Below are positions 1 to 64,000 of a DNA stretch of 64,000 nt, piece by piece. Where the stretch lies: NCBI RefSeq assembly GCF_030268965.1, contig NZ_BSSE01000034.1, forward strand, positions 1-64,000, written 5' to 3'. Under the pieces are notes generated by a model, which had not been told where the DNA came from, did not search any database, and saw nothing but the letters and a program-made list of their open reading frames with translations. Source of the DNA: Microtetraspora sp. NBRC 16547 (GTDB lineage Bacteria > Actinomycetota > Actinomycetes > Streptosporangiales > Streptosporangiaceae). Position 1 is the stretch's first letter. Each line of letters opens with the position of its first letter. The position numbers and the translations under genes were made by a program.

Positions 1-290
1 GGGGTCGCACAGTCACCCTGCTGGAGTACAAAACCCGTGATCGCGGCGGGCTGGTGGTAAAGGTTCCCGCCCCGGGCACGTCGCAGACCTGCCACCAGTG
101 CGGGCACCGTGACGCTGCCTCCCGTGATGGCACTCGGTTCTCGTGCGTCAACCCCGCGTGCGGGTGGACCGGCCACGCTGACACCAACGCCGCGATCAAT
201 ATCAGCAACGCCGCAGGAACTGTGGTGTCAGGACGTGGAGACCTCGGGGCTGCCCGGTCTGTGAAGCGTCAACCCCCGCGCGCCGCTTAA
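1..290 (+). CDS. tnpB: TnpB (IS200/IS605 accessory nuclease), C-terminal part, cut by window edge
   Basis: The frame is open from the window edge to the TAA at 288-290, so only the last part of the gene is visible. The protein reads LLEYKTRDRGGLVVKV, then a TSQTCHQCGHRD zinc-ribbon half, a second cysteine pair (CVNPAC) and the DTNAAINI motif. That order is the C-terminal zinc ribbon plus the last RuvC-like acidic residue of OrfB/TnpB proteins. TnpB is an RNA-guided DNA nuclease that helps retain IS200/IS605-type elements. The right end of the element follows directly. Whether the complete gene is intact, and whether a tnpA partner exists, cannot be seen from here. Confidence 0.85.
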   Translation, partial: GRTVTLLEYKTRDRGGLVVKVPAPGTSQTCHQCGHRDAASRDGTRFSCVNPACGWTGHADTNAAINISNAAGTVVSGRGDLGAARSVKRQPPRAA

Positions 291-340
291 CCGTGACGCG
301 ACGGGAGAATCTCCGGCCTTCAGGCCGGGGAGGAGTTCAA
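291..340 (+). mobile_element. IS200/IS605-type right end; putative omega-RNA 3' end
   Basis: Directly after the tnpB stop is a short GC-rich hairpin (CCGGCC, loop TTCA, GGCCGG, 313-328) flanked by partly paired CTCC/GGAG, ending in GGAGTTCAA at 340. Subterminal hairpins closing in such a pentamer-like end are typical of IS200/IS605 right ends, and in TnpB systems this region forms the scaffold of the guide RNA. The boundary at 340 is inferred from that pattern. If it is right, bases from 341 onward are host flank and would act as guide. Confidence 0.6.
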
Positions 341-341
341 G

Positions 342-362
342 GGGCGATGGCAGCCATCGCCC
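342..362. repeat. Perfect 9-bp inverted repeat abutting the IS end
   Basis: GGGCGATGG, a 3-nt loop CAG, then CCATCGCCC. The palindrome starts one base after the inferred IS end, so it would occupy the guide segment of an omega-RNA. It could instead be a terminator stem, although no T-run follows. Confidence 0.5.
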
Positions 363-439
363 GCCGGAGCGCATGAAATTTTCTTTTAAGACATTTTGGA
401 GTCTTGAAACTTGTAACCAGAACGCGGTTGAGTTCGATC

Positions 440-3400
440 ATGTCTCCACGTCACCGCCCCCGAATGATGGCCGTGGCTCTCCTCGCCCCGCTGCTCGCGT
501 TCAGCGTGGCCGGACCCGCCCAGGCCGATCCGCAGCCGCCACAGCCGCGGCAGTCCCTCGCCGAGGACGCGCCACCCGCGTCGTCCTACCAGGCCGCGTC
601 CACCCTGCTCGTCACCCCTGGCGCGCAGCGGCTGGAGACGGCGAAGCAGACCCGGCCTGTCGCGCCGGGCGTCACACTCACCTCGTTCGACCGCTACGAC
701 GCCGCCGGCTGGCTGCGCGCCGACGCGATCACCGCCGACCTCACCGGCGGCGCGAGTGTCGGCTATGTCTTCTCGGGGGAGGTGTCGAAGACCGAGCCGC
801 TGGCCGGGCCGGTGAAGCGCGCCCGCGCCGTCGCCGCCGTCAACGGCGACTTCTTCGACATCAACAACTCCGGCGCGGCCCAGGGTGTAGGCGTCCGCGA
901 CGGAGAGCTCGTCCAGTCCCCGACCGCCGGCCACGACAACGCCGTCGCGGTCACCCCCGACGGCATCGGGCGCGTGCTGCAGATGCGGTTCGATGGAACC
1001 GCCACCCCGGCAGGCGGCGCCCCGATCACCCTGACCCAGTTCAACCAGCTCATCCGGGCCGGCGGCGTCGGCCTGTTCACCTCGCTGTGGGGCTCCTACG
1101 ATCGCGGGCGCGCGGTCGCGGGCGCCGCCTCGGTCACCGAGGTCGTGCTCCGCGACGGCGTCGTCGCCGAGGTGCGCTCCGCCGCCGGCAGCGGCCCGAT
1201 CCCGGCCGGCACCACGATCCTGCTCGGCCGCGAAGGCGGGGCGGCGGCCCTGGCCGGGCTGAAGCCGGGTGACCGCGTCGACGTGAGCTACCAGCCGAAG
1301 GCCTCCGACGGCGGCGCCGTCAGGACCGCCGTCGGCGGCGGTGCGATCCTGGTCAAGGACGGCGTCGTGCAGGCCTCCGCCGACAACGCCGCCCACCCGC
1401 GCACCGCCGTCGGCTTCTCCGCCGACGGCCGCGAGATGTACATGCTGACGGTCGACGGCCGCCAGGCCGACAGCCGGGGCGTCACCATCACCGAGCTCGG
1501 GACCATGATGGCCGAGCTCGGCGCGCACAACGCGATCAACCTCGACGGCGGCGGCTCCTCCACGATGCTCGCCCGCAAGCCCGGCTCCGCCGACGCGCGG
1601 GTGGAGAACAGCCCCTCCGACGGCGAGGAGCGGCACGTCCCCAACGGCCTGGCCCTCTACGCCCCCGCCGGCAGCGGCAAGCTCAAGGGCTTCTGGGTCG
1701 AGACGGCCGCCGATCCGGTGAAGGCGCCGGGCACCGGGCCGACCGCGGGCGGGCGCACCGACCGCGTCTTCCCCGGGCTCACCCGCAGGATCACCGCCGA
1801 CGGCTACGACGAGACGTACGGCCCGGTGGAGGGCGCGCCCTCGTGGCGGGCCACGCCGGCGGTGCATGGGCGGGTCGGCCGCGACGGCGTCTTCCACGCC
1901 TCGGTGCCCGGCCAGACGACCGTCACCGCCTCGCGCGGCGGCGCGAAGGGCGAGATCGAGCTCACCGTCCTGCAGCCCCTCGAGCGGCTCGGCGCCACGG
2001 CGGACCTGGTCGGCCTCGCCGGCGCGGACGACTCGGGCGTCTTCGGAGTGGTGGGCTACGACCGCAACGGCAACTCCGCCCCCATCGAGCCGGACGACCT
2101 GCGCCTCGACTACGACGCCGACCTGTTCGACGTCGCCCCCGCCGAGCACGGCCTGTTCACGGTGACGTCGAAGAAGGCGACCGGCTCGGGCACGATCACC
2201 GTCTCCGTCGGCAAGGTGACCACTGCGGTGCCGGTGACGATCGGCTACCAGGACGTCTCGGTCGCCGACTTCGAGGACGCCGCGTCCTGGACGTTCTCCG
2301 CGGCGCGCGCCACCGGGTCGCTGTCGGCGACGCCGGGCCAGAGCGGCGGCGGGCTGCGGCTCGCGTACGACTTCACCCAGTCGACGGCCACGCGGGCGGC
2401 CTACGCCAGCCCGCCCCAGCAGATCACCGTGGAGGGGCAGCCGCAGGCGTTCGGAATGTGGATCCGCTCCTCGGGGAACGGGGAGTGGCCGAGCCTGGAG
2501 TTCTACGACGCACAGGGACAGTCGCAGATCCTGCGCGGCCCCTACCTCACCTGGACCGGCTGGAAGTACGTCGAGTTCGCCGTCCCGCCCGGGGTGAACT
2601 ATCCGCTGAAGCTCCGGCGCTTCTACGTCGCGGAGACCAGGGCCGACACGCTGTACAAAGGTGAGATCGCCATCGACGGGCTGGTCGCCAAGGTGCCGCC
2701 GCCGGTGAGCGCCCCGGCCGCCGCCAAGGTGGCCGACCCGGTCGTCCGCTCCGGCACCGCGGTGGCCGGCATGCCGTGGCGGTTCGCGGTCATGTCGGAC
2801 GGGCAGTTCGTCGCGCGCGACCCCGGCAGCGACATCGTCGCCAACGTCCGCCGCACCCTCCGGGAGATCAAGGCGGCCAGGCCCGACTTCCTGGTCATCA
2901 ACGGCGACCTCGTCGACGAGGCCTCCCCTGCGGACTTCGCGTTGGCCAAGCGGATCCTCGACGAGGAGCTCGGGGGTGAGCTGCCGTACCACTACGTGCC
3001 CGGCAACCACGAGGTGATGGGCGGCAAGATCGACAACTTCAAGGCGGTCTTCGGCGACACCTACGGCACTTTCGACCACAAGGGCACCCGCTTCATCACC
3101 CTCGACACCTCGCGACTGAACCTGCTCGGCGGAGGGTTCGCGCAGGTGGCCATGCTCCGCGAACAGCTCGACGCGGCCGCCGCGGACCCCTCGGTCGGCT
3201 CGGTGGCCGTGCTGTTCCACGTGCCCCCGCGCGACCCCACGCCCGGCAAGGGCAGCCAGCTCGGCGACCGCAAGGAGGCCGCGCTGGTCGAGGGCTGGCT
3301 GGCCGACTTCCAGCGCACCACCGGGAAGGGGGCCGCCTACATCGGCGGTCACGTCGGGGCCTTCCACGCCTCGAGCGTCGACGCCGTGCCGTACTTCATC

Positions 3401-3871
3401 AACGGCAACTCGGGCAAGAACCCGGCCACGGCCGCCGACGACGGAGGGTTCACCGGCTGGTCGCTGTGGGGTGTCGACCCGGTGACGGCGAAGGAGGCCG
3501 AGCACGTTCGGCGCAACTGGTTCGCCGACGCGCCGATGTGGATCGGCACGCAGGTCCGCCCGCACGTCGACGAGCTGACCCTCACCGCGCCTTCCTCGGT
3601 GAAGGTCGGCGAGCCCGGCCGCGTGTCGGCGGCCCTGACGCAGGACGGCCGTACGGTGCCCGTCGCCCACCCCGTCTCGGCCGACTGGTCCGGCTCCCCG
3701 AACCTGCACGTCGGTGACCTCGCCGGAGCCAAGCCCTGGCACGTCGCGGTTCTGGACCCGGAGACCGGCACCATCACGGCGCTGCGCCCCGGTCAGGTCG
3801 TGGTCGCGGTCACGGTCAACGGCGTCACCCGCCAGGCGACGGTCGCGCTGGCCGCCCGCGCGGCCGCCTGA
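440..3871 (+). CDS. Secreted phosphodiester glycosidase (NAGPA-like) fused to metallophosphoesterase
   Basis: About 1,143 residues. A basic N-terminus and hydrophobic stretch ending near GPAQA look like a Sec signal peptide. Residues ~60-410 match the NAGPA/DUF2233 phosphodiester glycosidase fold, with NGDFFD (~134) and NLDGGGSST (~367). Ig-like and jelly-roll-like segments follow. A calcineurin-type phosphoesterase occupies ~779-1000 (SDGQF, NGDLVD, GNHE, FHVPP, GGHVG), and a final Ig-like domain closes the protein. It probably removes and hydrolyses phosphodiester-linked sugars on wall polymers outside the cell; the substrate is unknown. The first phosphoesterase motif has Gln where His is usual. 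The ATG at 440 leads straight into the signal peptide; a TTG at 404 would add 12 residues. No convincing Shine-Dalgarno is visible, and the upstream 60 bp are unusually AT-rich. Confidence 0.8.
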   Translation: MSPRHRPRMMAVALLAPLLAFSVAGPAQADPQPPQPRQSLAEDAPPASSYQAASTLLVTPGAQRLETAKQTRPVAPGVTLTSFDRYDAAGWLRADAITADLTGGASVGYVFSGEVSKTEPLAGPVKRARAVAAVNGDFFDINNSGAAQGVGVRDGELVQSPTAGHDNAVAVTPDGIGRVLQMRFDGTATPAGGAPITLTQFNQLIRAGGVGLFTSLWGSYDRGRAVAGAASVTEVVLRDGVVAEVRSAAGSGPIPAGTTILLGREGGAAALAGLKPGDRVDVSYQPKASDGGAVRTAVGGGAILVKDGVVQASADNAAHPRTAVGFSADGREMYMLTVDGRQADSRGVTITELGTMMAELGAHNAINLDGGGSSTMLARKPGSADARVENSPSDGEERHVPNGLALYAPAGSGKLKGFWVETAADPVKAPGTGPTAGGRTDRVFPGLTRRITADGYDETYGPVEGAPSWRATPAVHGRVGRDGVFHASVPGQTTVTASRGGAKGEIELTVLQPLERLGATADLVGLAGADDSGVFGVVGYDRNGNSAPIEPDDLRLDYDADLFDVAPAEHGLFTVTSKKATGSGTITVSVGKVTTAVPVTIGYQDVSVADFEDAASWTFSAARATGSLSATPGQSGGGLRLAYDFTQSTATRAAYASPPQQITVEGQPQAFGMWIRSSGNGEWPSLEFYDAQGQSQILRGPYLTWTGWKYVEFAVPPGVNYPLKLRRFYVAETRADTLYKGEIAIDGLVAKVPPPVSAPAAAKVADPVVRSGTAVAGMPWRFAVMSDGQFVARDPGSDIVANVRRTLREIKAARPDFLVINGDLVDEASPADFALAKRILDEELGGELPYHYVPGNHEVMGGKIDNFKAVFGDTYGTFDHKGTRFITLDTSRLNLLGGGFAQVAMLREQLDAAAADPSVGSVAVLFHVPPRDPTPGKGSQLGDRKEAALVEGWLADFQRTTGKGAAYIGGHVGAFHASSVDAVPYFINGNSGKNPATAADDGGFTGWSLWGVDPVTAKEAEHVRRNWFADAPMWIGTQVRPHVDELTLTAPSSVKVGEPGRVSAALTQDGRTVPVAHPVSADWSGSPNLHVGDLAGAKPWHVAVLDPETGTITALRPGQVVVAVTVNGVTRQATVALAARAAA

Positions 3872-3885
3872 CCCGCACCACCGGC

Positions 3886-3928
3886 GAGCCCTCTCGCGGT
3901 ACGGCCCAGCCGCGCCGCGAGAGGGCTC
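3886..3928 (+). terminator. Rho-independent-type hairpin after the glycosidase gene
   Basis: A 14-bp stem (GAGCCCTCTCGCGG pairing with CCGCGAGAGGGCTC) 15 nt after the stop codon. There is no strong T-run, as is usual in high-GC actinobacteria. Confidence 0.75.
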
Positions 3929-4051
3929 GTCCATTCCCCCCGCATTTCCCGCAATTCCCGGGTTCTTCGCCAAACAGAGTGCACAGCGCGGGGCCCCGGT
4001 CAGGCGTACGCGCCTGTTTCCCAAGCCCGGGAGAACCCGGATGACGTGAAA

Positions 4052-4085
4052 GAGGAGGCCCGCTCCGGTGGAGCGGGCCTCCTCT
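4052..4085. terminator. Long hairpin between convergent genes (ends the pknB operon)
   Basis: A near-perfect 15-bp stem (GAGGAGGCCCGCTCC / GGAGCGGGCCTCCTC) with a 3-4 nt loop lies 29 nt beyond the pknB stop. Read on the minus strand it is followed by TTTC, so it most likely ends the fhaA-to-pknB transcript and also blocks read-through from the left. Confidence 0.8.
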
Positions 4086-4113
4086 TCTCAGTCCGTGCCG
4101 GTTCGGCGGGGCG

Positions 4114-5970
4114 TCAGCCGCCGAACGGGTTGTCGCCGTCGGGCAGGTCTATGCTGCCGTCGTCGCCGCCCCCGTTGTCCACGGGCGGATCGTTGCCCTG
4201 GTCGACCGGCGGTTGGGTCGGCTGCGTCTGCTGGTTGGGACCGCTGGAGACGGTCAGCGTGATCGTCGTATTGGACTGGAGCTTGGTTCCGGAGCCGGGA
4301 GCCTGGTCGATCACGGTGCCCTTCGCGACCATGTCGCTCGGCTGCGGCACGATCCTGACCTTGAAGCCGGCGCCTTCCAGCGTGGCCTTGGCCTCTTCGG
4401 CGACGAGACCGATCACGTTCGGGAGCTCGATGGCCTCCTTGGGCAGGTAGACCCGAACCGCGCTGTCCTTCGGGACTTCCTTGCCCGCCTTGGGCTTGGT
4501 GTCGAAGACCTTGCCCTGCGGCTGGGGGGAGACGACGTCGACACGGGAGACCTTGAAGCCCATCGCCTTGAGTTCGGCCTCTGCCTCCTCGAACGACTTG
4601 CCGATGACGTTCGGGACGGCGACCAGCTCCGGCCCCTTGGAGACGGTGAGGGTGACCGTGGACTCCAGCGCCACCGGCGAGTCCTTGGCGGGATCGGTGC
4701 TGATCACCACTCCCTTCTCGACCTCGTCGCTGAACTCCTCCTTCACGGTGGCCTTGAGATGCGCCTCCGTCAGGGCCGACTCCGCCGCCTCCCTGGTCTG
4801 GCCCACCACGCCGGGGACCTTGACCGTCGAGGTGTCGCCGGAGCTCCCGGACAGGAAGGCGTAGCCCACGCCGATGAACGCGCCGATGACCAGCAGCGGG
4901 ACCAGGATCCACGCCGCGGTCTTCAGCGCGGTGTTCCCGCCGCGGTTGCGCCTGCGGCCGTCGTACCGGCCGCCGCCGTCGCGCTCCTCCGGGCCGTAGT
5001 CGTACTGCGGGATCGCCTGGGTGCCCTGGGCGGCCATCTGGCCGCCGGCGCTGGTCATGGTGCGGGTGCGGTCGGCCGGGCCGTACGAGCCGTGATGGGT
5101 GGCCATCGCCATCGTCTGCGGGTCGACCGGCATGCCGGACATCACACGCTGGATGTCGGCGCGCATCTCGGTCGCGCTCTGGTAGCGATTGGCCGGGTCC
5201 TTCGCCATCGCTTTGAGCACGATCGCGTCGGCCCACTGGGGAATCTCGGGATCGATGCCCGACGGAGGGATGGGGTCTTCCCGGACGTGCTGGTACGCGA
5301 TCGCCACCGGGGAGTCGCCGGTGAAGGGCGGCTGGCCGGTCAGCAGCTCGTACAGCACGCAGCCGGTCGAGTAGATGTCACTGCGGGCGTCCACCCGCTC
5401 GCCGCGGGCCTGCTCCGGCGAAAGGTACTGTGCGGTGCCGATCACCTGGGCGGTCTGCGTCATGGTGGCCTCGGACGAGGCCATCGCCCGGGCGATGCCG
5501 AAGTCCATGACCTTGACTTCGCCGCTGAGCGTCAACATGATGTTCGCCGGCTTGATGTCCCGGTGGACGATGCCGCCGCGGTGGCTGTAGTCCAGCGCCC
5601 TCAGGATGCCGTCGACCAGCTCCATCGCCCGCTCGGGCAGCAGCCGCCGGTCCGCGCGCAGCAGGTCGCGCAGCGTCCGCCCGTCCACGAACTCCATCAC
5701 GATGTACGGCACGGGCGTGTTGTCCATCATGTCTTCACCGGTGTCGTACACCGCGATGATCGACGGGTGGTTCAGCGAGGCCGCCGACTGCGCCTCCCTG
5801 CGGAACCTCGCCTGGAAGGTGTGGTCCCTCGCAAGGTCCGAGCGGAGCGTCTTGATCGCGACAACACGGTCCAGCCGGAGGTCCCGGGCGCGATACACCT
5901 CGGCCATGCCGCCACGCCCGACGACACCGTCGAGCTCATAGCGACCACCGAGAAGCCGAGGCTGAGTCAT
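4114..5970 (-). CDS. pknB: Ser/Thr protein kinase with PASTA domains (PknB)
   Basis: A transmembrane eukaryotic-type kinase that senses peptidoglycan or lipid II and phosphorylates division and wall-synthesis proteins. The kinase domain covers residues ~8-270, with GRGGMAEVY, VAIKTLR, HRDIKPAN and DFG. A charged linker and one membrane helix (~350-372) lead to three PASTA repeats (VPGVVG, VPNVIG, LPNVIG) and a Pro/Gln/Asp-rich tail. It is the last gene of the wall operon; order and overlap pattern match the mycobacterial pknB locus. The start is uncertain: ATG at 5970 has AAGGGA 11 nt upstream, whereas GTG at 5979 sits only 2 nt after it. The gene is followed by a strong terminator. Confidence 0.93.
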   Translation of the reverse strand: MTQPRLLGGRYELDGVVGRGGMAEVYRARDLRLDRVVAIKTLRSDLARDHTFQARFRREAQSAASLNHPSIIAVYDTGEDMMDNTPVPYIVMEFVDGRTLRDLLRADRRLLPERAMELVDGILRALDYSHRGGIVHRDIKPANIMLTLSGEVKVMDFGIARAMASSEATMTQTAQVIGTAQYLSPEQARGERVDARSDIYSTGCVLYELLTGQPPFTGDSPVAIAYQHVREDPIPPSGIDPEIPQWADAIVLKAMAKDPANRYQSATEMRADIQRVMSGMPVDPQTMAMATHHGSYGPADRTRTMTSAGGQMAAQGTQAIPQYDYGPEERDGGGRYDGRRRNRGGNTALKTAAWILVPLLVIGAFIGVGYAFLSGSSGDTSTVKVPGVVGQTREAAESALTEAHLKATVKEEFSDEVEKGVVISTDPAKDSPVALESTVTLTVSKGPELVAVPNVIGKSFEEAEAELKAMGFKVSRVDVVSPQPQGKVFDTKPKAGKEVPKDSAVRVYLPKEAIELPNVIGLVAEEAKATLEGAGFKVRIVPQPSDMVAKGTVIDQAPGSGTKLQSNTTITLTVSSGPNQQTQPTQPPVDQGNDPPVDNGGGDDGSIDLPDGDNPFGG

Positions 5971-6037
5971 TTCCTGCACTGTCCCTTGCCGTTCATCTTG
6001 GGGTGCCGCCGGTGTCCATCATCAACCCCTTTTCGCA

Positions 6038-7486
6038 TCACGTCTCCGTATTGGACGAGTTAGCGGGTGTTGGGGTGGGTGTGGGAGGTTGAGTCTCACT
6101 TGGCGTCGGGGTGGGGGTGGGGGTGGGAGTCGGGGTGTTCTGCGGGGTGGGCGTCGGGGATGGCGTCGGCTTCGTGGGAGGCGAGGCCGACGTACTTACG
6201 GTAACCGACGCCGAAGGGGTCGGCCGGGTCGGCGTCGGCCGGGGTCGGGACGGCGAGATCGCGGGTGCGGCTGACCTGGCAGGTCGCACGGTGGGAGCTG
6301 CCACCGTCGGTGTGGAAATGATCGTGCTCGCGCCGCCCTCCGGCACCCGCGGTGTCTGCATGCCCCGCACCGCCAGGGCTCCGAGGCCGACGGCCGCGGC
6401 ACAGCCCGCTGTGGCGAACACCACCGTCGTGGCCCGCCTGCGGCGGCGCCTGCCCGGTGCCCCCGGCCGGGGCGCCTGCGCCGTCGGAGCCGATGGCGGG
6501 CCGACCGGTGGGTTGATCGCCGTCGGAGTGGCGGAGGCCCGGTCATGGGCCCGGTCATGGGCATCGCCTGGGGTACGGCCGGCGGCGCGTCCGGGCGCGC
6601 TGCTCGGCCCGCTGACGGCGAACCCCGACGGGTCGGTCAGTGTGCCGAGCATGACGGTGTGCGCGTCGGTCAGCGACTCCCGGATCGCCGTGGCCTGTTC
6701 GGCGAGCTCACGCGTCCCGGTCGGCCGCGCTTCGGGATCTTTGGCCAGCATGGCCATCACCAGCTCGCGTACGCGTGCGGGCACCGACGCGGGCAGCGGC
6801 GGAGGCGGGTCGTACAGGTGGTGCAGGGCGATCGCGACCTGCGTGTCACCGCTGAAGGGCGGATGCCCGGCCAGGCACTCGTACGCCACGACACCGAGGG
6901 AGTAGACGTCGGTGGCCGGGGTCAGCCTCTCGCCGGACGCCTGCTCCGGGCTGACGTACAGCGCCGTGCCGAGCACGATGCCGGTCTGGGTCACCGGCGC
7001 GGCCTCCAGGGCGCGCGCGATGCCGAAGTCGGTGACCTTGACGATCCCGGCCTCGGTGACGAGCAGGTTGCCCGGTTTGATGTCGCGGTGGATGATCCCC
7101 GCCCGGTGCGCGGCGTGCAGGGCTTTGGCGACCTGCCCGATCACGTCGAGCGTGACCTCCGGACTGAGCGAGCCGTGGCGCCGCAGGATGCCGGAGAGCG
7201 GCTCGCCCGGCACCAGCTCCATGATGAGATACGCGACGCCGTCGCTCTCGCCGTAGTCGAAGACCTGGGCGATCCCCCGGTCGGCCAGTCCCGCGGTGAT
7301 CCGCGCCTCGTTCCGGAACCGCTCACGGAAGGCGGGGTCGGCCGCCACATGCTGCCGCAGCAGCTTCACCGCGACCTCGCGGCCGAGCAGCTCGTCCGTG
7401 GCCTGCCACACCTCGCCCATTCCGCCCGCGGCGATGCGGGACGTCAGCCGGTAACGGCCGCCGAGAACGGGTTTGCCGGATGTCAC
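6038..7486 (-). CDS. pknA: Ser/Thr protein kinase with Thr/Pro repeat tail (PknA)
   Basis: The kinase domain occupies residues ~8-265 (AAGGMGEVW, VAVKLLR, HRDIKPGN, DFG, SPEQASGE). A Pro/Ala-rich linker, a short Arg cluster and one membrane helix follow. The outer tail is almost entirely Thr/Pro/Ser with runs of PTPTPT and carries no PASTA domain. PknA and PknB together regulate elongation and septation in actinobacteria. The GTG start overlaps the pbpA stop (GTGA, 7483-7486), so translation is probably coupled. About 482 aa. The low-complexity tail is likely wall-spanning and prone to length change by slippage. Confidence 0.92.
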   Translation of the reverse strand: MTSGKPVLGGRYRLTSRIAAGGMGEVWQATDELLGREVAVKLLRQHVAADPAFRERFRNEARITAGLADRGIAQVFDYGESDGVAYLIMELVPGEPLSGILRRHGSLSPEVTLDVIGQVAKALHAAHRAGIIHRDIKPGNLLVTEAGIVKVTDFGIARALEAAPVTQTGIVLGTALYVSPEQASGERLTPATDVYSLGVVAYECLAGHPPFSGDTQVAIALHHLYDPPPPLPASVPARVRELVMAMLAKDPEARPTGTRELAEQATAIRESLTDAHTVMLGTLTDPSGFAVSGPSSAPGRAAGRTPGDAHDRAHDRASATPTAINPPVGPPSAPTAQAPRPGAPGRRRRRRATTVVFATAGCAAAVGLGALAVRGMQTPRVPEGGASTIISTPTVAAPTVRPARSAAPAISPSRPRPTPTRPTPSASVTVSTSASPPTKPTPSPTPTPQNTPTPTPTPTPTPSETQPPTPTPTPANSSNTET

Positions 7487-8943
7487 TGACCGAGCACCGC
7501 CTGCATGACGTCGTGCGCGATCGGGGCCGCGATGGCGCCGCCGGTGGCGTCGTTGCCCGCGCTGCCGGACTCGACGAAGACCGCGACGGCGACCTCCGGG
7601 TCCTGCGCGGGAGCGAAGGAGATGAACCACGCGTGGGATGGCTTGCCGGGGGCGGTCTCCGCGGTGCCCGTCTTTCCGGCGACCGTGTGGTTCGGCAGGG
7701 CCGCGGCCCTGCCGGTGCCGTTCCGGACCACGTTGGTCATCATCGTGGTGAGCTCGGCGGCGACCTCGGGGGTCACCGCCTCGCTCAGCTCCTCCGGATC
7801 GGTCTTGTTGATCTCGCCGCCGTCCGGGCCGGTGATCGTGTTGACGAGGTACGGCTTCATGACCGTGCCCTTGTTGGCGATGCCGGCCGCGACCATCGCC
7901 ATCTGCAGCGGGGTCATCTGGTTGCTGCGCTGGCCGATGGCGGTCATCGCGAGGGCGGCCTTGCCCTCGTCCGGGCCGATGTCGCTGGGCGTGACGTTCA
8001 GCGGGATGCTGAGCGGAGTGCCGACGCCGAACTTCTCGGCCTGCTCCTTGAGCTTGTCGTAGCCCATCTCCATCGCGACGTCGGCGAACGGCGTGTTGCA
8101 GGAGATCGTGTACGCGGCCAGCAGCGTCGCGCGGCCGCCGCAGGACTCGCCGTGGTAGTTCGGCAGCGAGATGTTCGTGCCGGGCAGCGGCAGTGCGTCC
8201 GGAGCGTTCACCATCGTGTTCACGTCGCGCGACTGGTCGTCCATCAGGAACGCCGCCGACGTGACCGTCTTGAACGTCGAGCCCGGGGCGTACGTGAGGC
8301 CGATCGCCCGGTTGAGCAGCGGCTTGTTCGTCTTGTCCGCGTCGAGCTTGTTGTACGCCTCGTTGACCGTCTTCTTGTTGGCCACGGCCAGCGGGTTCGG
8401 GTCGTACGACGGCACGGAGACCATCGTGAGGATCGCGCCCGTCTTCGGGTTGATCGCCACGACCGCGCCGCGCTTCCCGGTGTTCGCCAGGTCCTTGTAC
8501 GCGATCTTCTGCGCCTTGGCGTTCAGCGTGAGGTCGACGTTGGCGCCCTTGTGCGGCTTGCCGCTGATCAGGTCGATGGCGCGGCGCACCACCAGGTCGG
8601 GGTGGCTGCCGTCGAGGTAGCGCCCCTCGGCGCCCTCGATGCCCGAGGAGCTCTCCGGCGCGAAGTAGCCGACGACGTGTGCGAAGGCCTTGCCCTCGGG
8701 GTACTCCCGCTCGAACCGGAAGTCGGTGTCGCCGGTGTCCACGCTCTTGGCCAGGGTGACCTTGCCGTTGTCGGCGGTGATCCACCCGCGGTCCACGGCG
8801 TACCGCGCGTAGAACGCCCGCTGGTTCCTGGGGTCGGTGCGCAGGCCGTCCGCCTTCACCGCGCCGAGATAGGTCACGTTGGCCATGAGCAGGCCGAACA
8901 TCAGGAGGCAGGCGATCGAGACCCGCTTGAGAGTGCCGTTCAT
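7483..8943 (-). CDS. pbpA: Class B penicillin-binding protein (PBP2/PbpA)
   Basis: A peptidoglycan DD-transpeptidase that works with the neighbouring SEDS glycosyltransferase. It has an N-terminal membrane anchor (residues ~7-28), a dimerisation region and a transpeptidase domain. All three active-site motifs are present: STFK with Ser222, SCN at 282-284 and KTGT at 425-428. At 486 aa it is the usual compact size for actinobacterial PbpA. It overlaps rodA upstream and pknA downstream by 4 nt each, placing it in the middle of a tightly coupled operon. Confidence 0.95.
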   Translation of the reverse strand: MNGTLKRVSIACLLMFGLLMANVTYLGAVKADGLRTDPRNQRAFYARYAVDRGWITADNGKVTLAKSVDTGDTDFRFEREYPEGKAFAHVVGYFAPESSSGIEGAEGRYLDGSHPDLVVRRAIDLISGKPHKGANVDLTLNAKAQKIAYKDLANTGKRGAVVAINPKTGAILTMVSVPSYDPNPLAVANKKTVNEAYNKLDADKTNKPLLNRAIGLTYAPGSTFKTVTSAAFLMDDQSRDVNTMVNAPDALPLPGTNISLPNYHGESCGGRATLLAAYTISCNTPFADVAMEMGYDKLKEQAEKFGVGTPLSIPLNVTPSDIGPDEGKAALAMTAIGQRSNQMTPLQMAMVAAGIANKGTVMKPYLVNTITGPDGGEINKTDPEELSEAVTPEVAAELTTMMTNVVRNGTGRAAALPNHTVAGKTGTAETAPGKPSHAWFISFAPAQDPEVAVAVFVESGSAGNDATGGAIAAPIAHDVMQAVLGQ

Positions 8944-10310
8944 CGCTGCATCACCTGGGTGAGTCCTTCGTCCTGGATCGCCTGGGGCGGCGGTCTGCGC
9001 GCCGCATCCGACATGCGTATCAGCAGCGCGATAAGCATCCAGTTAGCCAGCAGGGCCGAACCGCCCGCCGACATGAACGGAGTCACGAGGCCGGTCAGCG
9101 GGATCAACCGGGTGACACCGCCGATGATGATGAACAGCTGCCAGGCCATGGTGAACGACAGGCCGCCCGCGAGCAGCTTGGAGAACGGGTCCCGCGCCGC
9201 GAGCGCCGTGCGCAGCCCGCGCTGCACGATCAGCGCGTACACCATGAGGATGGCCATCAGGCCGGTGATGCCGAGTTCCTCGCCTACGGCGTCGAAGATG
9301 AAGTCGGAGAAGGAGAAGGGGATGATGCCGGCGTGGCCCTTGCCGAGCCCGGTGCCGAGGATGCCGCCGGAGCCGATGGCGAACAGGCCCTGCATGAGCT
9401 GGTAGCTGGAGTCCTGGAAGAGAGCGGGGTCTTCCGCGTGCAGCCAGATGTTGAACCGGAGCTGGACGTGGCTGAAGATCTGGCCGGCGATGATCGCCCC
9501 GCCGACGAAGAGCAGAAGGCCGATGAGCACCCAGGATGTGCGCTGGGTCGCGATGTAGAGCATCGCGATGAACGTGCCGAACAGCAGCAGCGAGGTGCCG
9601 AGGTCCTTCTCCAGGACGAGGACGGCGATGCTGACGCCCCACGTGATGAGGACGGGGCCGAGGTCGCGGGCGCGTGGCAGGTCGATGAAGAGCAGGCGGC
9701 GCCCGGCCAGGGCGAGCACGTCGCGCTTGGCGACGAGGTAGCCGGCGAAGAAGACGACCAGTGCGAGCTTGGCGAACTCGCCGGGCTGGATGGAGAACCC
9801 GGCGATGTTGATCCAGATCTTGGCGCCGTAGTGTGCCGAGCCGATGAACGGCATGACCGGCAGCACGAGCAGCACGAGGCCGACGAAGCCCGCGGTGTAC
9901 GTGAGGCGCTGCAAGACGCGGTGGTCCTTCAACACGATCAGAGTCGCGGAGAACATCACGACGCCGAGCGCCGTCCACATCAGCTGGTTGGTGGCGGAGG
10001 CGTCCTTCACGCCACCCTGCTCAAGCCGGTAGATCGTCACGAGCCCGATGCCGTTGACCAGGGTCACCAGCGGGAGAAGCAGAGGGTCGGCCCACGGCGC
10101 GAACTTGGCGAGCACGAGGTAGGCCGCGAGCATGAGCGCGCCCAGGCCGAGGCCGTAGGTCAGCATGCCGGCGGGGACCTTGCCGTCGAGGCCGAGCCCC
10201 ACGCTGGCGTACGCGAACATGACGATGAGCACGGCGAAGGCGAGCATGGCGAGCTGCGCCCCCCGCCGCTTGGCGGTCATGGGGACGGGGGCGGCTTCCG
10301 CGGAGCTCAC
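8940..10310 (-). CDS. rodA: SEDS-family peptidoglycan glycosyltransferase (RodA/FtsW/SpoVE)
   Basis: A polytopic membrane protein (456 aa) with about ten or more hydrophobic segments. It carries FtsW/RodA hallmarks such as GAKIWI, QPGEFAKLALV, EKDLGTSLLLFG, GKGHAGIIPFSFSDFIF and a TPFMSAGGSALL segment near the C-terminus. SEDS proteins polymerise lipid II and pair with a class B PBP, here PbpA directly downstream with an ATGA overlap. Position between pstP and pbpA supports RodA rather than division-specific FtsW. An N-terminal cytoplasmic stretch of about 20 residues precedes the first helix. Confidence 0.93.
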   Translation of the reverse strand: MSSAEAAPVPMTAKRRGAQLAMLAFAVLIVMFAYASVGLGLDGKVPAGMLTYGLGLGALMLAAYLVLAKFAPWADPLLLPLVTLVNGIGLVTIYRLEQGGVKDASATNQLMWTALGVVMFSATLIVLKDHRVLQRLTYTAGFVGLVLLVLPVMPFIGSAHYGAKIWINIAGFSIQPGEFAKLALVVFFAGYLVAKRDVLALAGRRLLFIDLPRARDLGPVLITWGVSIAVLVLEKDLGTSLLLFGTFIAMLYIATQRTSWVLIGLLLFVGGAIIAGQIFSHVQLRFNIWLHAEDPALFQDSSYQLMQGLFAIGSGGILGTGLGKGHAGIIPFSFSDFIFDAVGEELGITGLMAILMVYALIVQRGLRTALAARDPFSKLLAGGLSFTMAWQLFIIIGGVTRLIPLTGLVTPFMSAGGSALLANWMLIALLIRMSDAARRPPPQAIQDEGLTQVMQR

Positions 10311-11587
10311 TTACCGGTTCCCGCCGACGGGGACGAGGAGGGGGTCGCCTGTGGTGTGGAATCGCCGCTGAAGTTCTTTATGGTGGTTATCCCGGCCTGG
10401 AGGTTGTCGACCGGGATGCCGCTGCGTATCTGGTCCTGCTGCGCCGCGCTGAGCGAGGAGACCGGAACGTCGTCGGCGGTGTAGGCCACCTTCTTGAAGG
10501 ACATCGGGCCCAGCTCCGCGTCGACGCCGCGGAAGACCACGATCTGGTCTCCCTTGACGCCGACGTAGTACTGGTCCTGGGTCCACTCATAGCCGAAATA
10601 GCCGCCGAGCCCGAGCACGGCGGCGACGATCACGATCGACCCGACCCGAAAGGGCCAGACCCGACGTTTCTTGGCCCGGCGGCCGGAGGCCTGGGCCTCC
10701 GGCGCCGGTCGGTCGTCGAGCTCCACGTCCACGATGACCGGTTGGGGCGCGGTCACCGTGGACGCCCGGCCCGCCGGATTGTCCGGCGGCGCGGATCGCA
10801 ACCGCCCCGAACCCGCCGCCCCCACCACGGCCGCGGCGTACGTCGGCGGCTGGGCGTCGTCCACCTCGATCACGTCGGCGACCACGCAGGTGATGTTGTC
10901 CGGCCCGCCGCCCCTGTTGGCCAGGTCGATGAGCTGCCGGACGACGTCCTCCGGATCGTCGATGGTGCTGAGCGTGTGGTGCAGGGTCTCGGCGCTGACG
11001 ACCGCGGACAGGCCGTCCGAGCACAGCAGGTACCGGTCGCCCACCTGGGCCTCCCGGTCCTGCAAGTCCGGATCGACCTCGCCGCTGCCGTCGAGCGCGC
11101 GGAGCAGGATCGAGCGCTGCGGGTGGTTGGCGGCCTCTTCCAGCGTGATGCGGCCGTCGTCCACCAGAGACTGCACGAGTGTGTGGTCGTGCGTGATCTG
11201 GTACAGCTCCTCGTTGCGCAGCAGGTACGCGCGGGAGTCGCCCACATGGATCAGGGCGAACCTGGGGCCGTTCCAGAGCATCGCGGTCAGTGTGGTGCCC
11301 ATGCCCTTGAGGCTCGGGTCCCGGGCCACCATCGCATGGAGCTGATGGTTTGCCTCCCGGACCGCCGCCTCGATGTCGCTGAGCAGGTCACCCCCGAAGG
11401 CGTCCCTGGCCTGATCGAGGGACGACAGTGCGGCGATGGCGACCGAGCTGGCCACCTCGCCGTGTGCGTGCCCGCCCATGCCGTCGGCGACGGCTAGCAG
11501 GCGGCCGCTTGCGTACGCCGAGTCCTCGTTTCCTTCGCGGAGGAGGCCGACGTCCGAGCGGGCGGCGTAGCGGAGTGCGATTGTCAT
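10307..11587 (-). CDS. pstP: PP2C-type Ser/Thr protein phosphatase (PstP)
   Basis: It reverses phosphorylation by PknA and PknB. The PP2C domain (~1-240) shows SDVGLLREGNEDS, VADGMGGHAHGE, GDSRAYL, SDGLS and GGGPDNITCV, which supply the metal-binding aspartates. A Pro/Ala-rich linker, one membrane helix (~305-325) and an outer domain of about 100 residues with a Ser/Thr/Pro tail complete it. The start at 11587 overlaps the fhaB stop (ATGA); upstream in-frame codons lie inside fhaB and give no recognisable protein. About 426 aa, normal for the family. Confidence 0.94.
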   Translation of the reverse strand: MTIALRYAARSDVGLLREGNEDSAYASGRLLAVADGMGGHAHGEVASSVAIAALSSLDQARDAFGGDLLSDIEAAVREANHQLHAMVARDPSLKGMGTTLTAMLWNGPRFALIHVGDSRAYLLRNEELYQITHDHTLVQSLVDDGRITLEEAANHPQRSILLRALDGSGEVDPDLQDREAQVGDRYLLCSDGLSAVVSAETLHHTLSTIDDPEDVVRQLIDLANRGGGPDNITCVVADVIEVDDAQPPTYAAAVVGAAGSGRLRSAPPDNPAGRASTVTAPQPVIVDVELDDRPAPEAQASGRRAKKRRVWPFRVGSIVIVAAVLGLGGYFGYEWTQDQYYVGVKGDQIVVFRGVDAELGPMSFKKVAYTADDVPVSSLSAAQQDQIRSGIPVDNLQAGITTIKNFSGDSTPQATPSSSPSAGTGK

Positions 11588-12048
11588 TTGCGCAATTCGA
11601 TGACGGTTTTGCCGATGCGGATCGGAACTCCGAGGGGCACCGGTGTCGGGCGGGTCACTTTGGAGCGGTCGAGGTACGTGCCATTGGTCGAACCGAGATC
11701 TTCCACGATCCACTGGCCGTCCTGTGGGAAGAGCCGGGCGTGCCGGCTCGAAGCGTAGTCGTCGCTGAGTACCAGCGTGGCGTCAGTCGCCCGACCGATG
11801 GTGATTGGCGTCTCCGTGAGATCGATGACGGTCCCTTGCAGGGGGCCACCCGTGACGACCATCTGACGAGGTTCCCCCCTCTTGGGTTTAGACACTGGTT
11901 TCGCGGGTCTGCTTGGCTTCCGTGCGGGCACGGTGGCCGTACGCGGACCGAACAAGTCTGTCCGGATCACGCCGACCGCGGCAATCACAAAGAACCACAG
12001 CAACGCCAGGAAGGCGAGCCGGATCAGCAGCAGCGTGAGCTCGGACAT
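11584..12048 (-). CDS. fhaB: FHA-domain membrane protein FhaB/FipA
   Basis: A small membrane-anchored phosphothreonine reader. A single N-terminal helix (residues ~5-28) and a basic Lys/Pro linker precede an FHA domain (~70-150) containing ITIGRATDATLVL, SSRHARLF and DLGSTNGTYLD. In mycobacteria the homologue links PknA/PstP signalling to FtsZ/FtsQ-dependent division; that role here is inferred from position. It is 154 aa, 17 nt downstream of fhaA and overlapping pstP by 4 nt. Confidence 0.94.
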   Translation of the reverse strand: MSELTLLLIRLAFLALLWFFVIAAVGVIRTDLFGPRTATVPARKPSRPAKPVSKPKRGEPRQMVVTGGPLQGTVIDLTETPITIGRATDATLVLSDDYASSRHARLFPQDGQWIVEDLGSTNGTYLDRSKVTRPTPVPLGVPIRIGKTVIELRK

Positions 12049-12065
12049 GGACCGTCTGTCTACCT

Positions 12066-12806
12066 CTAATCGCGCCGGAACACCAGGGTCGTTCGCCCCA
12101 GTGTCACCCTCGTCCCGTCCTGCATCTCGATCCTACGGATCGGTTGCCCGTTGACGAAGGTGCCGTTCGTGGACCCCAGGTCGACGAGGGCGACCTGCTG
12201 TCCTTCTACACGTAGTTCGGCATGATGCCGTGATACGCCCGGATCGACCAGCCGAAGATCACAATCGGTGCCGCGGCCGAGCAGCGTCACCGGCGTGGTC
12301 AGTTCGTAGGATCGCTGGCCCTGCGGGTCGTCCTGGGTCGAGACGAGCAGTCGCGGCCGGCCGCCGAACGCACCCGGTCGCGCGGCGGGCAGATCGCTCG
12401 CCGGCTGCCGGATCTCGTCCTGTTCGACCGTCGCGCCGCGGATGACGCCCGACCGGATCCGGAACAGCCCGACCGCGAGGTCGTCGGCGGTCTCGAAACG
12501 CACCCGGACGGGTCCTACGAATGAGTACCCCTGTTCCTTGGCGTACTCCCTGGCGAGGTTGGCCAGTTCGTGGCTGATGCTGTCGGCGTACACCTCCAGC
12601 CGCTCGCTGTCGGTCGTGGACAGCTCCACCACGAAGTCGTTCGGTACGAGCGTGCGACCCTGGGCGACGATCGCGGCCCGCTCGTCCATCTCTCGCTGGA
12701 CGGCGCTGGCGACCTCGACCGGCTGAAGGTCAGACTTGAACGCCCGTGCAAAGGCCCCCTCAACCAAGCCTTCGAGCCTGCGCTCGAAGCGCTGAAGGAC
12801 TCCCAC
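12066..12806 (-). CDS. fhaA: DUF3662 and FHA-domain protein FhaA
   Basis: First gene of the operon. The N-terminal DUF3662 domain (residues ~1-120) starts GVLQRFERRLEGLVEGAF. A linker and a C-terminal FHA domain (~155-245) follow, with LLGRGTDCDLRL, SRHHAEL and DLGSTNGTFVNGQ. In mycobacteria FhaA binds phosphorylated MviN/FhaA-pathway partners and influences the PknB branch of wall synthesis. The GTG at 12806 has an excellent GGGAGG 5-6 nt upstream and is preferred over an in-frame codon at 12827 that lies upstream of that ribosome-binding site. About 246 aa. Confidence 0.93.
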   Translation of the reverse strand: MGVLQRFERRLEGLVEGAFARAFKSDLQPVEVASAVQREMDERAAIVAQGRTLVPNDFVVELSTTDSERLEVYADSISHELANLAREYAKEQGYSFVGPVRVRFETADDLAVGLFRIRSGVIRGATVEQDEIRQPASDLPAARPGAFGGRPRLLVSTQDDPQGQRSYELTTPVTLLGRGTDCDLRLVDPGVSRHHAELRVEGQQVALVDLGSTNGTFVNGQPIRRIEMQDGTRVTLGRTTLVFRRD

Positions 12807-12915
12807 CGGGTACCTCCCTTCCTCCATCGTCTAAGAGGGATCGTATCCGGGTTCGTAAGTAGCGGCGGATGCGTGCTAACCTTTCCAGGCACCCAGCGAT
12901 GGGGGCACCCGCAAG

Positions 12916-12998
12916 GGGCAAGTGGCGGAATGGCAGACGCGCACGGTTCAGGTCCGTGTGTCCGAAAGGACGTGGGGGTTCAACTCCCCCCTTGCCCA
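12916..12998 (+). tRNA. tRNA-Leu (anticodon CAG)
   Basis: Class II tRNA of 83 nt. The acceptor stem GGGCAAG/CTTGCCC pairs perfectly, with discriminator A. The anticodon loop TTCAGGT gives CAG, a variable arm is present (TGTCCGAAAGGACG), and the T-arm is GGGGGTTCAACTCCCCC. CCA is not encoded. The position beside fhaA, divergently transcribed, is conserved in actinobacteria. Confidence 0.97.
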
Positions 12999-12999
12999 C

Positions 13000-13496
13000 G
13001 AACGGTTGGGGTCGCCTGGTCGGAAGCAGAGCTTCCTTCCCGGTCGGCCCCTTCTTTGTGTTTACCGGGGGGACGACCCCCCGAACCCTCCGATGTGAGG
13101 TACTGCGCCCCCTCAGTGGCCGCGGCAGTTGTCAAGAGATGCCGGTATCTCGTGGGATTTGCTGGGATATCTGGGCGGGCGAGACCCTCTGAAGATCTCG
13201 ATGTGAGGGGTTGTACCCCCCGTCAGCGGTTGGTTTGGCGGAGAAGGCCTCGTTTCGGCGTCGCATGGAACGGCCTCCCTTCGGTTCGGCGTGCGGGTCA
13301 ACGTAGCGGGTGGCCGTCGCAGAACCCGCGAACCCGGAACGCGTGGCTTCCCGACCCCGGCCGGTGCCGGGTGCTCGGATTCTCCGGTGTCCGACTTTCG
13401 ATCTGCTTTAAACCGAATGATCAGCCTTCTTTGCCATGCGTCTCGCCATATGGTCATAATTGTCTTGTTTCCTGAGATGTTCCTTATGCTGCGGTC
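13000..13496. other. Non-coding stretch after tRNA-Leu with an imperfect direct repeat
   Basis: No credible gene is visible. Two similar ~31-nt blocks occur at 13089-13119 and 13198-13229, both containing GATGTGAGG followed by a C-rich run and TCAG(T/C)GG. The last ~60 nt before 13497 are comparatively AT-rich and probably hold the promoter of the MFS gene. Confidence 0.5.
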
Positions 13497-14639
13497 ATGA
13501 GGACTCCGAACCCCTGGACCATGCTGGGCCTCGGCGTGGCCGCCCAGGCGGCGGGCTGCGTGTTCATGTACGGCCTGCCGTTCCTCCTGCCGGCCTTCCA
13601 GGAGGAGAAGGGGCTGACGCTGGCCGAGGCGGGGCTGCTCGTGGGCGCTCCGAGCGCGGGCATGCTGTTCACGTTGATCGCCTGGGGCTGGGTCGCCGAC
13701 CGGTACGGCGAGCGGCTCGCGATGACCGCCGGTCTCGGCCTGGCGGGCGGATTCCTCGTCGCCGCCGCGTTCGCCGCCCATCCCGGCGTGCTGGCGGCGC
13801 TGCTGGCACTCGCCGGCGCGTCGGGGGCGTCGGCGGGCGCGGCCAGCGGGCGGGTGGTCCTCGGCTGGTTCCCCAAGGAGCGGCGCGGTTTCGCCATGGG
13901 CTGGCGGCAGGCGGCGCAGCCGCTCGGCGTCGCGGTGGCCGGGCTGGTCACCCCCGCCGTGGCGCACGTCACCGCCGCGCTCCTCGTCATGGCCGCGATA
14001 TGCCTGGTCACGGCGGTCGCCGTCGGCCTGATGGCGGTGGACCCGCCCCGGCCGCCGGTGGCGCCGGGGACGCGCACCTCGTCGCCGTACACGGTGGCGG
14101 CCCTGTGGCGGGTGCACGGCGCGAGCATGCTGCTCATCGTCCCGCAGTTCGTGACGGCGGGGTTCGCCGTCACCTACCTGGTGTCCGAGCGGCACTGGGA
14201 TCTCGGCACCGCGGCGAGGGTGGTGGCGGTGGCCCAGTTCGCCGGCGCGGCCGGGCGCCTGCTGTGCGGCCGCTGGTCGGACCTGGTCGGCAGCCGGGTG
14301 GGCCCGATGCGGCGGCTGGCTCTGGTCAACGGGGCGGTGATGATCCTCCTGGCGGGGGCTGTGCAGGCCGGAAACGTCCTCAGCACCGTTCTTCTGCTGG
14401 CGGCCCTGGTGATCTCGATGAGCGGCAACGGACTGGCCTTCACGGCCGTCTCAGAGCTCGCGGGGACGTTCTGGGCCGGCCGCGCGCTGGGCGCGCAGAA
14501 CACCGCGCAGAACCTCGTCGCGGCCGCGACCCCGGGGGCGATGGGACTGTTCATCTCCGGTTCCGGGTTCGCGGCCGCCTTCGCGGTGGCGGGGGCGCTC
14601 GCCGTCGCCGCCGCCGCGGCGACGCCGTCAGGAGGCTAG
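13497..14639 (+). CDS. MFS transporter
   Basis: A 380-residue integral membrane protein with about twelve hydrophobic segments. The loop WGWVADRYGERLAM between helices 2 and 3 is the MFS signature (GxxxDRxGxR-like), and a related sequence, CGRWSDLVGSR, appears in the second half. The substrate cannot be told; short MFS proteins of this type are often effluxers or organic-anion permeases. ATG at 13497 begins directly before the first helix, with no clear Shine-Dalgarno, so a leaderless message is possible. Its 3' end overlaps the convergent CBS-domain gene by 12 nt. Confidence 0.85.
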   Translation: MRTPNPWTMLGLGVAAQAAGCVFMYGLPFLLPAFQEEKGLTLAEAGLLVGAPSAGMLFTLIAWGWVADRYGERLAMTAGLGLAGGFLVAAAFAAHPGVLAALLALAGASGASAGAASGRVVLGWFPKERRGFAMGWRQAAQPLGVAVAGLVTPAVAHVTAALLVMAAICLVTAVAVGLMAVDPPRPPVAPGTRTSSPYTVAALWRVHGASMLLIVPQFVTAGFAVTYLVSERHWDLGTAARVVAVAQFAGAAGRLLCGRWSDLVGSRVGPMRRLALVNGAVMILLAGAVQAGNVLSTVLLLAALVISMSGNGLAFTAVSELAGTFWAGRALGAQNTAQNLVAAATPGAMGLFISGSGFAAAFAVAGALAVAAAAATPSGG

Positions 14640-15632
14640 GAGCTGGCCGATGAGGGTGGGCAGGCTGACCATCCCGACCACCGTGCCGCTCGCGTCGATG
14701 ACCAGGCCGAGCTGCGCGTGGGCCTCCTGCAGCACGGCCACCGCGTCCGAGATGCTGGTGCTTGGGACGAGGTGGGGAACGGGTGTGGCCAGCTCCTCGG
14801 GACGCCGTCCCGGCTGCATGAGCGTGTCGCGCACGTGCAGCACGCCCACGACGGACTCCGGCGAGACGACCAGCATCCGCAGGTCGCCGGTGGCCGCCAC
14901 GGTGTCCCGTACGACCTGGTCGTCGGCGCCGGCGGGGACGGTGGCGGCGTGCTCGATCGGGACCATGAGCCGCTCCACCGGCTGCAGGTGGACGCGCAGC
15001 GCTCGGGTGAGCAGGTTGTGCTCGTCCCGGTCGAGCATGCCCATCCGCCCGGATTCGGCGACGAGCATGGCGAGCTGGTGGGGCGTGCGGGTGGTGGCGA
15101 GCTCGTCCTTGGGGTGGACCTTGAACAGCCGGAGCAGCCCGTTGGTCATGCCGTTCAGCGCCGCGAGGACGGGCCGGACGATCCACGCGAAGCCGCGGAA
15201 CGGCAGCGCGAGACCCATCGCCGCCTTCTCGGGGTGGGTGAGCGCCCAGGACTTGGGCGCCATCTCCCCCACGACCATGTGAAGGAAGGTCACCAGCGCG
15301 AGCGCGATCACGTAGGCGACGGGCGTACGCGCGGACTCGGGCAGCAGCACGAGGACCGGTTCGAGCAGGTGCTCGATGGCCGGTTCCGCGACCATGCCGA
15401 GTCCGAGGGAGCACAGGGTGATGCCGAGCTGCGCGCCCGCGAGCATCAGGGACAGCTCGCGCGAACCCTGGACGGCCGCCCGTGCGGTGATCTTCGCGAG
15501 CCGGCCGCCGGAGGCGGCGAGTTCTTCGAGCCGGTGCCGCTTGGCCGACACCAGAGCGAACTCGGCGGCGACGAAGAAGCCGTTGACCACCAGCAGGACC
15601 ACACCGAGGAGAATGGCCGCTATCTCGTTCAC
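14628..15632 (-). CDS. CNNM/CBS-domain membrane protein (CorC/HlyC family)
   Basis: Residues ~1-190 form a CNNM (DUF21) transmembrane domain with FFVAAEFALVSAKRHRLEE and the membrane helices VAYVIALALVTFLHMVVGE. A pair of CBS domains follows (~200-330; VPIEHAATVPAGA, VVGMVSLPTLI). These proteins are linked to magnesium or cobalt handling; earlier annotations as hemolysin are not meaningful. At 334 aa it lacks the C-terminal CorC_HlyC domain present in its operon partner, with which it overlaps by 4 nt (ATGA at 15629-15632). Tandem pairs of a long and a short copy are common in actinobacteria and may act as a heteromer. Confidence 0.88.
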   Translation of the reverse strand: MNEIAAILLGVVLLVVNGFFVAAEFALVSAKRHRLEELAASGGRLAKITARAAVQGSRELSLMLAGAQLGITLCSLGLGMVAEPAIEHLLEPVLVLLPESARTPVAYVIALALVTFLHMVVGEMAPKSWALTHPEKAAMGLALPFRGFAWIVRPVLAALNGMTNGLLRLFKVHPKDELATTRTPHQLAMLVAESGRMGMLDRDEHNLLTRALRVHLQPVERLMVPIEHAATVPAGADDQVVRDTVAATGDLRMLVVSPESVVGVLHVRDTLMQPGRRPEELATPVPHLVPSTSISDAVAVLQEAHAQLGLVIDASGTVVGMVSLPTLIGQLLAS

Positions 15633-17065
15633 GCGGACCGCTCTCCCTGGAAGAGGGCCGAGAACAGGCCCGGGGCGTAGTCACCGTGGTGGCGATGGGC
15701 CGCCGGGTCGGCGGCCGGTTCCTCCCCTTCGGAGGGGGGCTCGTCGCGGAGCGCGAGCCGCACCCAGCCGGGGACCCGGCGCTGCAGCGACAGCACGGTG
15801 ACCACGGCGAGCTTCTCTTCGGAGTCGGTGAAGGGGTCGGCGTCCTGCTCGACCGGGACGGTGATCTCGTCGCCGGGTTCGGTCATCCGGCCCAGGGACG
15901 CGAGGACCAGGCCGGCCATGGTCTCGTAGTCCTCGCTCTCGGGGAGCCGGACGCCCGTGGCGCGCTCGACCTCGTCCAGCCTGAGCCGAGCCGGTACGTC
16001 CCAGGAGCCGTCGTCGTGGGGGACCACGCCGAGGGGTTCGGGGTCGTTCTCGTCCACCAGCTCGCCGACGAGCTCCTCGGCGAGGTCCTCGGTGGTGACG
16101 ATCCCGGCGAGGCCGCCGTACTCGTCGATGACGCACACGAATGTGTCGTCGGAGGCGCGCATCCGCTGGAGCACCGCGGGCAACGGGAGCGTGGCGGGAA
16201 CGAGCACCGGCGCGCGCATGATGGTGGATACCGGCTCGTTCTCGTACGGCCCGGCCTTGAGCATTTCGCGCAGCCCGGTGACGCCGATGACGTCGTCGCC
16301 GTCGGCGCCGAGCACGGGATAGCGCGAGTGGCCGTGGTCGCGTACGGCGTCGAGCAGGTCGCGGACGTTGCGGCCGGCGCGGAGCGAGATCACCCGGGGG
16401 CGGGGGACCATCACGTCCTCGGCCGTGCGGTCTCCGAAGGAGAGCGCGCGTTCGAGCAGCTCGGCCAGTCGCGAGGGCAGCTCACCCGCGGCGGCGGAGT
16501 CGGCCACGATGCGGGACAGCTCCTCGGGGGTGGCGCCGTGCTCCAGCTCCTCCACGGGTTCGATTCCGGCCAGCCGGACCAGCCGGGTCGCCGCCGAGTC
16601 GAACAGGTGGATCACCGGGCCGGCGATCTTCAGGTAGATCAGCGTCGATCGGGCCAGGAACTTCGCGACGGGCTCGGGGCGGGCGATGCCCAGGTTCTTG
16701 GGAGCGAGCTCGCCGAGGATCATCTGGACGATCGTGGCGATCCCGATGCCCAGCGCCACGGAGAGGCCGGGGACAACGCCGGCCGGGACGCCCGCGCTCT
16801 CCAGCGGGTCACGAAGGACGTCGGAGATGGCCGGTTCGGCGATGAAGCCCACCAGCAGGGTGGTGACGGTGATCCCGAGCTGCGCTCCGGAGAGCATGAA
16901 CGAGAGGCGTCCGGTGACTTCCAGTGCGCGCTGGGCGGCGGGGTCGTCCTTCTGCTGGCGGAGGACCGACCGGTCCGCCGCGACGAACGCGAACTCCTGC
17001 GCGACGAAGTACCCGGTTGCCAGGGTCAGGACGAGTACGGCCAGAAGGCCCAGGGCGATGCTCAT
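15629..17065 (-). CDS. CNNM/CBS/CorC_HlyC-domain membrane protein (long paralogue)
   Basis: First gene of the pair. The CNNM domain with GYFVAQEFAFVAADRSVLRQ and QMILGELAPKNLGIA is followed by two CBS domains (DVMVPRPRVISL, VCVIDEYGGLAGIVTTEDL) and the C-terminal CorC_HlyC domain (~390-450). The acidic DEYGGLAGIVT motif is diagnostic. A role in divalent-cation transport or sensing is likely. The ATG at 17065 starts at the membrane helix; upstream in-frame codons would add a basic, uncharacteristic stretch. About 478 aa. Confidence 0.88.
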   Translation of the reverse strand: MSIALGLLAVLVLTLATGYFVAQEFAFVAADRSVLRQQKDDPAAQRALEVTGRLSFMLSGAQLGITVTTLLVGFIAEPAISDVLRDPLESAGVPAGVVPGLSVALGIGIATIVQMILGELAPKNLGIARPEPVAKFLARSTLIYLKIAGPVIHLFDSAATRLVRLAGIEPVEELEHGATPEELSRIVADSAAAGELPSRLAELLERALSFGDRTAEDVMVPRPRVISLRAGRNVRDLLDAVRDHGHSRYPVLGADGDDVIGVTGLREMLKAGPYENEPVSTIMRAPVLVPATLPLPAVLQRMRASDDTFVCVIDEYGGLAGIVTTEDLAEELVGELVDENDPEPLGVVPHDDGSWDVPARLRLDEVERATGVRLPESEDYETMAGLVLASLGRMTEPGDEITVPVEQDADPFTDSEEKLAVVTVLSLQRRVPGWVRLALRDEPPSEGEEPAADPAAHRHHGDYAPGLFSALFQGERSA

Positions 17066-17329
17066 CGGGCGCCTGCCCGGGGGCGGTAAGATCCCGTGCC
17101 TGAGCACGGGCCGGTACTCCACGAGTCCGAAGCGGACACGACCGTCCTTTCATGTAGGGGTCTACCAACCGTAACGGCTGAATGTGCCGGAGTGTTTCCC
17201 CCAAGCCTTTATTGAGGTCTTAGGGCACCTCTGGGTACGTTCCACAGGAAACCTTGATGTCGCGCCTGTGCTCTCATGGGTTTACGGCGTGGCTTCCAGT
17301 AGGAACGCCGAGCGGCAGAGGGAGAAGAC

Positions 17330-18547
17330 GTGGCCGAGGACGACGACCCGACCAGGGCCATCCGCAAACCCGGTACCGCCCGCCCGCCTGTGCCCGGTAT
17401 TCCGCCTGCTCAGCATCGGGTGCCGCCTCTGCGGGGATCCGAGCCGCCCCCCGCGCAGGAGTCCCCGTCTCCGCCGCGCGGGTCGTCCCGCGTGTACGGC
17501 AAGCCGCGCTCGGGGCAGAGCCCGGTGCGTCCCCTCCGAGGCGGCCGTACGGACCAGACGGACCAGACGGTCCAGGATGGACTGCCGCGGAAGCCGAGGC
17601 GGATCGGCCGGACCATCCTCAAGGTCGTCGCGGTCCTGCTGGTGGTCCTCATCATCGCCGCCATAGCCGGATATTTCTTGATCAATTCCAGGCTGCGGTC
17701 GGTGGAGTCGCTGACCGACTACTCCGGCCGGCCCGCGGCCACCCCCGGCCAGGACTGGCTTCTCGTTGGCTCCGACAGCCGGGAGGGCCTGTCGGCCGCC
17801 CAGCGCAAGAAGCTGGCCACCGGCAAGGCGGTCGGCAAGCGCACGGACACGATGATGCTGCTGCACATCCCCGACGGTGACGGGCGGCCGACCCTGGTCA
17901 GCCTCCCCCGCGACTCCTACGTCCCGATCGAGGGGCACGGCAGCGACAAGCTCAACGCCGCGTACGCCTTCGGAGGGCCCGAGCTGCTGACCAAGACGGT
18001 CGAGCGGGTCACCGGCATCCGGATCGACCACTACATGGAGATCGGGTTCGGAGGCTTCGTCGGCATCGTCGACGCGATCGGCGGGGTCAACATCTGCGTG
18101 AAGCAGAACATCAAGGACCCCAAGGCCGGCATCAACCTGAAGAAGGGCTGCCAGGACATGGACGGGGGCACCGCCCTCGGCTACGTCCGGACCCGCGCGA
18201 CCGGCGCGATCCCCGACTTCGAGCGGACCCAGCGGCAGCGCCAGTTCTTCTCGGCCGTGGTGCAGAAGGCGGCGAGCCCCGGCACCCTGATCAACCCGTT
18301 CACCTCGGTGCCGCTGGCCCTGAGCGCGGCGGATTCGGTGGCCGTCGACCCCGGGAGCGGACTCTTCGACCTGTTGTCGGTCGGTCTCGCGATGAAGGCG
18401 GGCCCGATCGCCACGGTCGTCCCGACCAGCGGCTTCCCCACGATCAACGGCGCCTCCGTCGTCAAGTGGGACTCCGCGAAGGCGAACCGCCTCTTCGAGG
18501 CGCTGGCCCAGGACAAGCCCGCACCGAAGGACACCCTCACGAAGTAG
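17330..18547 (+). CDS. LytR-CpsA-Psr (LCP) family wall-polymer ligase
   Basis: Transfers anionic or arabinogalactan-type polymers from lipid carrier to peptidoglycan on the outer membrane face. A Pro-rich cytoplasmic N-terminus (~1-90) and one membrane helix (~95-118) precede the LCP domain, with DWLLVGSDSR, RTDTMMLLHI, SLPRDSYV, KLNAAYAFGG, ALGYVRTR and RTQRQRQFF. The conserved Arg and Asp residues of the pyrophosphate site are present. About 405 aa. GTG at 17330 has AGGGAGAAG just upstream. The gene is divergent from the CNNM operon across a 265-bp promoter region. Confidence 0.92.
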   Translation: MAEDDDPTRAIRKPGTARPPVPGIPPAQHRVPPLRGSEPPPAQESPSPPRGSSRVYGKPRSGQSPVRPLRGGRTDQTDQTVQDGLPRKPRRIGRTILKVVAVLLVVLIIAAIAGYFLINSRLRSVESLTDYSGRPAATPGQDWLLVGSDSREGLSAAQRKKLATGKAVGKRTDTMMLLHIPDGDGRPTLVSLPRDSYVPIEGHGSDKLNAAYAFGGPELLTKTVERVTGIRIDHYMEIGFGGFVGIVDAIGGVNICVKQNIKDPKAGINLKKGCQDMDGGTALGYVRTRATGAIPDFERTQRQRQFFSAVVQKAASPGTLINPFTSVPLALSAADSVAVDPGSGLFDLLSVGLAMKAGPIATVVPTSGFPTINGASVVKWDSAKANRLFEALAQDKPAPKDTLTK

Positions 18548-18577
18548 CCCGCCCGAGAGGGGGGCGGGGCGCCGGAT

Positions 18578-19234
18578 TCAGCTAGCCGCTCCGCTGGCGC
18601 CGGCCGTCGCGGCGGCGATGGTCACCGTCATGACGGCGGCGTGGATGGAGGCGATCGTCTTCTTCACCGCCGCGCCGGCCCACTCGCCCTCGGCGATCTC
18701 CTTGAACCGCTTCCGGGGGGCGTCGGGGAACGCCTTGCGATCGAGCTTCGCGGCGTGCAGCACGGCGATGAGCACGGCCGTGCGCTCGTCGGGGTCCGCG
18801 CCGCCGAGCACGCTCTCGACCCGCTGCCTGATCTCCCGCTCCGGCGCCGGGTCGAGCTCCGGGTAACGGGTCGAGGGGAAGATGCCGAGGATCCTGGTCT
18901 GCTCCTCGGACAGGACGCCGCGCCCGGCGAGGCGGGACAGCAGGCGGCCGCGGAGCTTCCTGGAGTCGAGCTTGCCGACCCACCACTCGGGCTTGCGTTC
19001 CCTGGCGTCGCCGGCGATCCGGGCGAGGGCCGCGTCCAGCTCCTCGTCTCCCAGCGGGGTCGCGTCCTTCGCCACGACCTTCTTGCCATCCAGGTCGATG
19101 CGGCCGTTCACGGCGAGCTCGGCCAGGATGGCGCCCGCGACCGCGGCGTCCAGCTCGACCGAGCCGATCTGCGGCTTCCCGGTGTCCTCGCGGTAGGCGA
19201 GCAGCAGGACTTCCTCGGCGATTGTCATCGTCAT
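18578..19234 (-). CDS. GPP34 (GOLPH3-like) phosphoprotein
   Basis: About 218 aa. It starts MTMTIAEEVLLLAYRED, the typical N-terminus of bacterial GPP34 proteins, which share the GOLPH3 fold that binds phosphoinositides in eukaryotes. The bacterial function is unknown; many actinomycetes carry several copies, often with wall or development genes. LGIFPSTRYPELDPAPER in the middle is also family-typical. It ends in an Ala-rich hydrophobic tail. Two in-frame ATGs, six bases apart, could start translation. Divergent from tenA with a 63-nt gap. Confidence 0.85.
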   Translation of the reverse strand: MTMTIAEEVLLLAYREDTGKPQIGSVELDAAVAGAILAELAVNGRIDLDGKKVVAKDATPLGDEELDAALARIAGDARERKPEWWVGKLDSRKLRGRLLSRLAGRGVLSEEQTRILGIFPSTRYPELDPAPEREIRQRVESVLGGADPDERTAVLIAVLHAAKLDRKAFPDAPRKRFKEIAEGEWAGAAVKKTIASIHAAVMTVTIAAATAGASGAAS

Positions 19235-19297
19235 GTCTCGACCATATGGCCGAGCGCGGGGACGTGTGGCGCCTGATGTCGGCCACAATGGCCGGTT

Positions 19298-19897
19298 ATG
19301 GGGATTTCTCAGGAACTGCACGCCATCGGCCGTCCGCTGCTGGAGGCCCAGCTCGCGCATCCCACCGTGCGCGGCATCGCGCGGGGTGATCTGCCCGAGG
19401 AGGTCTTCCGCTCGTGGCTGGAGCAGGACTACCTGTACCTGCTGGACTATGTCCGTGTTTTCTCCCGGCTGGCGTGGCAGGCGCCCGACGCCCACCTCGG
19501 AGTGCTGGTCGATCTCGCGTACTCGACCTGGCACGAGGAGCTGGACCTGCACCGGACGCTCTCCGCGGACTTCGGTGCCGACCTGGGTGGGGCCGTGAAG
19601 GGGCCCGCCTGCGTCGCGTACACCACGTTCCTGCTGGAGTCCGCCGCCGACTACGGGAACGGCCTGGCCGCGCTCTACCCCTGCATGTGGGGGTACTCGA
19701 CGCTCGGGCGGATCCTCGCGGAGAACCCGCCCGCCGAGCCGCGCTACAAGGCGTGGGTGGACACCTACGCCGACCCGGGGTTCGCCGCGCTCTCCGACCA
19801 GATCGCCCAGATGATCGACGATGTACGGCCCGACCGCGCCGAGGAGTTCTTCCTTGAGGGGATGCGGCACGAGCTGGCCTTCTGGGACGTGCCGTGA
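19298..19897 (+). CDS. tenA: TenA family aminopyrimidine hydrolase / thiaminase II
   Basis: Helical TenA protein of 199 aa. The expected active-site residues are visible: Asp44 in LEQDYLYL, Cys129 in LYPCMWGYS and Glu187 in FFLEGMRHE. Members with this cysteine hydrolyse aminopyrimidine degradation products of thiamine to hydroxymethylpyrimidine for salvage. The gene stands 1.7 kb from the TPP-riboswitch-controlled permease, consistent with a salvage route, but has no visible riboswitch of its own. ATG at 19298 follows CCGGTT with no Shine-Dalgarno, so the mRNA may be leaderless. Confidence 0.88.
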   Translation: MGISQELHAIGRPLLEAQLAHPTVRGIARGDLPEEVFRSWLEQDYLYLLDYVRVFSRLAWQAPDAHLGVLVDLAYSTWHEELDLHRTLSADFGADLGGAVKGPACVAYTTFLLESAADYGNGLAALYPCMWGYSTLGRILAENPPAEPRYKAWVDTYADPGFAALSDQIAQMIDDVRPDRAEEFFLEGMRHELAFWDVP

Positions 19898-19941
19898 CGT
19901 TTGTCCACAGCCTGTGGACGAGCGGCCGGTAATGTGAGGGC

Positions 19942-20820
19942 ATGCCGGAGCTTCCCGAGGTGGAGGCGCTCGCCGAGTTCCTGCGCGAGCGTGCCGTGGG
20001 CCGCGTGATCGCGGCGGTCGACGTGGTCGCCTTCCAGGCGTTGAAGACCGTGGACCCGCCGATCAGCGCGCTTGGCGGGCTGACCGTGACCGGTGCGACG
20101 CGGCACGGCAAGTTCCTCGACCTCGACTGCGACGGCGTGCACCTCGTCACGCACCTCGCCCGCGGCGGCTGGCTGCGCTGGAGGGAGGACCTCACGGGCG
20201 CGAAGCCGGTCCGCCCGGGCAAGAGCCCCCTCGCGGTCCGGGTGCGGCTCGCGCCGGACGACGACGGCAGAGCTCCCGGCTTCGAGCTCACCGAGGCGGG
20301 CACGCAGAAGCGCCTCGCGGTCTACGTGGTGCGGGATCCGGCCGAGGTCCCCGGGATCGCGAGCCTGGGTCCCGATCCGCTGGCCGCCGATTTCACCGCT
20401 GACGCGCTCGGCGCGATCATGAACGGCAGCCGCACGCAGATCAAAGGGCTGCTCCGGGACCAGAAAGTGATCGCGGGGATCGGCAACGCCTACTCCGACG
20501 AGGTGCTGCACGTCGCCCGCATGTCCCCGTTCAAGATCGCCGGCACGCTGACGGAGGCGCAGGTCGCCGAGCTGTACGAGGCGATCGTCACGACGCTCCG
20601 CGACGCCGTCGGGCGGGCTCGGGGGCTGGCCGCCAAGGACCTCAAGGCGGAGAAGAAGTCCGGCCTGCGCGTGCACGGCCGCACCGGCGAGAAGTGTGAG
20701 GTGTGCGGCGACACGATCAGAGAGGTGTCGTTCGCCGACTCCTCCCTGCAGTACTGCCCCACCTGCCAGACCGGCGGCAAGCCGCTCGCCGACCGCCGCC
20801 TCTCCAAGCTGCTGAAATAG
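19942..20820 (+). CDS. Fpg/Nei family DNA glycosylase
   Basis: Base-excision-repair glycosylase/AP lyase for oxidised bases. The N-terminus MPELPEVEALAEFL contains catalytic Pro2 and Glu3. The helix-two-turn-helix region KGLLRDQKVIAGIGNAYSDE and a C-terminal zinc finger (CEVCG ... CPTC) are intact. At 292 aa it has the expected length. The interior sequence and divergence from canonical MutM suggest one of the actinobacterial Fpg/Nei paralogues, so I leave the symbol blank. ATG at 19942 is preceded by GAGGG at 3 nt and by TAATGT, so either a short-leader or leaderless start is possible. Confidence 0.92.
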   Translation: MPELPEVEALAEFLRERAVGRVIAAVDVVAFQALKTVDPPISALGGLTVTGATRHGKFLDLDCDGVHLVTHLARGGWLRWREDLTGAKPVRPGKSPLAVRVRLAPDDDGRAPGFELTEAGTQKRLAVYVVRDPAEVPGIASLGPDPLAADFTADALGAIMNGSRTQIKGLLRDQKVIAGIGNAYSDEVLHVARMSPFKIAGTLTEAQVAELYEAIVTTLRDAVGRARGLAAKDLKAEKKSGLRVHGRTGEKCEVCGDTIREVSFADSSLQYCPTCQTGGKPLADRRLSKLLK

Positions 20821-20954
20821 CCGGCCCACCAGTCAATCCGGCGCGGGCACGGACCCCTGGCGCCGCGCCGGGACGAGAGCTCCGGATTTTCGCCGGGAGC
20901 TCCCGGATGGCCGACCATGCCCCTCGATGACCTGCGGCTGGGAGAATGGACGGT

Positions 20955-21278
20955 ATGACGTTCCCTGAGATCGACGTGAAATCCCTGCCGGACGGTGCTT
21001 ACCTGCTCGACGTCCGCGAACTGGACGAATGGCGCGCCGGGCATGCGCCCGACGCGTTTCACATCCCCCTTGGCGAGCTGCAGGGCCGGGTCGGTGAGCT
21101 CCCGCTGGACCGCCCGGTCTACGTGGTCTGCCGGGTCGGCGGCCGGTCCGCGCACGCCGCCGCCTGGCTGAACCACATCGGACGCGAGGCGATCAACGTG
21201 GACGGTGGCATGCAGTCCTGGGCCGCCGCCGGTCTGCCCATGGTGAGCGAGAGCGACCAGCCGCCGTACGTCGCCTGA
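20955..21278 (+). CDS. Rhodanese-like domain protein
   Basis: A stand-alone single rhodanese domain of about 107 aa. It has LLDVRELDEW near the N-terminus and the active-site loop VVCRVGGRS with the sulfur-accepting Cys. This loop size is typical of small cytoplasmic sulfurtransferases that pass sulfane sulfur in cofactor or tRNA thiolation. A link to the thiamine genes nearby is possible but not shown. Starts at 20955 and 20946 are both in frame; the later ATG leaves room for the GGGAGA sequence upstream. Confidence 0.85.
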   Translation: MTFPEIDVKSLPDGAYLLDVRELDEWRAGHAPDAFHIPLGELQGRVGELPLDRPVYVVCRVGGRSAHAAAWLNHIGREAINVDGGMQSWAAAGLPMVSESDQPPYVA

Positions 21279-21280
21279 GG

Positions 21281-21446
21281 GCTGTGTCCATTGGCGCTCG
21301 CTGCGCTCGCGCGGGCTCGGGGCGCACTGGAGGCGGCTCGTGCCCTCCTCGCTCGGGACTCGTTCCTCGCCCGCTCGCTTGTCGGTTACTTCCCCGCCGC
21401 GCCCCTCGCTGTGTCGATTGGCGCTCGCTGCGCTCGCGCGGGCTCG
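21281..21446. repeat. 39-bp direct repeat pair (21281-21319 and 21408-21446)
   Basis: Two copies, 127 bp apart start to start, differ at one position (C or G at copy position 9). Both begin GCTGTGTC and contain ATTGGCGCTCGCTGCGCTCG followed by CGCGGGCTCG. They fill most of the gap between the rhodanese stop and the TPP riboswitch. The internal GCTCGCTGCGCTCGC can self-pair partly. Origin unknown. Confidence 0.75.
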
Positions 21447-21498
21447 CTTGGTTGGACATTTCGTCCACTGATGTCATAATCCGGGGCGATAACTCGAT

Positions 21499-21598
21499 AC
21501 CGCGGGAGCTCGGGCGTGACCGGGCTGAGAGGGCGGCTCCTCTGTGAGGCGTGCCGCCGACCGCATGAACCTGTCCGGATAATGCCGGCGTAGGGAGC
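21499..21598 (+). promoter_or_regulatory. TPP (THI-box) riboswitch
   Basis: All conserved elements are present in order: CGGGAGCTCGG (from 21502), GGGCTGAGAGGG (CTGAGA at 21525-21530), GAACCTG (21567-21573), CCGGATAATGCCGGCG (21575-21590) and TAGGGA (21591-21596). The terminal AGGGAG (21592-21597) belongs to the closing stem and is also the Shine-Dalgarno, 6 nt before the ATG at 21604. Thiamine pyrophosphate binding should therefore close the stem and hide the ribosome-binding site, giving translational control. Confidence 0.96.
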
Positions 21599-21603
21599 GT
21601 GCG

Positions 21604-22950
21604 ATGACGTCTGCCGTCTTCGATGTGGAAGCCCCCCTCACCCTGGAGGAGGAGGCGCCGAAAACCCTCGGGGTCCTCGACCAGGGCGCCTTCTGGGCCA
21701 ACCTCGGTGTCAGTCTCCTCGGTTTCTCCGGGGCGCTGTTCCTGCTCGATCCGCTGGGCGGCAAGCCGCTCACGTTCACCGGCGCGATCGTCGCGGCCGT
21801 CGTCGGCAGCCTGATCGGCACCGCGATGGTCGGCCTCGCCGCCATTCCGGGCGCGCGGACCGGACAGCCCGCGATGGTGCTGCTCAGAGGGCTTTTCGGG
21901 GCGAGACTGTCGTATGCGCCGACCGTGCTCAACATCATCCAGCTGCTGGGATGGGGGGCCTTCGAGCTCTGGGTCATCGCCACCGGGGCTCAGGCGATCT
22001 TCGGTTCGGCCGTGCCGTACGCGGTGTGGGTGATCGCGGCCGGGCTGCTGACCATCGCGCTGACGATCCGGCCGCTGGGCGCGCTCCGGCTGCTCAGGCG
22101 GTACGTCACGATCGGTGTGATCATCTCGATGGTGTGGCTGTCGGTCGCCCTGTTCAGCAGGGGGCCGTCGCTGGGCGCGGGGTCGTGGGACTCCTTCGCG
22201 CCGGCCGTCGACTACGTGATCGCGCTGTCGGTCTCCTGGGTGCCGCTCGCGGCCGACTACGCGCGGCACTCGCGGTCGAGCGGCGGCGCCTTCGCGGGCG
22301 TCGTGGGCGGCTACACCATCGCGCAGGTGGCCTGCCTGGCCCTCGGCATCGCGGCGCTCGCGCTGGTCGGGAACGACGCCGACAAGGTCTGGGAGCCGTT
22401 CGTCGCCGCGCCCCTCGGCGCCTTCTTCTTCGGCGTCCTGGTGCTGCGCGAAGTGGACCAGTCGTTCGCCAACGTCTACTCGACCTCGATCTCGATCCAG
22501 AACTTCGCGCCGCGGGTGGACCGGCGGATCATCTCGGTGGCGATCGGCGTGCTCACCATCGCCATCGCGCTCTTCGCCGACGTGAACTCCTACGGCGCGT
22601 TCCTCAGCGTCATCGGCGCGGTGTTCGTTCCGATGTTCGCCGTTCTCGCGGTGGACTACTTCCTGCTCGGCGGTGCGGCCAGGTGGAACACGGCGGAGAA
22701 CGCGCCGGTGCGCTGGCTGACGGTGCCGCCGTGGATCCTCGGCTTCGCCGCGTACTGGGTCGTCACGGTGACCCCGACGGTCGGCTGGTGGGACGGCGCC
22801 TGGGCGCGGGTCCGCGACGCGATCGGGTTCGCGCACCAGCCGTGGATGAACGCCGCGCTCGCCGCCTTCGTGGTGTCGGCCCTGGCGATGCTCGCGGCCG
22901 GTTCCCTCGCCCGCCTGTCCGGCCCCCGGTCCGTACGGCGCGGCGGGTGA
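21604..22950 (+). CDS. cytX: NCS1 permease, probably hydroxymethylpyrimidine transporter CytX
   Basis: A 448-residue membrane protein of the purine/cytosine permease (NCS1) family with about twelve hydrophobic segments. LLDPLGGKPLTFTGAIVA, LLRGLFGARLSYAPTVLN and WVPLAADYARHS are family-like segments. The substrate is inferred from the TPP riboswitch in its leader: NCS1 proteins under THI boxes are CytX-type importers of the thiamine pyrimidine moiety. TenA nearby could supply or use the same pyrimidine. The Shine-Dalgarno lies inside the riboswitch. A strong terminator follows 7 nt after the stop, so it is monocistronic. Confidence 0.88.
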   Translation: MTSAVFDVEAPLTLEEEAPKTLGVLDQGAFWANLGVSLLGFSGALFLLDPLGGKPLTFTGAIVAAVVGSLIGTAMVGLAAIPGARTGQPAMVLLRGLFGARLSYAPTVLNIIQLLGWGAFELWVIATGAQAIFGSAVPYAVWVIAAGLLTIALTIRPLGALRLLRRYVTIGVIISMVWLSVALFSRGPSLGAGSWDSFAPAVDYVIALSVSWVPLAADYARHSRSSGGAFAGVVGGYTIAQVACLALGIAALALVGNDADKVWEPFVAAPLGAFFFGVLVLREVDQSFANVYSTSISIQNFAPRVDRRIISVAIGVLTIAIALFADVNSYGAFLSVIGAVFVPMFAVLAVDYFLLGGAARWNTAENAPVRWLTVPPWILGFAAYWVVTVTPTVGWWDGAWARVRDAIGFAHQPWMNAALAAFVVSALAMLAAGSLARLSGPRSVRRGG

Positions 22951-22956
22951 GAGCCC

Positions 22957-22993
22957 GCCGGGGTTCCGGGCGTCACGCGCCCGGAACCCCGGC
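22957..22993 (+). terminator. Terminator hairpin after the NCS1 permease
   Basis: A 16-bp near-perfect stem (GCCGGGGTTCCGGGCG pairing with CGCCCGGAACCCCGGC) around a short loop, 7 nt beyond the stop codon. Confidence 0.85.
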
Positions 22994-23018
22994 CCGGATG
23001 GGTCACGTCCCCAGGTTC

Positions 23019-23104
23019 GTGTCTGACTGACAAATCAAGCCCTGCCGCGCACGGCCCTGATGGCGCCTCGCCGTGTTGTCGAGGGCGGCACTTGTCAGCG
23101 ACAC
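23019..23104. mobile_element. Short MITE-like palindromic element, copy 1
   Basis: Terminal inverted repeats (GTGTCTGACTGACAA at 23019 and CTTGTCAGCGACAC ending 23104) enclose a core, GATGGCGCCTCGCCGTGTTG, that is shared with the larger elements at 39.8 and 63.9 kb. There is no coding capacity. It lies between convergent gene ends, immediately downstream of the lipase-like gene stop. Confidence 0.6.
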
Positions 23105-23111
23105 TGCCTGG

Positions 23112-24410
23112 CTAGTCGCCGAACTCGTTCTGCACTCCTGGCGGGGTGAGTGCCGAGAGGTAGTGGTGCGGCAGGTGGTCGTCGATCGAGTGAACCGCGG
23201 GGAGCGACCGGGCCACGGGGAACACGCGCGCGACGAACGCCGGCGCGGACATCGGCATCCCCAGCAGGTACGGCACCTGCCCGGCCGGGTGCCCGCCGGT
23301 CCTCAACTCGCCGGTGCGGCCCGGCAGGTGGGCCTCGGACCGGCCGAGCACGTCAGAGATCACGTTGCGGATGTGCGGAATCTCATAACGGTACTCCCGG
23401 CCGAAGTGCCGGAAGGAGCCGGAGGCCGCGGGCGGGAGGTGCGGAACGACGTCCCGGTCGTAGATGTAGCGGATGACGTTCTGGCGGAGGAACTCGTCGT
23501 GGTCGCACGCCTCGGCGAACCTCGGGTCGCCGATCATCGGCTGGCCGTACGTGTAGACGGCCTTCAACCTGTCGCCGAGCGCCTCGCGGTACTTCCGCTC
23601 GCGCCGGATCATCACGCCCATGAGCGCGGCCATCGCGCCGCCGTGGCCGTGTCCGGTGATGTAGAGAGCCTCGAGCCGGCCGTCGACGCGCCCGAGGTCG
23701 AGACCGGGTGAGCCGTTCGGCATCGACGTGCGGACAGAGTGGCGGTCGGAGGCGTGCCGGAGGGCGTTCATGACCTCGTATCTGGTCGCCCGCACGTTGC
23801 GGTAGACGCCCGCGTGCACGGTGGCCGACGGATGGCAGGCCCGGTACGCGATCCGCTCGGGGGCGCGGTCGACGTCGCCCATCCGGTGGACGAAGTCGTG
23901 CGGTTCCGCCCCCCGGTAACAGAGGATGCCGACCCTCCCGCTTTTGCTCTGTATGAGGAACGCGGTCGAGTGAAGCATCATCGCGTCGGCGGATGCCTGG
24001 ATCATGCGGCATTGATTGTCCTGGAGGCCCATTCTCGCCATGATCATCGAGACCGTTTCCGGTCCGGAATAGGCGTAGGCGGCGCACGTCGCCATGACGT
24101 GCGCGATTTCCGGATCCGGATGCTCGACGGCGTTGAGGAGCCGTTGTTCCAGGTCCTTGTATACGGGGAATCCCGAGGTCTCCTGGGGGCCGTAGGGACG
24201 GAGCTCCTCGTAGGTCGGCGCCTTCGCGTCCCGCGTCCACAGGCCGCCGATCTCCAGCGTGTCGCGCAGCCGCATCTCCCATTCCAGGGAGCGGAACTCG
24301 CTCGGGGTCCTGGTCGCGGCGGGTACCTTCGCGGCGCCTGCCTGCTCGGTGGTGGAGGAAACCGACTTGTCCGCCTGGCGGGTATTCCGCGCGGTGTCCA
24401 CATTCGCCAT
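23112..24410 (-). CDS. Lipase class 3-like alpha/beta hydrolase lacking the serine nucleophile
   Basis: About 432 aa with a lipase-3-type fold: an N-terminal helical region, then LYITGHGHGGAMAALMG at the nucleophile elbow, TYGQPMIGDPRFA, YDRDVVPHLPP with the usual acid, and SIDDHLPHHY with the likely His. The elbow should read GHSxGG; here it is GHGHGG (codons GGA CAC GGC CAC GGC GGC), so the Ser position is Gly while Asp and His remain. It is probably not a serine hydrolase and may be a binding protein. No signal peptide is seen. ATG at 24410 has GGAAGG 8 nt upstream; GTG at 24419 would start on top of it. Confidence 0.7.
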   Translation of the reverse strand: MANVDTARNTRQADKSVSSTTEQAGAAKVPAATRTPSEFRSLEWEMRLRDTLEIGGLWTRDAKAPTYEELRPYGPQETSGFPVYKDLEQRLLNAVEHPDPEIAHVMATCAAYAYSGPETVSMIMARMGLQDNQCRMIQASADAMMLHSTAFLIQSKSGRVGILCYRGAEPHDFVHRMGDVDRAPERIAYRACHPSATVHAGVYRNVRATRYEVMNALRHASDRHSVRTSMPNGSPGLDLGRVDGRLEALYITGHGHGGAMAALMGVMIRRERKYREALGDRLKAVYTYGQPMIGDPRFAEACDHDEFLRQNVIRYIYDRDVVPHLPPAASGSFRHFGREYRYEIPHIRNVISDVLGRSEAHLPGRTGELRTGGHPAGQVPYLLGMPMSAPAFVARVFPVARSLPAVHSIDDHLPHHYLSALTPPGVQNEFGD

Positions 24411-24597
24411 GCCGTACACCTTCCGGTCTTCCGGTCACGTGATCAGGCGGTTGTTTCGACCATTTCCCGGGTGCCATGAAAAACCGGGGCGGCTTGTGCC
24501 GTCCCGCGTCGAGCGCACCCGTGGGTCCCGCCTGCTCGTTACGATTTCCATGACATAGCGGTACAAATCTCTCCGACTCGCAAACTCATTTCCAGCG

Positions 24598-25161
24598 TCA
24601 GCCGAGAGCGCCTTCCAGGCGGAGCAGATTCTCCTTCGCCGCCGGTCCTCCGGCGTACCCGCCGAGGACGCTCGGCCCCTCGACGGCGCGGTGACAGGGG
24701 ACGAGGAGGCATACCGGGTTGGCGGCGAGGGCGTTGGCGACGGCGCGGAGCGCCTGCGGCCGCCCGATCCGCTCCGCGATGTCCCGATAAGTCGTGACCT
24801 GCCCGTACGGCACGGCGGTCATCATCTGGACGACGGTCCGCGCGAACGCGGAGACGAGCTGGAAGTCGACGGGTGAGGAGAAGGTCCGCAACCGGCCCTC
24901 GAAATACGCGTCGAGCTCCCTGCGCACCGGATCGAGACGGCGCGGGTCGGGGCCGATGAACGAGCCGATGTTCCGGTGGATGCGGGCGAAGACGGCGTGC
25001 TCGTCCTCGTAGCTGCACGCCACCACGCCGCGCGCGGTGACGGCGAGCACGAGGCGGCCCACCGGGCTGTCGACGGTGCCGAAGGCGATCTCGGGCGGAG
25101 ACTGCCCCACGTACCCCCGCGCGGTCACCCGCAGCAGGGCTTCGAGGTCCGCTGCGGACAT
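24598..25161 (-). CDS. ogt: Methylated-DNA-[protein]-cysteine S-methyltransferase
   Basis: Suicide repair enzyme that removes O6-alkyl groups from guanine. The C-terminal domain shows YGQVTTYRDIAERIGRPQA, the helix-turn-helix RAVANALAANP, the active site LVPCHRAVE and the terminal GGYAGG...KENLLRLEG. About 187 aa, including an N-terminal domain as in Ogt. The ATG at 25161 follows AGGGGAAG; a TTG 48 nt upstream would add residues with no family match. It is divergent from the histidine kinase with an 88-nt gap. Confidence 0.93.
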   Translation of the reverse strand: MSAADLEALLRVTARGYVGQSPPEIAFGTVDSPVGRLVLAVTARGVVACSYEDEHAVFARIHRNIGSFIGPDPRRLDPVRRELDAYFEGRLRTFSSPVDFQLVSAFARTVVQMMTAVPYGQVTTYRDIAERIGRPQALRAVANALAANPVCLLVPCHRAVEGPSVLGGYAGGPAAKENLLRLEGALG

Positions 25162-25249
25162 GCGCCCCACTTCCCCTCTCAGTGCCTGAGCGAAGCGTAT
25201 CGGATGCAAAACCTCAAGATCAGAGGGGGAAAGGAGGCACCATGGGGGA

Positions 25250-27127
25250 GTGGGTGACGACAGGAGCGACTACGAGGACGGCATAGCTCGCGCCGCGGTC
25301 GCAAGTTCCCCCGACGCCATCGTGGCCCTCGACCGTGACCTCTCCGTCCTCGGGTGGAACCCCGCGGCGGAGCGGCTGTTCGGGTGGTCGGCGAAGCAGC
25401 TCATGGGCAGGCGAGCCCCGATCGTGCCGGCCGAGCTGATGGCCGAGCACAACGCCGTCATGGAACGCGTCCGCACCGGCGGCCAGGTGTCGCTGCGGAC
25501 CAGACGCTTCCACCGCGACGGCCGCCTCCTGGAGGTCCGTGTCGACACCAACGCCCTGCGGACCGACACGGGGACCCTGCTCGGCTACGTCAGCGTCTAC
25601 CACCTCGCGGACGACGACGAGGTCGCGCGCGCGGCGCGGCGGGCCCGGCTGGTCCGGCGGCTGACCGACGTCGTCGGCGACATCAACGCAGAGCTGGACC
25701 TGCCCATCGTGCTCGACCGGATCGCGGGCAGCCTCACCGAGCTCACCGGCGCGGACGCGGGCGGCTTCGTGCAGATCGAAGGCGAGCGGCTGCGGCTCGT
25801 CAGCGGGCACCATCTCCCGTCCGACATGCGCGGGACCACCGCCGACCTGCACACGAGCCTCGTCGGCAAGCTGCTGCGCACGGGCAAGACGGTGCTGCTG
25901 GAGGAGACCAGCCCGGACGGCCTGCACGACCTCGTCTGGGCCCGGCTCCCCGGGCTGCACACCGTCGCCGTCGGCGTCGCCGCGGTCAAAGGACGCCCGT
26001 ACGGAGCGCTGTACGCCCTGTTCGCCAAGGGCAAGGCCGGGCATGTCGAGCTGGAGCTGCTGGAGCTGCTGGCGGGCCACGCCGGCATCGCGGTCGGCAA
26101 CGCGGTGGCCTACCAGGAGGCGGTACGGCAGCGCGCCCACGAGCGGGCGGTCTTCGACGCCAGCGCGGACGGCATCGGCGTGCTCGACGAGGCGGGCCGG
26201 GTGAGCCAGTGGAACCCGGCGGCGGCCGAGCTGACCGGCTTCCCCGCCGAGCGCGTGATCGGCGGGCCGCCGCCCTTCCCCCTGCCGGACCCCGGCGAGA
26301 AGCTCACCATCAGGCTCGAATCCGGTCGCTGGTTGGACGTGTTGTGCGCGGCGATCCCCGAGACGGGCGAGGTCGTGGTCGACTTCCGCGACGTGACCAG
26401 GGCGAAGGAGCTGGAGGAGGCCAAGGACCTGTTCCTCGCCACCACCAGCCACGAGCTGCGCACGCCGATCACCATCGTGCAGGGCTTCGCGAGCACCCTG
26501 GACGCCCGCTGGGACGACCTGTCCGACGCGGAGCGCCGCTCCGCCGTCCACACCATCGCGGAACGCGCCAGGATGCTGGGCCGGCTCGTGGAGCATCTGC
26601 TCCTCGGCGCCCACGCCGGCGCCGACGAGCTGCGGATCAGGATCGAGACGTTCGACCTGGCCGAGCGGGTCCGCGCCGCCACCCTCGGCCTGCCCGTGCT
26701 GTCCGACCGGCACCGGATCGAGGTGCGGATCCCCGACGACCTGCCCAAGGTCCACGGCGACTCCCTGGCCACCGACATCCTTCTCGGGCAGCTCCTGGAG
26801 AACGCGTTCAAATACTCCCCCGACGGCGGTCTGATCCGGGTCGAGGCGTGGGCGGTGGGCGACCAGGTCGGCCTCGTGGTCGACGATGAGGGGATCGGCA
26901 TCGCGGCCGCCGACCGGGAACGGATCTTCGAGCGGTTCGTGCAGGCCGACAGCGGCAACCGCCGCAGGTTCGGCGGAGTGGGGCTCGGGCTCTACATCGT
27001 GCGCAGCCTGGCCCGCGCGCAGGGTGGCGACGTGACCGCCCATTCCCGCCCGGGAGGCGGCACCCGGATGCGCTTCGTCCTGAAGAGGGTGACCGGCGTG
27101 TGCGGCAGTGAGCACGGCATGATCTGA
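25250..27127 (+). CDS. PAS-GAF-PAS sensor histidine kinase
   Basis: A cytoplasmic hybrid-input histidine kinase of 625 aa. Order: PAS (~15-110, LGWNPAAERLFGW), GAF (~135-290), second PAS (~295-385, SQWNPAAAELTGF), HisKA with phospho-acceptor His in TTSHELRTPI (~400), and HATPase with LLENAFKYS, DDEGIGI and GVGLGLYIVRSLA. No membrane segment is present, so the signal is probably intracellular (redox, gas or small ligand). The response regulator at 27.9 kb may be its partner, though two short genes intervene. GTG at 25250 is set by the frame; GGGGGA directly precedes it, and the AAAGGAGG further upstream serves an ATG in another frame that soon stops. Confidence 0.88.
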   Translation: MGDDRSDYEDGIARAAVASSPDAIVALDRDLSVLGWNPAAERLFGWSAKQLMGRRAPIVPAELMAEHNAVMERVRTGGQVSLRTRRFHRDGRLLEVRVDTNALRTDTGTLLGYVSVYHLADDDEVARAARRARLVRRLTDVVGDINAELDLPIVLDRIAGSLTELTGADAGGFVQIEGERLRLVSGHHLPSDMRGTTADLHTSLVGKLLRTGKTVLLEETSPDGLHDLVWARLPGLHTVAVGVAAVKGRPYGALYALFAKGKAGHVELELLELLAGHAGIAVGNAVAYQEAVRQRAHERAVFDASADGIGVLDEAGRVSQWNPAAAELTGFPAERVIGGPPPFPLPDPGEKLTIRLESGRWLDVLCAAIPETGEVVVDFRDVTRAKELEEAKDLFLATTSHELRTPITIVQGFASTLDARWDDLSDAERRSAVHTIAERARMLGRLVEHLLLGAHAGADELRIRIETFDLAERVRAATLGLPVLSDRHRIEVRIPDDLPKVHGDSLATDILLGQLLENAFKYSPDGGLIRVEAWAVGDQVGLVVDDEGIGIAAADRERIFERFVQADSGNRRRFGGVGLGLYIVRSLARAQGGDVTAHSRPGGGTRMRFVLKRVTGVCGSEHGMI

Positions 27128-27223
27128 TGTGCGCAAGCCGTAATCATGACGCGGTTTCTTGGGCCCCCGAATGGGGCATTTCGGTCCTACTGGGGTGTGT
27201 TGTCTCCTCGGGGGAGGGGGAAG

Positions 27224-27670
27224 GTGAGTCCGTCGAGCGTCGTGATGTTGCCGTACGCGCTGGCGAGTGTCGCCGCCGCGCGCCGGCGTCTCAGCTCGGA
27301 TCTACTCGCGTCGGGGATCTTCAGCACGACCGTGGATGACGCGGTCCTCGTCGTGAGTGAGCTGTTGAGCAACGCGTTACGCCACGCCCACCCGCTGCCA
27401 TCTGGGCAGCTCAGACTCACCTGGACATGCTCGGAGGGTCGACTGGAAGTGGCCGTGAGCGATGGGGGCGCCACCACGGAACCACGGGCGGGCCGCCCCA
27501 CGCTCTCGTCGCTGGGCGGCCGGGGCCTCGGGATCGTCGAATACCTCTCCGAACGGTGGGGCGTGCGCCACGAGGGCGAGACGACCACCGTGTGGGCGAT
27601 CCTCACGCTTCCACAGCCTGTCCGAAACGGTCAGACGCGAAAGTCCGAAATTCACGCCCTCCAGGGGTGA
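27224..27670 (+). CDS. ATP-binding (HATPase) regulator, anti-sigma-like
   Basis: A compact GHKL ATPase domain with N-box VVSELLSNALRHAHP and G-box GGRGLGIVEYLSERWG, no kinase transfer domain. Such proteins are RsbW/SpoIIAB-like anti-sigma kinases or their many actinomycete relatives. The STAS protein 1.7 kb downstream is a natural antagonist candidate. GTG at 27224 has a strong GGGGGAGGGGGAA upstream; an ATG at 27146 would add 26 residues with no family match. About 148 aa. It ends 1 nt before the stop of the convergent small membrane gene. Confidence 0.82.
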   Translation: MSPSSVVMLPYALASVAAARRRLSSDLLASGIFSTTVDDAVLVVSELLSNALRHAHPLPSGQLRLTWTCSEGRLEVAVSDGGATTEPRAGRPTLSSLGGRGLGIVEYLSERWGVRHEGETTTVWAILTLPQPVRNGQTRKSEIHALQG

Positions 27671-27671
27671 G

Positions 27672-27839
27672 TCAGCGGGACATCTTTCCCATGAGCGTGA
27701 TCGCCACCACGACGAGGACGGCGATGATCGCGAACATGAGCAGGAACTTCAGCGTGGCGAAGAGTGCCGGGATGATGAACGCGAAGACCAGCCAGAGGGC
27801 GAGGATGATCCCCAGGACGGTCAATACGGTACGGGCCAT
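27672..27839 (-). CDS. Small two-helix membrane protein (55 aa)
   Basis: Reading the minus strand gives a 55-residue protein starting MARTVLTVLGIILALWLVF, followed by a second hydrophobic segment of about 20 residues rich in Ile, Val and Ala, and ending LMGKMSR. Two closely spaced membrane helices with a basic C-terminus are clear; function is unknown. Small hydrophobic proteins of this kind are common in actinobacteria. The ATG at 27839 has no good Shine-Dalgarno. It is tail-to-tail with the HATPase gene, and a longer ORF in another frame here is only its shadow. Confidence 0.7.
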   Translation of the reverse strand: MARTVLTVLGIILALWLVFAFIIPALFATLKFLLMFAIIAVLVVVAITLMGKMSR

Positions 27840-27938
27840 AGGCACAAGGTACGCGCTGCCGCCCGTCGCCGCGAAGATCGGGACGTTTCACGTGAATCAC
27901 AACTGCCGGCCGGGCCCGGCGCCCGTGAGAATGGGCGG

Positions 27939-28655
27939 GTGACCGGAAAAGCCGCCCGCATCCTGGTGGTCGACGACGACCCGATGGTGTCCGAGGTCGT
28001 CGCCCGCTACCTGGAGCGTGAGGGCCATGTCGTCGAGTGCGCGAACGACGGCGCCGAGGCCCTGAGCCGGGCGCTGGCCGACCCGCCCGACCTGCTCGTC
28101 CTCGACCTCACCCTGTCCGGGACGGACGGTCTCCAGCTCTGCGGCAGGCTCCGCGAGTACGACCGCGAGCGTGGGCGTGAGCCGGCGCCCGTGATCATGC
28201 TCACCGCCCTCGGCGAGGAGATCGACCGCGTCGTGGGGCTGGAGACGGGCGCCGACGACTACATCACGAAACCGTTCAGCCCCCGTGAGCTGGCGCTCCG
28301 CGTCCAGGCCGTGCTGCGCCGTACGCGTGGCTCGGCGGTCCCCGTGGGGACCGGGGTGCTCGCCGACGGGGATCTCGTCGTCGACGTCGGCAGCCACGAG
28401 GTACGGCTGGCCGGCAAGGAGATCGGCCTGACGGCGCGGGAGTTCGACCTGCTCGCCCACCTGATCCGCAACCCGCGCCAGGTGTTCAGCAGGAGCGCGC
28501 TGCTCGACCAGGTGTGGGGCTGGTCCTTCGGCGACTCCTCGACCGTCACCGTCCACGTGCGCAGGCTCAGGGAGAAGATCGAGGCCGACCCGGCCGACCC
28601 GCGGCGCATCGTCACCGTGTGGGGCGTGGGCTACCGGTACGAACCTGTCAGGTGA
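27939..28655 (+). CDS. OmpR/PhoB-family response regulator
   Basis: A receiver domain (~6-120) with the acidic pocket VVDDDP, phospho-acceptor Asp56 in LVLDLTLSG and Lys111 in YITKPF, followed by a winged-helix DNA-binding domain (~135-235; LTAREFDLLAHLIRNPRQVFSR, VTVHVRRLREKIE, TVWGVGYRYE). 238 aa. The GTG at 27939 begins exactly at the receiver domain with GGGCGG before it. The cognate kinase is probably the PAS/GAF protein upstream. The last codons (PVR-stop) are reiterated in the tandem repeats that follow. Confidence 0.92.
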   Translation: MTGKAARILVVDDDPMVSEVVARYLEREGHVVECANDGAEALSRALADPPDLLVLDLTLSGTDGLQLCGRLREYDRERGREPAPVIMLTALGEEIDRVVGLETGADDYITKPFSPRELALRVQAVLRRTRGSAVPVGTGVLADGDLVVDVGSHEVRLAGKEIGLTAREFDLLAHLIRNPRQVFSRSALLDQVWGWSFGDSSTVTVHVRRLREKIEADPADPRRIVTVWGVGYRYEPVR

Positions 28656-28822
28656 ACGCGTCGGGACGAAACCGGTCACAACGAACGCGTCCCGGGCGAA
28701 CCCGTCAGGTGAACACGTCCCGAGTGAATCCGTCGCGCGAACACGGACGAATCCGTCAGGTGAACACGTCCCGAGTGAACCCGTCGCGTGAACACGGACG
28801 AATCCGTCACGAGAACGCGTCC
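28647..28822. repeat. Tandem 51-bp repeats beginning at the response-regulator stop codon
   Basis: Two nearly identical 51-bp units (28704-28754 and 28755-28805, two mismatches) are preceded by a diverged 57-bp unit (from 28647) and followed by a partial one (28806-28822). Every unit starts GTCAGGTGA or GTCACGAGA, matching the last two codons and stop of the upstream gene. The final partial unit contains the stop codon of the convergent gene at 28807. Confidence 0.85.
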
Positions 28823-29187
28823 ACCATCGCGCGGAACGTCGGGCACGGCCACCGCCACATGCAGCTCCGGCAGCGCAGGATGGGATTCGCGGTGTCGCTG
28901 GTGATGCCGCCCGCGTCCCTCGGCTGGTGGAGGTCGAGCAACCGGATGCCCAGCTCGGAGAGGCTCAGCAACTCCTCGCGTGCCGCGGCGAGGAACTCCA
29001 GGTCCTCGCCGGCCAGTCGCGCCGTGACCGGGACGTACCCCTCCCGGTTGATCAACGACTGCAGCCGTCCGGTGCTGTCCCGCCACGAGCCGGCCTTCTC
29101 CGTGCGGATCTGGATGGCCTCCAATCGCTCGCGTAGCAGCCGACGCTGCGGATCCTCAGGAGGTTCCATGCCTGCTGGGCCTGACAC
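28807..29187 (-). CDS. Conserved-looking hypothetical protein with C-terminal cysteine cluster
   Basis: I do not recognise the family. The 126-residue protein is helical and charged in its first 90 residues (EDPQRRLLRERLEAIQIRTE, LAAAREELLSLSELG), then ends RCRSCMWRWPCPTFRAMVDAFS. The C-x2-C-x5-C arrangement could bind zinc or an iron-sulfur centre. GTG at 29187 has an ideal GGAGGG 6-7 nt upstream and is preferred over ATG at 29169. Its stop codon lies within the repeat tract shared with the response-regulator gene end. Confidence 0.6.
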   Translation of the reverse strand: MSGPAGMEPPEDPQRRLLRERLEAIQIRTEKAGSWRDSTGRLQSLINREGYVPVTARLAGEDLEFLAAAREELLSLSELGIRLLDLHQPRDAGGITSDTANPILRCRSCMWRWPCPTFRAMVDAFS

Positions 29188-29342
29188 GCTCGTCCCTCCG
29201 CCCCAAGCCGGGTGTCGCTTTCCGTCAAGCTTCGCGCACCGGGCGTTTGCGTGAGGGCGGAATCGGGGACAAAGCGCGAACGACTCTTCGGCTAGCCTGG
29301 GGGAACGTGACCCCGGGCCGGTACGGCGCTAGTGTGCGCGCT

Positions 29343-29684
29343 GTGGAGCTCAAAGTCGCGACGCAATCCCATGCTGGCCAGGCCGTAATGGCCATTGTCG
29401 GCGAAATCGACCTATATACCGCGCCTCGCCTGCAGGCCGAGTTCACCCGCCTGCTGGAAACCGGGCCGGAGCGAGTGGTGATCGACATGTCAGGAGTGGA
29501 GTTCTGCGACTCCACGGGCATGAACGTCCTGCTCTCCGCACTCAAGCGGCTGCGCGAGCGCGGCGGCATCCTCGAGGTGGCCTCGCCCCGCCCCGCCGTA
29601 CGGAAGATCCTCCAGGTGACCGGCCTGGACTCCGTCTTCATCGTTCATGAGACCGTTCCCGCGGAGGTGGCCGAATTTCTATGA
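29343..29684 (+). CDS. STAS-domain anti-anti-sigma factor
   Basis: A single STAS domain of about 113 aa: VMAIVGEIDLYTAPRLQAEF near the start, then VVIDMSGVEFCDSTGMNVLL, where the Ser of DSTGM is the usual phosphorylation site for an RsbW-type kinase. It likely releases an anti-sigma factor when dephosphorylated. The GTG at 29343 starts at the domain; GTG at 29307 preceded by GGGGGAAC and a TAGCCT hexamer is an alternative. It overlaps the downstream glycosyltransferase by 4 nt (ATGA). Confidence 0.87.
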   Translation: MELKVATQSHAGQAVMAIVGEIDLYTAPRLQAEFTRLLETGPERVVIDMSGVEFCDSTGMNVLLSALKRLRERGGILEVASPRPAVRKILQVTGLDSVFIVHETVPAEVAEFL

Positions 29685-30427
29685 GTGACCTGGTGGAGCG
29701 GCCTGCGGACACCGCGGTCGTCATCCCGGCCAAGGACGAGGCCGACCGGATCGGCGCCACGGTCGCCGCGGCGCTGCGGCTTCCGGGGGTGGATCTCGTC
29801 GTGGTCGTCGACGACGGTTCGACCGACCAGACCGGCCGGGTGGCCAGGGCCGCCGGTGCCCGTGTCGTACGGCACAGCCGGAACGCCGGCAAGGCGGCGG
29901 CCATGGAGAGCGGGGCGGAGGCCGTGCGTCTCCTCGATGAGGAGACGCCACGGAACCTGCTGTTCCTGGACGCCGACCTGGGCGAGACCGCGCAGCAGGC
30001 CGCTCCCCTCATCACCCCCGTCCGTTCCGGCGAGGCCGACATGACCATCGCCGTCTTCGCCACACGGGTGAAGCTCGGAGGCCACGGCATCGTGGTGCGG
30101 CTGGCCCGTGACGGCATCAAGCGGGCCACCGGCTTCGAGGCGACCCAGCCGCTCAACGGCCAGCGCTGCCTGACCCGTGCCGCCTTCGAGGCGGCGCTGC
30201 CGCTCGCCCGCGGGTTCGGCGTGGAGACCGGGCTGACGATCGACCTGATCCGTAAGGGATTCCGCGTGCAGGAGGTCGAGGTCGACATGGCCCACCGGGC
30301 CACCGGCGACGACTGGAGGTCCCAGCTGCACCGGGCCAAGCAGCTCCGCGACGTGGGCTGGGCGCTGGCCGCCAGGGAGCCCGCCGTCATGAAGGGCACC
30401 GACGTCCTGCGCACCCTCCGGAGCTGA
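29681..30427 (+). CDS. Family 2 glycosyltransferase
   Basis: A GT-A enzyme of 248 aa with an N-terminal nucleotide-sugar site: TAVVIPAKDEADRIG, VVVVDDGSTDQTG (~38-50) and metal-binding FLDADLG (~93). No membrane segment is apparent, so it probably acts on the cytoplasmic face, for example making polyprenyl-phosphate sugars or glucosyl-3-phosphoglycerate-like products. Translational coupling to the STAS gene is odd for a metabolic enzyme. With the GT-C genes downstream it suggests an envelope glycan pathway. Its terminal codons LRS-stop are echoed in the tandem repeats after it. Confidence 0.85.
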   Translation: MSDLVERPADTAVVIPAKDEADRIGATVAAALRLPGVDLVVVVDDGSTDQTGRVARAAGARVVRHSRNAGKAAAMESGAEAVRLLDEETPRNLLFLDADLGETAQQAAPLITPVRSGEADMTIAVFATRVKLGGHGIVVRLARDGIKRATGFEATQPLNGQRCLTRAAFEAALPLARGFGVETGLTIDLIRKGFRVQEVEVDMAHRATGDDWRSQLHRAKQLRDVGWALAAREPAVMKGTDVLRTLRS

Positions 30428-30519
30428 CCCTCCGGAGCTGACCCGCCCGGAGCTGACCCTCCGGAGCCGAGCCGCCCGGGGCTGACCTGCCCGAAGCCGA
30501 CCCGTCTGAGGCCGAACCG
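30413..30519. repeat. Degenerate ~15-bp tandem repeats starting at the GT2 stop codon
   Basis: About seven units of roughly CCTCCGGAGCTGACC, progressively diverged to CCGTCTGAGGCCGAA. The first unit covers the last codons and the TGA of the glycosyltransferase gene, so the stop triplet recurs in frame-like fashion along the array. Confidence 0.8.
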
Positions 30520-30556
30520 TCCATCGGCAGACCGGCGGCTGTGATGGAATTCGGGG

Positions 30557-32074
30557 GTGAATCGGGAGAGCGCGCGGTGGTCCGCCACGCTGGTCGCCCC
30601 GGCCTTCGTCGCCGGGTCGATCCTGCTGGTGATCGTCATCGCCGCGCTCGGTCCCTCGGCGATGGTGCCGCCCCTGCCGGGCGCCGCCTGGCAGCCGCCG
30701 TACTCCCTTGATCTGCGGCCGGACGGGCATCTCGTCGTGGCGCTCGCGGCGGTCGCCATCGTGGGCGGCACGATCGGGCTCGTCGCCGGGCTCCATGGGC
30801 TTCGCCGCTTCGATCCCTCCGGTGCCCGCGGCACGCGGTGGCTGGTCGCGGCCGGGTGCCTGGCCGTGGGCGTGCTCGCGTTCCTGCCGCCGTTCGGGTC
30901 GGCCGACCATCTGAACTACGCGGCATACGGGCGGATCGCCGTCCTCGGGCTCGATCCGTACGTCACCGTGCCGTCGGCCCTGCCGTACGACCCGGTGGCC
31001 GGGGCGGTGGAGGAATGGCGGAACACGCCGAGCGTCTACGGCCCGGTGGCGACAGGCGTGCAGGCCCTCGCGAGCTGGGTGGGCGGCGACTCGGTCCGGC
31101 TGACGGTCTTCGTGCTGGCCCTGGTCAACGCGGCCGCGTTCGTCGCCACCGCGCTGCTGCTCCACCGGATCACCCGCCACGATCCCGTACGGCAGCGCCG
31201 TGCCGCGCTGCTGTGGGCGGTGAACCCCCTCGTCGTCTACCAGCTCGCCGCGGGCATGCACGTGGACACGCTGGCGGTCGCGTTCGTCGTCGCCGCCCTG
31301 GTCGTCGAGTCGGGGGTGCTTCTCGGGCTCGGGATCGCGGTCAAGGTCACGGTCGGCCTGGTCGCGCTCGGGCCCGCCTGGCAATACCGGCGCGATTTCC
31401 GGCGGCTGGCGGCGATCGCGGGCGCGGCCACGCTGACCGTGGTGGCGGCGTACTGGCTGGCCGGGCCGCACGCGCTCGACCAGGTGCTGAACGCGAGCAA
31501 GTCGGTGTCCTTCGCCACCCCGTGGAAGCTCGTGCAACGGGCGCTCCAGGCTCTGTTCGGCGACGGCGCGTACCGCGCGTGGATCCAGGCCGGATCGCTG
31601 CTCCTGATGGTCGTCCTCGCCTGGCTGCTGCTGCGCGCGGGCGCCGCGGGCCGGTTCGACGCGCGGAACGGCCTGGGCCATGGGCTGCGGGACGGCGTGA
31701 CGGGATGTGTGACGGGAGGCACGGCGGGAGGTACGGCGGCGGGCGGCGAAGGGGTCGCGTCCCGGGTGGCGGTGGCCGTCGTGGTGGCCTGGTTGTTCGC
31801 CACGCCGTACGTGCTGCCGTGGTACGACGGGCTCGCTCTCGCGCTGCTGGCGATGGTCCCCGCGTCGGGGCTGGACTGGTTCGTGGTGGCGAGGATGGCC
31901 GCGCTGTCGGTGGCCTACCTGCCGGCCAGGCAGCGTGAACAGCCGCCCGACCTGGAATGGCTGGTGACGGTCGTCAGGGCGCAGGTGGTGCCGTGGCTGC
32001 TGCTGGCGCTGACGGCCGGCCTGGCGTGGTGGGCGGCGCGAGCTGGAGCGCGCGCACGGACGCGGCGAGGGTGA
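30557..32074 (+). CDS. GT-C mannosyltransferase-like membrane protein (MptA/MptB type)
   Basis: 505 residues with about twelve hydrophobic segments. The first outer loop contains SADHLNYAAYGRIAVLGLDPY, the hallmark of polyprenol-phosphate-mannose-dependent alpha-1,6-mannosyltransferases; an acidic residue near YAAYGR is catalytic in relatives. WAVNPLVVYQLAAGMHVDTL is also typical. It probably elongates an envelope mannan-type glycan using a lipid-linked sugar on the outer face. A Gly/Thr-rich stretch with GTAGGTAAGG is low-complexity. GTG at 30557. Its last 100 nt overlap the convergent gene at 31974. Confidence 0.82.
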   Translation: MNRESARWSATLVAPAFVAGSILLVIVIAALGPSAMVPPLPGAAWQPPYSLDLRPDGHLVVALAAVAIVGGTIGLVAGLHGLRRFDPSGARGTRWLVAAGCLAVGVLAFLPPFGSADHLNYAAYGRIAVLGLDPYVTVPSALPYDPVAGAVEEWRNTPSVYGPVATGVQALASWVGGDSVRLTVFVLALVNAAAFVATALLLHRITRHDPVRQRRAALLWAVNPLVVYQLAAGMHVDTLAVAFVVAALVVESGVLLGLGIAVKVTVGLVALGPAWQYRRDFRRLAAIAGAATLTVVAAYWLAGPHALDQVLNASKSVSFATPWKLVQRALQALFGDGAYRAWIQAGSLLLMVVLAWLLLRAGAAGRFDARNGLGHGLRDGVTGCVTGGTAGGTAAGGEGVASRVAVAVVVAWLFATPYVLPWYDGLALALLAMVPASGLDWFVVARMAALSVAYLPARQREQPPDLEWLVTVVRAQVVPWLLLALTAGLAWWAARAGARARTRRG

Positions 32075-34373
32075 GCGGCACCGCCACGGTGAGCGCCATG
32101 GCCGGGATCGCGATCCCCGAGTCATTGATCAGGAAGCCGGTCATGGCAGTGGTCAGTGCGCCGAACAGCCCGGCGCGCAGCGCCGGTGCCTGGCCGTACG
32201 CCAGGGTGAGCGCCGAAGCGCCCCAGCGTGACGGGCGGGACAGCACCAGGAACAGGAACGCGATCGCGACCACCGACAGCAGCGTGAGCTCGGTGTTCCC
32301 CAGCGTGTTCAGCATCGCCCCGAGCTTGCGGCCGATGACGGAGGCGCCCTGCCCGTCGGCGACCTGCTGAACGAACGCCCCCAGGTGGGTCCGCTGCCCC
32401 GCCGGGCGCAGCCAGTCGACCACCGCGATGGCCGCGATGAGCACGGCTCCCACCAGGCCGACGGCGGCGAGCCTGCCGATCGACACCCGATGGCCGTAGA
32501 GCAGGAGCGCGAACACGGCGAACCCGACGACGAACGCGGGCACGCCGCCGAAGTCGGCTCCCCAGCCCGGCCAGCCGTCCGCGACGATCGCCAGCAGGCC
32601 GTACGCGAGCAGGACGGGCCGCCGCCCGATCATCTGGGCGAGCCCGGCGAGGGCGAGGATCGTGCCGGTCGCGAAGATCGCGAAGGCCATGTTCCCGAAG
32701 CCGTAGAAGCGGCCGCCGGTCACCGGCTCGTAGCCGGTCACCGCGTTCACCTGGAGCATCGAGCCCGTCATGACGTCGATGAGGAGGGCGAGCGAGCTGA
32801 CCGCGGCGACCACGGTCAGCGGCCCGGCCACGTGGGCGCGCCACGGTCCGGCGAAGGCGAGGGCCGCGATGGCCCCGGCGAACCCGAGGATCGTCCCGAT
32901 CAGCGCGGCCATGGGGTGCGCCATGGTCCACCACGGCACGAGCTGCGCCAGGAACGTCGAGACCGGGATCGCCCCGCTGACCACGGCGACGACCTGGGTG
33001 GTCGTCAGCATCCGCCGGTGCCGCCTGATCACGACGGCGGCGAGGCCGTAGAAGAGCACCTGGACGGCGACGAGCGTGATGAAGAAGGGCTGCCTGATCT
33101 CTCTGAGCACCTGGGAGGCCAGGTCGGTGTCGGCCAGCCCGGTAACGATCTCGCCGGTGTCCGTGGGCGCGTCGCCGGCCCGCTGCCAGGCCCGGCCCAC
33201 CACACCCTGCGGCGGTTCGACGGCGACCGCGTGCAGGACGGTCGCGGTCAGGTCGGTGATCGTGACCAGCGCGTCCTGCTGGGTCGAGGTGGCGGTCAGG
33301 AACCCCCGCGCGTACGGCTGCGCTGCCGTTCCGGAGGCGTCCCCGGGGGCCGTCGTGGCGATGGCGACGTGGAGATGGGCGTCGCCGGGTCCGATGCCCG
33401 AGTCGGCGAGACCGGCGACGAGGATCGTGGAGCCGGGAGGGACGTTTCGCAGAACGTCGCCGACGGTCCGGTCGGCCGCTGCCACGGCGTCACGGCGGGC
33501 CTGGCCGGTCAGGTCGGACGGCGTTCGGTCGGGGTGGCCGGGGCGGTCGGGGCGGTCGGCCGCGCGGTCCGCGCGGTCCGCGAAGGCGGCCCGGGTGATC
33601 TCGCCCGCCTCGGCGAACACGGCGGTGTACGGCGTCAGGTCGGGCAGTTCCTCAGACGTGGCCGCATATTTCTGGACTTTCCCAGATGTGTCGGCGGCGC
33701 CGAGGGCCGCTCCCGGGCCGATGGCGGCGACCTTCCCGCCCGCGGCGGCGATCGTGCTGCCGAGCAGTCCGATCTGCCCGCCGTACGACTGGGCCCGCTG
33801 GTAGGCCACGAACCCGTCCCAGCCGGGCACCGTCGCCGAGCCGTCGGCGGCCACCTCGGGGACCGGCGGAGGCGCGCAGTCGCTCCCCGCGGCTCCGGCC
33901 CGCTGGCCCGCGGACACCGTCAGCCAGCCGCCGACCGGGCACGTCACGCTGCGGCCGCTGGGCGGGATGACGCGGGCGGACAGCGACGCCGAGCTCCCCT
34001 CGCCGGTCAGCCGCCACAGGTTGGGAGTGCGGGTCTGGTCGAGATCGCTCCACAGGAGGCCGGGAACCCCGATGACGACCACCCGCCCGGTCGGGCCCGC
34101 GCGACCGGTGTTCGCTTGCTGGGGGTTCGCTTGCTGGGGGTTCGGTTGCTGGGCGTTCACTTGCCGGGTGTGCGTTTGTCCGGCGCGGGCTCGCTCGGCG
34201 TTGGCCGGGGTGGGGAGCGCCAGGAGCAGCAGGCCGAGCAGGGCCGTGAGCAGGGCCGCGACGGCGGTGCGGGCGAGCGGGGTGCGGCCTGTGACGGCGC
34301 GCGGGGTGCGGGCGGCGGCATGGGGCCCGCCGCTCGGCCGTGACCGGGAAACGTCGATCCCGACTGGCCTCAC
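31974..34373 (-). CDS. Large membrane protein with alkaline-phosphatase-like outer domain
   Basis: 799 aa. A cleavable or anchoring N-terminal helix (~35-58) precedes a Gln/Asn/Pro-rich spacer and an outer domain (~90-400) that begins VVVIGVPGLLWSDLDQTRTPNLWRL, resembling the metal-binding opening of alkaline-phosphatase/sulfatase-like proteins, with VTITDLTATVLHA near its end. The second half is a polytopic membrane domain of about ten helices (GRFYGFGNMAFAIFATGT). Homologous architecture occurs widely in actinobacteria without known function. GTG at 34373 follows GAGGAG at 7 nt. The short spacer contains repeated NPQQA units. The 3' end overlaps the convergent mannosyltransferase by 101 bp, so both C-termini share DNA. 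Confidence 0.75.
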   Translation of the reverse strand: MRPVGIDVSRSRPSGGPHAAARTPRAVTGRTPLARTAVAALLTALLGLLLLALPTPANAERARAGQTHTRQVNAQQPNPQQANPQQANTGRAGPTGRVVVIGVPGLLWSDLDQTRTPNLWRLTGEGSSASLSARVIPPSGRSVTCPVGGWLTVSAGQRAGAAGSDCAPPPVPEVAADGSATVPGWDGFVAYQRAQSYGGQIGLLGSTIAAAGGKVAAIGPGAALGAADTSGKVQKYAATSEELPDLTPYTAVFAEAGEITRAAFADRADRAADRPDRPGHPDRTPSDLTGQARRDAVAAADRTVGDVLRNVPPGSTILVAGLADSGIGPGDAHLHVAIATTAPGDASGTAAQPYARGFLTATSTQQDALVTITDLTATVLHAVAVEPPQGVVGRAWQRAGDAPTDTGEIVTGLADTDLASQVLREIRQPFFITLVAVQVLFYGLAAVVIRRHRRMLTTTQVVAVVSGAIPVSTFLAQLVPWWTMAHPMAALIGTILGFAGAIAALAFAGPWRAHVAGPLTVVAAVSSLALLIDVMTGSMLQVNAVTGYEPVTGGRFYGFGNMAFAIFATGTILALAGLAQMIGRRPVLLAYGLLAIVADGWPGWGADFGGVPAFVVGFAVFALLLYGHRVSIGRLAAVGLVGAVLIAAIAVVDWLRPAGQRTHLGAFVQQVADGQGASVIGRKLGAMLNTLGNTELTLLSVVAIAFLFLVLSRPSRWGASALTLAYGQAPALRAGLFGALTTAMTGFLINDSGIAIPAMALTVAVPLTLAASVRALQLAPPTTPGRPSAPAAATAPPAP

Positions 34374-34449
34374 GCGCGCTCCTCACTGTGCCCGGTCCGC
34401 TGTCCGGCTCCATCAACCCTGGCGAAAGTCCACGGTAGCCTGCCTGGAC

Positions 34450-35730
34450 ATGAGGACAGGCGAGACGATCTTCGCGAAGCGGCCCCTGTGGGCCTGGCCG
34501 GCGGCCCTGGTGGTCGTCGCCTGCGCCGCGATCCCGCTCGTCGCGTACTGGCTGACGAACCCCGCCGACCAGCGCCTCGTCGATCTGGACGTCTACCGCA
34601 CGGGGGGACAAAGCCTCCTGCTCGGCGTCCCGCTCTATGACGTGATCACTCCGGCGCCGCAGCTGCTGCCGTTCACCTATCCACCGATCGCGGCCATGCT
34701 GGCGATGCCGCTCGCGGCGGTCTCGTGGCCGGTCGCCCAGTGGGTGTGGACGGTCGCCATCCTCGCGACCCTCGCCGTCACGGTCTGGTACGCCTTCCGC
34801 CCCGCGCTGGCGCGGGTCCGCGTGGCGATGCCGCTGGTGTTCGCGGTCCTCGTGGTGGCGTGCCTCTACCTCATGCCGATCAGGGACCAGGTGCGGTTCG
34901 GCCAGGTGGACCTCTTCCTCGTGGCGCTGTGCCTGCTCGACTGCGTCGTGCGCCGCCCGTGGTGGCCGCGCGGGATGCTGATCGGTCTCGCCACCGCGGT
35001 GAAACTCACCCCCGGCGTCTTCCTGATTTACCTCGCTATAACGGCATTCGCGTGGCGAAAGCCGTACATGCGGGATAGGGAGCAGGGGCGCGCCTTCTTC
35101 ATGGCGGTGTTCACGGCAACGCTCCTCACCGTCCTGCCGTTCCTGGTCATTCCCTCGGACGCGAAGGACTTCTGGTTCTCGGCCCTGCTCGACCCCGGCC
35201 GCCTGGGGGCGAACGCGGCCACCACGAACCAGTCCATCCGGGGCATGCTGATCAGGCTCTACCTGCCCGACTCGGTCACCTCCGCACTCTGGCTGGTCGC
35301 CGTCGCCGCCATCGGCTGGTACGGCTTCCGCTGCGCTCGCCGCGCGTACCTCGACGGGGACCCGATGACGGCGGTGGCGCTGACCGGGCTGATGGCGGTG
35401 CTGCTCTCCCCCGTCGCGTGGATCCACCACCTGGCCTGGGTGGTCATCGTGCTGGCCGCGCTGGTGGGCGCCGGGACGGACCGCGTGCGGCTGCTGGTCG
35501 CGGGAGGTGTGTGGCTCTACTACGTGGTCCCCGTGCCCTGGTGGGGGGTCTCCCTGAAGGCCCTGGAGATCCCCGTCCTGAGTCCGGTCCTCGGGAAGAT
35601 CGTCCAGAACGGGTTCGGCCTCGGGGCCATCGCCCTGGTCTGGCTGCTCGGCTCCTGGCTGCCCCGCAGGCGTGCCGTGACGGAGGCGGCGGCCGCAGCC
35701 GGTGATGTGGAGACTGGTTCTCGGCGGTGA
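34450..35730 (+). CDS. GT87-family (DUF2029) mannosyltransferase-like membrane protein
   Basis: About 426 aa with roughly ten membrane helices. The outer loop VDLDVYRTGGQSLLLGVPLYD and PFTYPPIAAMLAMPLA are signatures of the GT87 alpha-1,2-mannosyltransferase family, which uses polyprenyl-phospho-mannose to branch lipoglycans. RFGQVDLFLVALCLLD and GLATAVKLTPGVFLIYL are further family blocks. ATG at 34450 is 8 nt after a TAGCCT hexamer, suggesting a leaderless transcript. Divergent from the phosphatase-like gene. A 25-bp repeat spans its stop codon. Confidence 0.85.
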   Translation: MRTGETIFAKRPLWAWPAALVVVACAAIPLVAYWLTNPADQRLVDLDVYRTGGQSLLLGVPLYDVITPAPQLLPFTYPPIAAMLAMPLAAVSWPVAQWVWTVAILATLAVTVWYAFRPALARVRVAMPLVFAVLVVACLYLMPIRDQVRFGQVDLFLVALCLLDCVVRRPWWPRGMLIGLATAVKLTPGVFLIYLAITAFAWRKPYMRDREQGRAFFMAVFTATLLTVLPFLVIPSDAKDFWFSALLDPGRLGANAATTNQSIRGMLIRLYLPDSVTSALWLVAVAAIGWYGFRCARRAYLDGDPMTAVALTGLMAVLLSPVAWIHHLAWVVIVLAALVGAGTDRVRLLVAGGVWLYYVVPVPWWGVSLKALEIPVLSPVLGKIVQNGFGLGAIALVWLLGSWLPRRRAVTEAAAAAGDVETGSRR

Positions 35731-35749
35731 TGTGGAGGCCGGCTCCCGT
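35701..35749. repeat. 25-bp tandem duplication spanning the GT87 stop codon
   Basis: GGTGATGTGGAG followed by a similar 12-13 nt occurs twice back to back (35701-35725 and 35726-35749). The TGA that ends the gene lies at 35728-35730, within the second copy; the same trinucleotide in the first copy is out of frame. Confidence 0.8.
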
Positions 35750-35849
35750 CCGCTCCCTCCCACCTGCTCCGCTCAGTGCCCCGTACGGACTGTCCCGATT
35801 CGGGGGAATCCCGGTGTGGGCACGTGTGACGGGTAGCTAACCTTGTGCT

Positions 35850-36770
35850 ATGCCAAAGCTCGCGTACCTGGGGCCGGAGGGCACCTTCACCGAGGCCGCC
35901 GGGCGCGCCCTGGCGCCCGACGCCGAGCGACTGCCCTGCGCGAACGTCGGGGCGGCCCTGGACGCGGTCCGGACCGGAGAGGCCGACGGCGCCGTGGTCC
36001 CCCTGGAGAACTCGCTCGAAGGCGGCATCATCCAGACGCTGGACGAGTTCGCGTGGGGCGAGCCGCTGCTGATCATCGCGGAATACCTGCTGCCGGTCGA
36101 GTTCTCGCTGCTCGTCCGCCCGGGCACCGAGCTCGGCCAGATCAAGCGGGTCACCACGCATCCCGCCGCGCACACCCAGTGCCGGGGCTTCATCGACCGC
36201 GAGCTGCCCGGCGCGGTCGTCATCCCGGCCTCCTCGACCGCCGCCGCCGCGCAGGAGGTGGCCAATCCCGAGTCTCCGTACGACGCGGCGATCAGCCCGG
36301 CCATCGCGGGCGAGGTGTACGGCCTGGCGGAGGCGGCGTCGAACATCGGCGACCGGAACGACACGGTGACCAGGTTCGTCCGGGTGGCTCCGCCCGGCCC
36401 GATCCCGGAGCCGACGGGCGCCGACCGCACGTCCCTGGTGGCCTTCCTCAAGGAGGACCACGCCGGAGCCCTGCTGGAGATGCTCAGCGAGTTCGCCGTA
36501 CGCGGCGTGAACCTGACCCGGATTGAGTCCCGTCCGACCGGGCAGGGCATCGGCAGCTATTTCTTCCACTTCGACTGCGAGGGGCACGTCGCCGACGCCC
36601 GGGTCGGGGAGGCCTTGTCCGGTCTGCACCGGATCTGCGGCGATCTGCGGTTCCTCGGCAGCTACCCGCGGGCCGACCAGGTCGTCACGCAGATCAGGCA
36701 GGGCACGGCCGATCGCGACTTCGACGAGGCGGCCGAGTGGCTCGGCCGGATGCGCTCCGGCAAGGTTTGA
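35850..36770 (+). CDS. pheA: Prephenate dehydratase
   Basis: Converts prephenate to phenylpyruvate in phenylalanine synthesis. The PDT domain (~1-185) opens KLAYLGPEGTFTEAA and includes VVPLENSLEGG, FIDRELPGAVVIPASSTAAAA and NDTVTRFV with the catalytic Thr-Arg-Phe. A C-terminal ACT domain (~205-285) contains ESRPTGQGIGSYFFHFD, matching the ESRP motif for phenylalanine feedback binding. It is monofunctional (306 aa). TAACCT lies 8-14 nt before the ATG with no Shine-Dalgarno, suggesting leaderless expression. The pheA-serS pairing is conserved in actinobacteria. Confidence 0.95.
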   Translation: MPKLAYLGPEGTFTEAAGRALAPDAERLPCANVGAALDAVRTGEADGAVVPLENSLEGGIIQTLDEFAWGEPLLIIAEYLLPVEFSLLVRPGTELGQIKRVTTHPAAHTQCRGFIDRELPGAVVIPASSTAAAAQEVANPESPYDAAISPAIAGEVYGLAEAASNIGDRNDTVTRFVRVAPPGPIPEPTGADRTSLVAFLKEDHAGALLEMLSEFAVRGVNLTRIESRPTGQGIGSYFFHFDCEGHVADARVGEALSGLHRICGDLRFLGSYPRADQVVTQIRQGTADRDFDEAAEWLGRMRSGKV

Positions 36771-36837
36771 TCATCCGGCGTGCCGCACCGGACAATCGGG
36801 GCGCGCGCGGTAGCCGCACCTCGGTAGCCTTTGTTCC

Positions 36838-38100
36838 GTGACTGACCTGCGTACCCTTCGTGAGGACCCGGACCGGCTCCGGGCGTCGCAGCGCGCCCGT
36901 GGTGAGGATGACTCGGTCGTCGACACGCTGCTCTCCCTCGACGAGCGCCGTCGAAGTGCGCTGACCGCCTTCGAGTCGCTGCGCGCCGAGCAGAAGTCCA
37001 TCGGCAAGTCGGTGTCCAAGGCCTCCGGGGACGAGCGCCAGGCGCTGCTCGACCGCGCCAAGGACCTCGCCGCGCAGGTGAAGGCCGCCGAGGCGGAGGC
37101 CGAGAAAGCGGCCGCGGACCTCGACGCGGTGATCGAGGGCGTGCCCAACATCGTGGACGAGAACGCTCCGCCCGGAGGCGAGGACGACTACGTCCTGCTC
37201 GAGGAGATCGGCGAGAAGCCCTCGTTCGACTTCACTCCCCGCGACCACCTGGAGCTGGGCGAGATGCTCGGCGCCATCGACATGGAGCGCGGCGCGAAGG
37301 TCTCGGGCGCGCGGTTCTTCTTCCTGACGGGCGTCGGCGCGCGGCTGCAGCTCGGCATGCTCAACATGGCCATGCAGCAGGCGATCGAGGCCGGGTTCAC
37401 CCCGATGATCACGCCGGTGCTGGTGCGGCCCGAGTCGATGCAGGGGACCGGCTTCCACGTCGCCCACGACAAGGAGATCTACCGCCTGCCCGATGACGAC
37501 CTCTACCTGGTGGGCACCTCGGAGGTGCCGCTGGCGGCCTACCACGGTGATGAGATCCTCGATACCGGCTCGCTGCCCATCCGCTACGCCGGCTGGTCGT
37601 CGTGCTTCCGCCGCGAGGCCGGTTCGTACGGCAAGGACACGCGGGGTATCATCCGCGTCCACCAGTTCGACAAGGTCGAGATGTTCTCCTTCTGCCGCCC
37701 CGAGGAGGCGCGTGAGGAGCACCTCCGCCTGCTCAACTGGGAGAAGGAGATGCTGGCCAAGGTCGAGCTGCCCTACCGCGTGATCGACGTCGCGGCGGGT
37801 GACCTCGGCGCCTCGGCCGCGAGGAAGTTCGACTGCGAGGCGTGGATCCCGAGCCAGGGGCGCTACCGCGAGGTCACCTCGACGTCGAACTGCACCGACT
37901 ACCAGGCTCGCCGCCTGCGCGTGCGCTACCGCGACCAGGACGGCAAGCCGCAGCACGTCGCGACGCTGAACGGCACGCTGGCCACCACCCGCTGGATCGT
38001 CGCCATCCTGGAGACCCACCAGCAGGCGGACGGCTCGGTCGTGGTCCCCAAGGCGCTGCGCCCGTACGTTGGGCTCGACGTCCTGGAGCCGATCAAGTAA
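36838..38100 (+). CDS. serS: Seryl-tRNA synthetase
   Basis: Class II synthetase that charges tRNA-Ser, such as the one at 47.1 kb. The N-terminal coiled-coil arm covers ~25-105. The catalytic domain has motif 2, [30 protein letters not shown] for serine binding, and motif 3, [15 protein letters not shown]. 420 aa, standard length. GTG at 36838 is 7 nt after TAGCCT (36825-36830), with no Shine-Dalgarno, consistent with a leaderless message. Terminated by a strong hairpin at 38119. Confidence 0.97.
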
Positions 38101-39643
38101 GCCGCTCGGTTTCTTCCGAAGGCCCCGCCTTTCCGGCGGGGCCTTCGTCTTTCTCACGCCTTCCTTGCTCGCGCTGGGAGAGACGGTCCGAGAGGGCTCG
38201 TTTCGCGATCAACGAGGCGGTCGGCGCCGCGCCCAGGATCACGGCCAGCAGGCCGGCCACGCCGTACGAATCGGGCGAACCGGCGCTCCAGCCCAGGAAC
38301 GGCAGGAAGACCCCACCGAAGGTGAGGAGGGCGAGGAGAATGCTCGTCCCTCCCGACGGGCCCCTCAGGCACTGGAAGAGGCCCCACATCACGAGCACTG
38401 CCGTGCCGCCGACCAGCGCCAGCGGCATGCCCCCGAAGAGGACGAGGGGGCCGATGAGCCCCAGGCTCGGTTTCAGGGCGATGCCGAGCAACCCGACCCA
38501 CAGGACCAGGCCCGCGAACGGGAAGCCCGCCGGCCACTCCTCCACGCACCCGTCCAGGGCGAGTCCGATGAGCAGCACGATGACCGCGACGAGGATCGCC
38601 ACCCACATCTCACCGTCGATCCGCGATCCGGGGTCGGTGAGGGACGGGGCCGACTTCGCGGAGAGCCCGCCGTCGGGTGTCAAGCCGAGCCGCTGCCAGC
38701 GTCCCGACGGATCCCGTACGGCCACGCCGTCGCGGCCGTTGGCGACGACCACGATGTGCGCGCCCCCATCGTCCGGTACGGCCTGCACGGCGAGCGCGAG
38801 GGAATTGGCGTGATCGACCTCCGTCCCTTCCGAGGGAACGCGGTACACCCGGTCCAGCCACTCCTGGCGGCCGGGAGAGATCTGCCAGGCCGTCGTCCAC
38901 GTGTTCCCGCCGTCGGCGGACTCCTCCACCTGGAGCAGGCCCGGGACGATCCGGTAGCAGTGCGCCTGGTCACCCGGCACGCAGGCCGTGCTCTGGACCG
39001 TTTCGGGGGGAGAAGCGTCCCATTTCCGCCAGGCCACGCCGCCGTCGGTTTTCCGCCAGGCCACGCCGCCGTCGGTTTTCCGCCAGGTCACGCCGCCGTC
39101 GGTGGAAGCGACCGTGTCGAGCGGGTGGAGGCGCACGACGATGTCCCTCTCCTGGACCTCCACGGCGGTCGCTGATGGGGGTCGGGGCATGGCCCCGGTC
39201 GCCGTCGCGGCGAACATCGCCACCGGGACGATGAGCACGGCCTGCGGGAGCCGTACGGGAGGGCGCCGGGCGGCCCGCCGCCAGACGAGCCAGGCCAGGC
39301 CGAGAGCGGGCAGCGCGATCAGGTCGGTCGGATCGGCCACTATCCGCGACGGGATGAAGAGGGACCACAGCCAGGACGCGACCTCCGCGCCGGCGGCGGT
39401 GACCTTCATCAGCGTGAAGAGCGTCCCGGTGAGCGCGATCGCGACCGGGGCCGGACATCGGATGAGCAGCGCCATCAGCGGCGGGGCCGCGACCAGCCCG
39501 GCGAAGTCGCTGAGCTTGCCGGTGACCGGGCCGGGCCACAGCTCCTTGAGGAGGTGATCGTTGAGCAGGAGCACGGCCACGGCCAGCGTGGTGGTCGGAT
39601 GGGCGAGCCACACGAGCGCGTGGCCGGAGCGTCGCGTCGTCAC
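38093..39643 (-). CDS. Membrane protein with BNR/Asp-box repeats in an outer domain
   Basis: About 516 aa; family not recognised. Three or four helices ([20 protein letters not shown] onward) precede an outer domain of about 200 residues and then roughly five C-terminal helices. The outer domain contains [10 protein letters not shown], two more exact-register copies TDGGVAWRK, and later [12 protein letters not shown]. These resemble Asp-box (S-x-D-x-G-x-T-W) turns of sialidase-like beta propellers. The last residues are charged. The start is uncertain: GTG at 39643 directly precedes the first helix region, with others at 39664 and 39748; none has a good Shine-Dalgarno. Confidence 0.6.
38119..38145 (+). 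terminator. serS terminator, inside the convergent gene
   Basis: AAGGCCCCGCC, a 5-nt loop, then GGCGGGGCCTT followed by CGTCTTTCT. It starts 18 nt after the serS stop and therefore lies within the last codons of the convergent membrane-protein gene that ends at 38093. Confidence 0.85.
39024..39104. repeat. 27-bp in-frame tandem repeat, three copies
   Basis: Three copies starting near 39024, 39051 and 39078 encode the nine-residue unit TDGGV(T/A)WRK on the minus strand. Near-identity at DNA level indicates recent slippage expansion of one Asp-box motif. Confidence 0.85.
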
Positions 39644-39784
39644 GCGTGGTTCGATGCCCGGCACGGGGAGCGGGTTGTCACGATGCGATCTCGGTGTGGG
39701 GACGACTCGGTTGCCCGCCGACCTCGCCGCCGTGGGCCGATCGCACACCGCGGAATATCTGCGCCGCGATCTGGGACGACCCCT

Positions 39785-39949
39785 CTAGGTCATGTTTCGT
39801 GGATCTTTTTGGCCTACTGCGGTCGCCCAGATGGCGCCTCGCGGCGTTGTCGTCGTCGGCCGGAGGCTCCGCTCCGACCTCCTTCTCCGCCTTGCGACGC
39901 ATCCATCTGGCCGATCCTCGCTACGGCAAAGATCCACGAAACACTCCCT
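39785..39949. mobile_element. MITE-like palindromic element, copy 2 (complete)
   Basis: Perfect 15-bp terminal inverted repeats (GTTTCGTGGATCTTT at 39794-39808 and AAAGATCCACGAAAC at 39928-39942), extended outward imperfectly by CTAGG/CCTAG. The interior is an imperfect palindrome throughout, centred on GGAGGCTCCGCTCC. Its core, from GCCCAGATGGCGCCTCG (39825) to CGCCTTGCGAC (39898), is closely shared with the 63.9-kb copy. No ORF. Confidence 0.75.
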
Positions 39950-40472
39950 AGGGCACCTTGATCCAGGTGTTGCCGATGAGGTCGTCCTTGGTGATCTCGT
40001 CCAGGTAGTCCTGGGTGCTGCCGGTGTAGTCGAGCGTCACGGGCGCCCAGTAGTGCCCCGCCCGGAACTTCCCGCGATAGCTGGACTTGATCCACACGTT
40101 GAACGACATGGTGATCGTGCTGTGGTTGAGGGAGCGGATCACGCAGTACACCGCGTAGTTCCCCGCGGAGTTGCGCTTCTGGGTGCCGCACTTGGCGCCC
40201 CGTGGCTTGGTCACGAAGCGGACTCTCGGTGAGATGCCACGGGGCAGGTCCGTCTCCAGAACCAGCGCCTCGTCCACCATCTGGTCGGGGTGGGTGACCT
40301 TGTAGGTGAAGCGGGCGGGCCCGCCTCTCCTGATCGCCGAGGGGTAGGTCACCTTCACCTTGGTCGTACGTCGCGCGACCTGGGCGTCGGTGGTGGCAGC
40401 GGCGTTGGCGGGTGTGGGGGACACGAGGAAAGTCGCCATCAGGCAGGTGGCGGCCACAAGGATTCTGCGCAT
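39948..40472 (-). CDS. Secreted protein of unknown function
   Basis: 174 aa with a clear signal peptide (MRRILVAATCLMATFLVSPTPANA). The mature part looks like a single beta-sandwich, with KVKVTYPSAIRRGGPARFTYKV and later FNVWIKSSYRGKFRAGHYW. It contains two cysteines (GAKCGTQ and AVYCVIR) that may form a disulfide. The layout resembles actinobacterial DUF11-like or immunoglobulin-like adhesive domains, but I cannot name a family. The TAG stop falls at the end of the palindromic element. ATG at 40472 follows a weak GGGGGAAAG-type site on the minus strand. Probably exported by Sec. Confidence 0.65.
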   Translation of the reverse strand: MRRILVAATCLMATFLVSPTPANAAATTDAQVARRTTKVKVTYPSAIRRGGPARFTYKVTHPDQMVDEALVLETDLPRGISPRVRFVTKPRGAKCGTQKRNSAGNYAVYCVIRSLNHSTITMSFNVWIKSSYRGKFRAGHYWAPVTLDYTGSTQDYLDEITKDDLIGNTWIKVP

Positions 40473-40594
40473 GATCGCTCTCAGCTGGGGGAAAGTCGTT
40501 TCGCTGGTGCGCTTCCACGATCACAAGAGCGCATGCCCAGAGCAAGCCCTTTTCGGCTGTTCGTTCTGATTCGTCCCCCGCCCCGGCGGGGTGC

Positions 40595-40820
40595 TCAGCC
40601 GGTCAGGTAGCGCTGCAATGTCGGGGCGATCCACTCGATGACCTCCTCGCGGGACAGCGCCACGATCGGTGGAAGGCACAGGACGTAGCGGCACAGGGCC
40701 ATGCCGAGGATCTGGCTGGCGGCGAGCCCCGCCCGCAGGGCGGCCTCGGCGGGGGTGCGGCAGCCCGGCATGGCGACCGGGGCGAGTTGGGTCGCGAAGA
40801 TGGTGCGCATGTGCTCGGCC
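40595..40820 (-). pseudogene. TetR-family regulator, C-terminal remnant
   Basis: The minus-strand frame gives AAEALRAGLAASQ-like sequence (EAALRAGLAASQILGMALCRYVL) and ends EEVIEWIAPTLQRYLTG, the classic C-terminal ligand domain end of a TetR repressor. The N-terminal helix-turn-helix half is absent; homology stops near 40820, where a monooxygenase fragment begins on the opposite strand. It probably regulated that monooxygenase before a deletion removed both 5' halves. Confidence 0.75.
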
Positions 40821-40823
40821 GGC

Positions 40824-41483
40824 ATGCACAGCACGGTTCGCGAGCAGGTGGGCATCGGCTTCACCGGCGGGCGGTATGCCGAGTCGTTCACCCTGGCCGA
40901 CGTACGGCTCAGCGGCGGACTCCCGGGCGACGAGGTCCTGCTCTACTTCGCGCAGGAAGGGTTGATGGTGGTGGCGCCACTGCCGGACGGGACGTTCCGG
41001 ATCGTCGCAACCCTGGACGAGGCCCCGGCGGAGCCGGACGCGGCCTTCGTGCAGGCCCTGCTTGACTCCCGGGGGCCGTCAAGGGTCCGTCCGGTCGTAC
41101 GGGAGGTCGTGTGGGGCTCGAGGTTCCGGATTCACCACCGCGTGGCTGACACCTACCGTGTGGGACGTGTGCTCCTCGCAGGAGACGCGGCGCACGTCCA
41201 CAGCCCCGCCGGAGGCCAAGGGATGAACGCCGGCATCCTGGACGCCGTGGCGCTCGGAGAGGCGCTGGCGGCCGTCCTGGGCGGCGCTGAGGGGGCACTG
41301 GACGCGTACAGCGACTCTCGCCGTCCCGCGGCCGTGAAGGTCGTCTCTCTGGCCGACCGGCTCACCCGGCTGGCCACGATGAGGAAGGGCATGCGTCCGC
41401 TCCGGAACCTGGCGCTGCGGGCGGTGAGCCCGATCCTGCGCCGCGAACTCGCGCGGCGGCTCTCGGGCCTCGTGTATCGGTGA
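40824..41483 (+). pseudogene. FAD-dependent monooxygenase, C-terminal remnant
   Basis: From VREQVGIGFTGGRYAESF (about 40838) this follows the second half of PHBH-type FAD hydroxylases: LADVRL, VVAPLPDGTFRIVATLD, then the flavin-binding GRVLLAGDAAHVHSPAGGQG and MNAGILDAVALGEALA. The N-terminal Rossmann GxGxxG domain, normally about 160 residues, is missing. An ATG at 40824 could permit translation of 219 residues, but without the dinucleotide fold it should not be active. The junction with the antisense TetR fragment is abrupt. Confidence 0.8.
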
Positions 41484-41532
41484 GACCGCCTACAGGGTGC
41501 CCTCAGCCCCGGGAAAGCGTGAGTGGAAAACG

Positions 41533-41569
41533 CGAAGGCGGGACCCGCTGGACGCGGACCCCGCCTTCG
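41533..41569. terminator. Hairpin terminator serving cspA
   Basis: CGAAGGCGGG ... CCCGCCTTCG, a 10-bp perfect stem with an internal partly paired loop, 16 nt past the cspA stop. Symmetric enough to act on the opposite strand too. Confidence 0.75.
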
Positions 41570-41584
41570 ACGGTGTTTCAGAGA

Positions 41585-41788
41585 TCAGAGCGCACGGACG
41601 TTGGACGCCTGCGGACCCTTCGGACCAGAGGTCACCTCGAACTCGACCCGCTGGCCGTCCTCGAGGTTGCGGTAGCCGCTGCCGGTGATCGCCGAGAAGT
41701 GGACGAAGACGTCCGGCTCCCCACCGTCCGGTGCGATGAAGCCGAAGCCCTTCTCAGCGTTGAACCACTTGACGGTTCCCTGAGCCAT
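41585..41788 (-). CDS. cspA: Cold-shock protein (CspA family)
   Basis: 67-aa single OB-fold RNA-binding protein. RNP1 (KGFGFIAPD) and RNP2 (VFVHFSAI) are intact, as is the opening GTVKWFNAE. It binds single-stranded RNA and prevents secondary structure; in actinomycetes these are often constitutively abundant. The Shine-Dalgarno GGGAGAG lies 6 nt before the ATG. The upstream 240-bp region to the divergent HAD gene is AT-richer than average and could hold a long regulatory leader, as in other csp genes. Confidence 0.97.
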
Positions 41789-42027
41789 TAATGCTCTCCC
41801 TAAGGAAGTGAATCTTGGGGCTCACACCTCGTGAACCCCGGTGTGTCGCACAGCTCCCCGGGTGGCTCATACAGTCAAGCTGGCTTTCGCTACGGGAACA
41901 GCTAATACAACGCCATCACATCTAACACTATGACGCCGGTGGGTGTTCCACGTCCGGGGGAAGATTTCTCCCGTCTTCATCCCCGAGGACGGACGCGGGT
42001 ACAACAGCGTGCAAACTAGAGGCTGCT

Positions 42028-42825
42028 ATGACCAGCCCCCGCCTCGTCGCCACGGACCTGGACGGCACCGCCCTGCGGGCCGACGGGACCGTCTCCGCGC
42101 GCACCGCCGCCGCCTTCGCCCTCGTGGAGGAGGCCGGAGGGACGCTCGTCTTCGTCACCGGACGGCCGCCCCGCTGGATGCACAGCGTGGCGGGAGCCGT
42201 ACGCCATCGAGGGCTGTCGATCTGCGCCAACGGGGCGCTCGTCTACGACCTGCACACCGAGCGGATCGTCGAGTCCCGCATGATCGACCCCGACGCCCTG
42301 GATGAGTCCGTCCGCCGCCTGCGTGAACACCTGCCCGAGCTGGTCTTCGCCGTCGAGTACGAGGGCGGTTACGCGCATGAGTCCGACTTCCCCATCGACG
42401 GAGCGGACGTCAGGATCGCGGCCGGGCTGCGGGTGGGGCTGTACACGCTGACCTCGCGGCCGTGCGCCAAACTGCTCGCCGAGCATCCGACGATGGATCC
42501 GGACGAGCTCTACCGGCTGTCGGTCACCCTTGTGGGCGATCTGGTGACCCCGACGCACTCCAGCGGCCGGGCGCTGATCGAGATGAGCGCCCACGGCGTC
42601 ACGAAGGCGTCGGCGCTCGCCGTGCTGGCCGAAGAGCTCGGGATCATGCGGCACGAGGTCGTGGCGTTCGGCGACATGCCGAACGACCTGCCCATGCTGG
42701 CCTGGGCCGGGACGTCGTACGCGGTGGCCAACGCCCACCCTGAGGTGCTGGCCGCCGTCGATCATGTGACGACGGCCAACAACGACGACGGAGTCGCCCG
42801 GATTTTGGAATCTCTTTACCGATAA
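42028..42825 (+). CDS. HAD-superfamily hydrolase (Cof type)
   Basis: A phosphatase of the Cof/YbiV-like HAD-IIB group, 265 aa. Motif I is ATDLDGTAL with the nucleophile and general-acid Asp pair, motif II Thr is in VFVTGRPP, the Lys is in GVTKASALAVL, and motif IV is AFGDMPNDLPML. The large C2 cap lies between. Substrates are usually sugar phosphates or pyridoxal phosphate; none can be assigned here. ATG at 42028 has AGAGGC at 6 nt. It is convergent with bpa, with stops 4 nt apart. Confidence 0.9.
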   Translation: MTSPRLVATDLDGTALRADGTVSARTAAAFALVEEAGGTLVFVTGRPPRWMHSVAGAVRHRGLSICANGALVYDLHTERIVESRMIDPDALDESVRRLREHLPELVFAVEYEGGYAHESDFPIDGADVRIAAGLRVGLYTLTSRPCAKLLAEHPTMDPDELYRLSVTLVGDLVTPTHSSGRALIEMSAHGVTKASALAVLAEELGIMRHEVVAFGDMPNDLPMLAWAGTSYAVANAHPEVLAAVDHVTTANNDDGVARILESLYR

Positions 42826-42829
42826 CGGC

Positions 42830-43348
42830 TTACAGGTAGGGCCCCGAGGCGCGGTGGTGCTGGTCGTCCTGCCCCTGCGACATGCCGCCGGGGAGGGCGC
42901 GGCGCATCTGCTCCAACTGGGCTCGTGCGGCCATCTGCTGGGCGAACAACGTGGTCTGAATGCCGTGGAAGAGTCCCTCAAGCCATCCGACGAGCTGCGC
43001 GTGCGCCACCCGGAGCTCCGCGTCCGAGGGCGGCGCACCGTGGTCGTCGGTGAACGGCAGCGACAGCCGCTCCAGCTCGTCGACGAGCTCGGGCGCGAGA
43101 CCGTCCTCCAGCTCCTTTACGGAACTTTCATGGATTTCTTTGAGGCGCTTGCGGCTCGCCTCGTCCAAGGGAGCGGCGCGCACTTCCTCGAGGAGTTGGC
43201 GGATCATGCTGCCGATGCGCATGACCTTCGCCGGCTGCTCCACGAGGTCGGCGACCGAGCGCTCCTCGTGCGCGCCGTTCTCGCCGGAAACGGACAAGCC
43301 GTCGGGCCCCACGACCACGATCTGCGGCGTGCTCTCGTCTGCGTTCAT
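42830..43348 (-). CDS. bpa: Bacterial proteasome activator (Bpa/PafE)
   Basis: 172-residue helical protein homologous to mycobacterial Rv3780. Bpa forms a ring that opens the 20S proteasome gate without ATP and feeds it unfolded substrates. The core (~30-145) has ADLVEQPAKVMRIGSMIRQL, ELVDELERLSLPF and QLVGWLEGLFHGIQTTLFAQ. The extreme C-terminus, ASGPYL, carries the penultimate Tyr of the HbYX-like docking motif. This implies that the genome encodes a Pup-proteasome system elsewhere. Confidence 0.94.
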   Translation of the reverse strand: MNADESTPQIVVVGPDGLSVSGENGAHEERSVADLVEQPAKVMRIGSMIRQLLEEVRAAPLDEASRKRLKEIHESSVKELEDGLAPELVDELERLSLPFTDDHGAPPSDAELRVAHAQLVGWLEGLFHGIQTTLFAQQMAARAQLEQMRRALPGGMSQGQDDQHHRASGPYL

Positions 43349-43410
43349 CGGCCGCTCATCACTCCTCGTCCGCGTCGGGCTCGGTCGGTACTCATGCGTT
43401 TAAACCTAAC

Positions 43411-44364
43411 TCACCGAACCAGGAGGATTTTGCCGATGTGCTCCCCTGATTCCAGCATCCGGTGCGCCTCGGCGGCCTCACGCATCGGCACGCTGGCGTA
43501 GATCACCGGCTTGATCGCGCCCGCGCTGATCAGAGGCCAGACGTCGTTGACGACTCCCCTGCAGATGGCGCCCTTCTCGTCCACCGGCCGGGCGCGCAGG
43601 CCCGCCGCCGAGATCGACGCTCGCTTGGCCAGGAGCTTGCCGAGATCCAGCTCGCCGATCCTTCCGCCCTGCATTCCGATCACCACGAGGCGGCCGCCGA
43701 CCGCCAGGGCGTCCAGGTTCTTCTTCAGGTACGCCGCGCCGACGATGTCAAGGATCACGTCGGCCTTCTTGACCGAGAAATCCTCCTCGCGGTAGTTCAG
43801 GGCCTCGTCGGCGCCGAGCTCCAGGCACTGCCGTACCTTCTCGGCCGAGCCCGCCGTCGCGATCACGCGGGAGCCGTATGCCTTGGCGAGCTGGATGGCC
43901 AGGGTGCCGATGCCGCTCGTGCCTCCGTGGACCAGCAGGGTCTCGCCCTTGCGGAGGCGGGCGCCCATGAAGACGTTCGACCAGACCGTGCAGGCGACCT
44001 CCGGCAGCCCGGCCGCCTCCAGCGGTGACACCCCCACCGGGACGGGCATGACCTGCTGCCACGGAACGGCCACGCGCTCCGCGTACCCTCCGCCGACGAG
44101 GAGTGCGCAGACCCGGTCCCCCGGCTGGAAGCCCTCCACGTCGGCACCGACCTCGATCACCGTTCCGGAGCACTCCAGGCCGGGAATCTCCGAGGCGCCT
44201 TTCGGCGGGGGATAGAAGCCCTGGCGCTGGAGGACGTCCGCGCGGTTGACGGCGGAAGCGGCCACGTCGATGACCACATCGCCTCGCGCGGGCTCCGGAT
44301 CGGGGACTTCCTGCCAGTCCAAAACCTCCGGACCACCGGGCTCCGTAATTACGATCGCGCGCAT
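43411..44364 (-). CDS. NAD(P)H:quinone oxidoreductase (zinc-free MDR family)
   Basis: Medium-chain dehydrogenase/reductase of 317 aa. The N-terminal GroES-like domain shows ASAVNRADVLQRQGFYPPP and GLECSGTV; the catalytic zinc cysteine is lacking. A Rossmann domain has LLVHGGTSGIGTLAIQLAKA, where AxxGxxG binds NADPH. The close match to PIG3/quinone oxidoreductase sequences (QGFYPPPKGASEIPGLE) suggests reduction of quinones to protect against redox cycling. ATG at 44364. It is divergent from the MinD-like gene with a 113-nt gap. Confidence 0.9.
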   Translation of the reverse strand: MRAIVITEPGGPEVLDWQEVPDPEPARGDVVIDVAASAVNRADVLQRQGFYPPPKGASEIPGLECSGTVIEVGADVEGFQPGDRVCALLVGGGYAERVAVPWQQVMPVPVGVSPLEAAGLPEVACTVWSNVFMGARLRKGETLLVHGGTSGIGTLAIQLAKAYGSRVIATAGSAEKVRQCLELGADEALNYREEDFSVKKADVILDIVGAAYLKKNLDALAVGGRLVVIGMQGGRIGELDLGKLLAKRASISAAGLRARPVDEKGAICRGVVNDVWPLISAGAIKPVIYASVPMREAAEAHRMLESGEHIGKILLVR

Positions 44365-44477
44365 GGGACCAAAGTAGCGGGGCCGCGAACTCGGCGGTTG
44401 CCCGCATTCGCTGCATTAGAGGGCGCTAATCTGCAATGTGTTTGCTGCCCCTTTAGCCCAGCCCGAGGGGGAACACG

Positions 44478-47018
44478 GTGGCAAGGCACGATCGTGAGGA
44501 TCCCCACTCTCTCGAGGACCAGCTCGCCTGGCTCGACGCGATCAAGGAGATGCCCGACGAGGTGGACATCGCGGTCAGCGCGGTGACCTCGGCATCCCTC
44601 GCGTCGTCTCCGGTCACGGAGCCCGAGGTGCCTTCGCCGTACCCTCAGGACCCCTGGCGTTCGGTGCCGTCCGAGCCCGCCTCCCAGGCGCTGTTCCGTA
44701 CGGCGGCGGATCCCGCGTACGGCGCCACGGTCGCTGTGACCTCGACGGACACGGCGGCGGACGCCGAGCCTGGAGTCGCCACCGGGCTCGCCGGGTCTTC
44801 CGAGCTCTCTGCGGCCGCCGGGTCTTCTGAGCTCTCCGGGGCCGCCGGGCCTGCTGGGCTTTCGGGATCCGGTGGTGCTTCGGGACTTTCCGGGCTTTCT
44901 GGGTCTTCGGGGCTTTCCGGTGACGGCGCGCAGCCCGGCTTCCCCGGTACGCCTCCGGCAAGCCTGGGGCGGGGCCCGCTGTTCCAGGAGTCCCCCGTCG
45001 ACACCGATCCCTTCAACGTGGGGGTGCTCGGGGAGGGGGCTCCGTACAAGGAGCACCACACGCAGCCGGTCCGGTTCTCGACAGGGGAACACAGCATCGA
45101 GGATCTCCGATCCGAAGAAGGCGGATCCGAGGAACATGCTCTGGGCGGCCCGACCCCGTCCTGGCCGGAGGTGCCCAAGGCCGAAGAGCCGGTCCGCGGG
45201 TGGCTTGAGCCGGCGGTGCCGGTCGAGACGGACGGCTCCTCCGCGTTCTCGGGTTCCAGGTCCTCTGGCCCCGCTTCCCCTGATGTGGGATCCTCCAGCT
45301 CTGCTTCCTCTGGTCTGGAATCCTCTGGCTCCCTGTCATCCGGTCCTGGATCCTCAGGCTCGGCGTCCCCTGGCTCTGGGTTCTCCGGGGCGGGGTCTTC
45401 CGGCTTCGGGACCGCTGATTCCGGGGACTCCGGCTCTGACGTCAGGCAGCCCTTCTCCGGCGGCCTGATCGGCGCGGTGACCGAGCGTTTCACCGGCCCC
45501 CTCCCGGAGGAGGTGCCGGCCGAGGAGCTCAAGCCGTACGAGGGGGATCAGCCGTTCGCGGGTTCTCTGCGCGAGGATCTGGCACCGGGGCAAGGGTTCG
45601 GGGCCTTTTCGGGCGAGGAGCCCGGCGGGCAGCCTTTCGGTGGCATCTCGGGCGGGGACGCGTCGTCCGGCACGCCGTTCGGCGGATCGTTGCGCGAGGA
45701 CCTGGCACCTGGACAGTTCTTCGGCGGCTCGCCGCGTGAGGACCTGACGCCCGGTCAGGGGTTCGGTGCCCCGTCGCGTGAGGGGTCCCCCGCTCAGCCG
45801 TTCGGGGGCTCCCTGCGGGACGACCTGGCGCCGGCTCAGTCATTCGGCACCGGCCCGAACGCGAACCCCCTGCCTGACCAGCGGTTCGACGGGGCTTCGC
45901 GAGAGGAGCCCCCGGTGGCCGACACCTCCCCCGAGGGGCAGGCGCCGGAGGAGCGTGAGCCTTACCAGCCCCGGCGCAGGCAGGCTCCGCAGGTCACCAC
46001 GTTCGGCGCTCCGGGGCGTGCGAGCAGGGCGACGGCCGGAAGCAAGCCGTCCGTGGACAGCCTCGACCCGGGCAGCCTGCTCAAGGGCCGCAGAAACGCG
46101 CCCGCGCGCGGATGGCGCCGGTTCGTCTACAAGGCGTCCGGGGGCTGGATCAAGCCGGGCGAGGCTCCGGACGTCCGGCGGCGGCGCGAGCTGCTCGCCC
46201 GCGCCCGAACCCCCGTCGCTGCCGGGCACCACCGGGTGGCCGTGCTCAGCCTGAAGGGAGGCGTGGGCAAGACCACCACGACCGTCGGTCTCGGGGCCAC
46301 GCTCGCCCAGATCCGCGGTGACCGCGTGATCGCCGTGGACGCCAACCCCGATCGTGGAACGCTCTCGGACAAGGTCGAGCTGGAGACCTCGGCGACCGTG
46401 CGTGACCTCCTCAACGAGCGTGGGCAGATCAAGCGGTACGTCGACATCCGGGCGTTCACGTCCCAGGCGCCGTCGCGGCTGGAGATCCTTGCGTCCGATC
46501 GCGACCCCTCGGTGTCGGAGGCGTTCAGCGCGGGCGACTACCAGGCGGTGGCGCAGGTCCTGGAGAACTTCTACTCGATCTGCATCACCGACTGTGGCAC
46601 GGGCCTGCTCCATTCGGCGATGTCGGGCGTCCTCGACCTGGCGGACCAGCTTGTGCTGGTCAGCTCACCGTCGGTCGACGGCGCGAGGGCGGCCTCAGCC
46701 ACCCTGGACTGGCTGGAGGCGCACAACCACGCGGAACTCGTCAGGGCGGCGACCGTGGTGCTGTGCAGCGTACGGCCGCGGTCGAAGTCGGCCGTCGACC
46801 TCGACCGGCTGGAGTCCCATTTCGCGGCCCGTTGCCGTTCCGTGGTCCGCGTTCCGTACGACCCGCACCTGGAGGAGGGGGCGGAGATCGACCTGGACCG
46901 GCTGCTGGAGCCGACCCGAGAGGCGTACCTCCGGCTCGCCGCCGCGGTGGGCGACGGCTTCGCCGGACCCCAGGCGCTGACGGAGCGCCGGTACTCCGAG
47001 ATCCCCGACCAGATCTGA
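44478..47018 (+). CDS. MinD/ParA-like ATPase with long disordered N-terminus
   Basis: 846 aa. Residues ~1-570 are low-complexity: Ser/Gly-rich runs (SGLSGSSGLSG), then at least four copies of a unit near SLREDLAPGQ-FGG (~355-460). The C-terminal ~270 residues are a deviant-Walker-A ATPase: VAVLSLKGGVGKTTTTVGLG, VIAVDANPDRGTL (switch I region) and CITDCGTGLLHSAM. This type occurs in actinomycetes near type VII secretion or division genes (EspI-like), but no secretion genes are seen here. It may position a protein complex via its disordered arm. GTG at 44478 follows GAGGGGGAA. Confidence 0.82.
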   Translation: MARHDREDPHSLEDQLAWLDAIKEMPDEVDIAVSAVTSASLASSPVTEPEVPSPYPQDPWRSVPSEPASQALFRTAADPAYGATVAVTSTDTAADAEPGVATGLAGSSELSAAAGSSELSGAAGPAGLSGSGGASGLSGLSGSSGLSGDGAQPGFPGTPPASLGRGPLFQESPVDTDPFNVGVLGEGAPYKEHHTQPVRFSTGEHSIEDLRSEEGGSEEHALGGPTPSWPEVPKAEEPVRGWLEPAVPVETDGSSAFSGSRSSGPASPDVGSSSSASSGLESSGSLSSGPGSSGSASPGSGFSGAGSSGFGTADSGDSGSDVRQPFSGGLIGAVTERFTGPLPEEVPAEELKPYEGDQPFAGSLREDLAPGQGFGAFSGEEPGGQPFGGISGGDASSGTPFGGSLREDLAPGQFFGGSPREDLTPGQGFGAPSREGSPAQPFGGSLRDDLAPAQSFGTGPNANPLPDQRFDGASREEPPVADTSPEGQAPEEREPYQPRRRQAPQVTTFGAPGRASRATAGSKPSVDSLDPGSLLKGRRNAPARGWRRFVYKASGGWIKPGEAPDVRRRRELLARARTPVAAGHHRVAVLSLKGGVGKTTTTVGLGATLAQIRGDRVIAVDANPDRGTLSDKVELETSATVRDLLNERGQIKRYVDIRAFTSQAPSRLEILASDRDPSVSEAFSAGDYQAVAQVLENFYSICITDCGTGLLHSAMSGVLDLADQLVLVSSPSVDGARAASATLDWLEAHNHAELVRAATVVLCSVRPRSKSAVDLDRLESHFAARCRSVVRVPYDPHLEEGAEIDLDRLLEPTREAYLRLAAAVGDGFAGPQALTERRYSEIPDQI

Positions 47019-47101
47019 CGCTTGGAGATCATCTTCTGTCGCGGACACCCGGCGCGCGATGAGAGACTATGGTGATGTTCTGTGCCTTGGCGCACCGACC
47101 A

Positions 47102-47189
47102 GGAGAGCTCGCCTAGTGGACGATGGCGGCGGTCTTGAAAACCGCTAGGGGCTTGACGCTCCTCGTGGGTTCGAATCCCACGCTCTCCG
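47102..47189 (+). tRNA. tRNA-Ser (anticodon TGA)
   Basis: 88-nt class II tRNA. Acceptor stem GGAGAGC/GCTCTCC, discriminator G. The anticodon stem CGGTC/GACCG-like region encloses loop CTTGAAA, anticodon TGA. Long variable arm (TAGGGGCTTGACGCTCCTC) and T-arm GTGGGTTCGAATCCCAC. CCA is not encoded. Its 3' 54 nt are repeated at 49997. Confidence 0.96.
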
Positions 47190-47330
47190 CTCCCACCTCC
47201 GAAAACGGCGTCTGACCAGCGGTTTCGCTACGGTCAGACGCCGTTTATCGTTCCCCGCCATGTGCAGCCCTACGCCACCCTGAGCCACCCTCGGCCGCTG
47301 TTCCCGGGATATATCCGGGATCGATCTTGA
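47136..47330 (+). repeat. Direct repeat copy A (tRNA-Ser 3' half plus flank); attL-like
   Basis: From the anticodon loop (TGAAAACCGC) through the tRNA 3' end, the terminator and on to GATCTTGA at about 47330, this ~195-bp block is repeated with scattered changes at 49997-50189. The tRNA part is identical in both copies. Confidence 0.9.
47203..47246 (+). terminator. tRNA-Ser terminator hairpin
   Basis: AAACGGCGTCTGACC pairs perfectly with GGTCAGACGCCGTTT, 13 nt after the tRNA. The equivalent hairpin in copy B (50064-50107) carries small changes. Confidence 0.85.
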
Positions 47331-47516
47331 GGTGTAGCCGCATGCGCAGAATTTGTCCCAGGGGACCGCTCACCCAGGACGCCACACTGGCAGCCGCACC
47401 GCAAGATCGTGACGTCCACGTGTCAAGAATGCTCTCCGTCAAGCTTGACATGAGATCACCTTGCGTGGCTTGATCGTATGAATTCTCGCACTGGTGAACG
47501 AATATTGGAGGCCATC

Positions 47517-49508
47517 ATGCTGTTAGCGCGACGCCCTGACCGCGCTCCGTCATCGCCTGCACCTGCGGTCTTCCGATTAGCCCGCCGGCTGCTCACCCTC
47601 AGCACCGTTCCGATCATGGTAGCGGGCCTGGTCGTGACCCAGGCGCCCGCCGCCACCGCGGCCGACTCCAAGACAGACCTCGGCGTGTCCCTTCCTTTCT
47701 ACAGGCGAGGCGGTGATGTGGCCGCGGGCCACGACAAGATCTTCGTCTCTGCCGGCGACCGTGTCATCGTCGCCGACACCCAGGGCTCCATCACCGACAC
47801 CATCACGGGCCTCCCGGGCGTGACGGAGCTCGCCCTGGCGGCCGATGGCTCCCGCCTTTACGCGGCGGTTGAGGGTTCGAACCAGGTGGCCGAGATCAGC
47901 ACCGATTCCCTCGCCATCACCCGGCGGATCGACCTGACCGCGTATCCGTGCCCGTCGACCCTGTCCCTGTCGGGCAGCCGGCTCTACGTCGGTTACGGTT
48001 GCAGCACCCACGCGAGCGGCGCCGTCAGCCTCGACGTGTCGGCGGCGGAGCCGGAGTACACCCAGATCGTGACAGGGCTGCACAGCCCTCCCCTGGTGGC
48101 CGCTGCGGGGCGGACTCTGGTGGTTGGCGACACCAACCTCACGTACGGCAACCTCAACATCTACGACGTGTCGGGCGCCACCGTCAACCTCCGCGCGGTC
48201 GTCATCGGCTCCACCTACCGACTGGCCAATCTGCAGGACCTCGCCCTCACCGCGGACGGCGCCACCTTGTTCACCGCCTTCGGCTTCCCGTACCAATTCG
48301 ATAGCTGGGACACGGCCACAGCGGCCCATGTCCGCAGCTACGGCGCGCAGTCGTATTCTCATGCCGTCGCGATCAGCCCGGACGGTGCCCATGTGGTGGG
48401 CGGAAGGTCACGCGGTACGCCCGTCGCAATGTTCGACGTGGCCACGGGGGAAGAGACGTTCGCCTACCGGAACCCGGCCGACGAGGTGCTCCCGGGAGGC
48501 CTCGCCATCTCTGGTACCACCGTCTTCGCCGTGCTGAGAGACTTGTCAGACCGGCTCCACCTGGCGCGGCTGCCCGATGTCACGCTCGCCGCGTCCTCGC
48601 TCAGCCTGACAGCTCCGTCCACGTCGACAGTGCTCGACCCGCTCACACTGACCGGCCGCCTCACCTTGTCGGACGGCTCGGCCCCTGGCGTGCAACCCCT
48701 GGCGGTCACCCGTCAACGGTCCGACGGCACCGTGGTGTCCCTCCCCAGGGTGACCACCGCCGAGGATGGCACGTTCACCATCACCGACGCCCCGCAGGTC
48801 GTCGAGGCGCTCAGGTACGACGTCACCTGGGACGGCAATTCGTCCTTCCGGTGGAGCAGAGCCTGGGCGTGGACCACGGTGGTCAAGCGCAAGTCCTCGC
48901 TCACCGTGACGCCTCCGTCCACGGCGACCGCGCTCGACCCGCTCACACTGACCGGCCGCCTCACCCTGTCGGGCGGATCGGCCCCCAGCACGCAACGCCT
49001 GGCGGTATCCCGCATCCTTCCTGGCGGCACCGAAACGCCCTTCACAGAGGTGACGACCGCCGAGGACGGCACATTCACCGTCACCGACACCTCGCCGGTG
49101 GGTGGGATTGTCTACTACAAGGTGCGCTGGGGCGGGAACTCCATCTACGAGCCGAGCCAGGACGGGAGTAACCTGCTGGTGGCCAAACGCCAGACGACCC
49201 TCACCGTGTCGGGACCCGAGAAAGCGGTCGCCAACAAGCAACTCGAGTTCAGCGGTGAACTGGACGGCGGTGGCCAGCTTCCTTCACCGAACGCCGTACT
49301 TACTGTGCACCGCACCGTTGTCAACCACAAGGGCACCATCACGAGCCTGCTGCGGAATGTGACGGCCTCCGATGACGGGTCGTTCAGCTTCACCGATACG
49401 CCCAGCGGGGGCGGCGAATACACGTACAGCGTCAAGTGGGCCGGCGACAAAACGTATTCGGCCGTGGAGGGCGCCCACGTAGTCACGGTTCGAGGGCAGC
49501 TCGGCTAA
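47517..49508 (+). CDS. Secreted beta-propeller protein with Ig-like repeats
   Basis: About 663 aa. A long Arg-containing N-terminus plus hydrophobic segment (LSTVPIMVAGLVVTQAP...) ending at TAADS resembles a signal peptide. Residues ~60-365 form YncE/surface-layer-like propeller blades (VTELALAADGSRLYAAVEGS, AISPDGAHVVGG). Three ~95-residue Ig-like repeats follow, each with LTLTGRLTLS(G/D)GSAP and TTAEDGTFT(I/V)TD. A cell-surface or matrix role is likely. ATG at 47517 has GGAGG 5 nt upstream, better than ATG at 47478. It is the only gene between the two tRNA-Ser repeat copies, so it is probable cargo. Confidence 0.75.
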   Translation: MLLARRPDRAPSSPAPAVFRLARRLLTLSTVPIMVAGLVVTQAPAATAADSKTDLGVSLPFYRRGGDVAAGHDKIFVSAGDRVIVADTQGSITDTITGLPGVTELALAADGSRLYAAVEGSNQVAEISTDSLAITRRIDLTAYPCPSTLSLSGSRLYVGYGCSTHASGAVSLDVSAAEPEYTQIVTGLHSPPLVAAAGRTLVVGDTNLTYGNLNIYDVSGATVNLRAVVIGSTYRLANLQDLALTADGATLFTAFGFPYQFDSWDTATAAHVRSYGAQSYSHAVAISPDGAHVVGGRSRGTPVAMFDVATGEETFAYRNPADEVLPGGLAISGTTVFAVLRDLSDRLHLARLPDVTLAASSLSLTAPSTSTVLDPLTLTGRLTLSDGSAPGVQPLAVTRQRSDGTVVSLPRVTTAEDGTFTITDAPQVVEALRYDVTWDGNSSFRWSRAWAWTTVVKRKSSLTVTPPSTATALDPLTLTGRLTLSGGSAPSTQRLAVSRILPGGTETPFTEVTTAEDGTFTVTDTSPVGGIVYYKVRWGGNSIYEPSQDGSNLLVAKRQTTLTVSGPEKAVANKQLEFSGELDGGGQLPSPNAVLTVHRTVVNHKGTITSLLRNVTASDDGSFSFTDTPSGGGEYTYSVKWAGDKTYSAVEGAHVVTVRGQLG

Positions 49509-49996
49509 GCAACGGAGCCGCTCAGCCGAGAAGCGCCGGTGACCCGGGTGGCTGCCTCGCCGCCCGGGTCGCCTGTCGCTCCGGGGTCTTCGCCCGCTAC
49601 CGTCACCCGAGTTCATCCATAGGGCAGGGGAACGGCCTGCTCGTCGCAGCCCGCGTTACGCCCCGTCCCATAGCCCGGCGTCAAGTATGGACGCGCCCGG
49701 AACGGGCCAGACGACCGTGAACAGCGTCCACCCAGGGTTCCACGGGGCGTCTCAACTGCTCGGTCAGGGGCGTGTGGCCGGTGGCGCATATGCGGTGGCG
49801 CGACGTCCTGTCACTTGCAACAAGCCCTGCAGCACAACACCGAGCATCATGCCGAGGCCCTTCCACCCACGGGTGATCGCTAGCTTAGAGCTTCCTCGAT
49901 TCGACGATTGGCGCGGGATGATCTTCGCTGGCCAGCCGCCTTCGCATGACTAAGCCGCAGGTCAGGACCGGTACGGGCGGAGGAGCCGTAGTGCTC
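49509..49996. other. Non-coding stretch up to repeat copy B
   Basis: No gene with recognisable protein features on either strand. A weak hairpin (CAGCTCGGCT ... AGCCGAG) just past the propeller gene may be its terminator. Confidence 0.4.
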
Positions 49997-50189
49997 TGAA
50001 AACCGCTAGGGGCTTGACGCTCCTCGTGGGTTCGAATCCCACGCTCTCCGCGCCCACCTCCGAAAACGGCGTCTGACCAGCGGTTTCGCTACGGTCGGAC
50101 GCCGTTGATCGTTTCCGCCGTGTCCAGCCATACGCCACCCTGAGCAGCCCTCAGCTGCTGTCCACGTTATATTCACAGGATGATCTTGA
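49997..50189 (+). repeat. Direct repeat copy B; tRNA-Ser 3' fragment, attR-like
   Basis: Begins TGAAAACCGC and contains the 3' 54 nt of tRNA-Ser unchanged, then ~140 bp of similar flank, including a degenerate copy of the terminator. The 5' half of a tRNA is absent, so no functional tRNA is encoded. This is the configuration left when an element integrates at the anticodon loop/3' end of a tRNA gene. Confidence 0.9.
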
Positions 50190-50509
50190 CGCGATCTGCC
50201 CAGGTCAGGCATTCGTTGATCAAGGTGAGCGCTTGTTGAACGAGTCCGCCAGTGGCGCTGCGTGCATACCAAACGAATCCCGCTCGGAAGAGCTGTGCGG
50301 CGCCAGTTCGGGTGAAAACACCGCTAGGAATAGGCCGGTCTGGAAAGTGTGTCTAATGAGACTGCAGCTCTAGGCGGTATCGCCAGCATTCGCCTCGTCC
50401 GCCCCCTTCTGGGTGTTGGCGGGTGACGGAGCGTGCTCGCGAGGTAGCGTGCGAAGTGCCCTCTCCGCCAACGTATCTTCTCCCTGCTCAACTAGGCGCC
50501 CAGGGGTTA

Positions 50510-50740
50510 TCAAGAGAGGCGGGCCAGGCCGCTGTCGGGGCAGATGTTGCGGGGCTGACGACCTTGCCGGGGCCAGGACGCCGGTGGGTAATGAAGACCG
50601 GGCCGCGGGTGCGGCCTTTGAGCAGGCGAGGGAGCAGCTGGGCGGTGTCGGCGTCCCAGTAGACGGTCTCCAGCACGAAGTCCTCCCGCGCCTGGCCGCG
50701 GCGGCGGATCTTGGCGCGCGCTCTTGGCCTTCACCCGAGC
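50510..50740 (-). pseudogene. Tyrosine recombinase (integrase) fragment with frameshift
   Basis: Minus-strand translation gives [36 protein letters not shown] and [18 protein letters not shown], then only after a frame change [13 protein letters not shown] followed by a stop. This order matches the middle of actinomycete XerC-like integrases (xTAxLLPRLxxGRxxGPVFLTxRR ... xxPxTGRARLSYxRA). The catalytic Arg-His-Arg-Tyr region is missing, and an in-frame stop lies upstream. It is a decayed piece of an integrative-element recombinase. Confidence 0.7.
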
Positions 50741-50829
50741 CTGCCGGGCGGTCGGCAGCGTCCCGTGAACTCGTTTCCTGATTCGTGTGAAAGACGGGCG
50801 ACACTACTTCCTTTGGAAGGCCCGACCAC

Positions 50830-51408
50830 ATGCCCCTCAGTACGACCCTGTCTGACGCCGCCCTGATCGAACGGTCGTGGCGAGATCCCGAGGATTTCGC
50901 CTTGCTGTTCGACAGGCACGCAAGACACATCCACCGTTATGTGGCCCGCCGGCTCGGCGACGACACGGTCGACGACGTCGTCTCCGAGACGTTCCTCGCC
51001 GCGTTCAGGCAGCGCCGCGACTACGACACCGCCCGCCCGGAGGCCCTCCCCTGGTTGTACGGCATCACGACCAACTTCATCCGCCGGCATCAACGCGCCG
51101 AGCTACACCGCTATAAGGCGTACTCGAAAATGGGCGTGCTTCCCGACGCCGACGACGCCGCGGAACAAGCTCTTGAGCGGGCGAGCGCGCATGCCGTACG
51201 CCGCCCTCTCGCCCGGGCGCTCGCCTCACTGAAGGCCCGCGACCGCGACGTCCTCTTACTCGTGGCCTGGGCCGACCTCACCTACGAGGAGGTCGCCGAC
51301 GCCCTGTCCATCCCGATCGGAACAGTCCGTTCCCGCCTCAACCGCGCGCGGGCCATCGTCCGCAACGCCCTCGGCAGCACCGACCCCACGATGGAGCAGG
51401 CCTCATGA
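50830..51408 (+). CDS. ECF-type RNA polymerase sigma factor
   Basis: 192 aa with sigma region 2 (~20-90; LFDRHARHIHRYVARRLGD, VVSETFLAAFRQR, PWLYGITTNFIRRHQR) and region 4 (~125-180; LKARDRDVLLLVAWADLTYE, IPIGTVRSRLNRARAIV). It directs polymerase to a small regulon, usually held by a membrane regulator; the downstream gene overlaps it by 4 nt (ATGA) and has one membrane helix. GGAAGG lies 9 nt before the ATG. Located between the integrase fragment and the IS701 remnant. Confidence 0.92.
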   Translation: MPLSTTLSDAALIERSWRDPEDFALLFDRHARHIHRYVARRLGDDTVDDVVSETFLAAFRQRRDYDTARPEALPWLYGITTNFIRRHQRAELHRYKAYSKMGVLPDADDAAEQALERASAHAVRRPLARALASLKARDRDVLLLVAWADLTYEEVADALSIPIGTVRSRLNRARAIVRNALGSTDPTMEQAS

Positions 51409-52361
51409 ACGAACTGACCGACCTGACCGAACTCCGCGACCTGTTCGCCGACAAGCCGCACCCCACGGCGGACCGCCTCGCCCCCGCCCGTACCGCCCTG
51501 CTGGCCGAAGCCCGCACGAAGCGCCGGCCCCGGGCCCGGGTGGCCGGCCTGCGGCGCCTGATGCTGGCAGGCGGCCTGGTCGCGGCGATGACCGCAGGAG
51601 TGATCGCCGTCCAGACGTTCAAGCCTGCCGCGCCCGCGAGCGCCGCCGAGGTGCTGAGGCTGGCGGCCGAGGCCGCGAGCGCCACCCCGTGGCCGGAACC
51701 CCGCGACGACCAGTACCTCCACTACGAGCAGATCGCGGAGTCGCGCCCCGAGAAGGGGGTTCCCGATCCCGGTCCGCGCCGCATCACGGGCGAGTTCTGG
51801 GATTCCGTCGACGGCTCCCGCCCAAGACTCAGCTGGGGCAAGCCGTCGAAGTCCCGCCCCCATCGCGGCCGCGGCGAGTACAAGGAACTCGGGCCCTGGT
51901 GTCCCGGCCACGGCCGCCCCACCTACGCCGACCTGCGTGGGTGGCCGACCGACCAGGAGCAGCTCCGGCACAAACTGGCCGAATACGGCAAGGAGATGGT
52001 CCTCAAAAAGGACACCGCGACCCAGATCTGGCGCGCCCTCGGCGTCCTCGCCCACCCGATGCCACCCAAGCTGCAGGCGGCCATCTTCAAGATCGCCGCG
52101 ACCCTGCCGGGCATCGAAACGGAAGAGCTCAAGGACGCCACCGGCAAAACGGGCATCGCCGTGACCCGGGTGGACAACCTGGGCCCCGGGGGCGCCATCT
52201 CCCGCGAATCCTTCATCTTCGACAAGACCTCCTACGTCTTCCTGGGCGGCCAGGAGCTCGTGCCGGGACAAGGGCGTGAAGTCTGGTCCGTCACCCGTCC
52301 GCAGATCACCGATGAACTTCCGGCCTGGTCCAAGTCCGTGAAGCGGAGAGGCTGCGTCTGA
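51405..52361 (+). CDS. CU044_5270-type membrane protein, probable ECF partner
   Basis: 318 aa. A short acidic N-terminus (NELTDLTELRDLFADKPHPT), basic linker and one membrane helix (~48-68) precede an outer domain starting APASAAEVLRLAAEAA and containing LHYEQIAESRP and WPTDQEQLRHKL. Proteins of this layout (CU044_5270 family) are routinely encoded behind ECF sigma genes in Streptosporangiales and their relatives and are presumed anti-sigma factors or sensors. Overlap with the sigma gene supports co-translation. Confidence 0.82.
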   Translation: MNELTDLTELRDLFADKPHPTADRLAPARTALLAEARTKRRPRARVAGLRRLMLAGGLVAAMTAGVIAVQTFKPAAPASAAEVLRLAAEAASATPWPEPRDDQYLHYEQIAESRPEKGVPDPGPRRITGEFWDSVDGSRPRLSWGKPSKSRPHRGRGEYKELGPWCPGHGRPTYADLRGWPTDQEQLRHKLAEYGKEMVLKKDTATQIWRALGVLAHPMPPKLQAAIFKIAATLPGIETEELKDATGKTGIAVTRVDNLGPGGAISRESFIFDKTSYVFLGGQELVPGQGREVWSVTRPQITDELPAWSKSVKRRGCV

Positions 52362-52436
52362 GCCTGCTTCCCCCCCGGACGACAGGCGGGCCGCGCCGGC
52401 CGGGCTCGCCTTACCGGCTGTCCCACTACGGGGGGC

Positions 52437-52622
52437 GAACGTCATTCCTAAGGTCGCCGGGCTGCTGGCGCGGGCACAGGCCGAAGAGCGAGCCGGGCGC
52501 ACGACGCGGGCGCGGCGGCTGCGCGCCCAGGCGGCGCGGGTGTGGGAGGCGGTGTGGGCTGGCAACCGGGCGATGCTGGCCTACTACGGGTGCCACACTG
52601 ATACGGCAGTTGTAGATCGTTA
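52437..52622 (+). pseudogene. Unidentified Ala/Arg-rich ORF fragment
   Basis: An open frame from 52437 reads VAGLLARAQAEERAGR, then RARRLRAQAARVWEAVW and AYYGCHTDTAVVDR-stop. It has helical, amphipathic character and no start codon with a ribosome-binding site. It may be the 3' remnant of a plasmid- or phage-type gene cut by the neighbouring IS; identity unknown. Confidence 0.3.
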
Positions 52623-52638
52623 GGCGCTGCAATATGGG

Positions 52639-53658
52639 TCACGTGGCAGAAGCAGCTGTTACCTCGTTCCACCGCCGATGGCAGGCGGCTGCCCGAGCTT
52701 GATGGCGCCGCCGCCACAGCGACCAGCGCAGGGCATGTCCGGGATCGACGTCTTGCCGGGGACATGGAAGCACGAACAGGCGGAGAAGTTTCACCAGCTC
52801 ACGGCAGCTCACGGGAACGAACTCACCGTCTTGGGTGCCCGTGCTGCCGCCACGTTCCAGGCTGGTCGTGGTGGCCAGCAGCGCGTAGGCGATCATGCTG
52901 ATCAGGCTCCACCGGTGCCAGGAGGTCCAGCTGGTGACCTGTCCCTGGTCCAACCCGGCCAGGCCCTTGGCGGCTTGGAACTCTTCTTCGATCCGCCATC
53001 TGCGGCACACCACGCTCACCAGCTCCCGCAGCGGGCGGGGCGTGGGTGACCAGCAGCGGTAAAAGGACAGGGTGCGGGTGTAGCGGTGACGGCGGACCAG
53101 GAGCGTGCTGTGCCCGTCCGGCTGTCCGCCGGGGATGTCGTCGGCGAGCACGTCGATCATTGCCCAGTCGTAGTGGCGGTCGCCTTTGGTGCCGCTGCCG
53201 GTCCGCAACCGCTGCCAGGACCGGGCGGGCAGGCGTTTGACCAGATCGGTGACGGTGAAGGTGCCGGCCGGGGTGGTCACCCGATGGTCGCTTTTGACGG
53301 CGACCGCATACCGGTAGCCCAGGCCGCGGACCGCGGTGCGAGTTTCCCTGCCGCCATACACCTCATCGGCGGCGACCCAGGCATCGGTGACGCCGCGCTC
53401 GCGCAGGCGGGCTTCCGCGTCGCGGTCGAGGACACCCCCACGCTCGTTGCGCTCACCGCCGAGTACGAGGAGACTGGATGCTGGATCCGGACGATTGCCC
53501 GCAAGCACGTAGCGGATTTCTCTCAGGTCGGGGGCCGTCAGCCGCCGACAGATGAGCGACTCGCTCAGCGGGCCGGAAATCGCTGGACTTACTGGGCTGC
53601 TCTTTATGTATAACCGCTTCATCGCCGACCTCGCGATCGCAACCGTACGGCTTGGCAA
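52639..53658 (-). pseudogene. IS701-family transposase, N-terminally truncated/frameshifted
   Basis: From about 53430 leftward the frame matches IS701 DDE transposases: RGVTDAWVAADEVYGG with the second catalytic Asp, KGDRHYDWAMIDV, LLVRRHRYTRTLSFYRCWSP, RRWRIEEEFQAAKGLAGLDQ with the catalytic Glu, SWTSWHRWSLISMIAYALL and LRWSLWRRRHQARA. The first ~100 residues of the open frame do not match, and the normal N-terminal ~150 residues with the first catalytic Asp are missing. No terminal inverted repeats were found. Probably a dead IS. Confidence 0.78.
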
Positions 53659-53745
53659 GCGTTTGACGGAGCTTCATCAGCTATAGGGAATACATTCTCG
53701 GTCACATGATGGCGATCGCTGAGCGGGGAAACGAAGGAAAGCATC

Positions 53746-54153
53746 ATGGCCATCTACACCTGCACAGCCCATGAAGCGGCGCTGTCTTCTGAACAGCGTA
53801 CGGTTATCGCCGCGGAGATCACCCGTATCCACTGCGCGCATACCGGTGATCGCCCCAACATGGTTTGGGTGATCTTCGAGACCCTGCCTCCCGACAGCAT
53901 CTTTTCAGGCGGGAAGCCTGCGGAAAACACCGTCATAGTGGGTCTCTTTCGGGAGCGCAGTGCGGAAGTCAAAGCTCAGGTGCTGAACGAAATTTGTACG
54001 ATGTACAAGAAAGTCACTGGTCTGTCCGATGACCAGCTTTGGGTATCGTTGACGGAAATCTCTTCGAGCGACGCAATGATGTTTGGCGCGCTCCTCCCTG
54101 AGGTGGGCCACGAAGACGAATGGCTGGCTAAGCTCGGTCTTCTCGATAAATAG
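53746..54153 (+). CDS. Tautomerase-superfamily protein lacking Pro1
   Basis: 135 aa resembling cis-CaaD-like or oxalocrotonate-type tautomerases with two fused beta-alpha-beta units. It starts MAIYTCTAHEAALSSEQRTV where relatives begin MPIYTC; codon two is GCC, so the catalytic N-terminal proline is Ala. EITRIHCAHTGDRPNMVWVIF and LWVSLTEISSSDAMMFG are otherwise well conserved. GAAGGAAAG lies 5 nt before the ATG, so the start is firm. Third codon positions are visibly richer in A and T than in neighbouring genes, suggesting transfer. Activity, if any, must be non-canonical. Confidence 0.85.
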   Translation: MAIYTCTAHEAALSSEQRTVIAAEITRIHCAHTGDRPNMVWVIFETLPPDSIFSGGKPAENTVIVGLFRERSAEVKAQVLNEICTMYKKVTGLSDDQLWVSLTEISSSDAMMFGALLPEVGHEDEWLAKLGLLDK

Positions 54154-54486
54154 CAGGGGCAGCGCGGACCGTCTTGGAGCGCCCCTCCATGCTGTTCGGG
54201 TGGTCGTTCAGGTGAAGGCAGGAGCGAACGGCCAGCCAGCGAATAGGGTTTCCAGGGCACCGGTTCCCGCCTGTAACGCCCGCCGCAGACCCTCCACGAA
54301 TGCGCGGACGGCCTGGCCGATCTGATCAGGGACGCTCTATGGTCGTCTGCCGCACCGGCTGATGCCGATGGGGGCGCCGTACACCGATGCTCGAGGGCGG
54401 GAGCTTCCCGCCTCGCCGGGCTGGGCCGCGGAGGAGCATCGGCCACGCTCAGTACATACAGCAAAGCGCAGAGTTACGATCTCTCT
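54154..54486. other. Intergenic stretch with no clear gene
   Basis: A short minus-strand frame (ALQAGTGALETLFAGWPF...) has no usable start and is preceded by a stop; it could be a gene remnant. Upstream of the next gene, TACGAT (54475-54480) sits 6 nt before its GTG, a good -10 hexamer for a leaderless transcript. Confidence 0.4.
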
Positions 54487-55875
54487 GTGGCAGGCGAGAG
54501 CTATGACGTGATTGTGATCGGGACCAGCCAGGGCGGCCGGTTCCTCCCCCTCGATCTGGCGAAGGCAGGCAAGAAGGTGGCGCTCATCGAGCGCGACCAC
54601 CTAGGCGGCGTCTGCGTGAACACCGGGTGCACCCCGACCAAGACGATGGTCGCCAGCGCGCGCATCGCCTATCAGGCGCGGCGCGGGGCGGAGTACGGCG
54701 TGCGGACCGGTCCGGTGTCGGTCGACCTCGCCGCCGTGCGGGAGCGCAAGCGGGGGATGGTCGCGGGCGCGCGGGAGAACTACGCGAGCCGCCTGGCGCA
54801 GGACGGGATCGACCTGATCGAAGGCGAGGCCCATTTCACGGGGCCCAAGACGGTCGAGGTCGCCCTGAGGGACGGCGGGACGCGGGGGATCAGCGCACCG
54901 GTGATCGTCATCGACACGGGCAATAGGCCCAAGCCGCTGACGATCAGCGGTGCGCAGAACGTCCCCGTCCTCGACTCAACGTCGATCATGGAGCTGGGCG
55001 TGCTCCCTGAGCACCTGATCATCCTCGGCGGGGGCTACATCGGGCTGGAGTTCGGGCAGATGTTCCGCAGGTTCGGCAGCGAGGTCACGATCGTCCAGAC
55101 CGGCCCACGCCTGATGATGATCGAGGACGATGACGTCTCCGACGAGGTCGCTGCCATCTTGCGCGATGACGGGATCACGGTCCTGACTTCGGCGACGACG
55201 GACCGGGTCGAGGAGGCAGGCGGCGGACGGGTGCGGCTGACCGTTCGCACGCCGGACGGCGAGCGGCAGGTCGAGGGCTCCCACCTGCTGTCGGCCATCG
55301 GCCGCATCCCCAACACGGAGGGGCTCACGCTGGCGGCGGCCGGCATCCGGCTGCGCGACAACGGCTTCATCGAGGTCGATGAGTACCTGGAAACCTCCGT
55401 CCCCGGCGTCTACGCCGTAGGGGACGTCAAGGGCGGCCCGGCCTTCACCCACCTTTCTTACGACGATTACCGGATCCTGCACGCCAACTTGCTCGGCCGC
55501 GAGAAGGCGAGCACGCGGGGCAGGGTCGTCCCCTACACCGTGTTCATCGACCCGCAACTCGGCCGCGTCGGCATGACCGAGCGGCAGGCCAGGGAGCAAA
55601 ACCGCGCGGTCCGCGTCGCGAAGCTGCCGATGAGCGCCGTCATCCGGGCCCTTGAGACCGGCGAGACGCGCGGCTTCATGAAGGCCGTCATCGACGCGCA
55701 CACCCAGCAGATCCTCGGCGCCGCCGTGCTCGGCGCAGAAGGCGGCGAGATCATGTCGATCATTCAGGTCGCCATGCTGGGCAAGCTCCCGTACACCGCC
55801 ATGGCGAACGCCATCTTCACGCACCCGTTGCTGGCGGAGGGCCTTAACAGCCTCTTCATGACGCTCGACGCCTGA
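54487..55875 (+). CDS. FAD-dependent pyridine nucleotide-disulfide oxidoreductase (MerA/Lpd-like)
   Basis: 462 aa, class I flavin disulfide reductase. FAD-binding start DVIVIGTSQGGRFLPLDLAK, redox-active disulfide GGVCVNTGCTPTK (Cys43, Cys48), NAD(P)H site LIILGGGYIGLEFGQMFRRFG and FAD-contact YAVGDVKGGPAFTH. At the C-terminus IFTHPLLAEGLN keeps the second His and Glu of the active-site dyad but not the first His, as in MerA-like rather than true lipoamide dehydrogenases. No HMA domain or MerA C-terminal cysteine pair is present, so the substrate is open. GTG start appears leaderless behind TACGAT. Confidence 0.88.
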   Translation: MAGESYDVIVIGTSQGGRFLPLDLAKAGKKVALIERDHLGGVCVNTGCTPTKTMVASARIAYQARRGAEYGVRTGPVSVDLAAVRERKRGMVAGARENYASRLAQDGIDLIEGEAHFTGPKTVEVALRDGGTRGISAPVIVIDTGNRPKPLTISGAQNVPVLDSTSIMELGVLPEHLIILGGGYIGLEFGQMFRRFGSEVTIVQTGPRLMMIEDDDVSDEVAAILRDDGITVLTSATTDRVEEAGGGRVRLTVRTPDGERQVEGSHLLSAIGRIPNTEGLTLAAAGIRLRDNGFIEVDEYLETSVPGVYAVGDVKGGPAFTHLSYDDYRILHANLLGREKASTRGRVVPYTVFIDPQLGRVGMTERQAREQNRAVRVAKLPMSAVIRALETGETRGFMKAVIDAHTQQILGAAVLGAEGGEIMSIIQVAMLGKLPYTAMANAIFTHPLLAEGLNSLFMTLDA

Positions 55876-56489
55876 GCGTGTCCGAGCGATCACGTGACCG
55901 CCCCGCGTCCAGGTCGTTCTTGTGGGCATGGGGCGGGCTGATCTAACAGCCCCGCGCAGAAGCCGGGACAGCCCCAGGGCAGCGGTCCGTACCGCTGGCA
56001 CCAGTCGGGCAGGGCGGAAGCGCGACCGGGGGACCACACGGGATCAGGTCATCACTGCCGGCGGGGTGCTGATCAGCGGCATCGCCGTGTTGACCGGCGC
56101 GATCGGTCGCTCCATTCCGCGCTGCGTGCCACGAGCGTCCACAGGGTGACGGGCGTCCACAGGGTGACGAGCGAACCAGTCTGCCTTGTCGCCGCTGTCA
56201 CTTGGTCACCGAACCACCGTGATGACACTGCCCGTGCCGGGGTAGCTTGGGGTTGTGGCCACCGGTGAAGACTAGGCCCACGTTGGTCCAGGGTCTGTTG
56301 CGGACCGGAGCTGACCCGGGAACGCCGGCATCGACCGGAGGGGCGAGGGCCAAGGCGTGATCACGCCGCCGACAGGCCGACGCCGCCGGATACTTGGCTG
56401 GTCAACGTCAAAGAGAGATTCATCGTCAACTCTGACCACAAGTTGCGACAGGACAGGACGGTCCTCGAGCCTTGAGGGGGTTCGTGGCG
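55876..56489. other. Intergenic stretch; no convincing gene
   Basis: ORFs here are short and unlike any family. An 18-nt unit (GCGTCCACAGGGTGACG) is duplicated in tandem near 56135-56170. The remainder shows no RNA motif that I recognise. Confidence 0.4.
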
Positions 56490-57365
56490 ATGTTCGATCG
56501 ATTCGAAGAGTTCGACATCTCTACCGCGGGTGCGTCGATCCATGGACGCCGAGGCGGCAACGGACCGCCTCTGCTGCTCCTGCACGGTATTCCGGAAACG
56601 CATCTGATGTGGCATCGGGTAGCACCCCGCCTTGCCGAGCGCTACACCGTCGTCGCCACCGATTTGCGTGGGTACGGCGACAGCGGCAAGCCGCCCAGTA
56701 CCGCCGATCACGAGCCCTACAGCATGCGCGCGATCGGTCGTGACCAGCTCGGGGTCATGCGACATCTGGGCTACGACCAGTTCAGCATCGTGGGACACGA
56801 TCGCGGGGCGCGCTGCGCCTACCGTCTCGCACTGGATCACCCGGATGCTGTTCTCCGGCTCGCCGTCATGGACGTCGTTCCCGTCGGCGACGCGTACAAC
56901 CGTGCCGACAAAAACTTCAGCCTCCTCTACTGGCAATGGTCCTTCCTCGCCGCGCCAGAACCGACACCGGAACAGTTCATCAACGCGGCACCGGCCAACC
57001 TGGTCGACTTCATGCTCAACACGTGGTCCGAGGTGAAGGACGCTTTCCCAACCGAGGTACGCGGCGAGTACATCGAGAAATTCACCCACCCCGATACGGT
57101 GCACGCCATCTGCGAGGAGTTCCGCGCATCCCCAACCTTGAACTACCAGCAGGACGAGGCGGATCGCGGGAACCGGAAGATCTCCTGCCCAGTGCTCTTC
57201 CTCTGGAGCCAACGCGGTTCGGTCGCGAAACTTTACGATGATCCGCTCGCGATATGGCAGGAGTGGGCCGATGACGTTCGCGGCGGCCCGGTGCCAGTCG
57301 GTCACTTCATTCCAGAAGAGGCACCCGAGGAGACCACACGCCAACTGCTGAATTTTCTGCAGTAG
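56490..57365 (+). CDS. Haloacetate-dehalogenase-like alpha/beta hydrolase with altered halide pocket
   Basis: About 291 aa. HGIPETHLMWHRVAP oxyanion region, nucleophile Asp in IVGHDRGARCAYRLA, acid Asp in AVMDVVP, and His in PVGHFIPEE. The whole order DRGAR...MDVVP...NRADK...YWQW follows fluoroacetate dehalogenases. Those use a His-Trp-Tyr halide pocket; here the His is Gln (YWQWSFL) and the Tyr (usual DYRA) is Phe (EEFRAS), while Trp is kept. Dehalogenation, especially defluorination, is therefore doubtful. ATG at 56490 has AGGGGG 9 nt upstream; earlier in-frame codons sit closer to or overlap it. Confidence 0.82.
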   Translation: MFDRFEEFDISTAGASIHGRRGGNGPPLLLLHGIPETHLMWHRVAPRLAERYTVVATDLRGYGDSGKPPSTADHEPYSMRAIGRDQLGVMRHLGYDQFSIVGHDRGARCAYRLALDHPDAVLRLAVMDVVPVGDAYNRADKNFSLLYWQWSFLAAPEPTPEQFINAAPANLVDFMLNTWSEVKDAFPTEVRGEYIEKFTHPDTVHAICEEFRASPTLNYQQDEADRGNRKISCPVLFLWSQRGSVAKLYDDPLAIWQEWADDVRGGPVPVGHFIPEEAPEETTRQLLNFLQ

Positions 57366-57422
57366 CGCGGGATCGGCGCGACTGCTCGACGTGCCGGGGA
57401 TTTATCGTCCATCCGCAATTTG

Positions 57423-57587
57423 GTGGCGCCGTCACGCTCATGCTCCAAGGTGCATGCCACTGTGGCCGCGGAGAACACGGCCTCACTGGCCCTGCTGGAG
57501 CGGGTCGGTTTCGAGCACGTCCGGGACATCGTCGAGGACGACGGTGGCATCACCCGCGTGTTGACCCGTCGTTCAGTTGGACGGTGA
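57423..57587 (+). pseudogene. GNAT acetyltransferase C-terminal remnant
   Basis: The frame gives HATVAAENTASLALLERVGF followed by EHVRDIVEDDGGITRVL and a stop. ENxxSLxLLERxGF is the C-terminal acetyl-CoA-site region of RimJ/RimL-type GNAT enzymes. Only about 45 residues of homology survive and no upstream N-terminal part is present. Confidence 0.65.
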
Positions 57588-57647
57588 CCGCCGAGCCTTC
57601 GCCTGGGGCGGTCAGGCGGGGCGAGCACGCGCAGCACGAATGCCGCA

Positions 57648-58913
57648 TCATTTCAGCGCGTCGAGGCCCGCGTAGGCGCGGCAGTCCGCGTGTGTGCTCG
57701 GCAGGTTCCAGGTCCGCAGGATCTCCATGAAATTGTCCCAGCGCCACGTCTCGGGACCCAGCTCGGCCAGGACGCGTACGACCCGCTGCTGCGGCTTGGT
57801 CAGCTCCTCGAACGGCAGCAGCTGACGAGGCGCGGCTTCCTCGAACGTCAGCCGCAGCGCCGCCGTGGCCATCGAAAAGACCGCGATCTCCGAGCTACGC
57901 GACAGGCCCTCCAGGACGGCGTCGACAGACTCCGCCGGCAACCGGACGTCCAGCGCGGCCAGTGTCTGCGACGCGTAGGCGCGCCCATCGCCCTCCATGA
58001 AATGCACCCCGGGCACCACGTCCGCTTTCGGCGGGTCGACGCTGGCCGACGCCAGCGCGCCGATGATTTCGCGGTTGAGGACGCCGAGCCGGGCGAGGGC
58101 CACTGCTGCGGCCCAGCGCAGCAGCGGCTCGGGACCGCCGAGGTGCTCGCGCAGCCGCGGAATCAGCTCCACGTCCGACAGCAGCCCGGCGGAGATGATC
58201 GCGTTGGCGAGGACGCCGGTGACGGTCTCGGATCCGGGCAGGGGCCGGAGCGCGAGGACGGAATCGGCCGCTTCCTCCGGGAACCAGCCCAGCAGGTACG
58301 CCGTGGCGGACCGGATCTCCGGATCGTCGTCACCCAGCAGCCGGCGAAGGCCGGGCACCTCGGCCCGGACCGCGTCGTAGACGCCCAGCTCGTCTTGCGC
58401 GCATCGGAGCGATTCGGCGTGGTCGTAGCAGTCCCGCCGCCAGCTCCGGGCCCGCCGTTCGCCCTCGTCCTGGGCCGCCTCGACCCACTCGTCGATCTTG
58501 CGCAGCTCCTCCGCCGGGTCGGCGGCGCGCATCCGCCCGACCTCGGCCCGCCAGCCCGCGATGTCGACGCCGCGCGGCAGGTGCGCCTCGTCGTATCCGA
58601 TCGCCACCGAGGCGAGCAGGTGCACGATCTCCTGCCGATCGGGTGTCGCCGCATCGACGGCGAGCTGGGCCAGGAACGGCACGGCATATGCGGTCGCCTG
58701 GTATCGGCTGCCCTGGTGGAAGATGTTGCCGTACAGCTCGCACACGGCGCGCTCGCGCTCGTCGTGAGACTCGGAGCGCAGCGCCCTCAGCAGTCCCGGA
58801 ACGTCGTCCGCGGGGCCGTAGGCGTGACTCAGCGCCGCCCAGTCGATCTCGTCCAGGCCCGCCAGGACATCGCGATCACCCATGGCGTGCAGTGTGCCAG
58901 CCACCACCGACAT
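57648..58913 (-). CDS. HEAT-repeat protein
   Basis: 421 aa, nearly all helical. Repeating blocks such as VPGLRRLLGDDDPEIRSATAYLLGWFPEEA and LIPRLREHLGGPEPLLRWAAAVALARLGVL are HEAT/PBS-lyase-like repeats. The N-terminal LDEIDWAALSHAYGPADDVP is shared by many actinomycete proteins of unknown role, often near immunity or polymorphic-toxin genes. No signal peptide. ATG at 58913 is preceded immediately by GAGGG, closer than ideal; ATG at 58883 lacks any site. It likely acts as a protein-binding scaffold. Confidence 0.75.
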   Translation of the reverse strand: MSVVAGTLHAMGDRDVLAGLDEIDWAALSHAYGPADDVPGLLRALRSESHDERERAVCELYGNIFHQGSRYQATAYAVPFLAQLAVDAATPDRQEIVHLLASVAIGYDEAHLPRGVDIAGWRAEVGRMRAADPAEELRKIDEWVEAAQDEGERRARSWRRDCYDHAESLRCAQDELGVYDAVRAEVPGLRRLLGDDDPEIRSATAYLLGWFPEEAADSVLALRPLPGSETVTGVLANAIISAGLLSDVELIPRLREHLGGPEPLLRWAAAVALARLGVLNREIIGALASASVDPPKADVVPGVHFMEGDGRAYASQTLAALDVRLPAESVDAVLEGLSRSSEIAVFSMATAALRLTFEEAAPRQLLPFEELTKPQQRVVRVLAELGPETWRWDNFMEILRTWNLPSTHADCRAYAGLDALK

Positions 58914-58938
58914 CCCCTCACCGCGGGAATTCTCCTGC

Positions 58939-59331
58939 TCAGGCCGGGCCGAGCAGGTCCCAGCGGTTTCCGGCGATGTCGAGGAACACGGCGACCTGCC
59001 CGTACGGCTCGTTGCGCGGCGAGGTCACGAACTCGACGCCCGCGGCGACCATCCGCCGGTAGGCGGCGTCGAAGTCGTCCACCCGGAGGAAGAACCCCAC
59101 CCTGCCGGCCACCTGGTTCCCGACGGCCTTGGCTTGCCGCTCTCCGTCGGCGCGGGCGAGCAGGATGCCGGTTTCCGCGCCCGGCGGGCGGACGATGACC
59201 CACCGTTTCGGACGGCCGTCGTTCGTCAAGGAGGGCGAGTCCTCCACCAGATCGAAGCCGAGGGCGCCGACGAAGAACTCGATGGCTTCGTCGTAGTCGT
59301 CCACGACGATCGCGAATAATTCGATCTTCAC
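58939..59331 (-). CDS. VOC/glyoxalase-fold protein
   Basis: 130 aa, a single vicinal-oxygen-chelate module. It opens KIELFAIVVDDYDEAIEFFVGALGFDLVED and ends VAVFLDIAGNRWDLLGPA, with AYRRMVAAGVEFVTSPRNEPYGQVAVF typical of glyoxalase-like family members. Function could be metal-dependent lyase/dioxygenase or antibiotic binding; no partner suggests which. Its stop is 26 nt upstream of the HEAT gene start, so the two are probably co-transcribed. Confidence 0.85.
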   Translation of the reverse strand: MKIELFAIVVDDYDEAIEFFVGALGFDLVEDSPSLTNDGRPKRWVIVRPPGAETGILLARADGERQAKAVGNQVAGRVGFFLRVDDFDAAYRRMVAAGVEFVTSPRNEPYGQVAVFLDIAGNRWDLLGPA

Positions 59332-59445
59332 TGTCTGATCGTACGGGCGCGCGTCCGGAGCGGAAGGTCAGGCCGCCTCGCGGGAGCCAATGGCCTCACC
59401 GGCCAACACAGAGACCCGGCCACGCGGGGGCGAGTTTCCGCCTGG

Positions 59446-59907
59446 TCAGCTCCCGCAGTGCCCCCACGGGATGCTGGCGTAGTAGCTGGTGCTGGACGTG
59501 GTGGAGAAGGTGTGACCGAGCACCTGGACGCACTTGCCTGCCGCCTTAACGCGTACTGGCCCCGCGTAGTACTTGTAGTTACGGTCGTCCTCGTGGCGAG
59601 TGAAATTGTTGCCGGAGGTCTGGACGAGGATGGTTGCCCCTGTGTCCGTGGCGGTCCCAACAGCCACACTCTTGATCGTGACTGCGCAGTTGTAGCCTGT
59701 GGAGTTGTTGTAGAGCAAGTAAACGCGGCCGCCAGTGTTGGAGAGGCTCTGGTGCTTCAACGGCAGTGAGTCAATGACGTGGTAGCCAGAGCCGCAGATC
59801 TCCTCCGGGGTGTAAGCGGCAGCCATGGCGGGGGTTGCCAAGATGCCCATGGCACTACCTGCAACCATTACAGCGGCAATCTTGGCGGCAGCGGAGCGCA
59901 CTCGCAT
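59446..59907 (-). CDS. Spore-associated protein A-like secreted protein
   Basis: 153 aa. A signal peptide (MRVRSAAAKIAAVMVAGSAM...ATPAMA) precedes a small cysteine-containing domain: EEICGSGYHVIDSLPL, GGRVYLLYNNSTGYNCAVTI, YYAGPVRVKAAGKCVQVLG and a final WGHCGS. This pattern of ICGSGY, VYLxYN, NCxVT and AGPVxVxxxGxCV matches Streptomyces spore-associated protein A. It is likely exported and associated with aerial hyphae or spores. The ATG at 59907 has AGGAAG about 12 nt upstream; longer in-frame starts add non-signal sequence. Confidence 0.8.
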   Translation of the reverse strand: MRVRSAAAKIAAVMVAGSAMGILATPAMAAAYTPEEICGSGYHVIDSLPLKHQSLSNTGGRVYLLYNNSTGYNCAVTIKSVAVGTATDTGATILVQTSGNNFTRHEDDRNYKYYAGPVRVKAAGKCVQVLGHTFSTTSSTSYYASIPWGHCGS

Positions 59908-60434
59908 ATTCAGACCATTCTTCCTGTCAGGTCTCTTCTCGCGGACCTGCAGCATGATCGTCGGGAGTTCAGACGTTCGTCGGTACGTACGATTAAGAAA
60001 AAGGGAAGGATGGATGATCATCCGTAAACCCGGCAGCGACCGCGCCGGAGCAGGCCCGCGCGGCTGACATGTTCACCCCGGTGCACGACCACTGGTGGGT
60101 CGCGCGTCGACACCACGCGCAGCCTCGTTTGGATTATCCGGGGCACCCGGAACCCGTCAACTGCGGCTGGCCCCCGTTTGCAAGCGGGAAGTCAGCGAGC
60201 CGAAGGCATAGAGGGCGGGGGCACTTTGGGGGCACATGGCTGTGGAAAGCGCTGGCAAGCAATGACAACGAACGGAAGCGTTTCCGCAGACGCTTGTGGC
60301 TAAGAGTGAATCCGTGCAGGTAGCGAGCATGCGGAATTAGAACCCGGCCTACAGGCCGACTCGTCCGCTCCCGCCCTTCTGACCAGCGCGAAAGCGCGCG
60401 CCGGAAGGCCCGGCGCGCGCTCGCGTCCTCTTCG
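59908..60434. other. Intergenic region; integrase-flank-like sequence
   Basis: No gene. Near 60215-60238 the octamer GGGGGCAC occurs twice, 3 nt apart, followed by CATGG and AGCAATGACAACGAACG. From memory, similar G-rich duplicated motifs lie beside integrase genes and tRNA attachment sites in actinomycetes, but no tRNA or integrase is present here. Confidence 0.35.
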
Positions 60435-60971
60435 TTACTCGTTCGCGTAGACCAGGTGCAGCACGCCCGTGCTGAAGGTCGCCGAGCTCACCAGCTTCAG
60501 CGGGACCTTGGCCGAACCCTCGAACAACCGCTGGCCGGCGCCGAGCACGACGGGGTGCACCAACAGGTGCAGCTCGTCAAGCAGCCCCTCCGCCAGCAGC
60601 GATCGCACCAGTGTCCCGCTGCCGGTGATGCCCAGGTTCTGATCGGCCTTCAGAGCGCGCAACTGGTCATACACGTCGTCGCCACCGACCACTGTGGTGT
60701 TCTCCCAGTCGGGCTGGGTCAGCGTGTTCGACACCACGTACTTCTGGGTGCTGTTCATCTGCTTGGTCATCGGGTCGTCGGCGTCCGCGTTCGGCCAGTA
60801 GCCCGCGAACTCGTCGTACGTACGGCGGCCGAGGAGCATGGCGTCGTTGCCGCCCATGAGCGAGCCGACCGCGTTGCCCATCTCCTCGTTGAAGTAGCCG
60901 AAGTGCCACGTGTCCGGGGCCTCGGTCACGCCGTCGAGGGAGATGAACAGGCCAGACTTGATGCTTCCCAT
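60435..60971 (-). CDS. RibD C-terminal-domain (dihydrofolate-reductase-like) protein
   Basis: 178 aa. GSIKSGLFISLDGVTEAPD at the N-terminus, AMLLGRRTYDEFAGYWP and NLGITGSGTLVRSLLAEGLLDELHLLVHPVVLGAGQRLF are hallmarks of the stand-alone RibD_C/YwjB-type reductases, which bind NADPH. The physiological substrate is usually unknown. AAGGAG lies 6 nt before the ATG. Third gene of the ArsR-SRPBCC operon, 18 nt after the SRPBCC stop. Confidence 0.9.
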   Translation of the reverse strand: MGSIKSGLFISLDGVTEAPDTWHFGYFNEEMGNAVGSLMGGNDAMLLGRRTYDEFAGYWPNADADDPMTKQMNSTQKYVVSNTLTQPDWENTTVVGGDDVYDQLRALKADQNLGITGSGTLVRSLLAEGLLDELHLLVHPVVLGAGQRLFEGSAKVPLKLVSSATFSTGVLHLVYANE

Positions 60972-60989
60972 GTCAGTTCTCCTTAGGGG

Positions 60990-61736
60990 TCAGGCGGGCA
61001 GGCCGTTGAGCCAGACCTGCCACGCCTGGGCGGTGTCGGTGTCGGTGTTGCATGGCTTGAAAATGTGGTGCCCCAGGACGATCGAGCCGAAGTAGCCCCG
61101 GATGAAGCGGTAGAGCGCATCGGGTGTCCGAATTCCGATGGCCTGCGGGTTGACGAAGTCGACGACTCCCTCGACGGCCGGCAGCCCCGGTACGGTGGCC
61201 CGGGCCGGGTCACCGACCCGAGGCGAGGCGGAGAGACCCAGGGCCTGGTGCAGTTCGGTCCAGGCGGTTGGCCAGTCGGTCACGGGCGGCCCCGACACGT
61301 TGATCGATTGCCCGGTCAGGCCGGCGAAGTGGTTGAGGTACGCGACGAGCGTCGCGAAGTACATCGCGCCGCCGAGGCTCATGGCCTCGAACTCGGTCTC
61401 CCAGTCGTCGCCGGGCAGGAAGCCGCTCGCCACCATGCGCAGCACAGTGCTGCCCTGATCGCGCCCCTCGATGAGGTACTCGTACGCGATGAACCGTCCG
61501 TCCGGGCCATCGGTGCCGCGGTGCGCGAACCGGTGCAGCGGTTCCCACCCGGTGATGGCGGAGTCCATTGTGAACGAGCCCATCGACGTGCGGACCGTGC
61601 CGTCCGGGCCGGGCTCCACCTCGCTGCGACCCATGAACCACGAGTCGATTCCCGGGCCGGTGGCGATGGCCTCCCACACCTCCTCGACGCTCGCTCCGAC
61701 CGTTGCCTCGTCGCGCTGCTCCCATTGGTGGCCCAC
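60990..61736 (-). CDS. SRPBCC/AHSA1-domain protein
   Basis: 248 aa. The N-terminal half is a START/SRPBCC fold (TVGASVEEVWEAIATGPGIDSWFMG, LHRFAHRGTDG, GSTVLRMVASGF). The C-terminal ~100 residues (AVEGVVDFVNPQAIGIRT...) are an extra domain seen in this subgroup. Such proteins bind hydrophobic ligands and are very often paired with an ArsR repressor. Its GTG directly follows the repressor stop (TGAGTG), so translation is coupled. Confidence 0.87.
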   Translation of the reverse strand: MGHQWEQRDEATVGASVEEVWEAIATGPGIDSWFMGRSEVEPGPDGTVRTSMGSFTMDSAITGWEPLHRFAHRGTDGPDGRFIAYEYLIEGRDQGSTVLRMVASGFLPGDDWETEFEAMSLGGAMYFATLVAYLNHFAGLTGQSINVSGPPVTDWPTAWTELHQALGLSASPRVGDPARATVPGLPAVEGVVDFVNPQAIGIRTPDALYRFIRGYFGSIVLGHHIFKPCNTDTDTAQAWQVWLNGLPA

Positions 61737-62405
61737 TCAGGACTCTTTCCTGTCGTTGGCCGGTAGCTCACTGGCCGCTGTTTCGGTGGCCGCCGTCTCG
61801 GTGGCCTCTTTGTCGTCGCTTGCGGTCTGGGGGATCGACGGGTGGACGGCCACGATGACCCGGTACGCCCGGCCGCCGGCTGCCTTCTCGTCGTGGTACT
61901 TGGCGACCAGTCCAGTCACCGCGTTGGTGAGCTCCTCCGCGAAGGCGGCACGGTCGCGCGCCGTGGCGAACCGCACCTCCCCGTCAAGGGCATAGGTCGC
62001 GACCCGCTTACCGGCCTTGGTCGCCCCGGTAACGAGCGTGCCGACGTCGCGCACCAGCCGCGCGCCCACCGCCAGCAGCCAGCGCGCCGAGAGCCGGTCC
62101 GGCGACCGCGCCGGGTCCGGCTCAACCGCAGCCAGCGCCGCCGGCGAGATGACGTACGACGACGCCGTCGCCTGGAGCACCCGCTCGGTCATGTTGCCCT
62201 TGCGCCGCTCCTCGATCAGTTCGACCAGGCCGTGCCGCTCCAGCTCCCGGAGGTGGTAGTTCACCTTCTGCCGGGGCTGCCCAACACGGGCCGCGAGGCT
62301 GCTCGCCGAGCCAGGCTGGACCAGCTCGGCCAACAGCCGCGCCCGGATCGGATCCAGCGTGGCTCCCGCCGCCGCCGCGTCCTCGATCACCGCCACTTCC
62401 CACAT
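61737..62405 (-). CDS. ArsR-type winged-helix regulator
   Basis: 222 aa. The winged helix (~15-85) reads LDPIRARLLAELVQPGSASSLAARV, then GQPRQKVNYHLRELERHGLV and EERRKGNMTERVLQATAS. The C-terminal domain has a helical ligand-binding character and an Ala/Thr/Glu-rich tail. No arsenic-type cysteine pair is visible, so it probably senses an organic ligand. An operator-like palindrome overlaps a TTGACA hexamer upstream, suggesting autorepression of the three-gene operon. Confidence 0.87.
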   Translation of the reverse strand: MWEVAVIEDAAAAGATLDPIRARLLAELVQPGSASSLAARVGQPRQKVNYHLRELERHGLVELIEERRKGNMTERVLQATASSYVISPAALAAVEPDPARSPDRLSARWLLAVGARLVRDVGTLVTGATKAGKRVATYALDGEVRFATARDRAAFAEELTNAVTGLVAKYHDEKAAGGRAYRVIVAVHPSIPQTASDDKEATETAATETAASELPANDRKES

Positions 62406-62727
62406 GCCAAAAGCTTCTCAGCGACAACTCTTCTTGTCAAGACAAAATTTTCCGTCGGCTGCGCGGTAGCCCACCTCGGATGGGCAGGCCTTGGTCGTGG
62501 CGTAGGCGGCGTAGTCGTACACGCTAGGAACAGCGACCGACGCCTCCGAGCGCGGAGCACATGGCGCTGGCCAATGCGTCATGCCGAGGCGGTGGCGAGG
62601 AGGAGGAGGTGGGGAACAAGGAGATGAGGCCGATCACTCCGACGCCTGCGAACGTGGCGAGCACACCTGTGAAAAACCAGGGCCAGTGCTCTAGACGACT
62701 CCTGATTCCGGGATCGGACGATGGGTG
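62406..62727. other. Intergenic region; only the operator site recognised
   Basis: Beyond the operator at 62423-62445 I see no gene or structured RNA. A plus-strand ORF starting at 62561 has Arg/Ser-rich shadow composition and runs antisense through the better-supported gene at 62764. Confidence 0.4.
62423..62445 (-). promoter_or_regulatory. Operator-like inverted repeat overlapping a TTGACA -35 box
   Basis: Plus-strand reading GACAA, 6 nt, TTGTC, AA, GACAA (62423-62445). The 12-mer TTGTCAAGACAA (62434-62445) is a perfect inverted repeat around two bases and contains, on the minus strand, TTGACA (62435-62440). It lies 18-40 nt upstream of the ArsR start. No good -10 box is visible at the usual spacing. 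Confidence 0.55.
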
Positions 62728-62755
62728 CCCCGCCGACCATGAGGCCGGCGGGGCC
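62728..62755 (-). terminator. Terminator of the small Arg-rich gene
   Basis: GCCCCGCCG and CGGCGGGGC form a 9-bp perfect stem with a 10-nt loop, 9 nt past the stop codon at 62764. Confidence 0.75.
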
Positions 62756-62763
62756 GCGTATCG

Positions 62764-62949
62764 TCAGCCGTTCGCGGCGCGGCGTTCAGGCACTCCGGCC
62801 TTGACCAGCCGGGCCCGGCGCCGCTCGCGCAGGACGACGACGCCGAGCCGGGCGCGCTGGGCGTCCAGGAGGACCTGCCCTTTGCGCCGCAATCGTGCTG
62901 GCCGGGCATCACAGTGTTCTGGGCGAGGGACGTGAGGCGGTTTGCTCAC
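62764..62949 (-). CDS. Small Arg-rich protein (61 aa), unknown
   Basis: A minus-strand GTG ORF with GAGGG 5-6 nt upstream and a good terminator just after the stop, both supporting a real gene. The protein opens MSKPPHVPRPEHCDARPARL and continues RRKGQVLLDAQRARLGVVVL with a basic, helical end (RERRRARLVKAGVPERRAANG). It could bind nucleic acid. I recognise no family. Confidence 0.5.
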   Translation of the reverse strand: MSKPPHVPRPEHCDARPARLRRKGQVLLDAQRARLGVVVLRERRRARLVKAGVPERRAANG

Positions 62950-62998
62950 GGGTGCCCTCGCTTATCGCACTGGCGCCTTTTCAGCGTCAGGGCTGGGC

Positions 62999-63469
62999 CT
63001 AGATATTGCGACCGGGGGCCGCGACGAGTTGGGCGAGGACATCGGCCGGGATGTCGAAGCCCCGGTTCTCCCTGACCTCCCTGACCTCACGCTCCCGCCG
63101 CACCTCCGGCTGGCTGATCCGAATGTTGTTGATCACGTGCTGGCGCTGACGCTGTTGCTGGCGCTGGTCCTCGCGCTGCTGCTGGTGGTTGCGGTTGTGG
63201 TTGCGGTTCCAGTTGCGGTTGCGGCTGGTGCTGACGACGGGGCGGCAGCTGGTGCAGCCGACCGACGGCGCCACCGTGACCGGCTTCGTCACCGTGACCG
63301 GCTTCGTCACCGTGACCCGCCTCGGGGCCGGCGGGGGGATGTAGCCGCCGGCCTGGACGACGGCGGCGCTCGCCGCAGTGACGGTGGTAGCGGCACCCAG
63401 CGCGACCGCCCCACCGGTCAACGCGGCGCTCACGGCGAGCAGCCCGACGAGACTCTTGAATTTGGACAT
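62999..63469 (-). CDS. Secreted Asn/Arg/Gln-rich protein with Cys pair
   Basis: 156 aa. A signal peptide (SKFKSLVGLLAVSAALTGGA... to ASA) is followed by a Pro/Thr/Lys repeat (VTVTKPVTVTKPVTV), a GCTSCRPVV cysteine pair and then a tract of NRNWNRNHNRNHQQQRED... composed almost only of Asn, Arg, His and Gln. The end (FDIPADVLAQLVAAPGRNI) is ordinary. GGGGGAGAA 7 nt upstream of the ATG at 63469 sets the start. Function unknown; a surface or matrix role is plausible. Confidence 0.65.
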   Translation of the reverse strand: MSKFKSLVGLLAVSAALTGGAVALGAATTVTAASAAVVQAGGYIPPPAPRRVTVTKPVTVTKPVTVAPSVGCTSCRPVVSTSRNRNWNRNHNRNHQQQREDQRQQQRQRQHVINNIRISQPEVRREREVREVRENRGFDIPADVLAQLVAAPGRNI

Positions 63470-63894
63470 GGTGATTCTCCCCCGAAAAGGAATCGATTCC
63501 TCTAGACGCTTGGGCATCTCCGCCATCCATGCCGAAGAATGCCCCGGATAGCCCTCGTTAGGACTATTTCCGCATCATCTGGATCTCCGGAACCACGCGA
63601 TGACAAACGCCGCCGTACCGTTCTTAGGCAGCTCTTGTCGTGTCATTGATCAGCAGAGGCCCGAGATCGCGGTCTGACCGTGATCTGGCCGAAAGGCGCA
63701 CAGTGGGATTCCGCGTGACGCCGGACTGCGACGGCTGATCATCGAAGGCGCATCGGGCGCGTCGTGGTGAAATGCCCCGCGCGCTCGCACACTCAGGAGA
63801 GGCGCCATACCAGCTCAGGTACCCCAGCGTTTCCACAGGTCGGCCAGGCAAAACAAAGAGGGCCCCGGGATGACCGGGACCCTCTGACGCTGGT
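63470..63894. other. Intergenic region; one terminator-like hairpin
   Basis: No gene supported. AGAGGG...CCCTCT (63857-63885) forms a 12-bp interrupted stem around CCGGGATGACCGG and could act as a terminator for either strand. Confidence 0.45.
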
Positions 63895-64000
63895 GCCCCT
63901 CCCGTCAATCTTTGCCCCGTCGCGTCGCCCAGGGCGGCACCTCGCCGCGTTGTCGTCGTCGGCCGTAGGCTCCGCTACGACCTCCTCCTCCGCCTTGCGA
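63895..64000. mobile_element. MITE-like palindromic element, copy 3 (cut by window edge)
   Basis: From ATCTTTGCC (63906) through GTCGCCCAGGGCGGCACCTC and the shared core GCGTTGTCGTCGTCGGCCG, this closely follows the 39.8-kb element, with compensating changes on both sides of the central palindrome (GTAGGCTCCGCTAC here, GGAGGCTCCGCTCC there). The right half lies beyond the window. Confidence 0.7.

Follow-up and report, generated by a model that had tools for sequence, protein, structure and literature searches.

A repeated tRNA-Ser(UGA) 3' half in Microtetraspora as the very probable scar of two stacked pSAM2-like integrations

The repeat pair behind the tRNA-Ser(UGA) gene of Microtetraspora sp. 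NBRC 16547 very probably results from the integration of pSAM2-like AICEs into that gene, at least twice, with subsequent decay of both elements. This reading rests on the sequences of the repeat itself, of both attachment arms, and of intact relatives and uninserted sister genomes, together with the independent origins of the two flanks. The younger element has been reduced to a single propeller gene between two recognisable attachment sites, and behind it lies a second, older element.

The window, the whole stretch of 64,000 nucleotides that was analysed, fills contig C34 of the source genome (64,019 bp). The features around the integration site are the following.

44478..47018 (+): ParA/MinD-like ATPase gene (PF01656, PF13614), conserved chromosomal neighbour 5' of the tRNA
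47102-47190 (+): tRNA-Ser(TGA), the integration target (ARAGORN, Rfam RF00005)
47136..47190 (+): attachment repeat copy 1, from the anticodon loop to the tRNA 3' end, with an identical 55 nt at 49997
47191..47335 (+): flank N1, read as the P' (integrase-side) attachment arm of the younger element from its arm motif, its position in intact elements and its absence in uninserted sisters
47200..47250 (+): strong hairpin directly 3' of the tRNA, a probable terminator, within the attachment arm
47478..49508 (+): gene for a predicted secreted beta-propeller protein of 676 aa whose C-terminus has Ig/filamin-like repeats
49872..49996 (+): P arm of the younger element, on its far side, with GGGATGATCTT at 49915-49925, CAGGTCAG near 49957 and a core half-site before 49997
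49997..50051 (+): attachment repeat copy 2, read as a displaced tRNA-Ser 3' half, its core with a 1-nt deletion
50052..50206 (+): flank N2, read as the P' arm of the older element, its arm motif lying at about 50165-50187
50061..50111 (+): the terminator-like hairpin again, in the 97% repeat of 47136-47255, with a hairpin arm at 50065

The 55-nt 3' half of the tRNA occurs exactly twice, at 47136 and 49997, in direct orientation and with a start-to-start distance of 2861 bp. Similarity continues past the tRNA: 47136-47255 is repeated at 97% in 49997-50116, the following 67 bp match at 78%, and blastn aligns the 195-bp block 47136-47330 with 49997-50189 at 89%. The repeated half and the similar flank had both been reported in an earlier note on this DNA, and both are borne out. 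A search of the source genome for the 195-bp block, which that note had proposed, returned only these two strong copies, the third listed match being the hairpin against itself; the two copies are not a chance match. The Rfam scan gave nothing but the tRNA. In alignment, the core that reads CTCTTGAAAACC in other elements reads CTCTGAAAACC in the window, and because the distal copy has lost one core T, the repeat starts at TGAAAACC. Nearly all of the family loci that were examined have the ParA/MinD-like gene 5' of the tRNA. The protein it encodes has a long low-complexity N-terminal region of degenerate FGGSLREDLAPGQ-like repeats (window 45551-45911) that are not conserved in relatives, and an ATPase domain that is.

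The flank beyond the tRNA is made up of a hairpin and about 100 bp that end in the direct repeat CGCGGRATATAYGCGGRATGATCTT and GTTTCCCCAGGT, located at about 47303-47328 in N1; the repeats within the arms are GCGGRATATAYGCGG. The hairpin at 47200..47250 has a minimum free energy of -35.6 kcal/mol versus -16.1 in shuffles (z -7.2) and would probably serve as a terminator. In intact elements the flank block sits between the integrase and the tRNA. It was present 3' of the tRNA in 34 of 57 sampled loci, a sample enriched for matches, and an integrase of at least 80% identity adjoined 14 of these 34 tRNAs as against none of the 23 without the flank (p = 0.0003, kinship ignored). Genomes without an insert, which the earlier note had suggested comparing, were found among close sisters. 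The uninserted G067 and the inserted G139 match to the tRNA end and then again, at 97.6%, from 112 bp versus 256 bp onward, with the flank contained in the longer spacer; G025 (uninserted) and G126 (inserted) likewise differ, by about 2 kb. In G139 (L053, 3409-3665) a scar of about 250 bp consists of the tRNA and an attachment arm with no other element DNA, followed by the uninserted chromosome, apparently a final stage of decay.

The arm motif is not confined to this tRNA. It also lies between integrase and tRNA at tRNA-Arg(CCT), tRNA-Tyr and tRNA-Met sites in Micromonospora, Catellatospora, Nonomuraea and Streptosporangium, beside integrases that are 52-69% identical, and agrees at 18-24 of 25 positions in most cases versus shuffle maxima of 17-19; more distant integrases (41-54%) mostly lack it. 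The source genome itself holds three related AICE integrases (L209-L211, at G000:C12:132112-133470, G000:C3:34110-35195 and G000:C8:177455-178315). One lies by tRNA-Tyr and one by tRNA-Met, and the third is truncated, with the same arm motif about 1.4 kb off and no tRNA called nearby.

Because the flank is associated with the integrase, differs between sisters and carries a motif that recurs at other tRNAs, it belongs to the element, and these comparisons identify it as the P' arm of the attachment site, travelling with the integrase. It is very unlikely that the flank is instead an ordinary conserved region of the chromosome, merely copied into the attachment sites of elements, even though it stands behind tRNA-Ser(TGA) in most sampled loci, several of them with no recognisable integrase. 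We had initially favoured such a native flank, on the ground that the same gene follows it in single-copy genomes and behind distal copies, and dropped the idea when it was ruled out by integrase remnants behind those copies and by the arm motif beside integrases at other tRNAs. The flank is moreover missing in sisters whose chromosome resumes directly after the tRNA, it would have been gained or lost at least 12 times on the tree of the neighbouring ParA gene, and its motif accompanies related integrases in other families.

The tree of flank copies groups N1 with copies of G001, G002 and G041 (support 98/91), and N2 with other copies of G041 plus those of G003, G126 and G144 (support 95/91); by these sequences, N1 and N2 are of separate origin. 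Two tandem copies in direct orientation could also come from a local segmental duplication that copied the tRNA 3' end together with its flank, the propeller gene having entered afterwards. Such a duplication has almost no probability left, since N1 and N2 fall in different clades that are common to other genomes, and the break lies exactly at the recombinase core, with an element arm left of the second copy. As a P' arm follows 49997 as well, that position begins a second, older element, and what had been a hint of repeated integration thus becomes two stacked insertions.

In other elements, the P arm left of the displaced tRNA half has GCGGGATATNYGCGGGATGATCTT 70-90 bp before the core, followed by a CAGGTCAG-like stretch and GTAGTGCTCTTGAAAA; the window has GCGCGGGATGATCTT at 49911, GCCGCAGGTCAG at 49954 and CCGTAGTGCTCTGAAAACC at 49986. 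Against 13 other P arms, the window's P arm reached a mean Smith-Waterman score of 32.2 versus a shuffle maximum of 17.2, and other island windows scored about 15-17. It keeps one clear half of the arm motif only, and because half of the P-arm repeat has decayed, its alignment with the window's N1 scores 19, below the 25 that shuffles can reach.

The following sequence of events would account for these observations. A tyrosine integrase, known from relatives and with no counterpart in the window, would cross over in the anticodon loop. As the incoming element brings its own tRNA 3' half, terminator hairpin and P' arm, element DNA would restore the tRNA, and the earlier 3' half would be displaced to the far end, behind the P arm. 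The older element (49997 to about 57418) would have integrated first and the younger (47136-49996) then in front of it, so that copy 1 of the repeat (47136..47190) would have arrived with the younger element. Both would later have lost their integrase, replication and transfer genes, the younger persisting as a CIME-like relic of 2.86 kb.

The element type is assigned from relatives and from the attachment arms, because the window holds no integrase, Rep or Tra. No match to a site-specific integrase was found in 44000-64000, one being present at the same site in relatives; the window proteins that were scanned included no replication initiator (RepSA, RepAM or Prim-Pol), and neither window proteins nor gaps contained an FtsK/SpoIIIE-type Tra; and blastx against the relatives' genes found no integrase, Rep or Tra remnants in the non-coding gaps of the window. 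What the window does have is the attachment-site repeat at the tRNA 3' end with element arms. Integration and transfer genes are gone and both attachment sites are kept, as P' arm plus core at 47136-47335 and as P arm plus core at 49872-50051, the latter with the 1-nt core deletion. The scar therefore adds a new case to a known kind of structure: it is a CIME-like AICE relic that arose by tandem accretion.

The propeller gene is the sole long open reading frame between the repeat copies, which agrees with the earlier description of one secreted propeller gene and no integrase; 47136-49996 is an element reduced to this gene. Its product has weak similarity to beta-propellers (the WD40 domain of PkwA and a surface-layer propeller), and its filamin-like C-terminus falls just under the Pfam cut-off. 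Homologues are patchy, occurring in 48 of 201 family genomes. Island-free relatives with both repeat copies and the propeller gene in place, named beforehand as counterevidence, were looked for, and three congeners proved to have no propeller homologue. Transfer of the propeller gene and the arms as one unit was considered and rejected, because the 20-kb stretches examined around the homologues in G141, G200 and G157 (54-68%) contain no repeat, integrase or tRNA.

Relatives show what the complete elements look like. The tRNA was found in almost all of 299 family genomes, and its upstream genes, quinone oxidoreductase-like and ParA-like, are constant almost everywhere; downstream content varies from genome to genome. 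At least 27 of the 299 have an extra copy that starts from the anticodon loop, at least 17 of them on the tRNA's own contig at about 3-25 kb from it, counts that are lower bounds with two candidates scored per genome. The element of G170 encodes proteins with Phage_integrase, RepSA (pSAM2 initiator) and FtsK/SpoIIIE matches, and that of the congener G002 an integrase and RepSA; the RepSA matches have E values of 1e-104 and 1e-164. The end of the integrase gene lies 214-227 bp from the tRNA in six genomes. Since many relatives show this geometry, complete elements occur at this tRNA and a P arm stands left of the distal copy, the proposed scar of integration into a tRNA gene is upheld. The plasmid collection yielded only integrases of less than 60% identity and no circular form of the younger element.

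Small integrase-free units occupy the same site elsewhere (3.4 kb in G142, 3.0 kb in G114), and they lend some plausibility to the idea that the 2.86-kb unit is a compact live element moved by the integrase of another AICE, as do the recognisable attachment sites and arms and the related integrases in the source genome. We nevertheless regard this as improbable: the deletion in the distal core falls in the crossover region, the resident integrases are 59-69% identical with the two placeable ones beside other tRNAs, and none of the propeller homologues, within their 20-kb stretches, shows this cargo flanked by these arms. Because the distal core has lost one base, the younger element is probably immobile. 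Of the three options first put forward for the segment (a decayed element, an island cut down to cargo, or a product of tandem integration), a decayed element cut to its cargo, in tandem with another, fits best.

A second family of tyrosine integrase (460 aa) is found at the same tRNA-Ser within the first 2 kb after it, in L061 (G073) and L064 (G061); the flank it brings is unrelated, and the two families thus use a single target. Its presence there means that another tRNA-targeting integrase, or a prophage, could in principle have made the scar. This is extremely unlikely, as the G073 and G061 insertions have a different tRNA-adjacent flank and different arms left of the distal core, and the window matches the arms of RepSA-type AICEs.

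The pSAM2-like older element, which we place from 49997 to about 57418, comprises the following features.

50207..57418 (+): body of the older element, now lacking an integrase
50830..51408 (+): ECF-type sigma factor (PF08281, PF04542)
51405..52361 (+): CU044_5270 family protein (NF038083)
52639..53658 (-): DDE transposase of an insertion sequence (PF01609)
53746..54153 (+): tautomerase (PF14832)
54487..55875 (+): pyridine nucleotide-disulphide oxidoreductase (PF07992), 97% identical to a protein in G158
56472..57365 (+): alpha/beta hydrolase (PF00561), 98% identical to a protein in G158
57419..57585 (+): right border; island homology stops at 57418 and the chromosome is back at 57448

The native downstream genes of the genus, found after the distal flank in three congeners, are absent at this site. 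The stretch 54437-57418 matches, at 95-98% identity, the cargo carried by a Streptosporangium element at this tRNA, a module recently exchanged between genera. The counterpart of its oxidoreductase and alpha/beta hydrolase genes lies at 10610-13949 of L046 (G158), a locus oriented by the tRNA, and both occurrences are in islands behind tRNA-Ser(TGA). From 57448 the chromosome matches G001 at 94%, inside an acetyltransferase gene that has no start, its first two thirds being lost. On its right the older element lacks an attachment site and meets a deletion junction in a chromosomal gene, and for this reason its extent is inferred. About 5.6 kb of G001 is absent at the junction (57419-57585). 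Further on, a 50-bp stretch of the window (63842-63891) is 90-94% identical to DNA in three congeners (L039, L041 and L043), where the counterpart lies close to the end of the gene that is second after the distal flank.

The tRNA itself may bear traces of these exchanges. Across the family its variable arm comes in at least 14 versions, and identical versions turn up in distant genera; the loci of these alleles include L059 (G218), L064 (G061) and L061 (G073). On the ParA tree, 14 variable-arm alleles require 18 changes. In 13 of the 15 genomes with a clear pair, the allele of the rebuilt half is identical or almost identical to that of the displaced half; the two halves differ in G061 (L064) and G218 (L059). 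Because the halves differ in these two genomes and alleles recur in distant genera, it is possible, at somewhat less than an even chance, that mobile elements have repeatedly replaced the 3' half and terminator of tRNA-Ser(UGA) in much of the Streptosporangiaceae, and that alleles have spread by integration and not by descent only.

The relatives at tRNA-Ser resemble the pSAM2-type AICEs described by Ghinet et al. (2011, PMC3218068) in their tyrosine integrase, RepSA and FtsK-like Tra, in the use of a tRNA 3' end as target and in an integrase that adjoins the attachment site. They differ in that the target is tRNA-Ser(UGA), in Streptosporangiaceae, and the copy in the window in that it consists of attachment sites and cargo only; we found no mention of tRNA-Ser or Streptosporangium in PMC3218068. 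That work reports three direct repeats extending beyond the tRNA-Arg gene at the element Fean6303, and tandem AICEs that excise singly and together. Decay to a CIME (cis-mobilizable element), followed by accretion at the same site, is a known process (review PMC5704250). The present relic shares with it the loss of integration and transfer genes, the two retained attachment sites and a second element in tandem, but its distal core has a 1-nt deletion and its tandem neighbour is decayed as well. Dehalococcoides likewise has islands stacked behind ssrA, an RNA gene whose 3' end is repeated at the boundary of each island, and some of these islands lack an integration module (PMC3146451). The recombinase there is a serine recombinase and the repeat 20 bp, whereas here the recombinase family is tyrosine and the repeat of about 195 bp includes a terminator and an arm. 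As far as the literature surveyed goes, the tRNA-Ser(UGA) element group in Streptosporangiaceae is new, as are the arm motif of this group and the interpretation of the long repeat as an arm with a terminator.

A long repeat that runs past a tRNA can thus be read as two stacked integrations even where no integrase remains, and the arm motif makes such integrase-free scars recognisable from sequence. For the Streptosporangiaceae, a family rich in antibiotic producers, it follows that one tRNA is an integration hot spot at which intact, decayed and uninserted states stand side by side.
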